From Hamiltosporidium tvaerminnensis (Eukaryota > Microsporidia > Dubosqiidae), in assembly GCA_022605425.2 (NCBI GenBank), contig CM061251.1:899001-963000 (forward strand): a stretch of DNA of 64,000 bases, read 5' to 3'. The translations under genes were made by a program, and so were the position numbers. The first letter of the stretch is position 1. Every line of letters starts with the position of its first letter. Below are positions 1 through 64,000 of the stretch, in pieces. Below the pieces are notes generated by a model that saw only the letters and a list, made by a program, of their open reading frames with translations, was not told the DNA's origin and searched no databases.

Positions 1-2120
1 CTTACATACTCTTTTCATGGTGCAAACCAGCTTATGTAGTTTAAAACCTATAGATATGTTGAAAGTTTATGTGAAATATATGGTAGCGGATTGTGGAAGT
101 AGTTTCTTTCGTTCTACATTAGGTTAAATCATTATGCAGTTTATTATGTAATAGAAGCCCAAAGATATGATGGTGCTAGGTTCCAAGTGGAAAGACCGAA
201 ACATAAAAAATCTAAGCTAATGCGATGTTTTTTTTAAACATTTTGTACAAACAATTGTTTTTCTTTCTATATTTTAAGTGTACTAATCATAATTAAATAA
301 TATGATATTTGAACCAACAAACTTAATCATAGAAATTTTATTTATTTAATTAGAATATAAGCCTATTTTCAAAAACATATTTAAATTTTATACTTTTAAG
401 ATAAAATATTCATCTATAAAAATTTTTAGATTTCAAAGTATCTTCCATTCACTTATATTACTTCATTTAAATTGATTTCTTACTGGTTTGAAAAAAAATT
501 CTTAGCGTTACGTCAAGCAAGAAAAATAATATTAAATTATTTAAAAAATGAGTATAGGTTATTTAGGTTATAATGAAATAATGTTTTTAGGGTTTACCTT
601 TAGCTAAACTAAAATTAAAATATCATGTAAAATATTCCACAATTAAAAATTTTTGTTTCATCCAATACGACTTAATAGACAAGTTTAACGTCTAAAAAAA
701 ATATAAAATTAAACTATTTTAATAATTTGTTTTGGGATTTTGCCTAAAAAAGAGAAATAGGTTAAGAAAATTAAAATTGACAAAACTTAACGTAAAAATG
801 CTTATTTATTTAAATTTAGTTTTAATATATAAGTAGTATAAAAGAATCAAAGTCAGTACTCAAGATATTTTATTGTAGTATCGATTTAATATAAAATTAG
901 ATTCTGTAAATCCTTACCATACAATATATATTTCTAAAAAAAGACTATGCATTATTAAGAAGATTCAATATAGTTATAATATTTACAATTTGAGTCAGTT
1001 AAAATAGGCAGATAGTTAAAAAACGATTTTTATATGTATATATTACGCAGATTAAAATTTTTTATAAAAAACATGGATATAGGTATATGAAAAATAAATA
1101 AAGTCTATATATAGAGAATATCAAAGATATTTCAATAATGGCAATATTAAAAATTCTCATCAATTCTCTTTAAAATAGTATACAAGAAATTTTAAATGCT
1201 ATTCAGATGTATAACTTTCCTTTACTTATCTCTATATTCTTTTTTAGCTAAAGAAGCAATACATATATAATATTTGGCAGCTTGCTCAATTTTTGAAAAG
1301 TCTAATATGAAATTATATAGAAATCATTAGTTACGTATGAATACTCTATATGATTAATGTTTCAATCAATTCATTCTAAGTTTTAAACAACCATTGCACG
1401 AATTTTTTATGTGTCTTTTTGGCTGAACACGACGTTTTATGACCAAGATTAAAAAATATTATTTTTAGATAATGGGTTAAGGCTTTAATTGAGCAAATGC
1501 TCTACATGACCATAAAAAAAAACCAATATCTTATAAACAAAAACTTCCAATTATAGTAAATTTTATAAGTTTATTTTGTTAGACCCTTAAAATCATATGA
1601 GAAAAGATAATACTTGATTAATTTCGAAATATTGCATATTGATATGAATTAAGGAATTCTAAGAAAAATGACTAAAGAATAAATAGAATTCCCTTAAAAC
1701 GAGGTAAAATTCGACATTTTTTGAAAATAAGTGTTAGTATATTCTATAAAATTTAAGATTAAGCTAACTAGAATTGTTTTATAACTAGAAAAACTGCTTG
1801 AATAAGTTACCACTTAACCCAGCAAATAAATAACAAATGAATGATTTGAAAAAAACCTTAAAAAAAAATGTAGATTTGAATAAAAAAAACAGAAAATGAA
1901 AAAGAATAGATAAAGATATAATACGAAAAATTTAAGTTAAACAATCTAGATATATGTAAAAAGTTTTAAATTAGTAAAAATAACAAAAATAATATATAAA
2001 CCAAAATATTCAACGCAAAAAAACTTAATGAAAGAAAATAAGGTAAATAGAATTCAACTTGTACTCAAATTTTTAGATAAAAGTTCGATTTACCATATTA
2101 ACAACTATAAAAAAAATGAT
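1..2120 (+). repeat. R1 repeat, copy 1 (5' end outside window)
   Basis: First of four colinear direct copies of a ~3.1-kb repeat. Its opening bases (cttacatactcttttcatg) recur almost unchanged at 61,462. From there the two copies run in parallel for over 1.2 kb, for example 'aaccaacaaac' at 311 and 61,769 followed by 'aattttattta'. From about 1,225 to 1,850 it also matches the copies at 25.7-26.35 and 44.5-45.8 kb, including the shared blocks 'aaaaacttccaattat' and 'gaaaaactgcttg'. By eye roughly three in four positions agree. The 3' limit is uncertain because similarity fades between 2.1 and 2.4 kb. No open reading frame is conserved among copies. About 400 bp of the 5' end is missing beyond the window edge. 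Confidence 0.8.
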
Positions 2121-2686
2121 TTCATATTCAAATAAATAACGCCCCATATTCTAGTTTGTATTACAGTAAAGACTATACAGATTTAATAAAATATCAAATT
2201 ACTAACAAAAAAAGTAACTGGTGTTACCACTAGAAGTTAAAATAACGATTTAATTACTATAAATATAATTGCATTGGATTTAAAGAAAAAACAAAAAAAT
2301 TAACCTAAAAACTATATAATATAAATAAGTAGATTATTTCTAAAATACGAAACATATAAACATAGTTTTAATATGCTATAAATTTTTTTTTTACTAGAAT
2401 ATATGATTTAGGACAAAAGAATAGACAGAGTAATGAAAAAAGTAATAAAAAACCTAGAAAAGTATTATATCCCTAAAATATAGGTAGTGAACATATTTAT
2501 TATAAGACTAATTCACTTTTCAGAAGACATATACACCATTTTAGAAGCATGTATAGTCGAAGAAGAGAGAAAATAGGAATTGTTAAAATCCCAATAAAGC
2601 TAAATATAACTCAATATAATTACCATTCTTTAAAATTTTTAAAAGTTTCTTTAAGAGATGCTATACTGGTTTTAAGTCTCTATATT

Positions 2687-3358
2687 TTATAGTTCCTTAT
2701 TGTATACCTTCTTATAAAAGTACTTCATCAAAAGAGGCAATTTAGTCCCGTAATCAGGGCATATTACATTATAGTCACTGTAAATCGCGTATTTATGCTA
2801 ATAGGATTATATATAACATTTTAATAGCTGAAAAAATTCACATTTTTAAAAAATTCGACTTTTTACGATATCGAACGAGTTATTTGCTACTACCATTTGA
2901 ATTTATGTCTAACCTATGCAAATAATCTTACATAACCCTCCAACAAACCATATCAGAATGGTTAATAGTAAAAGTAAATTAAGCTGAGAATTTCAGAGGA
3001 ATATCAATATCAGTCAGCATTAGTGGCATTTTTCTAATGACTTCTACATTAGTAAGGTGGAAAATAGTTTTATTAGGGCATCGGTGAATTAATATCCTAA
3101 GGATAACAAATCCCATATCCATAGACATAGTAAGAATACCGCTGTAGATACAAAAGGATAAAAATGTAACCATATTTATAGTTTTAAATTTTTTAATAAC
3201 CAATTACTAAACTTATAGAATAGAAAATAATATAAATTCGGGTTTATAAGATAATAAAGTAACCATCTCAATGCTTTTATTGCATCTAAAATTGGCTCTA
3301 ATGCAAAAGATTTACCAAAATTAAACGACTGGTTTTTAAGCAAACCCTTAATATAAAA
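2687..3358 (-). pseudogene. Decayed coding-like region, unknown product
   Basis: Three successive near-open frames on the minus strand, in different phases, lie in a patch of raised G+C. The first (3,358 to 3,176) reads through GKSFALEPILDAIKALRW. The second (3,203 to 2,979, 74 codons with an ATG) holds a hydrophobic run, then RCPNKTIFHL and ending PLKFSA. The third (2,797 to 2,687) holds YNVICPDYGTKLPLLMKYF. Residues needing G or C (G, A, P, D, W, R) are commoner than in flanking AT-rich DNA, and adjacent pieces sit on the same strand with small frameshifts. That is what a dead gene would look like. I recognise no family. A chance cluster of open frames in AT-rich DNA is the alternative. Confidence 0.35.
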
Positions 3359-3517
3359 CTACTTGAACATGATTATTTTATTGAATTCCGTCAGTCTATA
3401 GTAACTTCGACCCTTCTATAAATCTTAAAGTCTCATTATAATATTCATATACACAATAAAAAAATAATATTACAAATACAGTTTAAATATCAAATAATAG
3501 ATTCAAAGAATTTTATA

Positions 3518-3715
3518 TATTCTCTCCAAAATATCCACCCTAAGACTTTAAATATAATACTCTTCGGATATTCTCTTCAAGAATATCCATTCCACATACA
3601 CTTTAATATGAAGACATCTTTGATATTCTTAAAGAAAATATGCTCCTATATAAAAGAACTAAAATACACTTTTGATATTCTTTTCATAAATATCCATTTT
3701 TTATATATTAAAAAC
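3518..3715. repeat. Tandem repeat, about four units of 51-55 bp
   Basis: Units begin at 3,518, 3,569, 3,624 and 3,676. Each starts with TATTCT and continues through a box resembling tattctcttcaagaatatcc, then an A/T-rich tail. Unit lengths are 51, 55 and 52 bp, and the last is partial. The boxes contain a weak inverted repeat (gatattct...agaatatc), so each unit could form a small hairpin. Divergence among units is high, so the array is old. Confidence 0.6.
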
Positions 3716-3719
3716 TTAA

Positions 3720-6700
3720 AATAATTAAAGAAAGATGTCTTATATGTTTTGCAAAAGTATCAAGTCAAGACATTCATATTTTCTTAACAATGAAACTCTC
3801 ATAAATCTAAAGAAATGTATTAAATTAGCCGATATCCCATCAAAATTAGTATCTAAAAAGTAAAAAAAATACTTTATTAAATTTTGTACGTTTGACCTAT
3901 TTACTTTCGAATAAAAGATAACTATTAATACTAACTCCCAGAATTTAAAAAATATATTGACTTTGTGAATGTATTAGTTAGTAATGAATTTCTTTATATT
4001 TTCTCGAAAACAAACCAAGATAACTCTATTTTCTAGTGTTTTTTATTCAAAAATAATATAGTGAATTCTTTTAATGAGATCTTATAAAACATAATTATCA
4101 TATAAAAATTGTAAATTTTAAACTCAAACTATGCAAAACCAAATTAAATTTTTATCTAAACGAAAAAATATAATTTATTCAATCTGAGATGAAATTGTAA
4201 ACATAAATTTTCAATAAAAAAAATTAATGTAATTACTATCATTTATTGAGTGAAGCGGAAATCTAGATCTTAGTAAAGTTTATACGGGTTTTAAGAGCTT
4301 TAAAATGTGATTTCCTTTTTATATAAACTAATCTCAATATAAAATATATTTCACAATTTACTATATTCAAACCAAACTCAATTTAATGTTCTTTTGAACT
4401 AGTTATGGTTCCTATCTTACCTAAATTTTTCTATCCAAATGTTTTCTTATATTTTAATACATACTTGAAAAGACGAATAATCAAAAAATAATATTATGTA
4501 AAACAAAAAATAAAATTTAAACCGGTTGCAAAAAGTACCTTCCCTTTTCGTCAAGAGTTACAATTATAAGTATCGTAAATTTGTAGCAAGTTCTAGTTTA
4601 GTCAAAAATGTCTGGATTCCCTCCTTTATCTTTAGCTTTATGGATATTAATTTAAGGTTAAAAAATAGAGATTATTCGGTCTTAATGAAACAGTCAAGGT
4701 AAGGATTGTTTTAAAATAGAGGTTATCCAAAGTAGAATAATTATTCATTATAAAACCAATGTTATTTATTTAACACCTGTATTTTAAAAATTTAACAAAT
4801 TTTTAATACTAGAAATAAAATTTAATAGTTCAGATTTTCACAATAAATTTTTTTCTCAAGAAATTTTTCGAATTTCGTTGCTAGAATATAATTCTATCTT
4901 AATGAAAACCAACAACAGTATACAATATACTACAATAATACAAACCATTAGTAATTTCATAGAAAATTGAAAATTGAAAAGTTTAAAAATAATTTGAACA
5001 AAATTCAAGCTCACAAATATTAGTTGGGAATTTTTTTTGAAAAAACCGAGCTAGAATTCAAAACGTTTACTGATTTTTTAAAAAATCTTAAGTTTTGCAA
5101 AAAAACTAAAAATTGTCCATTATGTAACAATATGACAAAGAATTTTCGATAAATTGATTTAGAGGAGACTTAAATCATATAAAATCGATAAAAAAAGTTG
5201 TTCAAATTCCAATCAAATCTAAAATTTCTAAAAATTGCACAAATAAGATATTTGAAAAAAAATTAAAATTTAAAAAAAATAAAAAATTTGAAAAGGTGTA
5301 AAAAAACGTGAAAAAACAGCTAAATTTAAGAGAGAATTTAAAAAAATTGAAAAGAACAGGTAAAAATAAATAAAAAACATAAAAAATTTGTAAGTAAATG
5401 TAAAAAGATATATAATTCCTTACAGATTAAAATTTCTTTTAAATTAGTACAAATCTTATTAAAAAATTTAAAAAAATCAAAAAAATGTTTTAAAAAAATT
5501 TAAACCGACAAACATTTAATTTAAAAAGTAAAAACGGCGAACGACATTAAAAGTATAATCATTTTAAAAACCTCTAAAAAGACTATATTTATAATTCACA
5601 AAATATTTTCTGTATAATATTTAAAATTGATATCGAAAAACGAAAAAACAGACTACATTATAGGAAAATATAATAAAAAAGAATTAAAACTGTATTAGAT
5701 AAAGAAATAACTACAAAAAATAATTCGAAATTCTGAAAATGTAACGAAACGCTTTAAAACTAGAGAAATGACTGTAAAATAGTAAGTCGATGCACAAAAC
5801 CTCTAACTTAATTAGAAGGAAACTATTTTTTCCGTACTAACTTAGCAGAATGTTTCTAAACCTTAGGTTTTGAATATAATTCATGAAGGAAGTTAAACGA
5901 ATGAATATCTTAAATAGAAAATCCTTGAAGAAAAAAAAATACAAGTACCATTCTAAAATGTAATAACGAACAAAGGAAACAGATGATTAACAAATTAGCT
6001 TAAATAGATCATTATTTACTTAAATGTTGGAAAGTATATATAAAAAGATATATAGTAGTATGAAGAGTTAGGATGAACCATTAATCTAAACTAAAAAGAA
6101 AAAACAGATTTATATGCCAAAAAAAGTAAGATTAGCTAGCCTAATACCCATAAGAGAATACAATTTAATAAATATGATTCTTTAGTCACTTTAAAAGTAT
6201 TAAACATAAGAACAAATAAAAAAGGAAAAAATCTAATGAAAAAAAATAAATCTAAGTTAATATATAGCTACAAATCCTAACTCGCCCCCTGCTATTTACA
6301 TTTTTTTCATGGTCTAGACATTTTATTATTGACCCAAACTCTTTCCTAAAACTACATATTTAAAACAAAAACCTTATAAATAAAATATAATGTAGAATTG
6401 CTGGTTATTAACCCAGACTCTTTTTCAAAATATCATCTAAGAATATTCATCTTAACCTGTAACCTTAATCCAGAAACCAGATTCAAATAAAGAGAAATAA
6501 ATTAACCCGAAAATTTTAGGGTTATGATTGGTTTCTGTGTTGGACCAATTAGGAGTAATTATATATTTACCCTATAGTCAATCTTATTCCTTTTTCTTAC
6601 TTTTTTTACTTTATTTTGTTTATTTCAAATAAAAATTTATTCCTTGAGATAAGTAAAAATACCAACTTTGAATTTTTTCCCCTATTTGTTTTTAGCTGTT

Positions 6701-6925
6701 GCATTTTTCTTTTTAAAAATTTGTTAGCGTATGTAATTCCATACTTTCATCCGAAAGAATATTTTTTAAAATAAAAGTTGAGGTAAAATATTTTTCTAGC
6801 TTCGGTAGGAGAGACCTCTATTCTTTAAAACGACTATTTTAACTTTTTTATTTGAATAAATCTAAAAAAATGTTCGGGAAAAGTAAATAAATTTTTATTT
6901 ATAAAAATTTTACTAGGTTCTCGTA
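3720..6925. other. Gene-free AT-rich DNA
   Basis: No coding-like frame or recognisable RNA was found. Around 5,200-5,720 the plus strand is very A-rich (aaaaaa-type runs separated by single T, G or C). Near 6,326 and 6,404 there are two diverged copies of a ~35-bp block (tattattgacccaaactctt and gttattaacccagactctt), a weak ~78-bp period. Otherwise I see nothing. Confidence 0.6.
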
Positions 6926-6929
6926 AATA

Positions 6930-8650
6930 AGTTAGGGAAGAAAGTAACAACTCTTGGCTAGGTAGCTGAGGTTAAGGAAAGTACTTCTTTTTTTATAAAT
7001 AGGTGCATGAAACAAATTTTCTTTTTTTTGAGTAGAGAAAATATTTTTTATTAAATTTTCTACATCTTTACTTCAAACATTTTTGCAAGATAGGCCAGGG
7101 AAATGAGAAGTATAGAAAGAAAAAGAAATGTTAGGGAAAAGAACAAATAGTAAATAAGGAAAAGCAAATTAGGGAACAGAAAATTGCGTTATGGAAAGAA
7201 GAATCAAAGGAAGAAATTAATCACCCACTTAAAAAGAGTTAGTAAGGAGTAAAATTAGTAGTTAGGGAATAAAAAGAAGTACATATAGGAAGAAAGAAAA
7301 TGTGGGAAAAAGAAATTTAAGGAAGAAAAGAACTATCTATGGAAGAAATTATATTGAACAAAAAAAATAATTGGATAGGGAAAATGAAAACTGTTTGAGA
7401 AAATATTTTTTTATAAAAAAGAAAATTGGTGAGTGTAATTCGTGTAGGTGAAGAAAGATTAGCATAGGACAAAACATCTAATAAAGAAAGAAAAAAATAG
7501 TTCAGTTTAGCAGAAATTTCCAGAGAAAAAATAATTGGGTAAAAAAAGAAGGTAGGGAAAAGAAAATTGGGATAGGGAAAATAAAGGATTATGGTAGGGT
7601 GGAAAAAGGGTATGTGAGAAAATAATATGTTAGGAAAAAAGATTATAAAGTAACAAAAAAAAGGCAGGGAAGAATAAATTAGTAAAGGCTGTGAAGAATT
7701 GGTTAGGAAATTTAAATAAAAAATAGATAAAAATATTAGTTAAGGAAAAGTAATATTCTGAAAAAATAAAAGTTAGGGAAAAAAGATTAAGTAAGTAATA
7801 AAGATTGTACTGGGAAGTAAGAAAGTTAGGGAAAATAATTTAATTTACACAATTACAATAATCTTTTAAAATAAGTATTCTAGTAAGAAGATATAGGGTA
7901 AGGGAAACTGAATTAATTTTTTAGGGAAAAAATATAAGATAGATCGGGAAACAAGTTTTAACATTTACACAATAACAATTTTAAGCAATAAATCTGTATA
8001 ATCAAAAACTAAAAAACATTGTTTAGAAATTAGTTAAGCTTTCTTTTCTCTCATATTTTGTTTAGGGAAATTCTTAGGTATAATTAAAAATTGCTTTCTT
8101 TTATAATTACTATTCAGTTGCTATATTTTTTTTTTCAAATTTTGTTTAAGGAAATAATCTTTTTTATGAATTATGTTTTTATGATTTAAATGCTTTGGTA
8201 CTAATATTATATGATAAAGGTTTTGGCAAAAGGTAAATTCACTATCGTGATTTAAAATTTATTTTAGAAATGTAGTAAGGAGTAAATCTTATTTTCCTAA
8301 CATGATTTGGCGAAGAGAATATCACCATAGAAATAAAGATATAGCGAAAAAAATTCTATAGAGGAATTAGAGTAGTGCTGAAATAGGAAAAAGAGTTAGA
8401 CAAAGATTTATAGCAAATTAGAGAGTATTTTAAGAGATAAAAACTTAAGTATAAATATAGTAGTAGAAAAATATAAGAAAAAAATTCGGGCTTTAATTAA
8501 AGGAATCTATAGAACTATAGAGAAGTAATGCTAATAAAGATATAAAACAATGATCGAAGAAAAGTAAGAAAGAAAGATGAGGAACTAGTAAATAAAGACT
8601 AGAGAAGAATTAAGATAAAAGAATAGGAAAGAAAAGAGAACAATAATTGT
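6930..8650 (+). repeat. Purine-biased tract rich in TAGGGAAAA-like words
   Basis: The plus strand is strongly A+G-rich for about 1.7 kb, unlike its surroundings. From 7,130 to 7,930 the word GTTAGGGAAA or a close variant recurs at least eight times at irregular spacing (near 7,131, 7,167, 7,261, 7,630, 7,702, 7,773, 7,827 and 7,921), with further AGGGAA words between. Diverged duplicates also occur: 'atttacacaattacaat' at 7,850 against 'atttacacaataacaat' at 7,965, and 'ttttgtttagggaaattctt' at 8,057 against 'ttttgtttaaggaaataatc' at 8,140. The tract looks like a decayed minisatellite. A decayed purine-rich coding strand is possible, but I could not read a sustained frame. Confidence 0.45.
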
Positions 8651-9006
8651 ATAAAAATACATAGAACGAACACATTTATTTAAGAATAAATTCAAATACA
8701 TATCAACATATCTAAAAAAATAATAAAAAAACAGGGTTTTGGATTATGACCAAATTAAAGCATTTAAAATAGTTGAATTACAATCGTAAGATACAGTAGA
8801 TGATAAATCAGTTTAATTGGTAATGTGACTTTAAAATTTATAAGAACGATTTTCGGAGTTTTTCTAATTGTGTAAGTATATGGCTTTAAAAACCTATTCT
8901 AGTTATATAGGTAAATTTGTCCAAGTTTCGGCACATTGACTTAAACTTCTTGTAAATATAATTGATTGTGCTGGTTGGTTATCACCGAGCATTACGGGGT
9001 TATTAA

Positions 9007-9290
9007 AATCACTTATTTAAAATTCTTCGACTGTTTTCTAATATCGAATGTGATTTAGAATGGCTATCCATTGAATCATATTTAGACCCATAACATAAAA
9101 CCCAAGTAAGTCTTTTCATAATCCAGCTAACTAGGATAGATACAAGGGCAGCAAATATAGCTCAAAATTTAAGAGAATTGCTATCAGTAAACGTGGGGCA
9201 GTTGTTTTATTTGGCTCATACCTCAGTACAGTCAAAGCTCAGGTAGTTCAAAAGATGAAAGTTTTTTCTATAGAGCATCAAATATTCTAA
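9007..9290 (+). pseudogene. Decayed coding-like fragment, unknown product
   Basis: Two overlapping frames lie in a G+C-raised patch (about 8,940-9,330). One runs from 9,007 to the stop at 9,244 with a single internal TAA (9,091). It reads IECDLEWLSIESYLDP, then RIDTRAANIAQNLRELL and VNVGQLFYLAH. The other is fully open for 51 codons from 9,135 to 9,290 and includes SKFKRIAISKRGAVVLFGSY. Only one can have been the original frame. The first has the more protein-like composition. No ATG-initiated gene remains and I recognise no family. It is bounded by the purine-rich tract upstream and plain AT-rich DNA downstream. Confidence 0.35.
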
Positions 9291-9339
9291 AGGTATTCTT
9301 TAAGGTAAGCCTTAGAAGATGCCACAAAAGGAAAAACCT

Positions 9340-12300
9340 TTGGATATTTATACTTGTAAACTTCGCTAAAACTAATCTCATTTAAACACGTATTTAAATT
9401 AAATTAGTTCAATATTAGAAAAGCTATTCTTTAAACGATTCCTATCTAATCATAATTTGATTTATCCCTAACCCAATTGATACTTACATCATTTACAACT
9501 TACCCTTCGAAACTATTTTAATCTTTAAGAAAACATATTTAAATAATGTTCTTTACTTCTCTTAAATCATCCTAGATGTTTTAAAAGTATATCCCTGTAT
9601 TTATAATTATTTTCATATTTTTTTTTTGCATTAACCGAATCTGAATATTGCATAAATTTAAATTTAAATTTAAATAAAAAATAAATTACAAAATAAATTA
9701 TAAAAATAGCTGTAAAATAAATTAATTTCAAACCATGTATTATCTAAAATAAATTTATTGTTTAAAACGTATAGATATGGATTTAAAATAATTCCTACAT
9801 GTAATCTTATATATTATTATTTACTAATTTAAAAAAAAAATTCTAATTTTTATTTGTCACATTCAAGATGCATATCCTTAGACTACAATTTTATTTTCAA
9901 CAAAAGTGGTAAAAACAGGAATGCTTCTATAAGCAAATATGTATCACTTAAATTTTTTATTCTTTATTATAACTTTGTGTATATGAGAAAATTTTCAGAC
10001 AATTCTCTATTTTCTTTTAATTAAATCAAAATAACATAGTATTGTAACAAAAAGAAGCATACGAAGTTACGAGTGTGGAATTTCTTAAATTTAACTTATA
10101 TTAAGAATAAAATATATATGTAAACGCGTATTTGCCAAAGCAGCTAGTATTTTTTTTTACAAAATATATATAATATGTATAATATTCTAAGAAAACCAGT
10201 GAATAGTACATAAGATAATTATTGTAGAGAATTTTATTGAGTACAACCCAAATTACTTAATCTTTTGAATAATTCAAAACAGGGATTAAGATTTCTATAA
10301 TACATTTTTAGTACAGATTTTTTATTAGTTATACAAAATTATATATTTTAAACTAATACAATATTTTAGTAAATTTAATGTATGTATAGTTTGATCTTCT
10401 TGTTTCTTTAGGTCGTAAAACTGATGACAACTTTCTTCAAATAAACCAATTACAAATATCTTTGTAGAAACTATATGTAAATAATATAATTGTAAAATAA
10501 CTGTTAAAAACCCAACAAATATGTATAATTTGAAATAAAAATCACATTACTTTTAATTGTGATTTTAATCTCTAGATTTTTGAATATTATAACGGTTTAA
10601 CTTTGATATTGAATGTTATATTTGTAATTTAACCTTTTCCCCCAAAATAAATTGTATTTGTGATTAATAAATAAAAACTAAACATAATAATTCATTAACC
10701 AACATATAAGATAGAACAAATATCTTTAATCTCAAATAAGATAAATATTTTTTTTTCTTTTAATACTTTTTATTTAAAACACTATGATAAAAATATATAT
10801 CAAAGTTATACATTCAAAGTGACCAAAAGACATTAAATTTATATATTTTAGAATCTAAAAACATTTTATAAAAGAATATATGCTTTAATTTTATGTATTA
10901 TAAAATTTTGATCTTAATCTGAATATAAAACATCAGTAAGAAATATAATAAGTGTAAAGAAATCCAAAAATCGTCAAACAAAATAATTATATTTTAAAGT
11001 AAAAAACCAGAATTGTTATAAAATCTTTATAAAGTAATCTATATTTCTGCAAAATTAGTTATGATGTACCAAATACCTTTCAAATATTCTATAAATCTTA
11101 GAAATTTTAATAAAACCTAAATGAATTATATAAATCTTGTAAAAATTAAAAAATTCAACAAAAATTAAAAATATCATGTGAGAATGAAAAGTCTTATAAA
11201 AATTATTATAAATCCAATAAAATTAATTATATAAGTTAAGACTCAATCAAATCTTATAAAACTTTAATATATCTAAGAAATGTAAATATTATTTAAAGTA
11301 TTTAAGCGTAATAGCAAATCTGATATTAAGAACAGTAACGCCTTTCAAAAAAGCCACTAAATGTAAAGCAAGATTAAAACTTTCCAAATCTATAAAATTT
11401 CACTCAAAAAATAATAAAAATGCAAGGTATAAAATTATGCTAAAAATAAAAATTAATTTAATCTATTCATAATCTTCTAAATACTATAGAAAAACTTAAC
11501 CATAAAAAACATTTTTTTTAAACCTTTTTACCACTTTCTAAAAATCTATAGGTTTGTAAAAAATATAAAATAATAAAAATGCTAAAAGAATATTTAAAGA
11601 CTTTTAAAATTTAGGATATTATAATTATATAGAAAACTCTAAAATTTAATCTATAAACGTTGTACACGGTAAAATTTATGTTAATTCATACATAAAAAGT
11701 TTTTACCGGTTTTAGTATAATGTGGTGCATCAAATTTTTGAAAAGTCCTTATAGAAAAGAACATAAAATATAGTAAAATATATTAAAGCGTTTAAACCAA
11801 ATTTAACAAGAACTTTATACAGTTTTCTTATTGTTATATAGGGTTAAATATATATACATTTGGTAGCAAAATAGAGTCAAAAAATACAGAATAGAACAAC
11901 CGTAACCATTTTGCATATTTTATACCGTTTTACGAAAACGTGTATTTCTAATTTGATAATATCTGTGAATAATTACAACTTTATATTTTCCACATATTAA
12001 TACATATTTTTTTATTTAAATGACCCTATCAGCTTTACTTTTACCTCAATTCAATTATTATCTTGTTATTTAATTTCAAAATTTATATATTGATTGATTT
12101 ATATGGCAATATTATCCTACAAATGACTACATAATATTATTTATCTTTTAAAATTTTTTTAGACCAAATTATTTTTTATAATAGGTCTTTACATGATTCT
12201 TTTAAATTATAAAATAAAAATAAAGTGGATTGTACCTAATATCTGTTCGACCGTTTTTACGATATATTCTTGATTTCTTAAATGTTTCCTATGTAAATGT

Positions 12301-15185
12301 GTTAACTAAAAAATTTAAGTAAAATAAATTATAGAAATTAGATGATTATAAAATAAAAAAGTAGTCCTTATTGAATTGTATGAATTTTTAAAAAAACACA
12401 CTTGTATCTATTGTAGTAGTTAAAAAATAAAATAAATATAACAAATTCTTTAATTCGGGTATTCACATACAATGCTTATATTAACTTTATTACACTACTT
12501 ATTTAAAATTGTTTTGATTGTACAACCACATGTACAAGTACATTATTTGTTTTTTTTTATTAGACAGAATCAGTATAATCTATTTTCTTTTAATTAAAAC
12601 GTTTTGTATTTCTTTAATAAAATACACGCTCAACTTTGCAATATTTAACAATATCATAAAAATTAATTATAAACATACGAAAGGCATTGATTATGTGTAA
12701 TGTGTATAAAAAACCACATTTTTAAAACTCTCAAGTTGGTTTCCTATTGAAACCTTACTAAAGTTCTACCTATGAAATTTGCTTCTATCAAACATACAAC
12801 TGGTTTTAAGTTATCATTCAAGCTATAAATTTTCTAAACGTACTTTAAAATGCGTATAGTTAAAAATAACCTAGAGATTAAATTTATACAGCCTTACATT
12901 ATTGAAACGAGCGCAGCGTCATAATATACTTTTCCTTTTTCATTTACATAAAAATACCACATCGAGGCCAAATTTGGTTTCTTTCTCATATCATTATCTG
13001 AATATTGTACATTACTTTTTTTTTCTAATAAAAATCTTACAAACACAACCATTAGCTAAAATATGCCCGGCTTTTAATATAAATAATGATTGAATCTCAA
13101 TATATGTACTTTTTTCGTTCATATCGCGTATTAATATGAATTAATCTATTGTAAAAATTATAATTTGTTTAAAAGTACTGTTTTTTTTTATGATTTATAC
13201 ACTTTATTACTTTCTGTATAATACAATTAATTTCGTTAAAACCATTTTTTTAAAATTATAGACTTTAAATATTCTTTATTAGTATCATAAACATATTTTT
13301 CAATTGAAAAGATCCAATATTCTTTTCTATATAAATTAAATGTGGTTTGAAGCATATTTACTAAACTACAAACTTTAATTGATTTATAAACAAACAGAAA
13401 TTAGTTAAGTTTGCTTTGTAACTAAAGCAATCTATTGTCATACATCACTTTCTCTAAACCTAGAGCTTATTAAAATACTGTTATCTAACTATTTTTAAAA
13501 TAGACACCATGTAAATTAATATTCAACAAGGAATACAGATCTTGCTTTATTTAATTTCCTAAAAATTACATTTATTAAAGTATTGCTCGAAAATAATAAT
13601 GATTAACAAATATATTTTAGTTATATAAGAATAAGTTTTTGTTTCAAATTACATTTTCGGCAATATAAATATAATAAGAATTATAAAAGTTCATAAGAAA
13701 TTTTTTTGAGTGGTTTATAAGCCAAAATACTATGAAGCATGGAGTTAATTATGATAAACCTGGTTCGATTGTATATCTGTTCTATTTTATATAACCGTCC
13801 TTAAAACAAAAGCATATTTTTATCATTTCCTGTAAGAATATGCAAAAACATTTCAAATTAAGTATATTAGTCAAGATTTTTTATAAACAAAGTTAGCTTT
13901 ACATCTCAATCACTTCAAAAGAAAACTGCTAAAAAAATATTTAAAAGAATATTTAAAAGAATATTTAATAATTAGATTGTAAAATTGTGCAATAAATTTC
14001 GATGGAATTAAAATTTTGACTCAAAAAGTTAAAAATATAAAGAAATCTTTAAAAAGATATGCAATATTATTTAAAAAATGTTAAAAGTCCTCACAACTTT
14101 TTATTTATTTATTTTACGTTTAAACAAACGAATGTAATTAGTTATAAACCGGTAAAATTGAATAGATTTATAAAAGGTAAATTTAGCTCTACTCCTAGAA
14201 ATATGAAAAGAATTTCCAAAAGTACTATATATTTGTAAAAAGATGTAACTAAATTAATAAAATTGATATAAATAGTTAAAAAGACATTAAACTTAATAAA
14301 TACAGACTATACTTCTAACTCTGGAATAAAAAGTCTATTATATAAAAAAAAATGCCACTTTTTTTATAATAATGCAAAGAAACATTAGAAGATATTAACC
14401 TATACAAATTACAAAGAAAATAATTTAGTGACCATTGTTAAAAGGAGCAAATAAAATTTAATCCACATAAATATCTAAATACTAAAAAAAACCATTGATT
14501 TAATACAATGGTATGCCTTCTAAATATTTTTGGTAGAAATCCAACGAATAACATTTCTAAATTTTAAACAAAAATTAAATTGAGAGTTGCTTCATAACCT
14601 TACGTAAAAATAAAATAGATATAAAATATATATTATAGGCAGAAAAATATCTAAAAAAAATCCAATTAAACAAAACGTGCAATTTAAAACTAAAAATTTT
14701 ATAAGTTTGCAAGAATGTGTTTAAAATTATAATTTAGATAAAACTGGAATTAAAATAAAAAAAATAGGAATAGAAAAGAACAAAAAAATCAGTTTATTTC
14801 AAACTTAATATAATTGCTTAATAAAAAAATACAATTACATTGAAAATGTACGTATGTCCAAGACCTAATACTACATAAGAGGCTTATTTCTTTTTTTTTC
14901 GAAAAAATCTTTTATTGCTTGTACGATATTAAATTTTTCTTGCTTTAAAAAAATTAAAATTCTTTGGAAGTCTTTAAAACCAATCAAATCAAAATCATAA
15001 TATTTTAACAGTGTAAGATCCTTCCAAAATTTTTCTATTCTTATTAAGGCATTCATTTTTAATTATTTTAAAATTTTAATTGAACTAACGCTATCTTCAA
15101 ATACATATTAGACACATATATCTTTTATAAACTTAAAAATCTTTGTATTGTTTCTTATAACTTCATACTACAAACGTGTTTCTTT
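9340..15185. other. Gene-free AT-rich DNA with microrepeats
   Basis: No convincing gene in about 5.8 kb. It holds an (AAATTT)-type run at 9,653-9,676 followed by four 'aaataaatta' words to about 9,725, and 'aatcttataaaa'-type words scattered through 10,990-11,300. Short open frames at 12,518-12,700, 12,902-13,093 and 14,871-15,056 lack ATG starts or conserved content and look like chance. Confidence 0.55.
13935..13968. repeat. Short tandem repeat, 12-bp unit
   Basis: Three successive near-identical copies of aatatttaaaag (the last diverging at its end) lie in otherwise plain AT-rich DNA. Confidence 0.7.
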
Positions 15186-15189
15186 GTTT

Positions 15190-18100
15190 TCAGGAATTCT
15201 GAAAACGAGAGCAAATGTAAGTCAGATTAACCTTTGTTGTATTGTTTCAATCGGAAACAGGCATATATTTAGGTACTAGATGTTTTCCTAATTACCGAGA
15301 AAAAATACACCAAAGCCCCTTTAAATTCTTCTGTTATTAAGACGAAAGCACTATTTGCTGCTAGTAAATGAACATAAAATCAAATTTCGGTAGATCAGCA
15401 TAAGATAACCCTTAAAGAGCATTGCAAAAAACAGAGGGTTATCTTTTTCAAATTTTTGCTAAAGGCTGATCCTCAGAAATAGCTGACCTCAGAGCGTGTT
15501 TTATAAGTTCCTTAAACGAACACCTTGTATAAACACATTTTAAATTTAAGAAAAAGCCACGATATTGATAAAACCTTGTTTTACTAGTCCTATATCAATT
15601 ATTCTGATGCTAATCTTTGATTTTTGCCTTATAAACAGTCCCTTTGTTTCTTTTAGCCGATATTTGTTATCATGTGAATGTTTTTGGATGTATTATATTA
15701 GTTTAGAAATCTGTTTTGATATTAAAACATATATAAATATTTCTTCAGCATATATAAAAATGCTTTTTTTCTTTAATGAAGGGATATATAAAATAATGTG
15801 ATCGAAAAACCTTAAAAAGATCAGATAATATGACAATCCTTCGTAGCGATCCCCTAGAACCTAGCGTGAATTCTATTAACAAGTCCCCTCTACTGTAATA
15901 TACATAGAGTTTTGAACGAGTTCTGCAATAAGAAAAACATGATCTTTTTAAAATTTTATGAGTTCAATAATTTCTTGTATACTTCTTCTCATAACTCGGT
16001 ATCACTCGCTGATTTTATATTATTCGAAAACAGATTGAGCTTCCCTCACCCTTAACGCAAAAAATAATCTACACATATTGCATTATTCAGTGTCAACGCT
16101 TTTTCTTGAAAACCTGTTTGAAGATTGCGATAAACAATTAAAATTTTCTTTTTATGATCCTTCAGAATACTTTAATTTTTTTACATCAACGCGAACGGCC
16201 CATAGGCCTCATTTCCTTTCTTATCAATTCATTTTTATGTATTTTCCACGCCGTAGGCACGTTAGGTCAAAACAATCGTACTAATTACGTTGTTCGGATG
16301 TTTAAGAAAATTTCTAGGCATGGTTTTAGGCTTTCATTATTTATTCCACTCTATTCGCTTAAGTTTCTACATTGTAAAAGAGTTATATCATGTACCATAT
16401 CTGCGAAAGTAATTACATCTATTTTATCAGCTCTTTGTTGCAGTTATCACCATGAACGTTTCTAGACATTTCACATATTATATCTTATATTCTTACTAAT
16501 GAGATGTCTCTGCGTTTTCGAAGTTGGATCGTAGCAAATCTATTGCTCTTTATAACCTAGACTTTTAGAAATGGTATAACTTACAATTTTTAAAATTTCA
16601 CCTAGATTTAAGTTAACATAAGTTTTTTTCTGATTGCCTCAACTAATTTTCTGTATATTTCTGCTTTGGGCTTGTACTTATCATAATATATTTTTAAATA
16701 ATACGTCATTTTTTTTTCTTGCGAGCTGTTTTTCTTCTTCGCTATAAATGTGACAAATCCAGCTCATGACACACCTTTGCGTTCTTTCCCGTATTTACCG
16801 TATTCTTGATGTTCTGAATAATATTTTAAGTAAAACATTAAGCTTTCTCATAAGCAGATTATTCAAATAAACTTTCATTCCTTTCTTTTAAAAACAGAAT
16901 CCTAGGTATTATCTTTAAACGAATGGCAGTAATTTTTAAGATATAATTATTACACAAATTTAGTATTTATTTTCTGCCTGTTAAATAATAATTTAAATCA
17001 TTTTGTGATTTATGTTTTTAATCCCTAAGACTTCTGCTTATAGGCGAATTCGACAAAACCTTATCTATCTTGAAAATTAGTTTCCATGTTATATGCAAAA
17101 GAATATATTTTTTGTTTTAAATCTACCCAGTGCAATGTTTCTGTTCAATATTTGTTGTTCCTACCACGTAGCTGGTTCCGAATTATAGCCACTGACACCA
17201 AAATATTAACTTTTATAAATTTAAGCGAAAAAGAGATGATTATTTTTGACGAATTACTAGATGGAGACTTGCAAATAAAATATATAAAAGTATAACACAG
17301 CTTTATACGACTCGAAAATCAATAATCGATGGTATTATGGGTAGTAAAATAAATTACGAGCCAATGCTAGCATTTCTTTTATTTGAGTATATTTTTGGAT
17401 ATTTTTAAAATTAGGATAGCAGATATTTTATATTTTGAATCTAATTTTTCAATATCATCTCGCCACGTTTCAGCCAAAGCAAAAATACTTAATTAATTCT
17501 TCTCTAAAAGTTGATTTTTTGCACCTATTTTGTTCTCGGAAAAACCTTCTAGGTTATGAAAGCCAATATTATATAACTTCAATGTTTTTATTTTCATCGG
17601 GGAAAAGTTTCTTGTCTGAGCCAATACCTTTTACCCCCTTTATTTGCTCCAAAAAGAAACTCGGATAATTCTTTCCTATTTACATTATTCAATTGACCTG
17701 CAAATCTTTTAATTCTCGCCTTTGTGTTATGCTTTCTTTAATAAGTGCGTTTCATTCTCTCTTTAAGTTAGATATGAATAAAATGCTTTTGTTCATCTAT
17801 TTCACGACAGTCTTTAAGACCTTTTGCAGTCAATATTTCAAATGAATGTATAACATCATCTTTACATTTGTCTATACATATGAATTCTAACGTATCTTAA
17901 CTTGAAAAGTAAAAGTTTATGATAAATCTCGCCTATTCTCATTTATAGCCGTCAGAGCGAGTTTGTATGAACGTGTTCTTTTTCTTTTAATTCCTTTAAA
18001 ATATGAAAAAAAGTATTTTTTTATAGGGAACGGGGATTCTCCGGCTATAACTTTATCCATATGATCCTTGGATACCTTTAAAACCGTCTTGCTATTTGCA

Positions 18101-18300
18101 TTATTTGCATCAGCCTCATTAATTGTTCTAAATGAATTTCCGTGTTTTGTTTTCAATCCCAACCATATTTTCCGTTGCAATCCGTTCCTTCGGCCGTTCT
18201 TTTATATTAATCAAGGTGGTAGAAAAGTTTCAACTATTTTTAGGCATAAAACGCTAAAAGTTGTTGCGAAAGGACATGAACGTTAGTGGTTGTCTTTGTA
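15190..18300 (-). pseudogene. Decayed LINE-type retrotransposon ORF (endonuclease-linker-RT order)
   Basis: About 3 kb of raised G+C in which the minus strand reads as one long broken ORF. In 5'-3' order: an N-terminal part (87 codons, 18,180 to 17,917, containing GLKTKHGNSFRT); a lysine-rich part with KELSEFLFGANKGGKRYW; and a 73-codon frame (17,597 to 17,379, one internal TAA) with YNIGFHNLEGFSENK then LSIFALAETWRDDI. The last resembles the start of a LINE apurinic-type endonuclease domain (N residue, then ETW). Next come a basic linker (DKYKPKAEIYRKLVEAIRKK near 16,640), a frame at 16,443-16,285 with IDVITFADMVHDITLL followed by SGINNESLK, like RT motif FADD...N..K, and a C-terminal part down to about 15,200. 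Stops of all three kinds and several frameshifts make it dead. That a long ORF decayed here is fairly secure; the LINE identity is inferred by eye. The 103-codon plus-strand frame at 16,154-16,465 is its antisense shadow. Confidence 0.5.
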
Positions 18301-18459
18301 CATTTATTACGATTATTTAACAAAGAACAATTTGGAAAATTTAATTTTAATTAATTAGAATCTTTTTTTCCCAATTCGCAATTGAAATATTTGGTGTTCG
18401 ATCCCCCCAATTACATATTTATCTTAGAGATCTTTGATTTCTTAGTATATTATGAACTC

Positions 18460-21400
18460 TTTGTGTATTTCCTATTTAGTTTAAGTCGCACTTTATTTAA
18501 GGGTTTTTTTAGCTACTTTTTGATTGGCTGATTGAAATGCATGTTTTCAAAATTTTTACATTGAATATTCATGTCAATAAAACAATCTGGATTCACAAAA
18601 CACAATTTAATTTCCTATCTAAAATATTTATTGAATATAATCAGACAAACAGTATTTAAAATCTTATTGAATTAATATTACCATCAAGAAATTTAGATAA
18701 TAAATTATTCAATAGTCATTTTTTTATAAATAAATTTATTATTCAATGAAAAATAATGTATATCCTAATATAGACTAATCAACTTATTGTTTTGATTTAA
18801 TTATACTAAAAAAACTATTCCATAAAAAAAGAATATAAAGCATTACACATCAATTAGATCTATTATAACGCGAATCTATTTGATTTGTATTCGATTAAAT
18901 TCATTTCATGGCATAATATTTCTAATAATGTATAAGGTCTGTCTTTTAAAAGAAAAACCATTATAATATAAAGAATAGACATATAAGCTACAGGAATACC
19001 CAAAATAAATCTTGAGAGTCATGCAAGTAAGAAATTTAATATTTTTTATTTAATTATACATGAATAATTGGTTATAGCATTCATTATGCATGAATTTTTT
19101 TCAAAATACATTTATTTTATAGCAATAAGTTAACTTTAAAATTTACAACTTTACAAAAAAATTTAATATGCTTGATTTAAACAATCCACACATCTAAAAA
19201 TTATACCAGTTCTCTATTATAAGGTTATAATAGTTTTTTTGTCTCTGAAAGTCTTCTATTATAAAACGTTTCATATTGTATTCTCATAACCTGCGTTTTT
19301 AATCACATGAACCTTTCATTGTATAAAGAATAGCTTGATAAGGAAATACAATAAATTATGATAAACCAAAAATATGTAAAACTAAATGCTAACTCAAAAA
19401 TGTTGTAAAATCACATAACTAAAATACAAATTTGTTCCTAGTCATCTAAATAGCCCTACTTATAACTATTTTAGCTGCGATTTTATATGTAAAGGTTTAC
19501 AGGGGTTTAATATCTATACGAACAATCCATGTCTATACAAAAAAAATTTAGTTAGAATTTTAAGTTCTGCGAAAAGGTCTAGATTTGCTTTTATCATGTA
19601 TTTATGTTCATTCATAGGTTCCTACGCGTAACAATTTTGATATAAACTTAAAATTATAAATGAAAGGTTTGAAAAATTTGAAATAAAACTAGCATATTTC
19701 TATCAATAGAAAATTAAAGACAAAATAAAATAAAATAAAAAAAATTGATAGAACGATAATGTATTTATAATATCATAGTATTTCTGCCTAAAATTGATTA
19801 AATTAAATCCGAACATTGGCAACGATCTAAATTGCATATAAGAGATACTAAAATCACTATTAAGATTATTTAATTTGTTCCTTTTTTAAGTAGAATAATT
19901 ACAACAAAACACGAATTGACTTTACGCTTGTAAAAAATTTCAACAGTATGCTTTATGACTTTGAATATATTATAAAAAGAAACTTCGCACTAATTGATTG
20001 AGTTATAATCTAAAAGCTTTTCATTAAAGTTGCAAAGTCGATTTAATTCATACTTTTCTTAGCGAATCAGATATTACGCGCATGTTTAACCTTTTACACA
20101 CAGTAGAATGGGCTGGTGAAAAATTTTAACCTATTATAAAGAAACATAACAACTCATCTGTGCAATTTAAAGATTTTAAAGTTAGACTTTGTAAAATCAC
20201 TTTGCTAAATCATCTTCTCTGGACTCATTTTTGAAAACCACGGATATATCCTATATAAGAAGAAAAACTCATTTATAATTTATAAAATAAAACGACCTGC
20301 GTTACTAACCACGGTACGAAAATTGCAAAAATTAACAAATGAACTTAATTGCCAAGCTTTAGATCAATTTAAAGCGAATTGTAATAATCAATAAAAAGCC
20401 TTATGTAAGTTATACAAATAAAAACAAATAGAGAAAACAAGAAAATAAAGAAAAAATATAACATCACATAAAAATTTATTTTAATGATTCAATGCATCAT
20501 TCCTTCTGTTTATTTAACAAATTTCTCATATTATAAACAGTTTATCACACCTTACTGTTCGCTCATTAGCGATTGTTTCTTGAAAATACAAATTAGCAGC
20601 AACATCAAAGAAATTTAGAAAAATATCTATCTATGTTTAAAGAAATTCGTTTAGCTCTTATTCAAGCAGCATAGCAATATTTCTGTATACATACTTCAGC
20701 CTTTCCATAGAATGCAAAAGAAATTAGAGAATCTTCAACTTCATAGACACAACAAATTATATTCGTATTTGCTCGAATTTAAAGCCAACCTATTTCTAAT
20801 GATACAAATGCCTTTTCAATAAAAAATTTCATATTCATCTAGCATATTTTCTCATTCAGATTTCAAATGTTTTCTAAAATTTGTGTAGGAATAGGAATTT
20901 TACATCTTCTAGTATAACAAGTAAGCAACAATATTCTTAAGCTGTTATGTTGCCGATTCCCTTTCTTCTATTTTTCAAATCTTTTAAATTCTAGGATACG
21001 AATATTATTTTTAAAAAATTTGTTTTTATAAGGAACTCTTTAGGTGGAAATATATTTCTATTATATTGGTTATTGGTTTTAGAAATTTTGAAATTACATT
21101 TTATTAAATTAAAAAAAAATAAAAAAAAAATCTTTAAAAGAAATGTAAAATAATTTCAACAGATAAAAAATAATTTAAAATGAACGCTTTAATACTAAAA
21201 ATTTTATATATTTAATAAATTAATTTATTCAAAACACAAATATTTTAATCTTTTTGTAGTTGACATATTTGAAAAAAATAAATTATTTTTGCTTTATAGA
21301 AGAATCTTCAGTTTAATAATTAAAAAACAAAAATTCATTGTTTTACTACAATATTCCTAATAAAATAAAAAAAATAAAAGATTAAAAGAATATTTAAAGA

Positions 21401-22195
21401 GGACTATGATGATTTCCTACTTTGGTTTCCAGTTATTTCTTATAACAATCACATGGAAGTAGTTTACGCATGATAATTTATGCAAAATATACTGAATATT
21501 TTACGCCATTACAAATCCGAATCAAATAATAATTATTCTAAAATTTGTACTAAGATTCAGTTAAAATAGTAAATTTTGTCACAAAATCCATCTAGAAAAT
21601 TTCTAAATCTCACAGTATTCTTATATATTTTTTCAGTATCATTAATTTAAATCAATTTATATTTTTTTAGAAACTAATCGTTATAAAAAATTCATTAATT
21701 TTTAAACAATTAAACGTATTATGAATCTGTTTATTAACACCGTATATTGATATTTCTGTTTTCGTATTAGTCTACACAGTACTACATTTTATCGTAAAGC
21801 TTTGCATAGAATTACTAGGGTATAAATATCAATGGTAAAAAAATTTATTAATTTGTAATAGGAGAAGTAATAAATATATTCACCTGCTATACTCTAACAT
21901 TGTTTTTATATGTAAAAATTAATTTAGTTAATTTATATTATTCCTTAATTACGAGAAAAAGTAAAGTATGTATTCCACGAATTTTAATGTTTTTTGTTCA
22001 AATTTAGTGAAATCAAATTCTATACAGATAAATAGAAAAAGTAATGATCGGAACAAGCAAAGCCTGTTTTTTAAAAAATAGAAGACTTTGTAATGTAATA
22101 TGAAAAAAAGGAAACGGTGCTTTAAGAAGAAAAAACAGGGCAGAAATTTCACTGAAATATTAGTGATGTCCAAAAAAATTTAAAGTTTCTAATAT
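18460..22195. other. Gene-free AT-rich DNA
   Basis: No coding-like frame, RNA gene or repeat recognised. Small (AAAAT)n runs occur near 19,723. The stretch 20,500-21,000 is slightly less AT-rich and pyrimidine-biased on the plus strand, but I could not read a sustained frame on either strand. Confidence 0.55.
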
Positions 22196-22199
22196 ATAA

Positions 22200-24050
22200 A
22201 CCAAAAAATAATAATAAAAATCTAAATCTTTACAAAAAATAGTGTAACGGATATAAATATGACTAAAAAGAAGAATTGGTAGCAAAATTAGAAAACATAT
22301 GTACAGACTTAAGAAATGTAAGCAAAATATAAGTTTGCGAAAAATACCAAATATTTAAAAATACTTCAGATTATAAGCATGAAAAAAATATGTACATTAT
22401 ATACTGCTTAGCAAGTAGGAAAATAGTAAGAAAATCAAAGGGACTATTTTTTTTTGATATATGTAAAAATTTGGAAAGAAAAAAAGATATAACGGAATAT
22501 AAAAATGACAGTAAGAAAAGGCGGTTTTAATATATTTGAAAATTTAGTTATAGATAATAAGAATTATAGCCATTTTTAGAGACTATGAGAGATAAAATAG
22601 TATGAAAAATACCGCATTTGATAAGATTGAATTGGGGTTTAAAATATTTCAGAAAAATGCGAAAAAGCAGCTTCATTTGTAGGAGTATCTTCAGAAAAGT
22701 AATTAGTAAGATACTGCAATGTTTGACATAGAAAAAGGAATCAGCTAATTATATAGGAAAATATGATGATTTATACAAAAATAAGAGATGTAGCCAGTAT
22801 TTCTTTTAAATTTATCTTCAAGGAATGCAAGAAATTTTATCGACAACCCATAAAAAGAATTTATATCAAGGAACGTATATCAATTTATATTTAAGGAAAA
22901 CAATATATATAGGGGTAAGAAATAAAAAATAAACGATATTAGGATGTAATAAAAAATAGAGCAAAATCTTAAGCAATTTTACTGAGGGGGAAATATTAAA
23001 ACTTTACTTTAGTGAAAGTAGAATAAAGAAAAGAACGTAAAAAATAAGGAGAAAGTAAAAAAAATATTGAACTTAATTTTAAACAAATACAAGACTAGTA
23101 AGAAGAAGGATAAAGCCACCAAAAGCGTAAAAATCAAATAGCAGAATTTTACTTACTGCGTTTAAAATTTATTTGACAATAAGTTTCCAGAATCAGAAGT
23201 AAGAGTAAAAATAAAATTAAAGACAGCAAAGGCATCGGAATTGATAATAGTTAGCGGATGAAAATAGAGTTAGTGTAAAGATTGAAGAAAAATATGGAGA
23301 AAGGTAGATAGAATACTTAGGGAATAAAGTAAGTTTCAATATGTAACGAATAAAATTAGAATTTTATAAATATATAGATATGTGAAATTTAGAAAGAAAA
23401 AAATTATAGGAAAAATTAGAAAAATGTAGAGTGGAAAGATAGAGAAAGGAAAGGTAAAGTATGATAACGAATTAAAAAATAAAAGTAAAAAAGTATGGGT
23501 AAGGAAATGATAGGGAATAAGGTTTGTTGAATTCTAGGCAAATACAGGATATATTTGAAAAGGCACTCAGTATGAATTAAGATAAAGAGATGAGTATTAA
23601 AACGTCTTGTAAAATATAGCATTGCTATTAAACCGTAAAAGAGTATGATTTGTTAAGAAAAAAGTTATTAGGAATAAATGTTAATTTTATGGTAGGAATA
23701 ATAGTAGAGAAAAAAGGACAAGGAGTTAAGAACTATATAGGGAAGAGGTGTGGGAGAGGTAAGGCTAGGATTGTCTTGGATGGCTAATCAAGTATATAAA
23801 AACGGGGTTATAAGCAGATAATAAGAATTATCATGGTAATGTAAGGTAAGAATGTGGATAGGAGGTAAGGAAAATACTTTTAGTGAAGGGTATATAAATG
23901 TTTGTTCTATGAGAGGAGGAATAATTTTATGTGGAAGAGAAAAATTTAATATAAGACGGAAGGTAGGAATAAAACTAGACTTATATCTAAGAAAGGTATA
24001 TATAGATGATTAGGGTTACAAATTATATAAAAGAACATAGATAATTGTAG
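22200..24050 (+). other. Purine-biased tract, G-rich towards its end
   Basis: The plus strand is A+G-rich for about 1.85 kb. From 23,400 to 23,950 it is unusually G-rich for this window, with words such as gggaagaggtgtgggagagg. In very AT-rich compact genomes such skew often marks the sense strand of a former gene, and parts do read as protein (see 22,570-23,262). No repeat unit as clear as in the 7-kb tract was found. It ends just before the second R1 copy. Confidence 0.4.
22570..23262 (+). pseudogene. Decayed coding-like region in purine-rich tract
   Basis: From 22,570 to the stop at 22,809 one plus-strand frame has only two internal stops (TGA near 22,600 and one TAG) in 80 codons. It reads FLETMRDKIV, then LNWGLKYFRKMRKSSF and SANYIGKYDDLYKNKR. 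A second open piece ends at about 23,262 with KFPESEVRVKIKLKTAKASE. The intervening 400 bp is too broken to follow. I recognise no family. Chance is a serious alternative because lysine-rich frames are easy to obtain from purine-rich DNA. Confidence 0.3.
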
Positions 24051-24104
24051 AGGGAATCTGAAAATACGATATGGAATCACATTATATAAAAAGAATACAT
24101 ATCT

Positions 24105-27100
24105 ATGTTAGAGCCTAAATCTCGCTCATGTATCAAAATTGACAAAAAGTTTTTGTATACGTTTATACGAAACAGGTAAGGATAATTAACAAGAATAAGG
24201 TTTTTTTATTAAAGTAAATAAAAGTTATTAGTTTTTAAAAGTTTAACCTATAAATCATAAAATAATATTTTATCGTTTTTTCTTTATGATATACATCTTC
24301 AAGCCGAGTTCTTTCAAATAGTCAATTGTATCCCATAATTGGGCTCTTTTCCTTGGAGTTATCGTAATCTAAGTTAATGATATTGGTATAGGTATTTACC
24401 AATATATTCTAAGTCAAATCATTCACTTATTAAGTTAAATCAGACTTTAACAAAGACCGGATGAGTTTATTGGCATTACCGTGTGAATCATAATAGAAAC
24501 ACATGTAAATAACCTTACATATGTACTTTTATAATACAAATTAGCATAGGTTGTGAAAGATATATATATTCTCAGTTGCGATTTTTTCAGTAAATGTATA
24601 TGTTGATCGTGACTTTTGTTTATATTGCTTTACTATAGATTTAATCTTTATTTATACAAAGAAGAATCAGAAGTTTCATACTAAGATGGTCTTAACTCAC
24701 TCGTAGCTGATGCCTTAACCTATAACCCTATTCACACTTTATTTAATTTTTTATAACCATTTGTCTTTCTATTTATATTTTTATTAGACAGATTTAAGTT
24801 CCATATGATAATCTATAAATCAAAAGATACTAGCATAGAAATTTTATTTGATGAGTTACAAATACTTGTTTCATTAAATTATAAAACTTTGTTTTATTTG
24901 TTTGCCTTAATATCTACCTATAAATATATTTAGATATCGAAATGTAATCATTATCTTTTAATTCACACCAATATAGGCATTTCTTTATTTTTTGAAGATT
25001 TGCTCGAGCTTTATATTAATTGTCAAAATATATATTATAAAATGAGTTATATTATGATGGTTTTTACTGAACTATATATATTAAAGATTCATTCTGTCTT
25101 TATACCAGAATTAAAATATTATTCAAATTATTTTAATCCGTATTGCTTCAAAGAAAGTGAAAAATCTAAGAAAACCAAAATAATATAGATATACATACCT
25201 TTTAAAAAATAGTTATAGCAATCGTCATTAACCTAGGTAGATAAATCAAGCGCATTGAAATTAACAAATAATTAATGCATAAACAGTTATTGAAATGTAG
25301 TTTTTATAGAAAGTAATATAAATAAAATAAGGTTATCACTTCAAGAGGTTTTTCTAAATATACTATTTAGTTTTATTCAATACTTTCGAACTTAGCACTA
25401 AGATAGTATATAGATTTAATAAAAAGACCTTACAAAATTTAAACATTTAATACATTTATTCTATAAAAATTCAATTTGGTTCACTCTGGCTATATATTAT
25501 GAAATGAAATATTTATTTATATGGATATAATGAGACAAATTAAATATTAAAATCTACTGCCTATGGATTTTATTACATATGAATAATAAATTAATGTCTT
25601 ATAAATCTATAAAAATATAATCCATTTCAAGAAAGGAATAAGTATACTTTTCTCATTAATTCATTGAAAAGTTCAATACATGATAAAAATACCTTTTCAA
25701 ATATACATCTTTCTTTCGCATATATTTATGTTTTTTTAAGTAACATAAACAATACATTTATAATAGATGACTGGTATTTTGCTCAATTTAAGGAAAGGAT
25801 AATGATATCAAGTTATATAGAAATCGAAAGTTATCTATAAATCCCATATATGATTAATGTTGGTAACAATATACTGAGAGCTTTTCTGAACAATTTCACA
25901 AAAATTAATACGGCCATATTTAGACTGAACACAACTTATTATGACCAAGATTAGAAAACCTTATTTTAAAATGGTTAAATATGGTTTTAATAGTCTGAAT
26001 ATAATAAATGAACATAAAAAAACCTACAATACCTTACACTCAAAAACTTCCAATTATGGTAAATTTTAAAAGCCTATTAAGGTTATCCACTAAAAATCGT
26101 ATAAAAAGAGGAAATGCTTAAGTATATATTCCAATGCAACATATTGATATGATTAAATAAATTATAAGATAAATGACTATAAAATTAAAGCGTTTAAGGA
26201 AAACAAGATAAAATTATAGATTATTAGAAAATAAAATGGTTTTTTATTCTATAACTTTAAGATTAAAAGAACTAGATTTGTTTTATGAGTAGAAAAACTG
26301 CTTGCATAAGTAACCAATTTAACTTAGTAAATGAGTAACAAAAGAATAATCCGAAAAGAATTTAAGCAATCAAAAGAAATGTGGATTCGAATAAAAAACT
26401 TTGAATTATAAGAAGTAAAAAGATATAAACAAATGAAATTTAAAACAACAAACTAAATTTAAGAACCATTCTGTAGTTAGAAAATATAACTAAAAAAATA
26501 ATAAACTAAAAAATTCAACTAAAAAGCTTAAAGATGAAAAAAAAAGTAAATAAAAGTCAAAATATGATGCAAATTTTTATATTAGAGACAGATTAAAAAT
26601 TTAACACATATAAATTATATCAAATTCAAATTAAACATAAAAACGAACCAGAAATGGTTTATATCGATGAAGGGGCTATATTATTTATACAGTATAAGGG
26701 TTAGTATAAAAAACTAACTAATAAATTTGAACTATGTATCTGAAATAAAGACTTAGTTAAGATATATATTTTTATAACAAGGAAAGCAAACACAAAGATA
26801 GTTAAATTTAAAATTACATATAAAAAATAAATATTTATTTTGAAGTATGTCATTATAATTCTACTGCTAATATGCAATACAATTGAACTTACCATAATAT
26901 ATCAGAATTAATACTGAAGAATAGACACAGTATTTGAGAAAATAGATAAAAAAAACTTAAGTAAGATGTATATTTAAAAAGATGTATTTGGCCAAAGTAA
27001 AAAGTATTCTAGACAATTAAATTAATTGAAATTTAAATTTCTAATTTTAGATAGAATTTTTGTGCAAATACAAACGAAAAGTAACATTTTGTTTGAATAT

Positions 27101-27260
27101 ATATCAAATACCAACTCCTTTAAAAAGTAAAAGCCAAATAAGATAAAAAAAATAAACTTTAATATGAATATTAAGTTTGAAAAGTTTTTTTGTAAATTTA
27201 GACCGTTTAATTTTGTAAATATTATATAGAAAGCTATAAGATTATAATTCAGTTCAAGGA
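24105..27260 (+). repeat. R1 repeat, copy 2 (apparently full length)
   Basis: The most complete uninterrupted copy. It begins about 'agagcctaaatctcgctcat' (compare 'agagcctacatctaactcat' at 42,950 and 'cttaactcgtttatatatca' at about 61,070) and is followable to about 27,230 through 'aatttctaatttta' and 'aaaagtttttttgtaaat', matched at 46,420 and 46,570. It supplies the empty-site allele for the LINE insertion in copy 3: 'gaaaataaaatggttttttattctataac' around 26,227 is unbroken here. Short frames inside (25,000-25,188 and 26,701-26,895) are not conserved in the other copies, so I call no gene. Terminal inverted or direct repeats were not found. Confidence 0.8.
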
Positions 27261-27508
27261 AGTAAAAGAGAGTATAAGATGTTCAAATTACAAAAGAGCC
27301 TAGTGTTCTAAAGTAGTGTTTCTAAAAAATATCACTACTAATTTTAACGTAAAAGATTATGAATTTTATTAATCAGAATCAGGTTTTCAAAAACAATTTT
27401 AATTACATAAAAAATAAAAAAAATATAAATTAAGTCGAATAAAGACTTAAGAAAACCAAAAGGTATTTAAAGTACAGAAAATCGCAATAAAAGAAACATA
27501 TGTAATAA

Positions 27509-27898
27509 TTGTATCTGCTAAGCATAAAACAGATTTTGAACTATCTCATATTTTTGTACCTGAAGCATGCATTATTGGCCAAATTAGATGTAACAGGTTC
27601 AAAATTTAACATAAGTGACTGCTTCTCGTACACTTTATCGGTACTTTAATTGTTCTTAGATCAAAAGAATTACCACGTAAAACGCGTAGAACAACCTATT
27701 TCTTTCCAAATGCAGTCTGGAATATTTGTTGCAGTCCCTTGACTAAGATTTGATCGTAAGTCAAATGCTATTCTATGTATCTCTAAGACCATGCCGATTT
27801 TAGACTTACTTTAGCATTACCACTCTATTTGACTACATCTAAGATATAGCCCAGCGAATTACATGGGTTCAACCGAAAGTAGCATTTTCATACGGTAG
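27509..27898 (+). pseudogene. Decayed coding-like fragment, unknown product
   Basis: One plus-strand frame of 129 codons stays in phase with four internal stops (TAA, TGA, TAG, TGA) in a clear G+C island (about 27,540-27,930). It reads LLAKLDVTGSKFNISDCF, then VKRVEQPISFQMQSGIFVAV, RKSNAILCISKTMPILDLL and YSPANYMGSTESS. Expected stop density in this base composition is about one in eleven codons, so the deficit is modest, but the composition is protein-like with few AT-only residues. All three stop codons occur inside, so a reassigned code is unlikely. It begins 250 bp after the end of R1 copy 2. No family recognised. Confidence 0.4.
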
Positions 27899-27909
27899 GT
27901 ATAACCTGC

Positions 27910-29280
27910 ATCTTAGGTTCCTCAACTTTAAAAATTTTAATTTGTGTTTTTCCAAGTGTTAAGTCTCAAATTCGAGTGATAAAAGTGAAGATTTCTTCGC
28001 GAATGACTAAAAACTAAGCTGCAGTTATAAATCTAGTTACATTAAAAAAAAATATAAATAGATTCGAAAAAGTTTTGCAATTTCGAAATCCTTTACATCT
28101 TAAAACAACCAACTATCAAATAACAGAATATTTTATGCAGATCTATCTCAACCTAAAAACTAAAAAAATATTGTACAACTAAACCTTCAATATTTAGTTT
28201 TAAGGCAAAAGTATTTTTTTTGGTTATTTCCCTCACCAGTTTTTTGTAAAATACTTTTTTTAATCTCGCAAGCATCGCATTGTTATAATATTTATTCAAA
28301 TTTTTTTTATCTGGACATATGTCAATCTATCATCATATGCTGGTGTCATAATCGTGATATTTACATTGATTTTGCCTTTTTTTTTAAAAATTAAGTCTAA
28401 CTTTACTAAAATCATCTACTTGATTCAAATTTCCATACATTATTGCTTAAAGTAGAATTTTTGATATTTAATTAATATATCTGATTATACTACTAAAAAA
28501 CAATCTATTAACGTTTAATGATAAAAAAGTCTTAGATATTTAAATTCATGCCAGAAATTAAAAACAAAGATTAATATTTTGCCAAGTATTTTATATAGTT
28601 TCTAAATGTTCTAAACCGAATATAAAAATATAAAGGTTTTTAATAACTTGAAATTAATTTAAATATTTTTTAGCTAAAATATTTTCTCGAACTTTGAATA
28701 TCTGTTTGTCTACTTTAGAAATAAATTATCTTCCCATATGTTTCTGTTAAACTTTTAACATATAACTTTTTAATGTATATTCTGTTAGAGGAATAACAAA
28801 GTAAAGTTTTTCGAAAATTATTAATTAAAATACAGATCAAAATTAGACCAAAATCTCTTACATACAGCAAAATATAAAAGAAATATTTTTTTAGAGTATT
28901 TTACAATATAAGCACATTAAAATAATTTTCCATTCTTTTTAATTGTGATTTACAGCTAAAAAAGAAAATTTACGTCTAAGATATAAATTAAAAACATTAA
29001 GAATAAAATTTTCTTCTATTTTAAAGATCTCTTACAATACAAATGGATTTTTAGAAGTTAATTTTTAGTGAATTTTTAAATTTGCCAATGTTAAAAAAAA
29101 ACTGGGATCATTTATGGAAAGCTGATATATTGAAATTACATTTCTGTAAAATTTTCCTTATTGTAGAAACAATAAAAAAATATAAATATTATAAGCTTTA
29201 GAACTATATTTAGAATATTAGGAGTTTTATTGTTGTATAAATCTGCTTAAGAATAATTTTTTTTTAAAGATTGCTTTCAT
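27910..29280. other. Gene-free AT-rich DNA
   Basis: No gene, RNA or repeat identified between the 27.5-kb fossil and the first R3 block. Confidence 0.5.
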
Positions 29281-29284
29281 CTAT

Positions 29285-29395
29285 TTTTGCAAACCTTTTA
29301 CCCTTACTGTTTTGAATCTTAACGGATCTTCCTTTAAAGAAAAATTAAATTAAAAGCAAAAGAAGAAAAGTGGACTGAAAAATGGAAAAAATGAA
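29285..29395 (+). repeat. R3 motif, copy 1
   Basis: Contains ccttttacccttactgtttt followed by an A/G-rich stretch ending in 'actgaaaaatggaaaa'. It resembles 40,552-40,655 and 59,610-59,725. Similarity extends only about 100 bp and is the weakest of the three copies. Confidence 0.3.
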
Positions 29396-29574
29396 AAATT
29401 AAAATACATACAAAGAATGTATCTAAACAATAATTAAATATCAATTTTTTCTTTATGAGATTAAGTATATACTTATTTGGATGAGATGTAAAAAAATAGA
29501 TAATTGGCATTATTACTTAATTATTCTAATGAAAGTTTGATTGAAAAATCCAATATCATCTTACATACAAATAG

Positions 29575-30220
29575 AAAAGTTTCAATATGGGATCCGAACC
29601 AGATATTCTAATTAATTCTTTAAATTTGTTCAAATCGACCCTGTTTCTACATTAGTGTCAAATCTGTGATATTTAATACAAAATAGCCAAATTATTAATA
29701 CAAAGGGGCGGGTCGTGAAGAAAGCTCTGGTTGAGGTAACCGAATATATTGATAATTGGTTGAAAAACATCTAGATAAACTGATACAGATTTTATATGAT
29801 CAAATTTGATGCGGAAATATGTAATATAAAGATATAAATGACAAAGCAAACCACAATCCTTACTCGGTGTTAAATTGTAAATACAATCCATGCCTCTTGG
29901 TTAAAAAACAGAAAATATATTATGTAGCGGTGAGCACAGAACTTAAATGCGTAAAAAATTTATTTTTGAACAATATAATTTTATGTGTTCTTAAAAATAC
30001 GGAAATATGAAAAAGTACCTTTACATGATAGAATTTAGAAAGAAAATATTTTAAATTTTTCTTTAAAAATTTATAAGTTAAATGATGGTGGCCCTTTTAA
30101 TAAAACGTTGATAGAAAATATAAAGAGCTTGGGAAGATGGCTATTGAAATTGAACGTTGAAGCCTTGCATAAAAACATTCACCGGTTAATTCTGGTTTTA
30201 AATTTATTAAACAATTGATA
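29575..30220 (+). pseudogene. Decayed coding-like region, unknown product
   Basis: Plus-strand frames in changing phase. 29,575-29,655 has an ATG at 29,587 and reads MGSEPDILINSLNLFKSTLF. 29,700-29,774 reads TKGRVVKKALVEVTEYIDNW. 30,054-30,218 reads LNDGGPFNKTLIENIKSLGR, then WLLKLNVEALHKNIHRL. These share a strand and follow one another as expected of a gene broken by frameshifts, but gaps between them are unreadable. The opposite strand also carries open frames (29,673-29,891 and 30,097-30,342), so strand choice is uncertain. No family recognised; DGGPF alone is too little to claim a DDE-type enzyme. Confidence 0.3.
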
Positions 30221-30758
30221 TTTTTTTGCTTATACATTTTTATAGGAGTTACGCGTCGATATACATTTGTATTTCTTTTAATCCCAGCTTTTTTATAATA
30301 AACAGTTACTCTTAATGAGAAATGAATAAATCTCTGTGGCATGGTTGGTATATATTGTCAACTTGTTTTGATATATAATAAATTCCTAAAGAAAATCATG
30401 ACATAACGAATATTTTTATATTCTTTTGTAGATTTCAATTTTTCTTTGGTATGATAAAGTTTTATTGTAAATTTTTTATAAATTATTTATTTATAAGGTT
30501 TTACGATTCGCTTTATCCATTGTGACTGTTGTAGGAAATCTAAAGAGAATAGCTAAGTACTTAAAATTATTAGTAAAAGAATAGTGTCTAAGGTTCGTAA
30601 TTTTATAATTTATTATTAATAAAATAATTTTCATATAAATTTAAAAATTGTAAGTCGTTAGTTTGATAACAAACTATCCTATTCTTTAATAAATGAGACT
30701 TTTTATAAAAAAATTCAAATTTTATGTACCATGAATTTATTTCATTATTTTAGCAAGA

Positions 30759-31965
30759 TATGGAACAATTTAAATTATGTTGTATCCTTATAAGAACAGG
30801 AAATTTATCTTTTGCATGATTTATAGCTATATATAGATATATTTGATGTAAACAAATCCAACAAAAACCTTGAGCCAAAACTAATAATACTTGAAAATTT
30901 TGAAATAAATCTACATAAAACCTTTTACACAAACTTTTATAACAGAAATCTACACAGCCTTAAATTAATTAAACGATTCTCATTCATAAATTACTATTCA
31001 CAGTGTCTACCCTTCAACATTTGACCGACATTTGAAGTTTCTAAATAATTAAAAAAATCTATCGTGACTTATGAAAATCTTAATAGAAGTAAAAAATTTA
31101 TAAACTTAAAGTGAAAATACCCATAAAGGATGCGAGATATATTAGAACTTGTCTAATATGCATCACTATATGTAATTTGAAAACCGATATTTAAGATATA
31201 TGCAAAGATATGCTTTGTTATAGAATATAACGAATTTACTTGCATTCACCTTAATATATCTTCTTAGATAATACAATACGAAAATGGCTATATTTCAGTT
31301 TAAATGAAGCATTGGATGATTTCCAATATGATGCATGTACTTTTTCATACAGATATATAGTAAATATATAATGCGCAGTACATAATAAAAACAAATTAAA
31401 TCCTTTAATTGCTTTTTAAAGATTATTTCGACGTATATGAATATAATTTTAAAAAATAAAGTTCGTTTAAAAAAGCTAAGGCAATACATTTTACTTTAAT
31501 TGTATATAGAGCTCATATTGAAAGATAAATTTAATTTTTTCTAAATCCATTCAATAAAAACCAGAAAACTATTGAAACTAAAAATATTTTTGAAAAAATT
31601 AGATTTAAAAGTTTCTTCGTATTAAGCTTTGATATTTGAAATGCATAGATGCAATCTTATGCAAGGTATAGTTTTTTTATGTTAATTCTGGTTTGCATAG
31701 CCTTATGGCTCAAATAATTATGTTTTTTTATTGGAACGAATATACTTTTAAAAATAAAATACTACATATGCTTAAATTTATTTCTTTTCTTTATTTTTCA
31801 ATTAAATATTCAAAGGAATGAATAAAATAGTCAAGTATTGTGTATTTTAACCTTAGAAATCTTGATTCTATTTTATAGTAAGTTTTACGTGTATTAATTA
31901 TAGTATTACTAATATACAATTTTAAACCTACATTTAAGTAATGAATTTTTATAAAACTAAGAATT
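30759..31965 (+). repeat. R2 repeat, copy 1
   Basis: Colinear with 62,820-64,000. Shared landmarks in order: 'gaacaatttaaatt' (30,761 and 62,822); 'tagatatatttga'; 'caacatttga...gaagttt' (31,016 and 63,073); 'cgtgac'; 'gatgcgagatatat' (31,130) against 'gaatgcgagatatat' (63,189); 'gatgatttccaatatgatgca' against 'gtatgatttccaacatgatac'; and 'atggctcaaataattatg' (31,703) against 'atggcccaaacagctatg' (63,755). It is old and diverged, with no conserved ORF. The true 3' end is unknown because the second copy leaves the window. Confidence 0.65.
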
Positions 31966-31969
31966 ATGA

Positions 31970-34900
31970 TACGTTGAAAAATTACCTTAATAGTTTTTTA
32001 CTTTATTAAAATTTAGAAAATCTAAAAATAAATTAAAAATATTCTTAAAAACGTAATGAAAACATTAATTTCCACAGAAAATTCTAAAAAACTTATTAAA
32101 ATAAAAAATGGTTTCAATTATCAATTGCTCATACTTATACTAGTTAAACAATAGGTTTTTTAAAATTCTTGGAAATATATATTTAAAGTTGATAAAGCAA
32201 ATTTTTAAAACAGAAGAATGTGTCACAAATTATTTTAATACACACAATTGTTTTTAAAAGAAGAACTTCAATAAAAAAGTTTTCTTTTTTATTTCTTGCA
32301 AATTACTTTAATTTTTCATAAGTTTACGATGATGCTGAATTACAATCTTTAAGAAATATCTAGAATAGACTTCAAAAAGAAAAAAGATAAAAAATTTACT
32401 AAGATTAGATTCGAAACAGCTTAAAACGAATATAATGTATCTCAACCCTTATTTTTTTAGATCAGTTTTTTTTTATGCTGAGTAAATAAAATTCTGAATT
32501 TACAAATATACAAATTCAAATTTGATTTTTATTTTGTTTTTTAGAAAAATACAATTTTAAAAAATATTTTAATCAATTAGAACATCGATTTTCAATGAGA
32601 GATTGATAACATAAAAGTATGCTTTGTAATAAAACTTTAAAGTTTTTCAATGCTTTTAAAACTACTTTTGCCTTGGATTTAAATTACAAAAAAATAAAAT
32701 TTGATTCTTTGCTACGAAGTATTTTAAATTCCTATTTTATTAGAAAAAAATATCTTGTACGGATTAGTATAAAAATACTAACAAATTTAAATTACAATTA
32801 GATAATTCGAATGTTAAAATGACTAATTAGTAATTAATTAAAGTTATATTTAGTAACTGTTAAAAATTTATATATTTTATAAAAGAAAAGAGAATATTTA
32901 AACATTTCTTAAAATATACATTTTCTTTTATTTTTATAAGAAAAATCTGAAACAGAAAAATTTTAGGATACAAAAAGAAATTTTCATTTCAAATTGTTTA
33001 CAATAAATTAGTAGATATAAAAAAAGATCAAAAATGATACTTATATATCTAGAAATGAATATATAATAGAAAAAATAGAGTATTGAACAATTTATTTATG
33101 ATATCTTGATAAGGTATAATAATATTTTATTCTCATCTAAGGTGCATTTTTTGCTTATTAGAAAACATTTAGAGTAAATTTATTAATTAGCTCTAGATTT
33201 CGTAAAGAACTTAAAAATTATATAAAAAAAGTAAAAATCTGCAATGATACCTAATCAAGTAAAGACAATATCGAAAACTCTGCAAATAATTAAACTTATT
33301 TCAAATTTTTAGATAAAGATATACACTAAGAATATTAATATAGAGAGATACACGGAATTTAGTAAATCTCTTTTTTGATCAATTTGTTTAATCAACAAAT
33401 TTAAAGCAAAAACTCTAATAAAAATCAATTTCATTAACATAATTAATATTATTCAGTATATATAATAACTCATTTCGTATTAGAATAATAAATAAAAAAT
33501 ATATTTTTTTGTAAATTGGTTTAATATATATATTTATATTTTTCCCAGTTGCTTCTATAATGTATTAAATAAGTAAGTAGCGATTTTAAAGGTAAATTAT
33601 AACAGCAAAAAAATTAAAAATATTTAGAATTCGGTTTAATATATTCCCAGGACATGAAAATTTAAATTTCATAACATTATTGCACATAATTAAAATTTAA
33701 ATTATATATGATAGTTACAAAATAAATTATGATACAGCAAATAAATATAGCATTTATTCTTAAAAAAAAGTAAGCAACGACTAAATGGATAATCTTAAAA
33801 CAAGAAAGATATATATATATGATAATAAAAAATTAATATCACTTTATGTACAATTAGGTGTAATCTTCTTAGAATAACTTTGATGTTTGATTCGACTTCG
33901 CATTATGTCTCTTAATTTTGAACAAATATTAATACATTTCGAAAAAAAATCCCCAACAAATACTTCATAAATTTATTTTATCCAATATCTCTTGATATAT
34001 ATCATCTTTCCTTATTATATCATAATTTTACGGTCATTAGTGTATTAAGATGGCTTACATAAATTTAGATATCTGTAAAGAACTTAAAATTGGGCTTAGA
34101 TAAAAAACAAGTAATGAAAGAAAGTATAAAATTTAAACTCGACCCTAATTCATTTATAAAAAACGCTATACAGACCAAAATATGTAAAAAAAAGAAGAAA
34201 ATAACATTAAAATAATCTAAAATATTATATTCTTTATGAATGATTTAATCTAAAAGAAATAAAAAATACTTAAATCGAATTTCACTGATAAATCTAATAA
34301 TCCTTAGAACATTTTTTTTAGTTAAAGATCAATTTATAAATGAAAAGCTAATCGTAATAATTACGTAGTTCTCTTTTCATTCTAAAACAACTCTATATAT
34401 TTTACATCACTCTTTACTCTGTACTGCTAAAAATCTTTTATAAAATCAAAAGAATTAAAAACTCATATTCCTTACTAAATCCTGACCCAATTTTAAATAT
34501 ATATTATAGCATTTACCAAAGAAAAACTAATGAATTAGGATACTAAGTACACTCAAATTTACCAATCTATTTAAACCGATTAAAATATTTTATTTAATTT
34601 TTTTTTAAAAAATATTATAGCCTGCCAATGTAATAAAACGAAATTTTAAAATTTCTTAAATGATATTACTTGTTTCTTGAAAATATAAATGAAAAATAGA
34701 AAGTTCTGTACAACAAATATAAAATGAAGAATATGAATAATATTAGATTAATGCGCGTACGTTTTAAATGTGTGCGATAAACCGAATATTTTATTATGGA
34801 AATTGAGTTTTTTGTTTCAGAAAAGTTGAAATAATACAAGAAAAAGTATTTAAGATTCTAATAAAATTTCTCTTGTATAGAATATATAATGATTACCTTC

Positions 34901-36560
34901 TTAATGCGATTAATATTGAGAAGTCTCTTAAAAAGATAGTAAAGAAAAATCGAAAGGTTATTATATGACTAGTAATTTAGTAGGGGCGAAATACCAACAA
35001 CATTGTAGCTGTAAACCTTAATAATCTTAGATCAGACATTTTAATAAAGAATTTTTATACCTTACACATTTTAATTCTAGATGATGACTAAACTTGAGTT
35101 AAATACAGGTATTTGTAGCATAAGAATATTTAAATTTAGATATAACGAAGATTGATACTCGTAAAATTAAAAATTTGAGAATTTTCAAATAAGTCAGCAA
35201 GATAAATAAAAAATTTCAAATTTAGAAACTTCTATGTAATAAGGATACTATCCTTGTAAAATAGATTTAGTTAAATGCTTAAAATTTGGCAGTAAAATTG
35301 TTTTTATAAAAAACATGCATCAAAATACAGATTAAGCCTTCAAAATAAATTAAAGAATATTTATATACCATTCTATATCTTTTTTGCTATTATTTCCAAG
35401 TGAATAATATTTTACATTTATATTTTCTTGGTTAACTTAAACTATTAAGCAAAATGAGTACGAAAATTCTTCATATTTAATTTCTAAAACATATTATGAT
35501 TCTATATTATCGTTCTTGTTTTTAACGTATTTCTTCACGATTGTTCTGTCTCTTGTAATATTTATTAAACTTTAGTAAAGATTTGTTCAAAGAAAAGAAT
35601 GATAAATGATTTAAAATAATTAACAAAATTTTTAGTTTAGATAGCTTTATATTTTAAAGTAAGATTTAAGAAAATGAATTCATTTTAATAAAATGCTTAA
35701 AAATTTATTATAAGAATATAATATATAAATTTTAAACTTAAAGAAAATTTCTATAGTAGAGTCTATTTTAATAGAAAATATTTTAACCCGTATGAATTTT
35801 AACAGCTGTAAATTTTATTTGCTTGAAAAGTAACATTTATAACAAGAATGATCTGAGTTTATTTAGTTGCGAATCATAACGAATAAAATTAAACATTTTT
35901 TTTTATTATTGCAAACCCTATGATTCTTACTATGGCTAGATTTCTCAACTAAGATTCCAATATTACTTTTATCAAATTATTTATAGTCTTACAGAATACG
36001 CCAAATATATGATGGTCTTTATAAAATATATTTGTTATATAATAGTAATTCCTATAATTTAATGTACTATAAAGGGATCTATTAGTTTATTTAGATTAAA
36101 AATATAGAATTCTGGTCATATAAATGAAATAAATAAAAAGCCATATTCTTGGAGTATATAGTATATAAAAGAAACCAGAATAAATCATGGCTGACTTCTC
36201 TTTACATGTTTATGGAAGAAAATTTATGATAACTCTAATAAAATGCTAAAAAGGGCCTCCTAGCTTTTAAAGCCAAAATATTGACGAATATCAAATATTA
36301 AATTACAAGTCAAAATATTTTGGATAGATCAGAAAGAAATTAAATAAAATATTTAATAGATAAAAAAACTCTACAATGCGAATTTAAACATCTTTCGTTT
36401 ATTAAACGTACATTAAAGAATAATATTTCAGTTTTTTCAATCAGTACAAAACACAAAAAATTTGCTATAAACTAAGAAATAATTAAAATCAAATTCAATT
36501 TATAAATATACTTTATTTAATTCGTAAAATGAGTTCGAACAAGATAGAATTTTTACTTTT
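31970..36560. other. Gene-free AT-rich DNA
   Basis: About 4.6 kb with no supported feature. The 60-codon frame at 32,619-32,801 is made of K, N, I, L, F and Y and looks like chance. A (TA)n stretch lies near 33,810. Confidence 0.55.
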
Positions 36561-36597
36561 AAAAAAAAATTTATAAAAGAAGAGAAGATTTAAGTGT

Positions 36598-37278
36598 ATG
36601 AGTCCAAACACCATTAAGGTACCACAAAAAATAATAAAAAGTGAAAATATAAATATAATCCAATGTTTTCATTTCTACGCAATAGATTTTTGCAAAGTAA
36701 TTCTAAGGAATGTAAAATTTACGAGAGTAAATAATGCTCAGAAATTTAGTAAGAGTTCTTTGCGAAAGTATTTATCAAAAAACCTTTAAGTGTTAGGTGT
36801 AATATGTTCTAAAATATATGTACAACCAGTAAGACATTTATTAGAAAAAAAACATCACACAAATCACACGTGGCTCTTAAACAGATAGGGTCGCAATACT
36901 AATATTAGATTCGGATCTAATTCAGATGTATGTATGTTGAAACATTTCATGTTAAAAACATTATTGATTTGAGCGTAATATACCAAATTATGATATAAAG
37001 AAATTCGATATATTTTATATTCATTCTTAGATTACAAAGTTTTAATTTTAGAAGGAGTTAAATTGACAGTAGTGCCCGAGGAAAAAATAAAGCAGCACAA
37101 CCAGAAAATAGTAAAAACTAGGTTAGAGTTGCATATATGCTGGATTGCACGGAAATACCCTGAAAATCATTTTTTTTTCGTAGAAATAATAACTAAATTT
37201 TCAACATTATGTTTTTACTGTAAATTTACAACGAATAATGAGATTGAAATTATTACATGCTTAGTATTTAGGTTATGA
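36598..37278 (+). pseudogene. Decayed coding-like region, possible integrase-core remnant
   Basis: Plus-strand pieces follow one another: 36,598-36,789 (63 codons with ATG), a piece near 36,815-36,900 with SHKSHVALKQIGSQY, a piece near 36,925-37,000 with CMYVETFHVKNIIDL, and 37,063-37,278 (71 codons). The last reads HICWIARKYPEN, then HFFFVEIITKFSTLCFYCKF and TTNNEIEIITCLVF. This resembles the pattern of retroviral-type integrase cores (a hydrophobic strand with I-I-D-x-F-S, then T-T and an amphipathic helix), with T where the conserved D would be. The similarity is by eye and short, and no downstream D...E was found. It is dead whatever it was. LTR retrotransposon or Maverick-type origin is only a suggestion. 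Confidence 0.3.
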
Positions 37279-37289
37279 TGAAAATTTAG

Positions 37290-40200
37290 GTACAATAACA
37301 ATCGTTATATAAGAATGGAATCCTTATATTGCCATATAATCGCCAAGAAATAATAACTCCTAAATTTATCGGATATTATATTTTAGATGAAGATATCTAA
37401 ACAGTTATACTGCTCATGACTAAGTTCGATTTCCCCGATCTTTTCTGTATTACCTTCTGCTCATTCTAGCCGTTTCAATATTAAACCAACTACTTTGTAA
37501 CACTTAGAAATTTTTTAAAAATAATTTTCTAATTTATTTTATTCCAAAAATACTATTATTATAATTCGTTCTAAATTTAACCAGATGCGAGACATTAAAA
37601 ATAATGTCTTGATTGTGATTTTTCACCGGAGTTTGCAAGACTAGACAAATTTTTTTTATATTTCTAGAATCAAGAGAGCATTTATCATAAAAAAGCCAAA
37701 TTTGAAATCAAATAATATAAGATACAGACTTAAGGTCATGTCCCTTTACTTCGATAGAATCTAAAATTCTGAGAAAAAAGAGTACCAGATTTCTATTATT
37801 TTTTCGAATGCTTATTAATAATTTAGTTGGAAAAGGAAAATTTTTTCTTATATAAAAACTTATCCATTTAGAATTAAGTAGTTCATTAAAACTTGCAAAA
37901 AATGGATTTTTCAACAAAAACAAACCACTTTATGCTTAAAAGAGATAATATTAACAGTAATGTCTAATATGTTTTATTTCCTTTCAGAAAAAGTGAGCAA
38001 GTGATTAAAAGCCGTATTCTAAATTAATTAGGCAATATTTTGAATAAGGTTGATTAACACCATATAGAAAATTACAAATAAAAGAATATCTGTTTTTAAT
38101 AAAAAATTTTCAAGCATTTCGTTCAAACCTAAGAAATCTTTCTATAGATCACTAAAAGTCTTTTTTTCAATTTTACCTGATTAATATAAATAAATAAATT
38201 ATTTTTTAGTAATAATCCTATCGATTTTTTCCAAAGATTTTAAATAAATTGGGCTTATTAACCTTAAGGTTTTAGACTTTTACAATTATAGGAATGCTAA
38301 GAGTATATTTTTTTTGATTTTTAAAGAATATTGAAATTCAAAAAAGAAAAAAATTGTAGAACTAATTTTTTAAAATCTAGTTTTTTAATTTTATACTCCT
38401 CTTTTTTATTTACTTCAAAATTAAATCATCATATATTACATTCAGGAATTTATGTGTAAACGAACTAAATATTTCGAAAATTTAAAAAAGAAATAGATTC
38501 ATAGATCTACTGTAGAAGCAAATTTCATAATTCTAACGATTTAAAATTTTTTAAACCAACCGTATTAAATCTTAGAATTCTTATATTCTAACGAGAGAAC
38601 TCTGTATCTTTCTATATATCTTTCCTTAATATTTCAAAAGCTATAGCAAATATTTTTATAAAAAATACTATTCCCTTGGTTTGATTCAATATGCTATTTT
38701 CAGAAGCAATAAAAAATGTAAAAGAGTCTGGTTTCAGCATTGCCATTTCAAAGCTACAATGGTGTGTTAACATGACATCTTAAAATAGAAATACAATAAA
38801 GTGTTGTTTCAAACATTTTTATTTTATCATCATAGTAATGTTTCAAATATATTTTTTAATAAAATCTATTTTATTTCTTTCTAATTATTCTCAAAACATA
38901 TTTTAAAACGCAAATTTATTTTCATTCATAAGATATTACTTTGTTTTTGGAATATGGTGATATAGATTTTTAATTTAATAAATATATTTTCACATAATTT
39001 TTATTAAAGCCGAAATCATTTAAAGCCAAGAAAACAATTCTTTGGGTTTTATATATGTTTGGAACGAAAATCAACCAATAACCCATGCTTTAGGCTAATA
39101 AAAGTAAAAATAATTCCAAGACATTTAAAATAACTTCTTTGTCACCAAAATTTTTCGCCTGAATTATTTTTATAATTTAATAGATTCTTCTTAAAGCAGG
39201 TTTAAAACAATAATATAGTGTTAGTTGCGAATACATACATGGGTTTATTTGAAAATATAAGAGCAAATATTATATGATATAACCAAATATAAAATCTATA
39301 ATGACTCTAAATTTTGTAACCAAGGAGTTTCTGAATGATTATTTTTCGGCAACTAAACAATCTCTGGACACATTTTTCTCGATGATTGAACCAGAACCAT
39401 ACTTTTAAGCAGATTATAAGAAAATGAATAATATTTGAATCTTCATATTACTGGTACGCCTAAATATTTAAATTTGACAGATATTTCGTAAATATGACAA
39501 TTGAAATTAAAATTACTCTGCAGCATCACTAATTTATCTTTATACAAATGGCTTTGCCTCTAAACATATGGCTTGGCATCATCATGTATTGATATCTATA
39601 TTATTAGAAAAGAGACAAAGAAGACCCTTTCTCATTAAATTTTACATTTTTTAGGATTGCATGGTTTTATGAATGTAACTCTTAAAAATATTTTGTATTC
39701 ATAATTTTATTATTTGCTCTACTGAAACAAATTATACAATCAGAATCAATAAATCATAGCTCTTAAAAACAATATAAGTACTATTCATGATTATATGTCC
39801 AAAATCAATACAATGAATCGATAACCTGTTATTTTTATACCCTTAAAATATTTTTAAAACGTTTTTGAATTACAAAGAATCTTATATGACTGTTACAAGA
39901 GCGGAAACCAAAATCTAAATTTCTCATATAGAAAGTATGTCTCCTATTCGAAATTATTTTTTGAAATCAAAAGATTCCAAACATATAATTTTTATTCGTT
40001 TGCAAATTCAAAAAATAAAATTCTAATATTTGTAAGATTTATTCTTTAAAATTTTAAATTTTTTTTTAGAAATATTTATGAAAAATTTATTAATTTAAAG
40101 AAATTACAAACGAACTTAAAATTCTTCTTTACGACTGAGATATATAATTTAAATTCTTATAACGTATTTCATACCACAGATTCATTGAAATGATTTTATT

Positions 40201-40545
40201 ATAAAGTTAAAATTCGTTATTAATTTTAGAACAAATTGCACATTTTAAAATAATATATACAGATAATAATTCGATTTTTTTTTGATTTTGAAATGCTTAA
40301 AGTATAGAAGTCGTTTCTAAAAGATGATACCTTTTTAAATTTTAGAATTAAAATTCAAAAATATTTAATTTAATATTTATTGAAATACCTATTATCAAAT
40401 TATATTCCTAAAAAGGTCTTAAATAGTATAGGCAATATATTAAGCCAGAAATTAATTGTAAAAGATTTCTTAATAGAATAAAATTTCATTTTTATTTTGT
40501 ATTGAGATTATTCTCTATTTCGAAATGGCTTTTTAAAATTTTTTC
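37290..40545. other. Gene-free AT-rich DNA
   Basis: No supported gene or repeat. The minus-strand 71-codon frame at 37,708-37,923 (FASFNELLNSKWISFY) is slightly protein-like but isolated. The segment 37,420-37,500 is locally less AT-rich without a readable frame. Confidence 0.5.
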
Positions 40546-40551
40546 TATTTA

Positions 40552-40660
40552 TTTTTTACAGAGTTTTACCCTAACGGTTTCGATATCCAAATATTTGTTA
40601 CTACAAAGGAATGAATCAAACAATATGACCAGAAAATGGAAAGCAGTAGAATAAGTGAGT
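40552..40660 (+). repeat. R3 motif, copy 2
   Basis: 'ttttaccctaacggtttcga' is followed by 'ggaatgaatcaa' and 'gaccagaaaatgg'. The matched blocks at 59,625-59,720 are 'cttctaccctacgtttcttc', 'agaaatgaagct' and 'aatcagaaaatatg'. About 100 bp are alignable by eye. Confidence 0.4.
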
Positions 40661-40664
40661 AGCA

Positions 40665-42940
40665 TGTGAATCAGGGATAATGCAATATTATTTAGTTTAT
40701 TCATGCAATAAGATGCTTTATCAGTTTTAAATACACTTAAAAATATTCTTGGTTGATATATTTACAATGGAAATAGATTTAAAATGTAAATTTCAAGTTT
40801 TAAATCCCTGGAAATAATATAATCAGATAAATAGAATTACCTCATTGACACTTATATTATTTATACAATCCCTTCTGCAAATATATCTAATCCTAAAACG
40901 AGTTCAAATTGTGTTGAATTAAAACTTTTTGGCTTGTGAAAGGAACTGATCCAAGGAAAAAGGAAGAATATGTAGTTAAGCTGATTGATGTCTAATGGGT
41001 TTTATTTATATACATCATGATCTAATCAATGTTTCAAAATCATTTTTCTTTTGATAATTTCAAAGTGTTTTTTATGAGAAATTTCGAGTTTTGCTATTTT
41101 GTAACAAAAGAGCAGAGTGAATCAAATTATTTCCATGATTTTCTAATTTGAATTTTAAAATGAAAAGTAGTAAAAAATACTTGATGATTGATATGATTGC
41201 AACAGAATCAAACTTCAAAAATATCTGTAAAGGTTTGTTCTATAGACTAAAGATTAAAATGGTTGTAAGGTTTTGCATGACAACTTATTTTTCAAAATTT
41301 CATAAGGAATGTATATTAAAATTCAATTTAGACAAAATTTAAGAAATATATAAAGAATTCATGCAATGTGTTCTTATTGAACAAATAATTTATCACTCAT
41401 CTAAAGAAATTATTTATATAGAACGTAGAAATAACTGTTTAAGCAGTATGAAAATGAATATACAGATTGATGACTGGCAAAGAATCTTTTTAATTTTGTA
41501 AAGATATTTCATACTTTCTTTAAGCTTAATAAAATCGCAATCTATTTAAATAAAAAATAATTCTTCTATTTTATTTTTTTTATGGTTTTCTTGTTTGTGC
41601 TATGAATTTATACGTTAATCCTACTTTTCTTTAAGATTAAAATTCGGTATTTTTAAAAGGCTTCTCATTTATATTTCATAGCTCGATAATTTAGAGGTGT
41701 ATTTAAAAAAATATTGTCTCCAATTTATAAAAATATAATAAAAGTCCAAGTTTCAATTAATTTCCTTCTTAGCCTTTTATTTTTTTAGTTCTTATTCGTA
41801 TTTGTTTTGACTTAGTCTCCACATCAGAAAAAAAAATATAATTTATCTTTAAGTTAACGTTTCCCGACTAACCTTCTATTGTTATAAGACTTAAGGCTGT
41901 AGCCATTTGACCTTACAAAATAAAGGTACATCTTATAGCTTGTGAAACGTAAGATTAGATTAACATTTTTATCGGATAATTATGATATTATACCAACGTG
42001 TTCTATCTATTTGTTTTTCTTTGAAATTTGATGAAAATGTGTTAAGTTATATTTGTCTACGAAAGATGCGATTTTTAAACATTAAACCCAAAATAATTTC
42101 GTCTTATTAATGCTTATATAAAGTAAAGTTAGCAATTACAAAATAAAAATTATATATTAAATATATAAATGCTACAAAGAAATACAAAAATGCCAAAAAA
42201 TTAAATTAAAGGTAAATGAAACTTGAAATATTCTATTTAAAACAAGAAAACATTTAATTTGAAACATATTCGATTTAATCTTTGCACGTACTTTTAAAAA
42301 CCATTTAATAAAAATTCTAACGATTTTAAAATACGAAGAAAAAAAAATGAAAATTTAAGAAAAAAAATTATATACAATGAATCTGAAGGTTTTTATTTCA
42401 CAAGTTAAGCCGTAGTTAAAGATTTTGTACAAATTTGGATTCTTCTTTTAACTATTTTGCAGTTTTCTTATTTTCTGGATATACATCATACTAAATAGGT
42501 ATGAAAGTAAGATATCTTTGAAATAAAAAATAATTGCAATTTGCTTTCTTTTAAAACATTCTTCGAGAATCTTTTAATGAGGAAATATAAGAGACAGCAA
42601 CGCCGAGAAAAAACTCATAATATTAGGATATATTTTTCATATGAAGTATTAGAAATTTGTGATAAATTTCATGCTTGAACCTTCTTTAAAAACCCTACAC
42701 ATCGTTCTAAATCATAAAAAAATTTGGTTAAAAAGGTTTTTTATTTTATAGTCACATTAAAATGAAATTAAGAGGTTTTGTAAGAAAATGTTTGATATTG
42801 GTAATAAAGATTTTGTAAAGGTACAGTTTCTAGTGTTTAGTAGATTTCGAATTTCTTTTTTGTTCGAAAGAAACGAAATCACAAATTATTGCAATTTTTA
42901 TGAAATTAGGTTAGAAAAAATATTTATTTAAAAATAAAAC
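40665..42940. other. Gene-free AT-rich DNA
   Basis: Nothing firm. The 64-codon plus-strand frame at 41,148-41,342 (YLMIDMIATESNFKNICKGL) is mildly protein-like but isolated and lacks an ATG at its first codon, so I do not call it a gene. Confidence 0.5.
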
Positions 42941-45098
42941 AACTTAATCCTAGAGCCTACATCTAACTCATATATCACAAATAAAAAATGTGTTTTTTTA
43001 CGTTAACAGAGAGCAGGTCAAGATAAATGACAAGAATAACATATTTGATTAAAATAAATAAAATTTATTAGTTTTTAAACTTTTTCGTCTTAATTTCACC
43101 AAATTATTTCATAATTTTCTTTATGTATACATCTTCATACCGAGTCCTTTCAAATTAGCAGTTGCTTCTATAATTGGGCTCTTTGCTTTGGGCTTATTGT
43201 AGTTGTAATTAAAGTTAATTATATTTTGGGTTATCTAGCAATATATTTTAGGTAAATTCATTCACTTGTTTAGTTAAATCCGACTTTAAAGAAGCTCGAT
43301 GATTTTTTTGATAGCACCCTTTGAATCATACTAGTAACACATGTAAATAACCTTACATATGCCTATTTTATAATCCAAATCAGCTTAGAAACTGTAAGAA
43401 ATAAAAATTAACCTTTAAATATTCTAATAAAATATATCAGTTGATTGTGGCATATGTTTATATGGCTTCTACATTAAGTTCAATCCTTCAAAATAAATGA
43501 AATATTCAGTTTCATGCTAACATATTCATAAATAACTTTTAAAAGATGCCACAACATTTAGCCTCCAACATTCATTATAGTTTTTAGTAATTTTTAACAT
43601 TCAATTGTCTTTCTTTTGTATTTAAGGAGACAAATCGTAATTTTGATATTATAATCTCTAAACGAACCAACAAAATCATAGAAATTTTATTTGTTGAATT
43701 ACAATACACGACTGATTTCATTAAAAAAATGGTTTTTTAACCTTCTCATTCAATCTCCTTATATTTATATATCAAAATATTATCAATATCTCCTAATTCA
43801 AATTAGTATAGTAGTTCCTCATTATGTAAAGACTTTTATTATATTTATATCTAATTAGCAAAATACATATTAAAAAAATAGTTATCAATTTGGTTTATAC
43901 TGAAATATATCTTTTAAAGATTCATTCTATATTTATACTAAATTAAAATTTTATCTATATGTTTTTTTATTCATTGAATTACTTTTTTTGTTAATCCGCA
44001 TTGCTTTATAAAAAAGTTAAAGATCTAAGAAAACCAAAAAAATACAGATTCTACATTAATTAAAAATCAGTTGTAGCGATTTTCTTTTATATAGATAAAT
44101 GATTTAAGCACATTAAAATTATCATTTACTTAATCTAAAAACAGTTATTGAAATCTGGTTTTAGAATAGAAATAGTATAATAAGAACAAGGTTACCAGTT
44201 CGAGACATTTTAGTATACTATCCTATTTATTTAATTTAATTCTTTAGATCTTTGCAGTAAGATAGTATATAATTCTGATAAGAAGACTTTACAAAATTGA
44301 AAACAATTTAATACATTTATAACTATGACAATTTAAGTTGGTTTACTCTGACTATATTTTACGAAATTAAATATATATTTATATGAATATATTGAGACGA
44401 ATGAAATCTTCAAAAAACTGCTTATAGATTGTATTAAACATAATAAATTAATCTCTTTATAAATCTATAAAATATTATCTATTTCAAGAAAGACAAAAGT
44501 ATTAATTTTCTGATAAATTCCATTAAAACTTCTATACATGATAAAAATACCTTTTCAAATGTACATTTTTCTTTCAAATATATTTATTTTTTTTTAAGTA
44601 ACATAAACAATACATTTATAATAATGCCTGGCATTTTGCTCAATTTAAAGGAAGGTAAGTAATTTGAGAATATGTAGAAATCTAAAGTTACGCATAAATA
44701 CCATATATGATTGATGTTTCTAACGATATACCGAGAGCTTTTCTGAACAATTTCACAAAATTTAATACGCCCATATTTAGACTGAACACAAGGTATAATA
44801 ACCAATATTGCAAAAACATGTTTTTAGATATCGAGATAAGGTTTTAAGAGTCTGAATATAATAAGTGAACATAAAAAAACATAAAATACCGTACACTCAA
44901 AAACTTCCAATTATGGTAAATTTTATAAGCTTATTAAGGTTAACCCCTTAAAATCGTATAAAAAGAGGAAATACTTAAATATATATTCCAATGTAACATA
45001 CTGACAAGATATAATGAATTATGAGATAGATGAATATAAAATTTTTAAAAATTCATTAAATAGGAATAAAATTATAGTTTATTAGAAAATAAAATGTT

Positions 45099-45107
45099 AC
45101 TTTATTC
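45099..45107 (+). repeat. Target-site duplication, left copy
   Basis: actttattc, identical to 45,704-45,712. The empty-site homologue in R1 copy 2 has a single related site near 26,245. Confidence 0.85.
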
Positions 45108-45703
45108 AGAAGAAGAATAAGATAACACTCATTGAAGTAGGAATCACTTCCCAAGATTCACTTCAAATAGTTGAAACTGAAAAACTTAGGAAGTATGACC
45201 TGCTAGCCAATGAGTTGGGCCTTATTTATAAGTGTAGTGTTGAGATAATCCCTTATGTGATGACCTGGGACGGTATTGTGACAAAATACCATAAATCTCA
45301 TCTTAAAAGACTAGAAATACCCATGAATGTAGAAGCATACATTCAGTCTATAGTACTTAAAAAGACAGTCGAAACTATTTCCTTTGATCGACGAAGAGGA
45401 CTTGAGTCAGGACTAAATGCCGAAGAGAGCTGGGAGAGAGCGTCAATGGGTGTTATTATGAGATCAGAGATGCATGAGGAACCAATACCCCCTTTAAAAG
45501 AAGCGAAAACAGAGGAAGATGGTGCCAAAAATTTTAAACCAAAATATAAAGCCCCCTTTATTTTACAAGGAGGAACCACTTTAGAGGAACCGACCAATAA
45601 CATAAATGAAGAGTCGGATTTGGAAGAAGAGACAAAAGTGGTCAAAGAGGTAGAAGAAAATATGTAAAAATGGTAAAAAATATTTTAACCCAGAATTTTA
45701 TTA
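45108..45703 (+). mobile_element. 5'-truncated non-LTR (LINE-type) retrotransposon insertion
   Basis: A 596-bp block of about 40% G+C lies inside an R1 copy of about 18% G+C. It is bordered by a perfect 9-bp duplication and absent from the same point in the other R1 copies. It starts in the middle of an ORF, runs to that ORF's stop (45,665) and ends with a 36-bp 3' untranslated tail. This is the classic product of incomplete target-primed reverse transcription. There is no poly(A) tail; the tail has A-runs ('taaaaatggtaaaaaatatttt') and ends 'cagaattttatta'. The intact frame and high G+C show it is much younger than its host repeat. Full-length relatives must exist elsewhere in the genome. 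Confidence 0.85.
45110..45667 (+). pseudogene. C-terminal fragment of a LINE reverse-transcriptase protein
   Basis: 185 codons are open from the insertion's 5' edge to TAA at 45,665. The frame runs on upstream into host repeat to a stop at 45,083, so there is no genuine start; TTG at 45,215 is internal and the first in-frame ATG lies near 45,322. The order is a beta-like segment (NKITLIEVGITSQDS), then ETEKLRKYDLLANELG, IIPYVMTWDGIVTKYHKSHL, a helix (EAYIQSIVLKKTVETISF), RRGLESGL, and a ~90-residue E/K-rich tail ending VEEN. From family knowledge, 'E-K-x-x-K-Y-x-x-L-x-x-E-L' followed by 'V-x-x-I-P-x-V-x-x-x-x-G' is the segment after the RT thumb in many non-LTR retrotransposon proteins. The catalytic RT core and endonuclease are missing, so it is non-functional. 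The acidic tail may be element-specific. The minus-strand frame at 45,343-45,645 is its shadow. Confidence 0.75.
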
Positions 45704-45712
45704 ACTTTATTC
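45704..45712 (+). repeat. Target-site duplication, right copy
   Basis: actttattc directly after the element's 3' end. R1 sequence continues immediately with 'tataacttta'. Confidence 0.85.
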
Positions 45713-46644
45713 TATAACTTTATGATTAAAATAACTAGACTTCTTTCATAAGTAGAAAAACTGCTTACATAAGTGACCACTTAACTTAGTAGATGAATAA
45801 CAAAAGAATGATCTAAAAATATAGATAACGGTATATTAAAATATTTTAACGTAAAACATATTAACTATAAGTAGAAATTCTAAATTTAGTAAAAATAAGT
45901 AAAATTATTATAAATACAATATTAAATTAAAAAAATCTAAAGAAGAAAAATGTTTATTAAAAATAAATGTAATACAATTATTTATTTAGAAGCCAAGGTT
46001 TAAATAAAAGATAAATACATACAAAAAACTTCAAATTAAACCTAAAAAGGAACTTGAAATAGTGTATTTCAATCTTAAAACCAAATAGCATTTATAAAAC
46101 TAAAATAAATAAATAAAAAACAGAATTGATAAATAAACCATGTTTCGAAACTAACGATTTAACTCTTATATATATACTTTGAAAAAAATGATTAAACTTA
46201 AAAACCACAGAATAAATAAATATTTTGTATCGTATGTAAAAAATATTACAAAAAACTATTAATGTAATACTTTTCAATCAACAATAATTTTATGACTTAC
46301 TTGACAAGAATAGATAAAAAATAAAAAAAATGTAAATAAACAACTTTCTACTGAATAAAATTTAAGGAATATAGTTTTAAAACTACATAGTATTGTAATA
46401 TTAATTTATTAAAAATAACAATTTCTAATTTTAAATAGAATTTTTGTGTATAGAATCAAATAAACCATCTGAAATGATTTTATAAGATGTATATCACATT
46501 TATCATGTGTTTGAAATTGCAATATTCAATAAAACCTGTAAAAAAACTAAAAACATCATAACTAAAAAGTAAAAAAGTTTTTTTTGTAAATATAGACTAT
46601 ATAATTGGGAAAATAATTAAAATAAAAGACATATATTAATAAAA

Positions 46645-47845
46645 TTTTAATCTTAAAAAAAAGAAATTATTGAATATTAAAATGAAGAAAAACAGTGTTA
46701 ATCCAACCATATAGTTTTAAACAACTGGTAAATCACTGAACAACACATATATATAACAACTTTCTAAATTCCAATATAGTTTTTCAATGTGAAATAACGT
46801 AAAAAAGAAAAAATAACTTAGTAAATATATTTTAGGTAACATAATAACTTATTAAAAGTGTCATAACTCATTATCTCTGATTAAATATTATTATAACTGT
46901 ATAAAATAACAAACACAGAAATAATTTAGGTAAAATAAAAATATCATTAAGAGATATACAAGTAAAAAAAATAAATATGTGGGATAAAATTTATAGGGGA
47001 ATTAATAACTAAACAGAAAAATACTTCAAAGAAGTTTGCATCAAATCTCTAAATTTCTTTAAACATAGAGTGTTAAAAGTTTTTTAGTTATTTTTAGAGC
47101 AACTATGAAATCTTAACCTTCATACATTTCTATATACATTTTTTTATATTGTTGGAATCTTTAATACGAATATATGATACTAATAAAAACCAATCAGGTG
47201 CCAAAAATAAACCCTAAATACCAGAAATATTATAATAACATTGAAATGTGTCATATCATGAAAATCAGTTTCTTTTGATCGATTTTTTTGTTAAAACATA
47301 TACATTTTATAAGCCTTCTTTTGATTTTGGAATCGATCATTTCACTATATTAAAACCTTCTACTTAAAACTAAACATTTACGCATTGCAAATTTCGAAAT
47401 ATTCGTCCAGATTATATCCTAAAAAAACAAACATTATTCATATGAACTTATCAAAGTAATTTGCAAGAATTTTTAACGAGTTAATCTTATATCTGTTAAT
47501 AAATTTTTCTATAATTCTTAATATGTTTTTTAATATATACATTACATGCTGAAAATTAAAAAGAATATATCAAAAAACTTCGAAGCAAGATCAGAAAAAA
47601 AGATTGCACCCTGTTAAATACAATTAATTAGACATCTCTGATATGTCTTCTATAATTTATAGATATTAAAATGTAGGTTTTTTCGAATATATTTTTTATA
47701 AATATCACAGTGTCACTCAATATCCCGAAACCAGTCAAAGAAAGATAAAATTCATATAAAAAACAAAATTTAAATTTAAAAGAAATTTAATAGGTTGATA
47801 TAAAACCATTTGTAACATCTGTATAAGTTGATAAGAAAAAATTCG
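46645..47845. other. Gene-free AT-rich DNA
   Basis: No supported feature between the end of R1 copy 3 and the degenerate array. Confidence 0.5.
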
Positions 47846-47849
47846 TATA

Positions 47850-50130
47850 CTACTTAATTTCATTTTTTTTTCTATTTCAATCTTTTCATATAGTATATAC
47901 AAAACATATCTAATAAGGTTCAAAAACGAAGAGTAGTAAAGTTTAGCAAAAACCTAATTTGAAAAAAACCAGATTTTATAATTATTGATATTTTTGTATA
48001 ATTTATCAGATTTTCACGCATATGATTTTTTAAATTTTTTTTTCAAATATTCATATTTTCAATACGACTATATGTAACTATATCGACCGTATTAGAGAAT
48101 TTATGATCACAGAAAATTATAAAAATCATCTAGAAATTTTATTTAAAACACAGTTATTGACTTATGACAAAATATTTTGTTATATTCAAAGGAATTTTCA
48201 GGTTTTTAATCAGTTATCTTTTAAATCTTTTATGAAAAATTTTGAAAGGCTTACACATTATATACAAAATAGGTTAACAAAGAGCAAAAAAAATGTATAA
48301 AATAATGTCTTGGAAGATTGTAAAATTTTATTAAAAACACAATTATTTGTTTCTTTAAGAGATATTTCCCTGTATTTCTAGTTGTTTTAAACTATTTGAA
48401 CATATACTTTGCCATAATATTTTTTGATAATTCTCAATTAGTTTCATATACCATATACAAATATAGAAAGAAAAAAATCAAAAAAAACAGGATATGAAGA
48501 TAGGCATAAACTTAATCAAATTTTATAACAAATATTCGTATTATTCTTACTTTTTTTAATAATTTTAGAGTTTTTCTTTTTTACACAGTATTTTTTAAAT
48601 TAAAAATCATTAATACTGCTAGATGTAACTTCATTAAGCCTAATAAAAAAAATCAAGCAATATGAAAACCTAATAAAAATTACTAGATTTTATTTTTAAC
48701 TATGGGAAAAATTATTCCTTGGTCTCAGCTATATTCCTTCTAATTATCAGCAAGAACATATGCATTTTCGAATTATATTTTTCATATATTCATACTACTA
48801 TATGCAAAACAAATAAAACATGTATGAAAAAATATACTGAAACGAATTTATAAAAAATATAATGTAAATTTATATGATAAGGATACCTTCTACTTATGAT
48901 ATACTGATATATCATATTTGCGATGTTTTAGAAATACAATTCGGTATTATTTTGAATAAATTGTTTTCTTCTTCAAAATTACTTCATACACAATATACTA
49001 TGCATTCATGACAAATTTGCTAAAAAGAAATTTAGAAATTTACTTTCAGAACATCGAAGTTTATTCCAAATGGACTTCGTAGCTTATTTTAAGACAACTC
49101 GATAGATTAATTAGATTTTGTTGCATACCTTTAATTTTTTTTCGTTGATTTTTTGTTAATTTACAAATCTTGAAATATTATAGGTATATATGCCTTAAAA
49201 AATCCAAAAAAATTGATACTCAAAAAATTCTTCAAAATGACTTACGATTATCATAAAGCGTAAAAATTTGCTTGCCGATCGTATTTTTATATTAATCGGA
49301 GCTTTATTCGGTGTTTAATTGTGTATTTTTACATCTAGATTTTTTCATAATTCTGTGATCTTTGAACAAACATATACAAAATATATCAAGCAAGTTTGTT
49401 AAATAGGCAATAAAAATTGAAAAGAAACAAATAGATTTTTTAGAAGACATTTATATAAACAGTAAAAGTTTAATGAGATGTATTTTTGGAAATTTCTAGG
49501 CATATAGCCGATACTATTTTTACCCCAATTTTTTTTTTGATTTTTTTAAATCTTGTGTAAGACTATACAAAATCCGATTAAACAAATCCAAAAAAAATTA
49601 AAAATATATTGTGATACATCGAATCTTTAGAAGCTATATGTAATATTTTTGGCAGTCTTTAGTTTATAAATTATATATAATTTTGTTTAATTGAATTTTT
49701 GAATTTATAATAGAATATATCAATAATAATCTTAAAAAATATCAAAAATTTAATAGCAAGCTAAATTTATTTTTTATAAATGATTTAAAAGCGGTAAAAT
49801 CATACATTATCTATTTTCAATACTTTTCATCAATCAAAGCATTATTATTTTTATTTTATATTTGAGGATAACATTCGAATCGTTCTATATAGTATATACA
49901 AAATGTAACAAATATTTTTTAAAAAATTCAATACGAAAAATGCAAATAAAATATGTTAAAACTCGATAAAAACATAATATTAATGATTTTTTAAGAGCAT
50001 ATATGAACAGTGGTATATTTTTATGGTAATAGTTAAGGTATTTAGTAAACATTATAAAATTATGTTCGTAAAGGTTAATAGTAAGTTTTTGGAGGTAGAG
50101 ATTGTCATAAATGAAAAGTAACACTTTTAT
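47850..50130. repeat. Degenerate tandem array, unit roughly 0.2-0.35 kb
   Basis: A landmark resembling TATATACAAAAYRTA...CAA followed by an A-run recurs near 47,890, 48,257, 48,450, 48,795, 49,370, 49,563 and 49,893. It is usually preceded by a T-rich stretch (tttttcatat-type) and followed by 'aaaaat' and 'tttttaagag'-type words. Spacing is irregular and similarity low, so this is an old array or a series of independent relics. The 65-codon frame at 48,103-48,300 and the 79-codon minus frame at 49,885-50,124 lie inside units and are not conserved between them. Confidence 0.4.
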
Positions 50131-50134
50131 TTAC

Positions 50135-52435
50135 TTATACCCATATGATTCTGCGAAACAAAGAGTAATTTTTAAAGTTGTCTATTAAATTAATAATTAA
50201 GTCTATATTGGTTTTTAATTAACAGATCCGATCTAAAAAATTTAATAGTTAAATAGTAGAACTTAAATTAAAGTAAAGAACAGGTAATTTAAATTTTAAA
50301 CCCCTTTCAAACTATATCATTATTTAAACATTACCCTTGAATTATATTTTATTAGTAGGGTTATTGCTATAATACACCATATTTTAAATACAAATCTTAT
50401 TTTTACTATTTTTGTATAATTTGTAAAAAAGCCAGTCTTAGGTTGATTTTGAAGAAAGGAATTTATAAAAAAAGTAAATTTATTAGAATAAGAATGGCAC
50501 CCAGTATATAATTCTTTGAGAGTGTCAAACAAATAAAAGAATCAAATGTATGAAAAAATATAAGAAGGTAGAACTTTTAATTTAAAAACATAAAAACTTC
50601 GTTGATTATAGCTTTTCTAATATAAAATTATAAATTGAACTAAAAACGATATTTAGTGGATGTTGGTTATTATTTTTAATCATACATTTCATGCTTTTTA
50701 TTGGAAGAAATATTCTTAATGTTTTGGAAAAAAATATTCTCAAAGATATATATATTTGTGAACTGGAAGCGAAAATTTAAATGTGGAAGGTTCATAAAAG
50801 AATGTAAATAAAAGACTATGAAATGCGCCAATTCTTAAATATAAAATATACAACATTTAATTAAAGAATGAATCGTATTTTAAAATAGTGTTTTGAAAAA
50901 GTTATTTTCTATATTGATATTATTTAAGTAAAATTTTTATTCCCTTATTTTAAATTCTAAATTTCTTACCTTTATTTCTAAGCTAGGTTATAAGGATTTG
51001 ATTCATGAAGAGAAAATAGTATAGTGTTTAGATTCATAAGTGTATTAATGGCAATAATTATTCTTTAGTTTACGAATCCAAACCTTCGTAATTTAAACAA
51101 AGTATCAGTCTTTGAACACAATCAATGATAGTAACGAATATGTATAGATTTATAAAAACTATATGCACCTAGCACTTTCTCATTTAAAAAATATTAAAGA
51201 TGTAAGTGAACGCGAAAAGTAACTTGTAAATTATAAGAAATTATTAGATTAGGGAGCGTGAAAAATAAATTGTTTCCATGAAGACAGTACTATTTAAAAT
51301 AAAGATATTTATTTAATTTATAAAAAATGTTTTGAAAAATTGATTATTTTTACTTCTGTATAATTTTAATTTTCTGTGGTCTTTTCATAAGAGGATATAA
51401 ATCATTGTATATTCTAGGGTTTTAGGGAATGTAAGACTATGAAAGAAGTAGAATTTCTATAATACAAAGAGTTTATAAAATGATAGCTTTAATCTCATAA
51501 TGCAAGAATCAATATTGCTTATAATTACTAATTTATAATAAATTTAGTCGAGAACTCTAATCCATAGAGTAAAATCATAATGGATATGTTCTTTTGGATT
51601 GCAAGTGTTTAAAAAAAATTAATTAAACCTATATGACGCATAGATATATTCAAACGATTATATATTATAATCTCGGTAGTTTATACTTAGCTTTTAAGTT
51701 TTTCTACATTGTATTAAGAAGACTAAAAGCTAAAAAACATTAATTTACATTGTGAGTTTAACTATATTTTGAAAAATGAATTTTTCTTCAAATTTTTTTT
51801 TTCAAGAAAGGGTTTAAATTAAATAATCCATTTTCTTGAATATGCTTCTTTAATCATATATCAATATTAAAATGGATCAATAGACAATACGAAAATAAGA
51901 TCAAGATAGGTTAGGTATTTTTTTATAAAAATATATGTGCCTTAATACATATAAGTCTACATATAAGATATAAAATATGTAATATTTTTAATGCATATTG
52001 CGAATTTTAGTATTATATGTACTCACTTTGAAATTATGAAAAAAATATAACTATTCATATGATATATACTATAAGAAAATTTAAAAGCAGTACTATAGAG
52101 TAACATAGAAATGGTGGTAAAAAAATATTTTGTTATGTTTTTCTCAAATATATACAGAAAAATATTTTACTGCAAATGCATGCTCTCAAAATATATTCCT
52201 TTAAAGAGTTTTCCAACAAAGCCAAATATTATATTTTATTTTAACTTAATTTTAGAACTATTTAAAGTAAAAAACATTAGAAACCTGAAATTTGGTCTTT
52301 TTGCTGCTATAAAATTAAAAAAATAACAACAGAAAAAAAATTGTGTATATAATTCCTTCTAAACTTAAAAATAAGATTTTATTCATAAAAGATTTTGAAG
52401 TAAAAGGTTCTAAATACTTAGTTTAATAAATATTA
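50135..52435. other. Gene-free AT-rich DNA
   Basis: No supported gene. Short frames at 50,320-50,532 (minus) and 52,111-52,326 (plus, 71 codons with ATG) are composed mainly of K, F, I, N and Y. I see nothing to raise them above chance. Confidence 0.5.
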
Positions 52436-52458
52436 CAAGTTTTTATAGTTTATATGCT

Positions 52459-52737
52459 TTGATTAAACATTTGTTTTTCTTCGTACTATATATTATCTTA
52501 ATTGTCTCCTTAAAATTTAACTACCCTGGCTTTTTACTATCGTATAATATTTTCGGCTGCCAAATGTTGTCGATACCAATTTTTTTAATTATAAAACATT
52601 CTGTAATTTTTATTTTACTTCTATATCAATTCGCCTATTCGATGAATATTGACTTAATCGCAAAAATGCATGCCGTTACTTTTAGCTCATTTTATGAAAT
52701 AGTTTCAGCTCTCTTAGTTCATTTAGAATATTTTTAA
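52459..52737 (+). pseudogene. Open frame, hydrophobic, unknown
   Basis: 92 codons are open but start at TTG; the first real ATG is internal. It is very hydrophobic, with runs such as FFFVLYIILIV, IPIFLII and SVIFILLLYQFAY that would span membranes. The end is more polar (IDLIAKMHAVTFSSFYEIVS). It may be the remains of a membrane protein, but poly-T-rich DNA gives such frames for free. A coding-like region on the other strand lies next to it (52,820-53,470). Low confidence. Confidence 0.2.
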
Positions 52738-52819
52738 TTCAGTTTGCTGTATGATTGAGATAAATGCTTGAGGTATTTAAAAAAAAAATTTATAATCAAG
52801 CTTATCTCTAAATAGATAT

Positions 52820-53470
52820 TTAGAGTTTTTTCATCGTGCTTTTATAGTATTTTGTCCTGCCCGGTAATTTTTTCCAATTAAGAGTTCCATAAATATGCTC
52901 ATTCATAATGAATCACTTAGGAATAGTAAAGCACCGCCTGTATTTCTCTTCAAAAGTATGAAAGAGTATCTTGTTGTGTGAATTATAGCATTCTTACAAT
53001 AGTTTTAACATCAGATCGTAAATTATGCATTTCTATTCATTTGTTAAGGGTTTGACAGAATGATTTAATGTGGTAACTATTTCGATGTATGATTAACACA
53101 TCCGAGAATTTCTTAAATATATTGACCATACATCTGTTTTTAGATTAGGTTTTTATCTAGTGACTATGTGCATAGCAGGTATCTAAGAGTTAAATTAATG
53201 GTATCAATAAGTTATTTGAGAACATTCTATTACATTGACTCATAAAATTCAAAATACCTATGATAATTCTAAATTTTTAGTCTTTCTGTCTGTCTCTAAT
53301 AAATTTATATAATATTTACTGCAGAACGACTTTTAGTTTTTATGCCCAAAATTTCTCATTCTTCTGCCATTTCCGAGAATTTTTACAGACATATGCCTAT
53401 TATTTCGAGCTTATTATAGTCTTTGGAATAAGTTTGTTATATAATAGTTATAGATTGTGCCGGTGAGGGT
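52820..53470 (-). pseudogene. Decayed coding-like region, unknown product
   Basis: The plus strand is pyrimidine-rich here and the minus strand reads as protein in pieces. Near 53,400-53,270: MSVKILGNGRRMRNFGHKN, then a stop and SFCSKYYINLLETDRK. Near 53,170-53,048: VNIFKKFSDVLIIHRNSY, then HIKSFCQTLNK. From 52,993 to 52,820 (57 codons, one internal TGA): HNKILFHTFEEKYRRCFTI, then NEHIYGTLNWKKLPGRTKYY. Same strand, consistent order and varied composition suggest a dead gene. No family recognised. G+C is higher than in the flanks. Confidence 0.35.
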
Positions 53471-53479
53471 ATATGTATT

Positions 53480-54520
53480 TTTTAGACTTTTACGCTTTTT
53501 TTATAAACCTCTTGAAAAATACGTCATTCAAAAAAAGCAACTTTTTTTACTAAAATATTTCTTTGATTGACTTTTACACAAATTACAATATGAATTTAAC
53601 AAAATAGATTCCAACTATAATTCTTCCAAATATAAAATCTATTATATTAATATACAGATTTTCTAGCTCGTTACATCTACTTTAGTAGTTAATAATGACA
53701 AAGATCATCCTAAGGTTTGTATATACATGATTCTTTTAAGTCGAAATGATATTGAACATATATTTTGATATTCTCCCGAGAGTTTCTTATTATGAAATAT
53801 TCATAACAATTATACCTAAAAAAATATGTTTATGAAAAAAAAAGTAAGGTAATTTTTTAATACATTCTAAACAACAGTGAGAAAATTAAATACTACTTAG
53901 TAGAAATAAAAAACATTATTTTTTAACTGATAGATACAAATTATTTATTTCTTAATACTTCAAAAATTAAAAAAATTTATGAAGAAAGTAAGATTTTTAG
54001 ATGCAAGTTTTTTATTAGAATATAATTTTGAGAAGAGAGAAAAAAATTAATAACAAGTATTACTAATAAATATAAAATCTAAAAAGAATAATTTTCCGAG
54101 AATGTTAAAATATCGATACATGAAAATATATGAAGAATACATTCAAACAGTCAAGGCATCAAGTTTAAAGTAAAAAATTTCTTCTTAAAAAGTTTATTAC
54201 TTCTTACAATATTCTAATTTCTATATAACACATAATATGTTAGAAAGCTATTATGATCTAAAAAATAAAATATGTTTTTAAATAGATAAATCAAAAGTCT
54301 TAATAAATTTCTAAGTCTGCTTTGAAATATTAAATATCAGAAATAAAAATTTTTAAAAAGCCAAATAACTAATAAATGTATTCCATAAGCGAGCGCTTAA
54401 TACGTTGAAAACTTGTAAGTTCATTCTAAATACGTTATAGATATAGTAATTTCTTCTTATAACTATCTAAAACATTTATAACTCAAAATTTAATCTATAA
54501 CATAAAGCTAAGATTTCCGA
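53480..54520. other. Gene-free AT-rich DNA
   Basis: Nothing recognised on either strand. Confidence 0.5.
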
Positions 54521-54526
54521 GAATAA

Positions 54527-54991
54527 ATATCAAAATATAAATCTAACGTTATAAAACTAAATAAAGAATATGATAGCAGGATCCAAAGATTATTACTTAA
54601 AACCGAATTGCGTTATAAAGGCGCAATTATGGGTATAAGACGTAAATCATATTCTGCTGTACATTCAATATAGTTCAATAAAAACGCTTTTCCCAGGGCA
54701 AACATTACAATCTATCTATTTTTATCAAATCGCTTAGATAACAAAAATGCTTTTCGGATAATTCCCTACAAAAATAACGAAAACAACTCTTGAAGAGAAT
54801 CAAATAGAAATAAATGTTTAGAATTGCTTAAAATAAAAATATTTAAAATGGTAATAAAATAATCTAATAGCTCACTAAAAAACATTTCTAAAGAGAACTA
54901 CCGCTATAAAAAGAATTATTTAAATTTCGCCTATTCTGTCCGTTCATAACTGTTTAAAGCAAAAGAACTAAAATTATTTTTTTCGACTTAA
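54527..54991 (+). pseudogene. Decayed coding-like fragment, single phase, unknown product
   Basis: One plus-strand frame stays in phase for 154 codons with four internal stops (TAG, TGA, TAA, TAA) before TAA at 54,989. Expected chance stops in this composition are about 13. It reads KEYDSRIQRLLLKTELRYKG, then AIMGIRRKSYSAVHSI; after the first stop, FNKNAFPRANITIYLFLSNR and LDNKNAFRIIPYKNNENN; later KENYRYKKNYLNFAYSVRS. It is basic and soluble-looking, with no membrane segment. The lack of frameshifts suggests it is younger than the other fossils. No family recognised. Confidence 0.4.
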
Positions 54992-54999
54992 TTCTACAT

Positions 55000-57900
55000 A
55001 ATAATTATAATGACAAAAATTTTCAGATTTTAACAAAGTAATACAATAACAAAATACACATAGTTAATTTTTTTATTAACTTTACAATATTGTTACAAAG
55101 GATATTCTTAAAAATTTAAATATCTTTTATACATTTATAAAAAGCTATAGCTTATCATATTTTACTCTTGCAAATTTTCTAAGAAATTAGAATTAGCAAT
55201 TGGATGAAAATTTATTTTAATTTAAACAAGTTACCCGAAAAATAAATTACCCAACTGAAACTTATTGAAAAAAAAAGTAGAATTTATAGTTTATTGAAAC
55301 TAACCCTCCTTATGAAATAATGTTCCCTTTTTCTCTGGTGAAACGAATCATTTTTATTTTTTTTGAAAATTAAAAGAGGACAAGATAGTTTAGAATACAG
55401 AATGTCATCCAAATAAAACAGACCAATGGATTCATCTTTTTTTACATTTCAAAATGTACTGATATTTGCATTTTAAAACTGTCTTTATGCAATTGCAAAA
55501 TTATAGGAACATGCAACAATCGAAAGATCTATTTCTTTTTTAGTTGAAACGTTTTGTCTAAAGATTTTTTTATCCTCAGTTTTTTGTATATGACATTTAG
55601 AAGATACTAGTTTAAAGATGAATTTTCAGATATTTTATTTTGTAATCAAATTTAAAACAAAAAAAATCATAAAATTAAGATTCAAATTAAAATATCAGAA
55701 AATTCGCTTTTTAACTAAGATCTTTATAAATGCTATATATATTAGAAAGTAGGATTCTAAAATTACTTTTACAATTATTGATTCATCAGAAAAGAAAAAA
55801 ACCTATAAAGACGATTGCATGGTATATAACTCCCTTAGAATTAATTATACCATGGAGGTTTTTAAAATATTTAAATAAAGTAAGGCTTGTAAATTGCAAT
55901 ATAAAAGAAGTGAAATAAATTGTAAAAGTAAATTTTGTAATATAATGACAAGGTCATTTCAAATATAAAATTTGATCTATTTTTGTTCCTATGGTGTATT
56001 GATATGAGGTTAAGCATACAATATTTTTATATTTTTTTATATATATTTACATTTTTTGGTATGAAGGTCTTATCCTAGTTTAGAGCCTGAGTAATACCGG
56101 CTCGGGGGTTTTCTATTATTATTTTTTTAGTTTTAATGTAATTCCCGAACAAAAAAAACGTTTTTTTTAATTTCTGACAAAAAAAATTAATAGTCAATAT
56201 TATTTTAAGATCTGCAATTTTGTTTTGGCACACTAAAATCACCAATTATTATTATATATTTAATCTTTTAACATTTTGCAATATAGGCATAATTAAAATT
56301 TTTTTGTTGGTCTCCATACTTATACCAGAATAATTGTGTTCTAACCCTGCTATATAACGCAATTATCTTCACTTTCATAATACCCTTTTCATCTTAGAAT
56401 AAAAATATATTTCGTTGAAAATTTAAGCTTTTCAATAAAATTATTTTTCAACTTATAATGTATTTACAAAAAGAGGTTAAAATTTTATAATATATACACG
56501 AAGAACAAAATTTACACCTCATTTAACGTTTCTTTTTTCCACGATAAAAAATACTTTTATTGGAATAATAATAAAAAATATAAACTTTTTAGACAGCTAT
56601 TATCATAAGATTATTTCCTAAATTTTTATTTCAAAAAAAAATGGATATCTCGAACACAAACGTATATCTAACAAAAATTTTAGTAAAATATTTCCTGCAG
56701 CAAATTTACCTTCTTAACTTTTTTTAAAAATTTATAATTTCCGTTTACATATCTTATATCTTTAAAAGACTTTTCCTAGATTTTCAAATTTCTCTGGAAA
56801 TAGTCAAAAAAAAAAAATTATTCATTAAAGATTACAATAAAGATACAACAAGGGTTAAATAATAACCTAATAGAGAATTTAATTTTCTTCCCAGATTTGG
56901 CATTAGCACTACATCAGAACGGCTTCAGCAGTAAAGTCATTTTTTCTATCATTTATGTTGAGAAAATTAGATATTTAAAGCGAGTAGGTATATACCAAGA
57001 AAAACTTCTAAAAGCCTTACAATACTTATTTTTAACCAAAATTTCTTATCCGCTTTGAGAAAACAAAAAGAAAAAGTATAAGTAATATCTATTTAATATA
57101 GCACCAAGAAAATAGGAACATAGTAAACGGATATATGCTTTTAATATAAAGAAAACTAAATGTAAATCAAGAAATAATTCTAAAATTTCAAAGGCATTCT
57201 TTTTTTTTCTTTAAAAAAGTAATTGGGTAAATTTAAATATCTTCGGAATATTTTGATTTTTTTTTTTGATAAAAATATTTTTTTGAAAAATTGAACATCT
57301 TTCTAAAAAAAATATTTTTCAATTAAATCTTTTGACTTTTTTTAGAATAGATTTATTAGTTATAGAATACAAGTAACTTACCGATTTTTTTTATCAGCAT
57401 ATTACAGATTTTTAATAGGCATTAAAGGTAAATCCAAAGCCTTCAAACTAGTTTATAAAATACTCATAACATTCTTATGACAGATAAAATCGGAATTAAA
57501 AATTGTTTTAAGGTAAAAATGATGAGAATAAGGGGTTTGAACCGTCGAGAAAAAAGCAGTGATCATATAGAATTTAGCTTATATGAATTAGGTTCATATT
57601 CTAATATAGTCACAAAATATTTTTTTGCTTGAAACGGTTGCATATTTTATTTGATAATCTATTCCGAAATTTAAATAAACTGCAAATTGTCGATTTGCGG
57701 AGACTATATGGTAACTAAGTATAAAATTAAAATATTTATGGTACAAAGAAATATTAAACTTCTATTATATGTAAGTATATCTGCAAACCCTTAATAATTT
57801 TACTAAGTATACCAAAAATCAAACTATACTATCTGAGAAATATAGCGGAATGTAAAATTTTTGGTTTCTATTAAAATTTTAAAATTTAAGAAAATTAACG

Positions 57901-58140
57901 TGATGTGTGAATTTTCTTTTCTGCGTCAAACATGAACCATTATTTACATATGATAATTCAAGAACGACATATACAATTAGTTAAAACTTCAAAAAATACT
58001 AATTTTAGAAACATCCAGAATTACAAAGACAAATAACCCTTTAGTATATTGAGAAAATTTATTTTTGGAATGAGGTAGTGTTAAAATATCAACAGTAATA
58101 AGAAACAGCTAGATTTAGACATAAAGGTTTGGTACAGATC
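55000..58140. other. Gene-free AT-rich DNA
   Basis: No supported gene. The 62-codon plus-strand frame at 55,730-55,918 (starts ATG, ends KEVK) is basic and slightly protein-like (KRKKPIKTIAWYITPLELII) but isolated. A short, less AT-rich word lies at 56,080-56,110 (gagcctgagtaataccggctcg) with no context. Confidence 0.5.
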
Positions 58141-58265
58141 ATAATTTGTCTTTTATGTAAGAATTAAACTTCACTACATCCTCGGCTGCTCTGTAATAGT
58201 TGGTACTAGGAAGAACAGCCTAAATATGCGAATTTTTTTCTTGATCTGTTTAAGTGTTCATGTAA

Positions 58266-58472
58266 CGAAATGTAAAAGCGATAGAGCATGTAGCAATAGT
58301 ATTTAAACTCAAAACCGGTGATTTTGCAACCAAATTTTAACACCCGGTGCTGGAAGATAGAAAAATGCAAATCTTTAATGATCTAGGGAACGATATAACC
58401 ACTTATGTCTTTTTATAGAACATTTTTTGCCCAAATAAACTCTCGGTATTCTCCGGGTTACTTTATAAATGA
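58266..58472 (+). pseudogene. Decayed coding-like fragment, unknown product
   Basis: 68 codons in one plus-strand frame with two internal stops (TAA, TAG), in a G+C island at about 58,150-58,530. It reads NVKAIEHVAIVFKLKTGDF, then EDRKMQIFNDLGNDITTYVF and CPNKLSVFSGLLYK. Another frame just upstream (about 58,200-58,300) is also open, so the original may have extended leftwards with a frameshift. No family recognised. Confidence 0.35.
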
Positions 58473-58539
58473 AGATATACTAAAATATAAGATGGTACAG
58501 CGATAAAAGGATGTGTACGCGTGATATTTTAAAGTGAAA

Positions 58540-59600
58540 TCAAACCAACAATCATATTTCAACAGAAAAATTATTTTAGAATAACTGCCTTTTGTTTTAA
58601 ACATATTCCACAAAACCTTTAAATAAGACAGCTTTATAATGTAGTCAGCCTTAAAGATACGAATAGAATTATAAGAAGGCGTTTTATATAAACCCTGACT
58701 ATCTTTAATGCTTTAAAAATATCCCATATTTTGTTTTAAAAAGCTGCCCAGTTTTCCTACAAAATAATACTGCAAATTTAATGCCGATAATTTTTATGAT
58801 ATTGGTTCGTATTAATATCTTTTGGCTTTATTGGTAGAAATTAAATATGAAAATAATTAAATATAGGTTTCCCCTTATTAAAATTTCTTAGAAGGAGTAT
58901 ATATACCAAGAATAAAGAAAACTATCAGAAAGATAATAGTAGAAAATTAGTTTGGCAAAATTTTATTTTGATGGATCTTAAATGGTTTCATATATCGAAA
59001 TTTTTATTCAAATATTTCATACTTAACAATTTCTTCCATTTAATTTCCATTTAAATTTATATTTACTTTCAGAAACTTGTTGATAAATACTTTTTTTCTG
59101 TTTCTTAATTCTATGAATAATTTTTTTGTTTTTGCTATTTCACTTTTTTAATTCTGTTTATATATTAGGACTTTATGAATTAAATAAAAATTACAAGTAA
59201 GTTAAGATAAATTATTTACCGTTATACATTGAAAAAATTGAATTTTTGTTATTTTGTTGGAAAATTACATTTAAATGATTTTATAGATCTAGTTAGAGGT
59301 TTTTATGAGAATTAGAAATTTTTTGAGATATTTAAAAGATTTTACAAACACCGAACAGATAAAACGTTTCAAAATATAAGTCTTTAGCAGAAAAACATAA
59401 TTTAAAAAATTAGAATTAAAAAATGATAAACTGTATTAGTAATCATAAATGATGTTGAATTACTAAAATAATATTATAATGCTACAATGAGGGATTCTAA
59501 AACAAGAAAATTAAAAGGTAAAATTGCCCAAACCCCTTACTTGTTTTTAACATTTATGCTTTCACTTGGCATTAAATAAAATAAAATAAATTTTTCTAAA
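58540..59600. other. Gene-free AT-rich DNA
   Basis: No supported feature. Confidence 0.5.
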
Positions 59601-59609
59601 AATAATTTC

Positions 59610-59725
59610 TTTATATTTTTTAAAAACTTCTACCCTACGTTTCTTCAATCAAAATCTATTTTTTATCGAAAAAAGAAATGAAGCTGTAAATCAGAAAATA
59701 TGAACAGAAAAGATGATAATAGATT
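59610..59725 (+). repeat. R3 motif, copy 3
   Basis: 'cttctaccctacgtttcttc' followed by 'agaaatgaagct' and 'aatcagaaaatatgaacaga' matches copy 2 at 40,560-40,645 block by block. It lies about 1.4 kb before an R1 copy; copy 2 lies about 2.4 kb before one. Confidence 0.4.
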
Positions 59726-59729
59726 TAAT

Positions 59730-61060
59730 AACAGCAACAGTGATAGTTTATGATGTTTGATTTGTTTTCAAAATCCCAATGAATTACTCATAAAATGAAT
59801 TTTTTGGTAAAAGTTGTTTTCAATAATAGAAAAATTATGAGAAAGTGAAATATATTAAGGCACTTTTAGATATCTAGCACAACGCCTCAAACTTATTATA
59901 AAACAAATGATTGGGAATTTTAGTTTGATTTGATTATATTATTTTGAAATCCATTTTTATGGAAAAGGAGGCTTCTATCTTAAGAGTTCCTTTTCTTTTT
60001 AATTTGAACAAAATTTTTCTTTTTACGATTTTGATAAAAAAAAAGAAGAGGTACTGGGTGGTATGTAAGTTAATGATATATATTTGGTTAACTAGATAAA
60101 ATTTGTTCTAGGGGTTTATGGAGAGTGTGTTTGGAAGTGGTTGAATGATTTTGGATTGTATTTTGACAGTATACTTACCTATTTGTAATTCGGCTACAAC
60201 GGAGCACAAATAGAATTTTTTTTAGTCTAATTGTAAAATATAAAAGTTTTCAGGGTGTGACTTCTCGAAGTAATGAATTTCCCCAAATTGAATTCCAGAA
60301 AAGAATACTTCTATGTTTCTATAGATAAGAAAAAGATATAAAGTTTTTATTGAACTAGATATATTTTTTAAAACTGCTTGAAATATAGATATTATCATAA
60401 ATTTGAATTAAAATAACTTATGGGATATATTTAGAATATCATAATTGTAGAATTGCAGTAAATTACTTCGGATTCTATTGAAATAAGTTTTAGAACAAGA
60501 AGAAATATTCGTTTGTTTCATAAGGAAGAAATTTTAAAGAAATTAAATGATTTACAATAAATAAAAAAATAAAATATTTTAAAATTGGTTTATAATATCT
60601 ACTTTGTATTTATATATATAAAAAAAAGAATATAATTTTTTTAAATTAAATTTTGCACTTCTTTGTTCTATTAAACACTTCTATTTGTTATCAGCTCCCA
60701 TCTAATTTAAATATTTCTATTTTTTGCAATTAGTAATTTATATTTCTTGGTTTAATATCTAAGGTATGTTTTATAAATTTGCTATTCTAAAAACATAAAC
60801 CTTAAATGGGTAAATATATTTCTTGGTGTCATAAATTTAATTCGAAATAGTCTATCCGAAAAATATTTTATTTAGTTATGAATATGGTATTCTATTTTCT
60901 CAAAAAGTACAATCGATCTTTGCTAATAGAAGTGTTATAGAAAATTCATAATATATTCAATGTGTGCCCAGTAAGGTATATCTTAAAGTATATAACTGTT
61001 ACTTAATTCTAGAATAAATATAGCTTAGGAATAACCCATTTGTTCGATAAGAGTATATCA
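59730..61060. other. Gene-free AT-rich DNA
   Basis: No supported gene. The stretch 60,045-60,200 is unusually G/T-rich for the window (tactgggtggtatgtaagtt and onward) but carries no readable frame. Confidence 0.5.
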
Positions 61061-61064
61061 GTTT

Positions 61065-62817
61065 TTAAAACCTTAACTCGTTTATATATCATCAAGATTT
61101 CATGTGTAGTTATATATAAAATACAAGAGATAGTTTGAGACATAAAGTATTATTTTTAATGATTAAATATAGTAATTGAATTTAATGAAAGTTTTTTTTT
61201 TAAAACTTAACTAATATTTTATAGATTTCTTTATCGTATAGTTATTTACTCCAAAAATTTGCTAATAAATAAATCTGTATATGAAGGTAACCATTTGTAT
61301 TTCAGATTATGTAAAAGTATTTCTGATATCATTAAAATTATTTATAGATGTATACTAAGTGCTCTAATTTAATTTTCTGGTTAAATCCGACTTGGAAAAA
61401 ATCGCTTGAGTTCTTACACATTGCCTTTTATATTCTATAGGAGCTAAATATTAAAAAAATCTTACATACTCTTTTCATGATACAAATCAGATTAGGTAGT
61501 TTAAAAAGTATAAATTTGCTGCAAATTTTTTGGAACCTATATTGTACTTGATTGTGGAACTTGTTTCTTTCGTTTAATTAGGTGTAACCTTTATACAGTT
61601 GGTTAGGTAATAGAAGTTTAATGATAAGATAGTGCTAGGTCACATGTATACGATTCCAGATGATAAAAAATCCAAGATTGTTCCTACATATTGAAGTTTT
61701 GACCTACCAATTGTGCTTCTTTTTATATTTTAAGTCTTGAAATCTTAATTTTATAATATGATATTTGAACCAACAAACCCAATCAAAAATTTTATTTAGT
61801 GAATTAGAATAAACGTCTACTTTAATAAACATACTTGATTTTTTACTTATTACAGTATAATATTCATCTATAAATACATTTTGAAATAAATGTATCTTTG
61901 ATTCTATTATATTACTTTATTCAAATTAATTTCCAAAAAGTTTGAAAATAAATTCTTAGCTTTACATATAAACAAGAAATATTATTTATATTAGTTATAT
62001 GGAAAAAACTAGTATTTAATTTAGTTTTAAATGAACAACTTTGTTTAAGGTTTATCTACTTTTAAAATAAACTTGAAATATCAGGTAAAATATTTTTTGT
62101 ATTATATGCACGACTGTATAAACAAATTTAACACCCAAAACTAGACAAAATTAAACTATTTTAAGGATTAGTTGTAGAATTTGTTTAAACAAAAGAAATA
62201 GGGTTAAGAAAATTAAAATATACAAATACTTAATGTAAAAACTTTTATTTAAATTTGCTTTCAGTATATAATTGGTATATAAACACATTTTTCGAAAGAG
62301 ATTCTATCGTACTATATTTTTATTTGAATTTATTTTGTATATCTTACTGTATACTATATATTTCCAAAAAAAAGACTTAACATTATTAAAAACAATCAAT
62401 ATACTTATAATAAAAATAATTTATGTCAGCACAATAAGACTACATAGTGAAAAACAAAGGATTTTTTTATATGGATATATTAAGGTGAACTACATATTGA
62501 GTTAATTTATATGGTTTATAGTCATATGAATAAAAAATTAATGTCTGTATAGATTGAGAGAATATCACATTAATATTGACACTAGCAATAATATTACACA
62601 ACTCCTAAATTTTCGTAAAAGTAGTATAAATAAAATTCAAATACCCTTTTCACTTGTATATATTTCTTTCATATTATATTTGTATTTTTTTTGTGCTAAA
62701 GGAGCAATGCATACATAATACCTAACGATACCTGGCAGTTTGCTCAATTTTCGAGAAAGTATCTAATATGAGGTTATATAGAAATCCAGAGGTACGCATA
62801 AATCCCATATATGATTT
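61065..62817 (+). repeat. R1 repeat, copy 4 (3'-truncated)
   Basis: It starts about 'ttaactcgtttatatatcat' and is colinear with copies 2 and 3 through 'ggttaaatccgactt' (61,380; compare 43,276). It is closest to copy 1 from 61,462 on: 'cttacatactcttttcatg', then 'agaaatagggttaagaaaatt' against 'agaaataggttaagaaaatt' at 752. It breaks off after 'aaatcccatatatgattta' at about 62,817, where the other copies continue for another ~1.4 kb. R2 begins at once. Confidence 0.8.
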
Positions 62818-62819
62818 AA

Positions 62820-64000
62820 TAGAACAATTTAAATTTAATTTTATATTTATATATCATAACATATTTCCTTCCATGGATGTAATAAAAGCCAATTAGATAT
62901 ATTTGAATATAAATTTATCAGCTTCAATTAAGTGTTAACACAAATACATCTAGCTTTTGGGAATAAATAAAAAAATATTTTAAGCTCTACTTTTTTTAAG
63001 AGGTTCTTCATTACAGTGTTAATTTAAAAAAATGGTTTCAAAAATATATTTTTGTCAAATATTTATCCTGTAACATTTGAAACAGATTCGAAGTTTATAA
63101 ATTAATGAAAATAATTATCTTTCGTGACATAAAAAAATCGTAATATAAATAAAAAATATTATAAACCTAAGCAAAAATATATATTAAGAATGCGAGATAT
63201 ATATGAAAAGTCTTAATTCATATACCATATCTTATTTAAACCCTGATTTATTTGTAATTTTCAAAAGGAAAGACTTATTTCTAAAATGTAATGAATTATT
63301 AAGACTTCTGCTTAATATTCTGATTTAAATACTTATATATCAAATGGTTGTACTTGTATTTAAAAAGCTTTGTATGATTTCCAACATGATACATCTCTTC
63401 TTTTTACAGCTATACAGTATAAGATAAATAGACTTTACAAAAATACCAAAATGAAAATTTTTATGCTTTTAAATAACAAATTGAAGTATTAAAAGATAGG
63501 TCTTAAAAATCGAATTATGTTTATAATAACTCTAAGGTAATCTATTTACTTTTTGTTCTCTACTAGATCTCATTTAAGATCAGAATAAGAATTATTTAAA
63601 AAATTTTCAAATAAATAAGAAAACTGTGTGACACTGAAAATGATTAAAAAATAAAGTAGATGCAGGGTGTCAAACCACAGAGATTTTTTATTTTAGTTCC
63701 ATAGATATGCGTTCTTGTATAAAAGTTGTTTTATTTGTAGCTTGCAATGGTTATATGGCCCAAACAGCTATGTTTTTGTGTTAAGTGAACATGTGGTAGC
63801 AATAAAATACCAATATATTATAATTTAGTAGATTTCGTTATTTTTCGGATGAATTTCTTAATAAATGTGTAAGCCCATTATTTATTTTTTATTTTAACTT
63901 TGGAATTTCTATTTCTATTTTATATTAGCTCTTATGTAATTACTTATAGTTTACTAGTATACAATTTTCTCACTACATGTATGTAATAAATTTTTATATA
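62820..64000 (+). repeat. R2 repeat, copy 2 (runs off window)
   Basis: Colinear with 30,759-31,965 through the landmarks listed there, ending at the window edge with 'tatacaattttctcactac...taataaatttttata' against 'tatacaattttaaacctac...aatgaatttttata'. Same orientation as copy 1. Confidence 0.65.

Follow-up and report, generated by a model that had tools for sequence, protein, structure and literature searches.

This locus raises the question of whether the block at positions 45,108 to 45,703, which stands out from its surroundings and is bracketed by the same nine bases on both sides, is an inserted copy of a mobile element, and what its borders tell about the family to which it belongs. 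The window, i.e. the whole 64,000-nt stretch of DNA analysed, comes from Hamiltosporidium tvaerminnensis, a microsporidian parasite of Daphnia (water fleas), and corresponds to C6:899001-963000 in the searched genome of 21,638,905 bases on 17 contigs. Based on our observations, we suggest that the block dates from a recent, 5'-truncated insertion of a high-copy LINE of the restriction-like-endonuclease (RLE) type by target-primed reverse transcription, and that the RNAs behind full-length family members carry a short host leader, a reading to which we give a probability of about 0.88. The features discussed are as follows.

42924..45107, + strand: 5' part of the recipient R1 repeat copy, 75% to window 24082-26249
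45099..45107, + strand: left copy of the target-site duplication, ACTTTATTC, present once at the paralogous empty sites L029 and L030
45108..45703, + strand: 5'-truncated LINE, element nt 3203-3798, 100% identity to the 3' part of the full-length copy L009
45110..45667, + strand: LINE coding fragment, codons 1069-1253 and stop, second half of the restriction-like endonuclease and acidic tail
45668..45703, + strand: 3' UTR, 36 nt, terminal TTTTAACCCAGAATTTTATTA, without the AATAAA(A) typical of most copies
45704..45712, + strand: right copy of the 9-bp target-site duplication, exact repeat of the left copy
45704..45819, + strand: 3' continuation of the recipient R1 copy, matches 26243-26357 and 1740-1852
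25650..26357, + strand: R1 copy with uninterrupted site, 84%
1154..1852, + strand: R1 copy with uninterrupted site, 71%

The block is 596 bp long and corresponds to the 3'-terminal part of a LINE of 3.8 kb. Its G+C content is 36%, against 18-30% for the 1-kb windows of the whole stretch. Only two closed stop-to-stop frames reach 120 aa there; the longer one holds the block, the second being the complement of a purine-rich stretch. These are the properties for which the initial annotation had singled it out, and its description of a block that starts mid-ORF and ends just past the stop was also accurate, as the first base falls inside codon 1068 and the stop codon (45665-45667) is followed by 36 nt. 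A 9-bp match at both borders is expected by chance with a probability of ~1.3e-4, given the base composition; besides the two borders, ACTTTATTC has one more exact + strand occurrence in the window, at 61914. Blastn of the window with a full-length LINE copy revealed no copy besides the block. Elsewhere in the window, positions ~7000-9000 and 22000-24000 are strongly purine-rich, with a GC skew of up to 0.59 and no obvious coding sense.

The recipient sequence, R1, is a subtelomeric repeat, older and diverged: a search with the 600 R1 bases nearest the insertion gave 87 candidates, and of the 40 that were scored, 37 are located less than 100 kb from a contig end. When the flanks were joined with one repeat copy and used as a query, they aligned across the junction to window positions 25650-26357 (84%) and 1154-1852 (71%), the copies at 26.2 kb and 1.75 kb in which an uninterrupted site had previously been noticed, and in both of these the 9-mer is mutated. 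Clean, gap-free empty sites were found on C1 (L030, 193/195) and at the right end of C5 (L029, 192/195), and a third one on C15 (L031, 168/192, with 5 gap positions). The empty sites hold one copy of the 9-mer only, and relative to them the window copy shows no target deletion. As the paralogous sites on C1 and at the C5 right end are free of gaps, the insertion is proven against real empty sites. The R1 copies without insert on these three contigs confirm that the LINE entered an older, diverged R1 and that the block is not carried by R1 copies generally.

A twin of the block is present at C5:65207-65802, 100% identical and with the same flanks. It is part of a mirrored segment in which 8101 bases show 100% identity (window 38110-46210 = C5:64700-72800), and R1 matches also pair up in mirror image between the left end of C5 and the right end of C6, with nearly constant coordinate sums (1009910-1009912) over at least 62 kb. 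Since the twin is embedded in an identical mirrored segment, it represents a single insertion event seen twice and not an independent insertion. The two contig ends result either from a recent subtelomeric duplication or from one chromosome end having been assembled twice.

Used as a genome query, the block gave 1206 candidates, and all 40 scored matches cover its positions 1-596 at 99-100%; a 596-bp identical copy elsewhere is found on C11. The best 20 matches, selected for spanning 1-596 and including the window copy and its twin, were fetched: 11 are full length from the ATG and nine are truncated. The element extends over ~3798 bp up to the end of a common TTATTA and contains one frame of 1253 codons, which is open in seven of the 11 full-length copies and broken in four. 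The 5' ends of family copies are variable, while the 3' end is shared. Together with the repeats at 45099-45107 and 45704-45712 and with the empty sites, the identical copies bear out the reading of the block as a young 5'-truncated LINE insertion with an exact 9-bp duplication.

Several copies have peculiarities of their own. In an eight-T run at element nt ~382-389, one T is missing in eight of nine copies with a protein match ending near codon 135 (L049, L050 and L052-L057), which is either a slippage hot-spot or a homopolymer assembly error. L055 (C6:280739) is a full-length copy inserted ~25 nt or less from the 3' end of a second copy of this LINE, and the diverged copies L056 (C5:639166) and L187 (C8:730113) are preceded by an identical 5' flank of at least 40 bp, indicative of segmental duplication.

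In the complete 1253-aa protein, RVT_1 (residues 504-743, E 7.2e-28) is the only Pfam domain to pass the cut-off, with no apurinic-like endonuclease domain reported; the isolated 186-aa block fragment gave no Pfam match. The reverse transcriptase (RT) is followed by a knuckle, CQHCGKSGKTVDHLATRC (CX2CX8HX4C), and an RPD...E motif lies near the C-terminus. The knuckle columns, as well as P953, D954 and E969 (numbering of the relative P0002), are invariant or at least 90% conserved in an alignment of 17 sequences. With a structure model of P0002 (mean pLDDT 72.5, pTM 0.45), the top seven Foldseek hits were R2 proteins, whereas VIA-align ranked human LINE-1 ORF2p above R2, its alignments to R2 extending to model residue 1058-1063. 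Because of this disagreement the endonuclease motif was used to decide, and the family is an RLE LINE with a single ORF; the available part of PMC5678591 gives this layout for RLE-type LINEs, with a knuckle spacing of CX2-3CX7-8HX4C after the RT. The window fragment begins downstream of the PD of the motif, which is absent, and retains the conserved E (45110..45667). Its 185 residues, previously taken for an RT C-terminus, are instead the C-terminal half of the restriction-like endonuclease with the tail. Relatives of the family protein were listed from Hamiltosporidium, Vairimorpha, Pancytospora, Nucleospora and Dictyocoela, and a table in the accessible portion of PMC4202319 counts twelve LINE families in H. 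tvaerminnensis. Two further listed relatives, P0097 and P0129, are located on 2-4 Mb contigs of Babesia caballi; they might reflect horizontal transfer or mis-assigned sequence.

The common 3' end, ...CCCAGAATTTTATTA, is present in 20 of 20 fetched copies, which had been selected for spanning the block. It is continued by AATAAA in 17 of them, by AATAGA in one and by neither in the window copy and its twin. Genome-wide, the exact terminal 15-mer occurs 475 times and is directly followed by AATAAA in 363 cases (reversed-pattern controls: 1 and 0, respectively), and among 17 others that were read, 13 continue with AAT, three with AAG or AAA and one with CCT. The absence of a simple poly(A) tail, noticed in the initial annotation, is a property of the family. 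However, the block does not provide the exact family boundaries, as had been proposed: 45108 is an arbitrary truncation point, and 45703 lies ~6-7 nt before the usual 3' end, short of AATAAA(A). Full-length copies with duplications of their own exist in the genome, as anticipated, but most 3' ends run past the last base of the block. According to the part of PMC10542269 available, A[A/U]UAAA precedes the mRNA end in H. tvaerminnensis by an average of 20 nt. As the insertions stop at this hexamer, reverse transcription is suggested to begin within the 3' end of the element and not on a poly(A) tail. Folding of the LINE 3' end RNA gave no stable structure (z = +1.0). A SINE sharing the same 3' end was considered and rejected, since five of seven divergent 3' ends hold LINE coding sequence, the other two consisting of a short LINE tail only.

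Target-site duplications characterize the family as a whole. From 38 collected junction pairs, two were without a recognisable 3' end, and the twin (L011) and L015 were not entered in the script; 29 of the 36 pairs have an identical word of 11 nt or more in common, compared with 12 of 1260 mismatched pairs. For the remaining seven the script found no exact 11-nt word, some being resolved by hand. The duplications are mostly 11-16 bp long, so that the 9 bp of the window copy are fewer than in most copies; L017 (9 bp) and L024 (10 bp) are also short. The eight bases to the left of the duplication resemble TAAWWATT, an AT-rich motif that is weak but significant (positions -8 to -2 in 29 copies: 49.8 bits versus a null of 16.0, sd 4.8, 0/2000), position -1 being left out, as it is affected by the way in which the duplications were extended. 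The left flank of the window copy is partly similar to this motif.

The 5' ends of full-length copies present a different picture. There are 127 exact 21-mer LINE 5' ends in the genome. Flanks were taken from 103 copies with query-matching first codons, and removal of three with mutated start motifs and two duplicates left 98 distinct ones. These have no common sequence upstream of the ATG and no fixed base at any of 40 upstream positions, and their suffix sharing does not exceed that of control offsets, one pair excepted. As nothing is shared before the ATG in the 98 flanks, full-length copies appear to be without a 5' UTR of their own. The first 36 nt of the element, considered as a promoter, have a mismatch rate of 0.03 among 11 copies, which is within the range of the other 36-nt bins (0.008-0.11), and we therefore make no claim of promoter conservation.

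The ATG directly follows the duplication in 10 of the 28 full-length copies curated and is separated from it by 1-11 extra nt in 18, whereas none of seven truncated copies has such nucleotides (Fisher p 0.003). These counts are hand-curated. L027 (perhaps 14 nt) was excluded as ambiguous, and from the truncated set the low-complexity L014 and the twin L011 were excluded, whereas L015 was included. The curation differs from the script in four copies; L083, L016 and L026 take longer duplications, which in L016 and L026 include mismatches, and L091, located within a local tandem repeat, was scored with 0 extra nt in place of the script's 14, a value that would make the contrast with truncated copies no weaker. 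As extra nucleotides are confined to full-length copies, they probably arise when synthesis reaches the 5' end of the RNA.

The origin of these nucleotides is suggested by two pairs of closely related copies. L025 (C17:226410) and L169 (C12:1403736) show 0 differences over 3799 bp, the next nearest of 16 copies compared having 13, and after its own duplication L169 has AAGCAAGT in front of the ATG, the same bases with which the duplicated target of L025 ends. Similarly, L170 (C11:519935) and L171 (C10:549544) differ at two of 3797 positions, the others of the 16 at no fewer than 49, and before its ATG L171 carries TCTATTTTT, the end of the duplicated target of L170. The leaders of these putative daughters, L169 and L171, thus comprise 8 and 9 nt and match the host DNA beside the parental ATG, as would be expected if the parental RNAs had started 8-11 and 9 nt upstream of it and had been copied to their ends. 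Judged by suffix sharing alone (best control offset 16.3 bits), L025/L071 is the sole pair to exceed the controls (20.4 bits), and L073/L077 (14.1 bits) became convincing only after element comparison. The leader ACTTGGA common to L172 and L173 is a weak case, with 67 element differences. Four other leaders, GTTAGG, ACTTAAA, GAAAAAAATA and AGAATTA, were each found once beside a LINE start in genome-wide exact pattern searches, i.e. without a parent in four of four cases; their parents may be lost or missing from the assembly, or these nucleotides may be non-templated.

From the sequences at hand, LINE RNA appears to start in host DNA, with the leader being copied into the daughter. We consider it likely that this LINE has no 5' UTR of its own whatsoever, that the RNA of each copy starts 0 to ~11 nt before the ATG in random host DNA, and that a daughter inherits the leader of the parental site. 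The signal placing the start would then have to be part of the coding sequence or of AT-rich flanks of a generic kind. Very short leaders have a precedent in the microsporidian Encephalitozoon cuniculi, whose mRNAs have 5' UTRs under 7 nt according to the portion of PMC2803860 available.

The shared 3' end, variable 5' ends, duplications, target motif and empty sites lead us to infer target-primed reverse transcription. The LINE enzyme would nick the bottom strand at the left border of what becomes duplicated, and the exposed 3' end would serve as a primer, with cDNA synthesis starting from the TTATTA-AATAAA that terminates the element RNA, that is, at the polyadenylation hexamer and not at a poly(A) tail. 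For the window copy, synthesis would have begun ~6-7 nt further in and ended after ~600 nt. In full-length copies, the RNA would start 0 to ~11 nt before the ATG, in flanking host DNA, and the reverse transcriptase would copy this short host leader into the daughter.

Different explanations can be proposed for the 5' junctions. The extra nucleotides might be non-templated additions or repair filler instead of a transcribed leader, as in Drosophila R2, for which the accessible text of PMC3774820 describes non-templated additions at junctions, and the four leaders searched genome-wide without a parent would fit this idea. We nevertheless regard it as unlikely, because in two cases the leader is found in the flank of the copy closest in sequence (0 and 2 differences over 3.8 kb), where it belongs to the duplicated target of the putative parent itself. 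A regular halt of synthesis at the start codon, or trimming of the RNA there, e.g. by a 5' ribozyme, is also an improbable reason for the missing 5' UTR. The 10 of 28 copies devoid of extra nucleotides would be compatible with such a process, but the other 18 carry nucleotides upstream of the ATG, and L009 with 200 bp upstream, the one copy searched, gave no Rfam match up to E 1. Moreover, with 5' UTRs as short as those of E. cuniculi (PMC2803860, in the part available), a short leader is expected without any processing.

As for the window copy, a LINE cDNA might have been inserted at a double-strand break and not at a nick made by the LINE itself. A duplication shorter than in most copies and the absence of the terminal AATAAA speak for this, but the duplication is clean, no target was deleted relative to the empty sites, the left flank is partly motif-like, and duplications of 9 and 10 bp also occur in L017 and L024, which leaves this explanation little weight. 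That the block is an original part of R1, deleted from the other R1 copies, can practically be dismissed: among the matches listed (40 scored each for the block and R1) the C6 copy and its C5 twin are indeed the only R1 copies adjoining the block, but its sequence is present at many unrelated sites, each with its own duplication, and the empty sites contain exactly one copy of the 9-mer. Target-primed reverse transcription by the LINE thus remains our preferred reading of the window copy.

This single copy is an ordinary insertion, atypical within its family in its 9-bp duplication and lack of AATAAA, and the missing 5' UTR and apparent leader transfer of the family are of greater interest. 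The family termini given here amend what the block alone implies. The family looks recently mobile, since the frame is open in seven of the 11 full-length copies fetched and two parent-daughter pairs are nearly identical, and it suggests how a LINE may persist in a lineage with nearly leaderless mRNAs. As daughters would inherit the parental leader, the junctions would constitute a fossil record of transcription starts and parentage. If true, leader transfer would allow transcription starts to be mapped and source copies to be traced from sequence only. Hamiltosporidium tvaerminnensis is an organism that is difficult to manipulate.

In the literature covered, with subscription journals mostly outside its scope, we found no description of the termini, target motif, missing 5' UTR or leader transfer of this LINE. 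Compared with known systems, it resembles human LINE-1, which is of the APE type, in RT sequence and fold, but differs in having a single ORF, no APE domain by Pfam and insertions without a poly(A) tail. Insertions of human LINE-1 carry such a tail. In contrast to R2, the family is not specific to 28S rDNA and occupies scattered AT-rich sites with unrelated flanks on many contigs; it has no 5' UTR, its duplications are mostly 11-16 bp, no ribozyme was found (Rfam, one copy), and its leader sequence varies between copies. R2-type N-terminal zinc fingers or Myb were not seen by eye, RVT_1 alone being above the Pfam cut-off. R2 RNA can likewise retain as much as 36 nt of the host rRNA that precedes the element, according to the part of PMC3774820 available. 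On the other hand, like R2 and other RLE-type LINEs, whose one ORF encodes an RT and, after it, a CCHC knuckle and a PD-(D/E)XK-like endonuclease, the family combines a single ORF, an RT, a CX2CX8HX4C knuckle and a PD...E near the C-terminus with variable 5' truncation and a common 3' end that lacks a long poly(A) tail. The annotated reverse transcriptases of microsporidia belong to the same protein family as this LINE.
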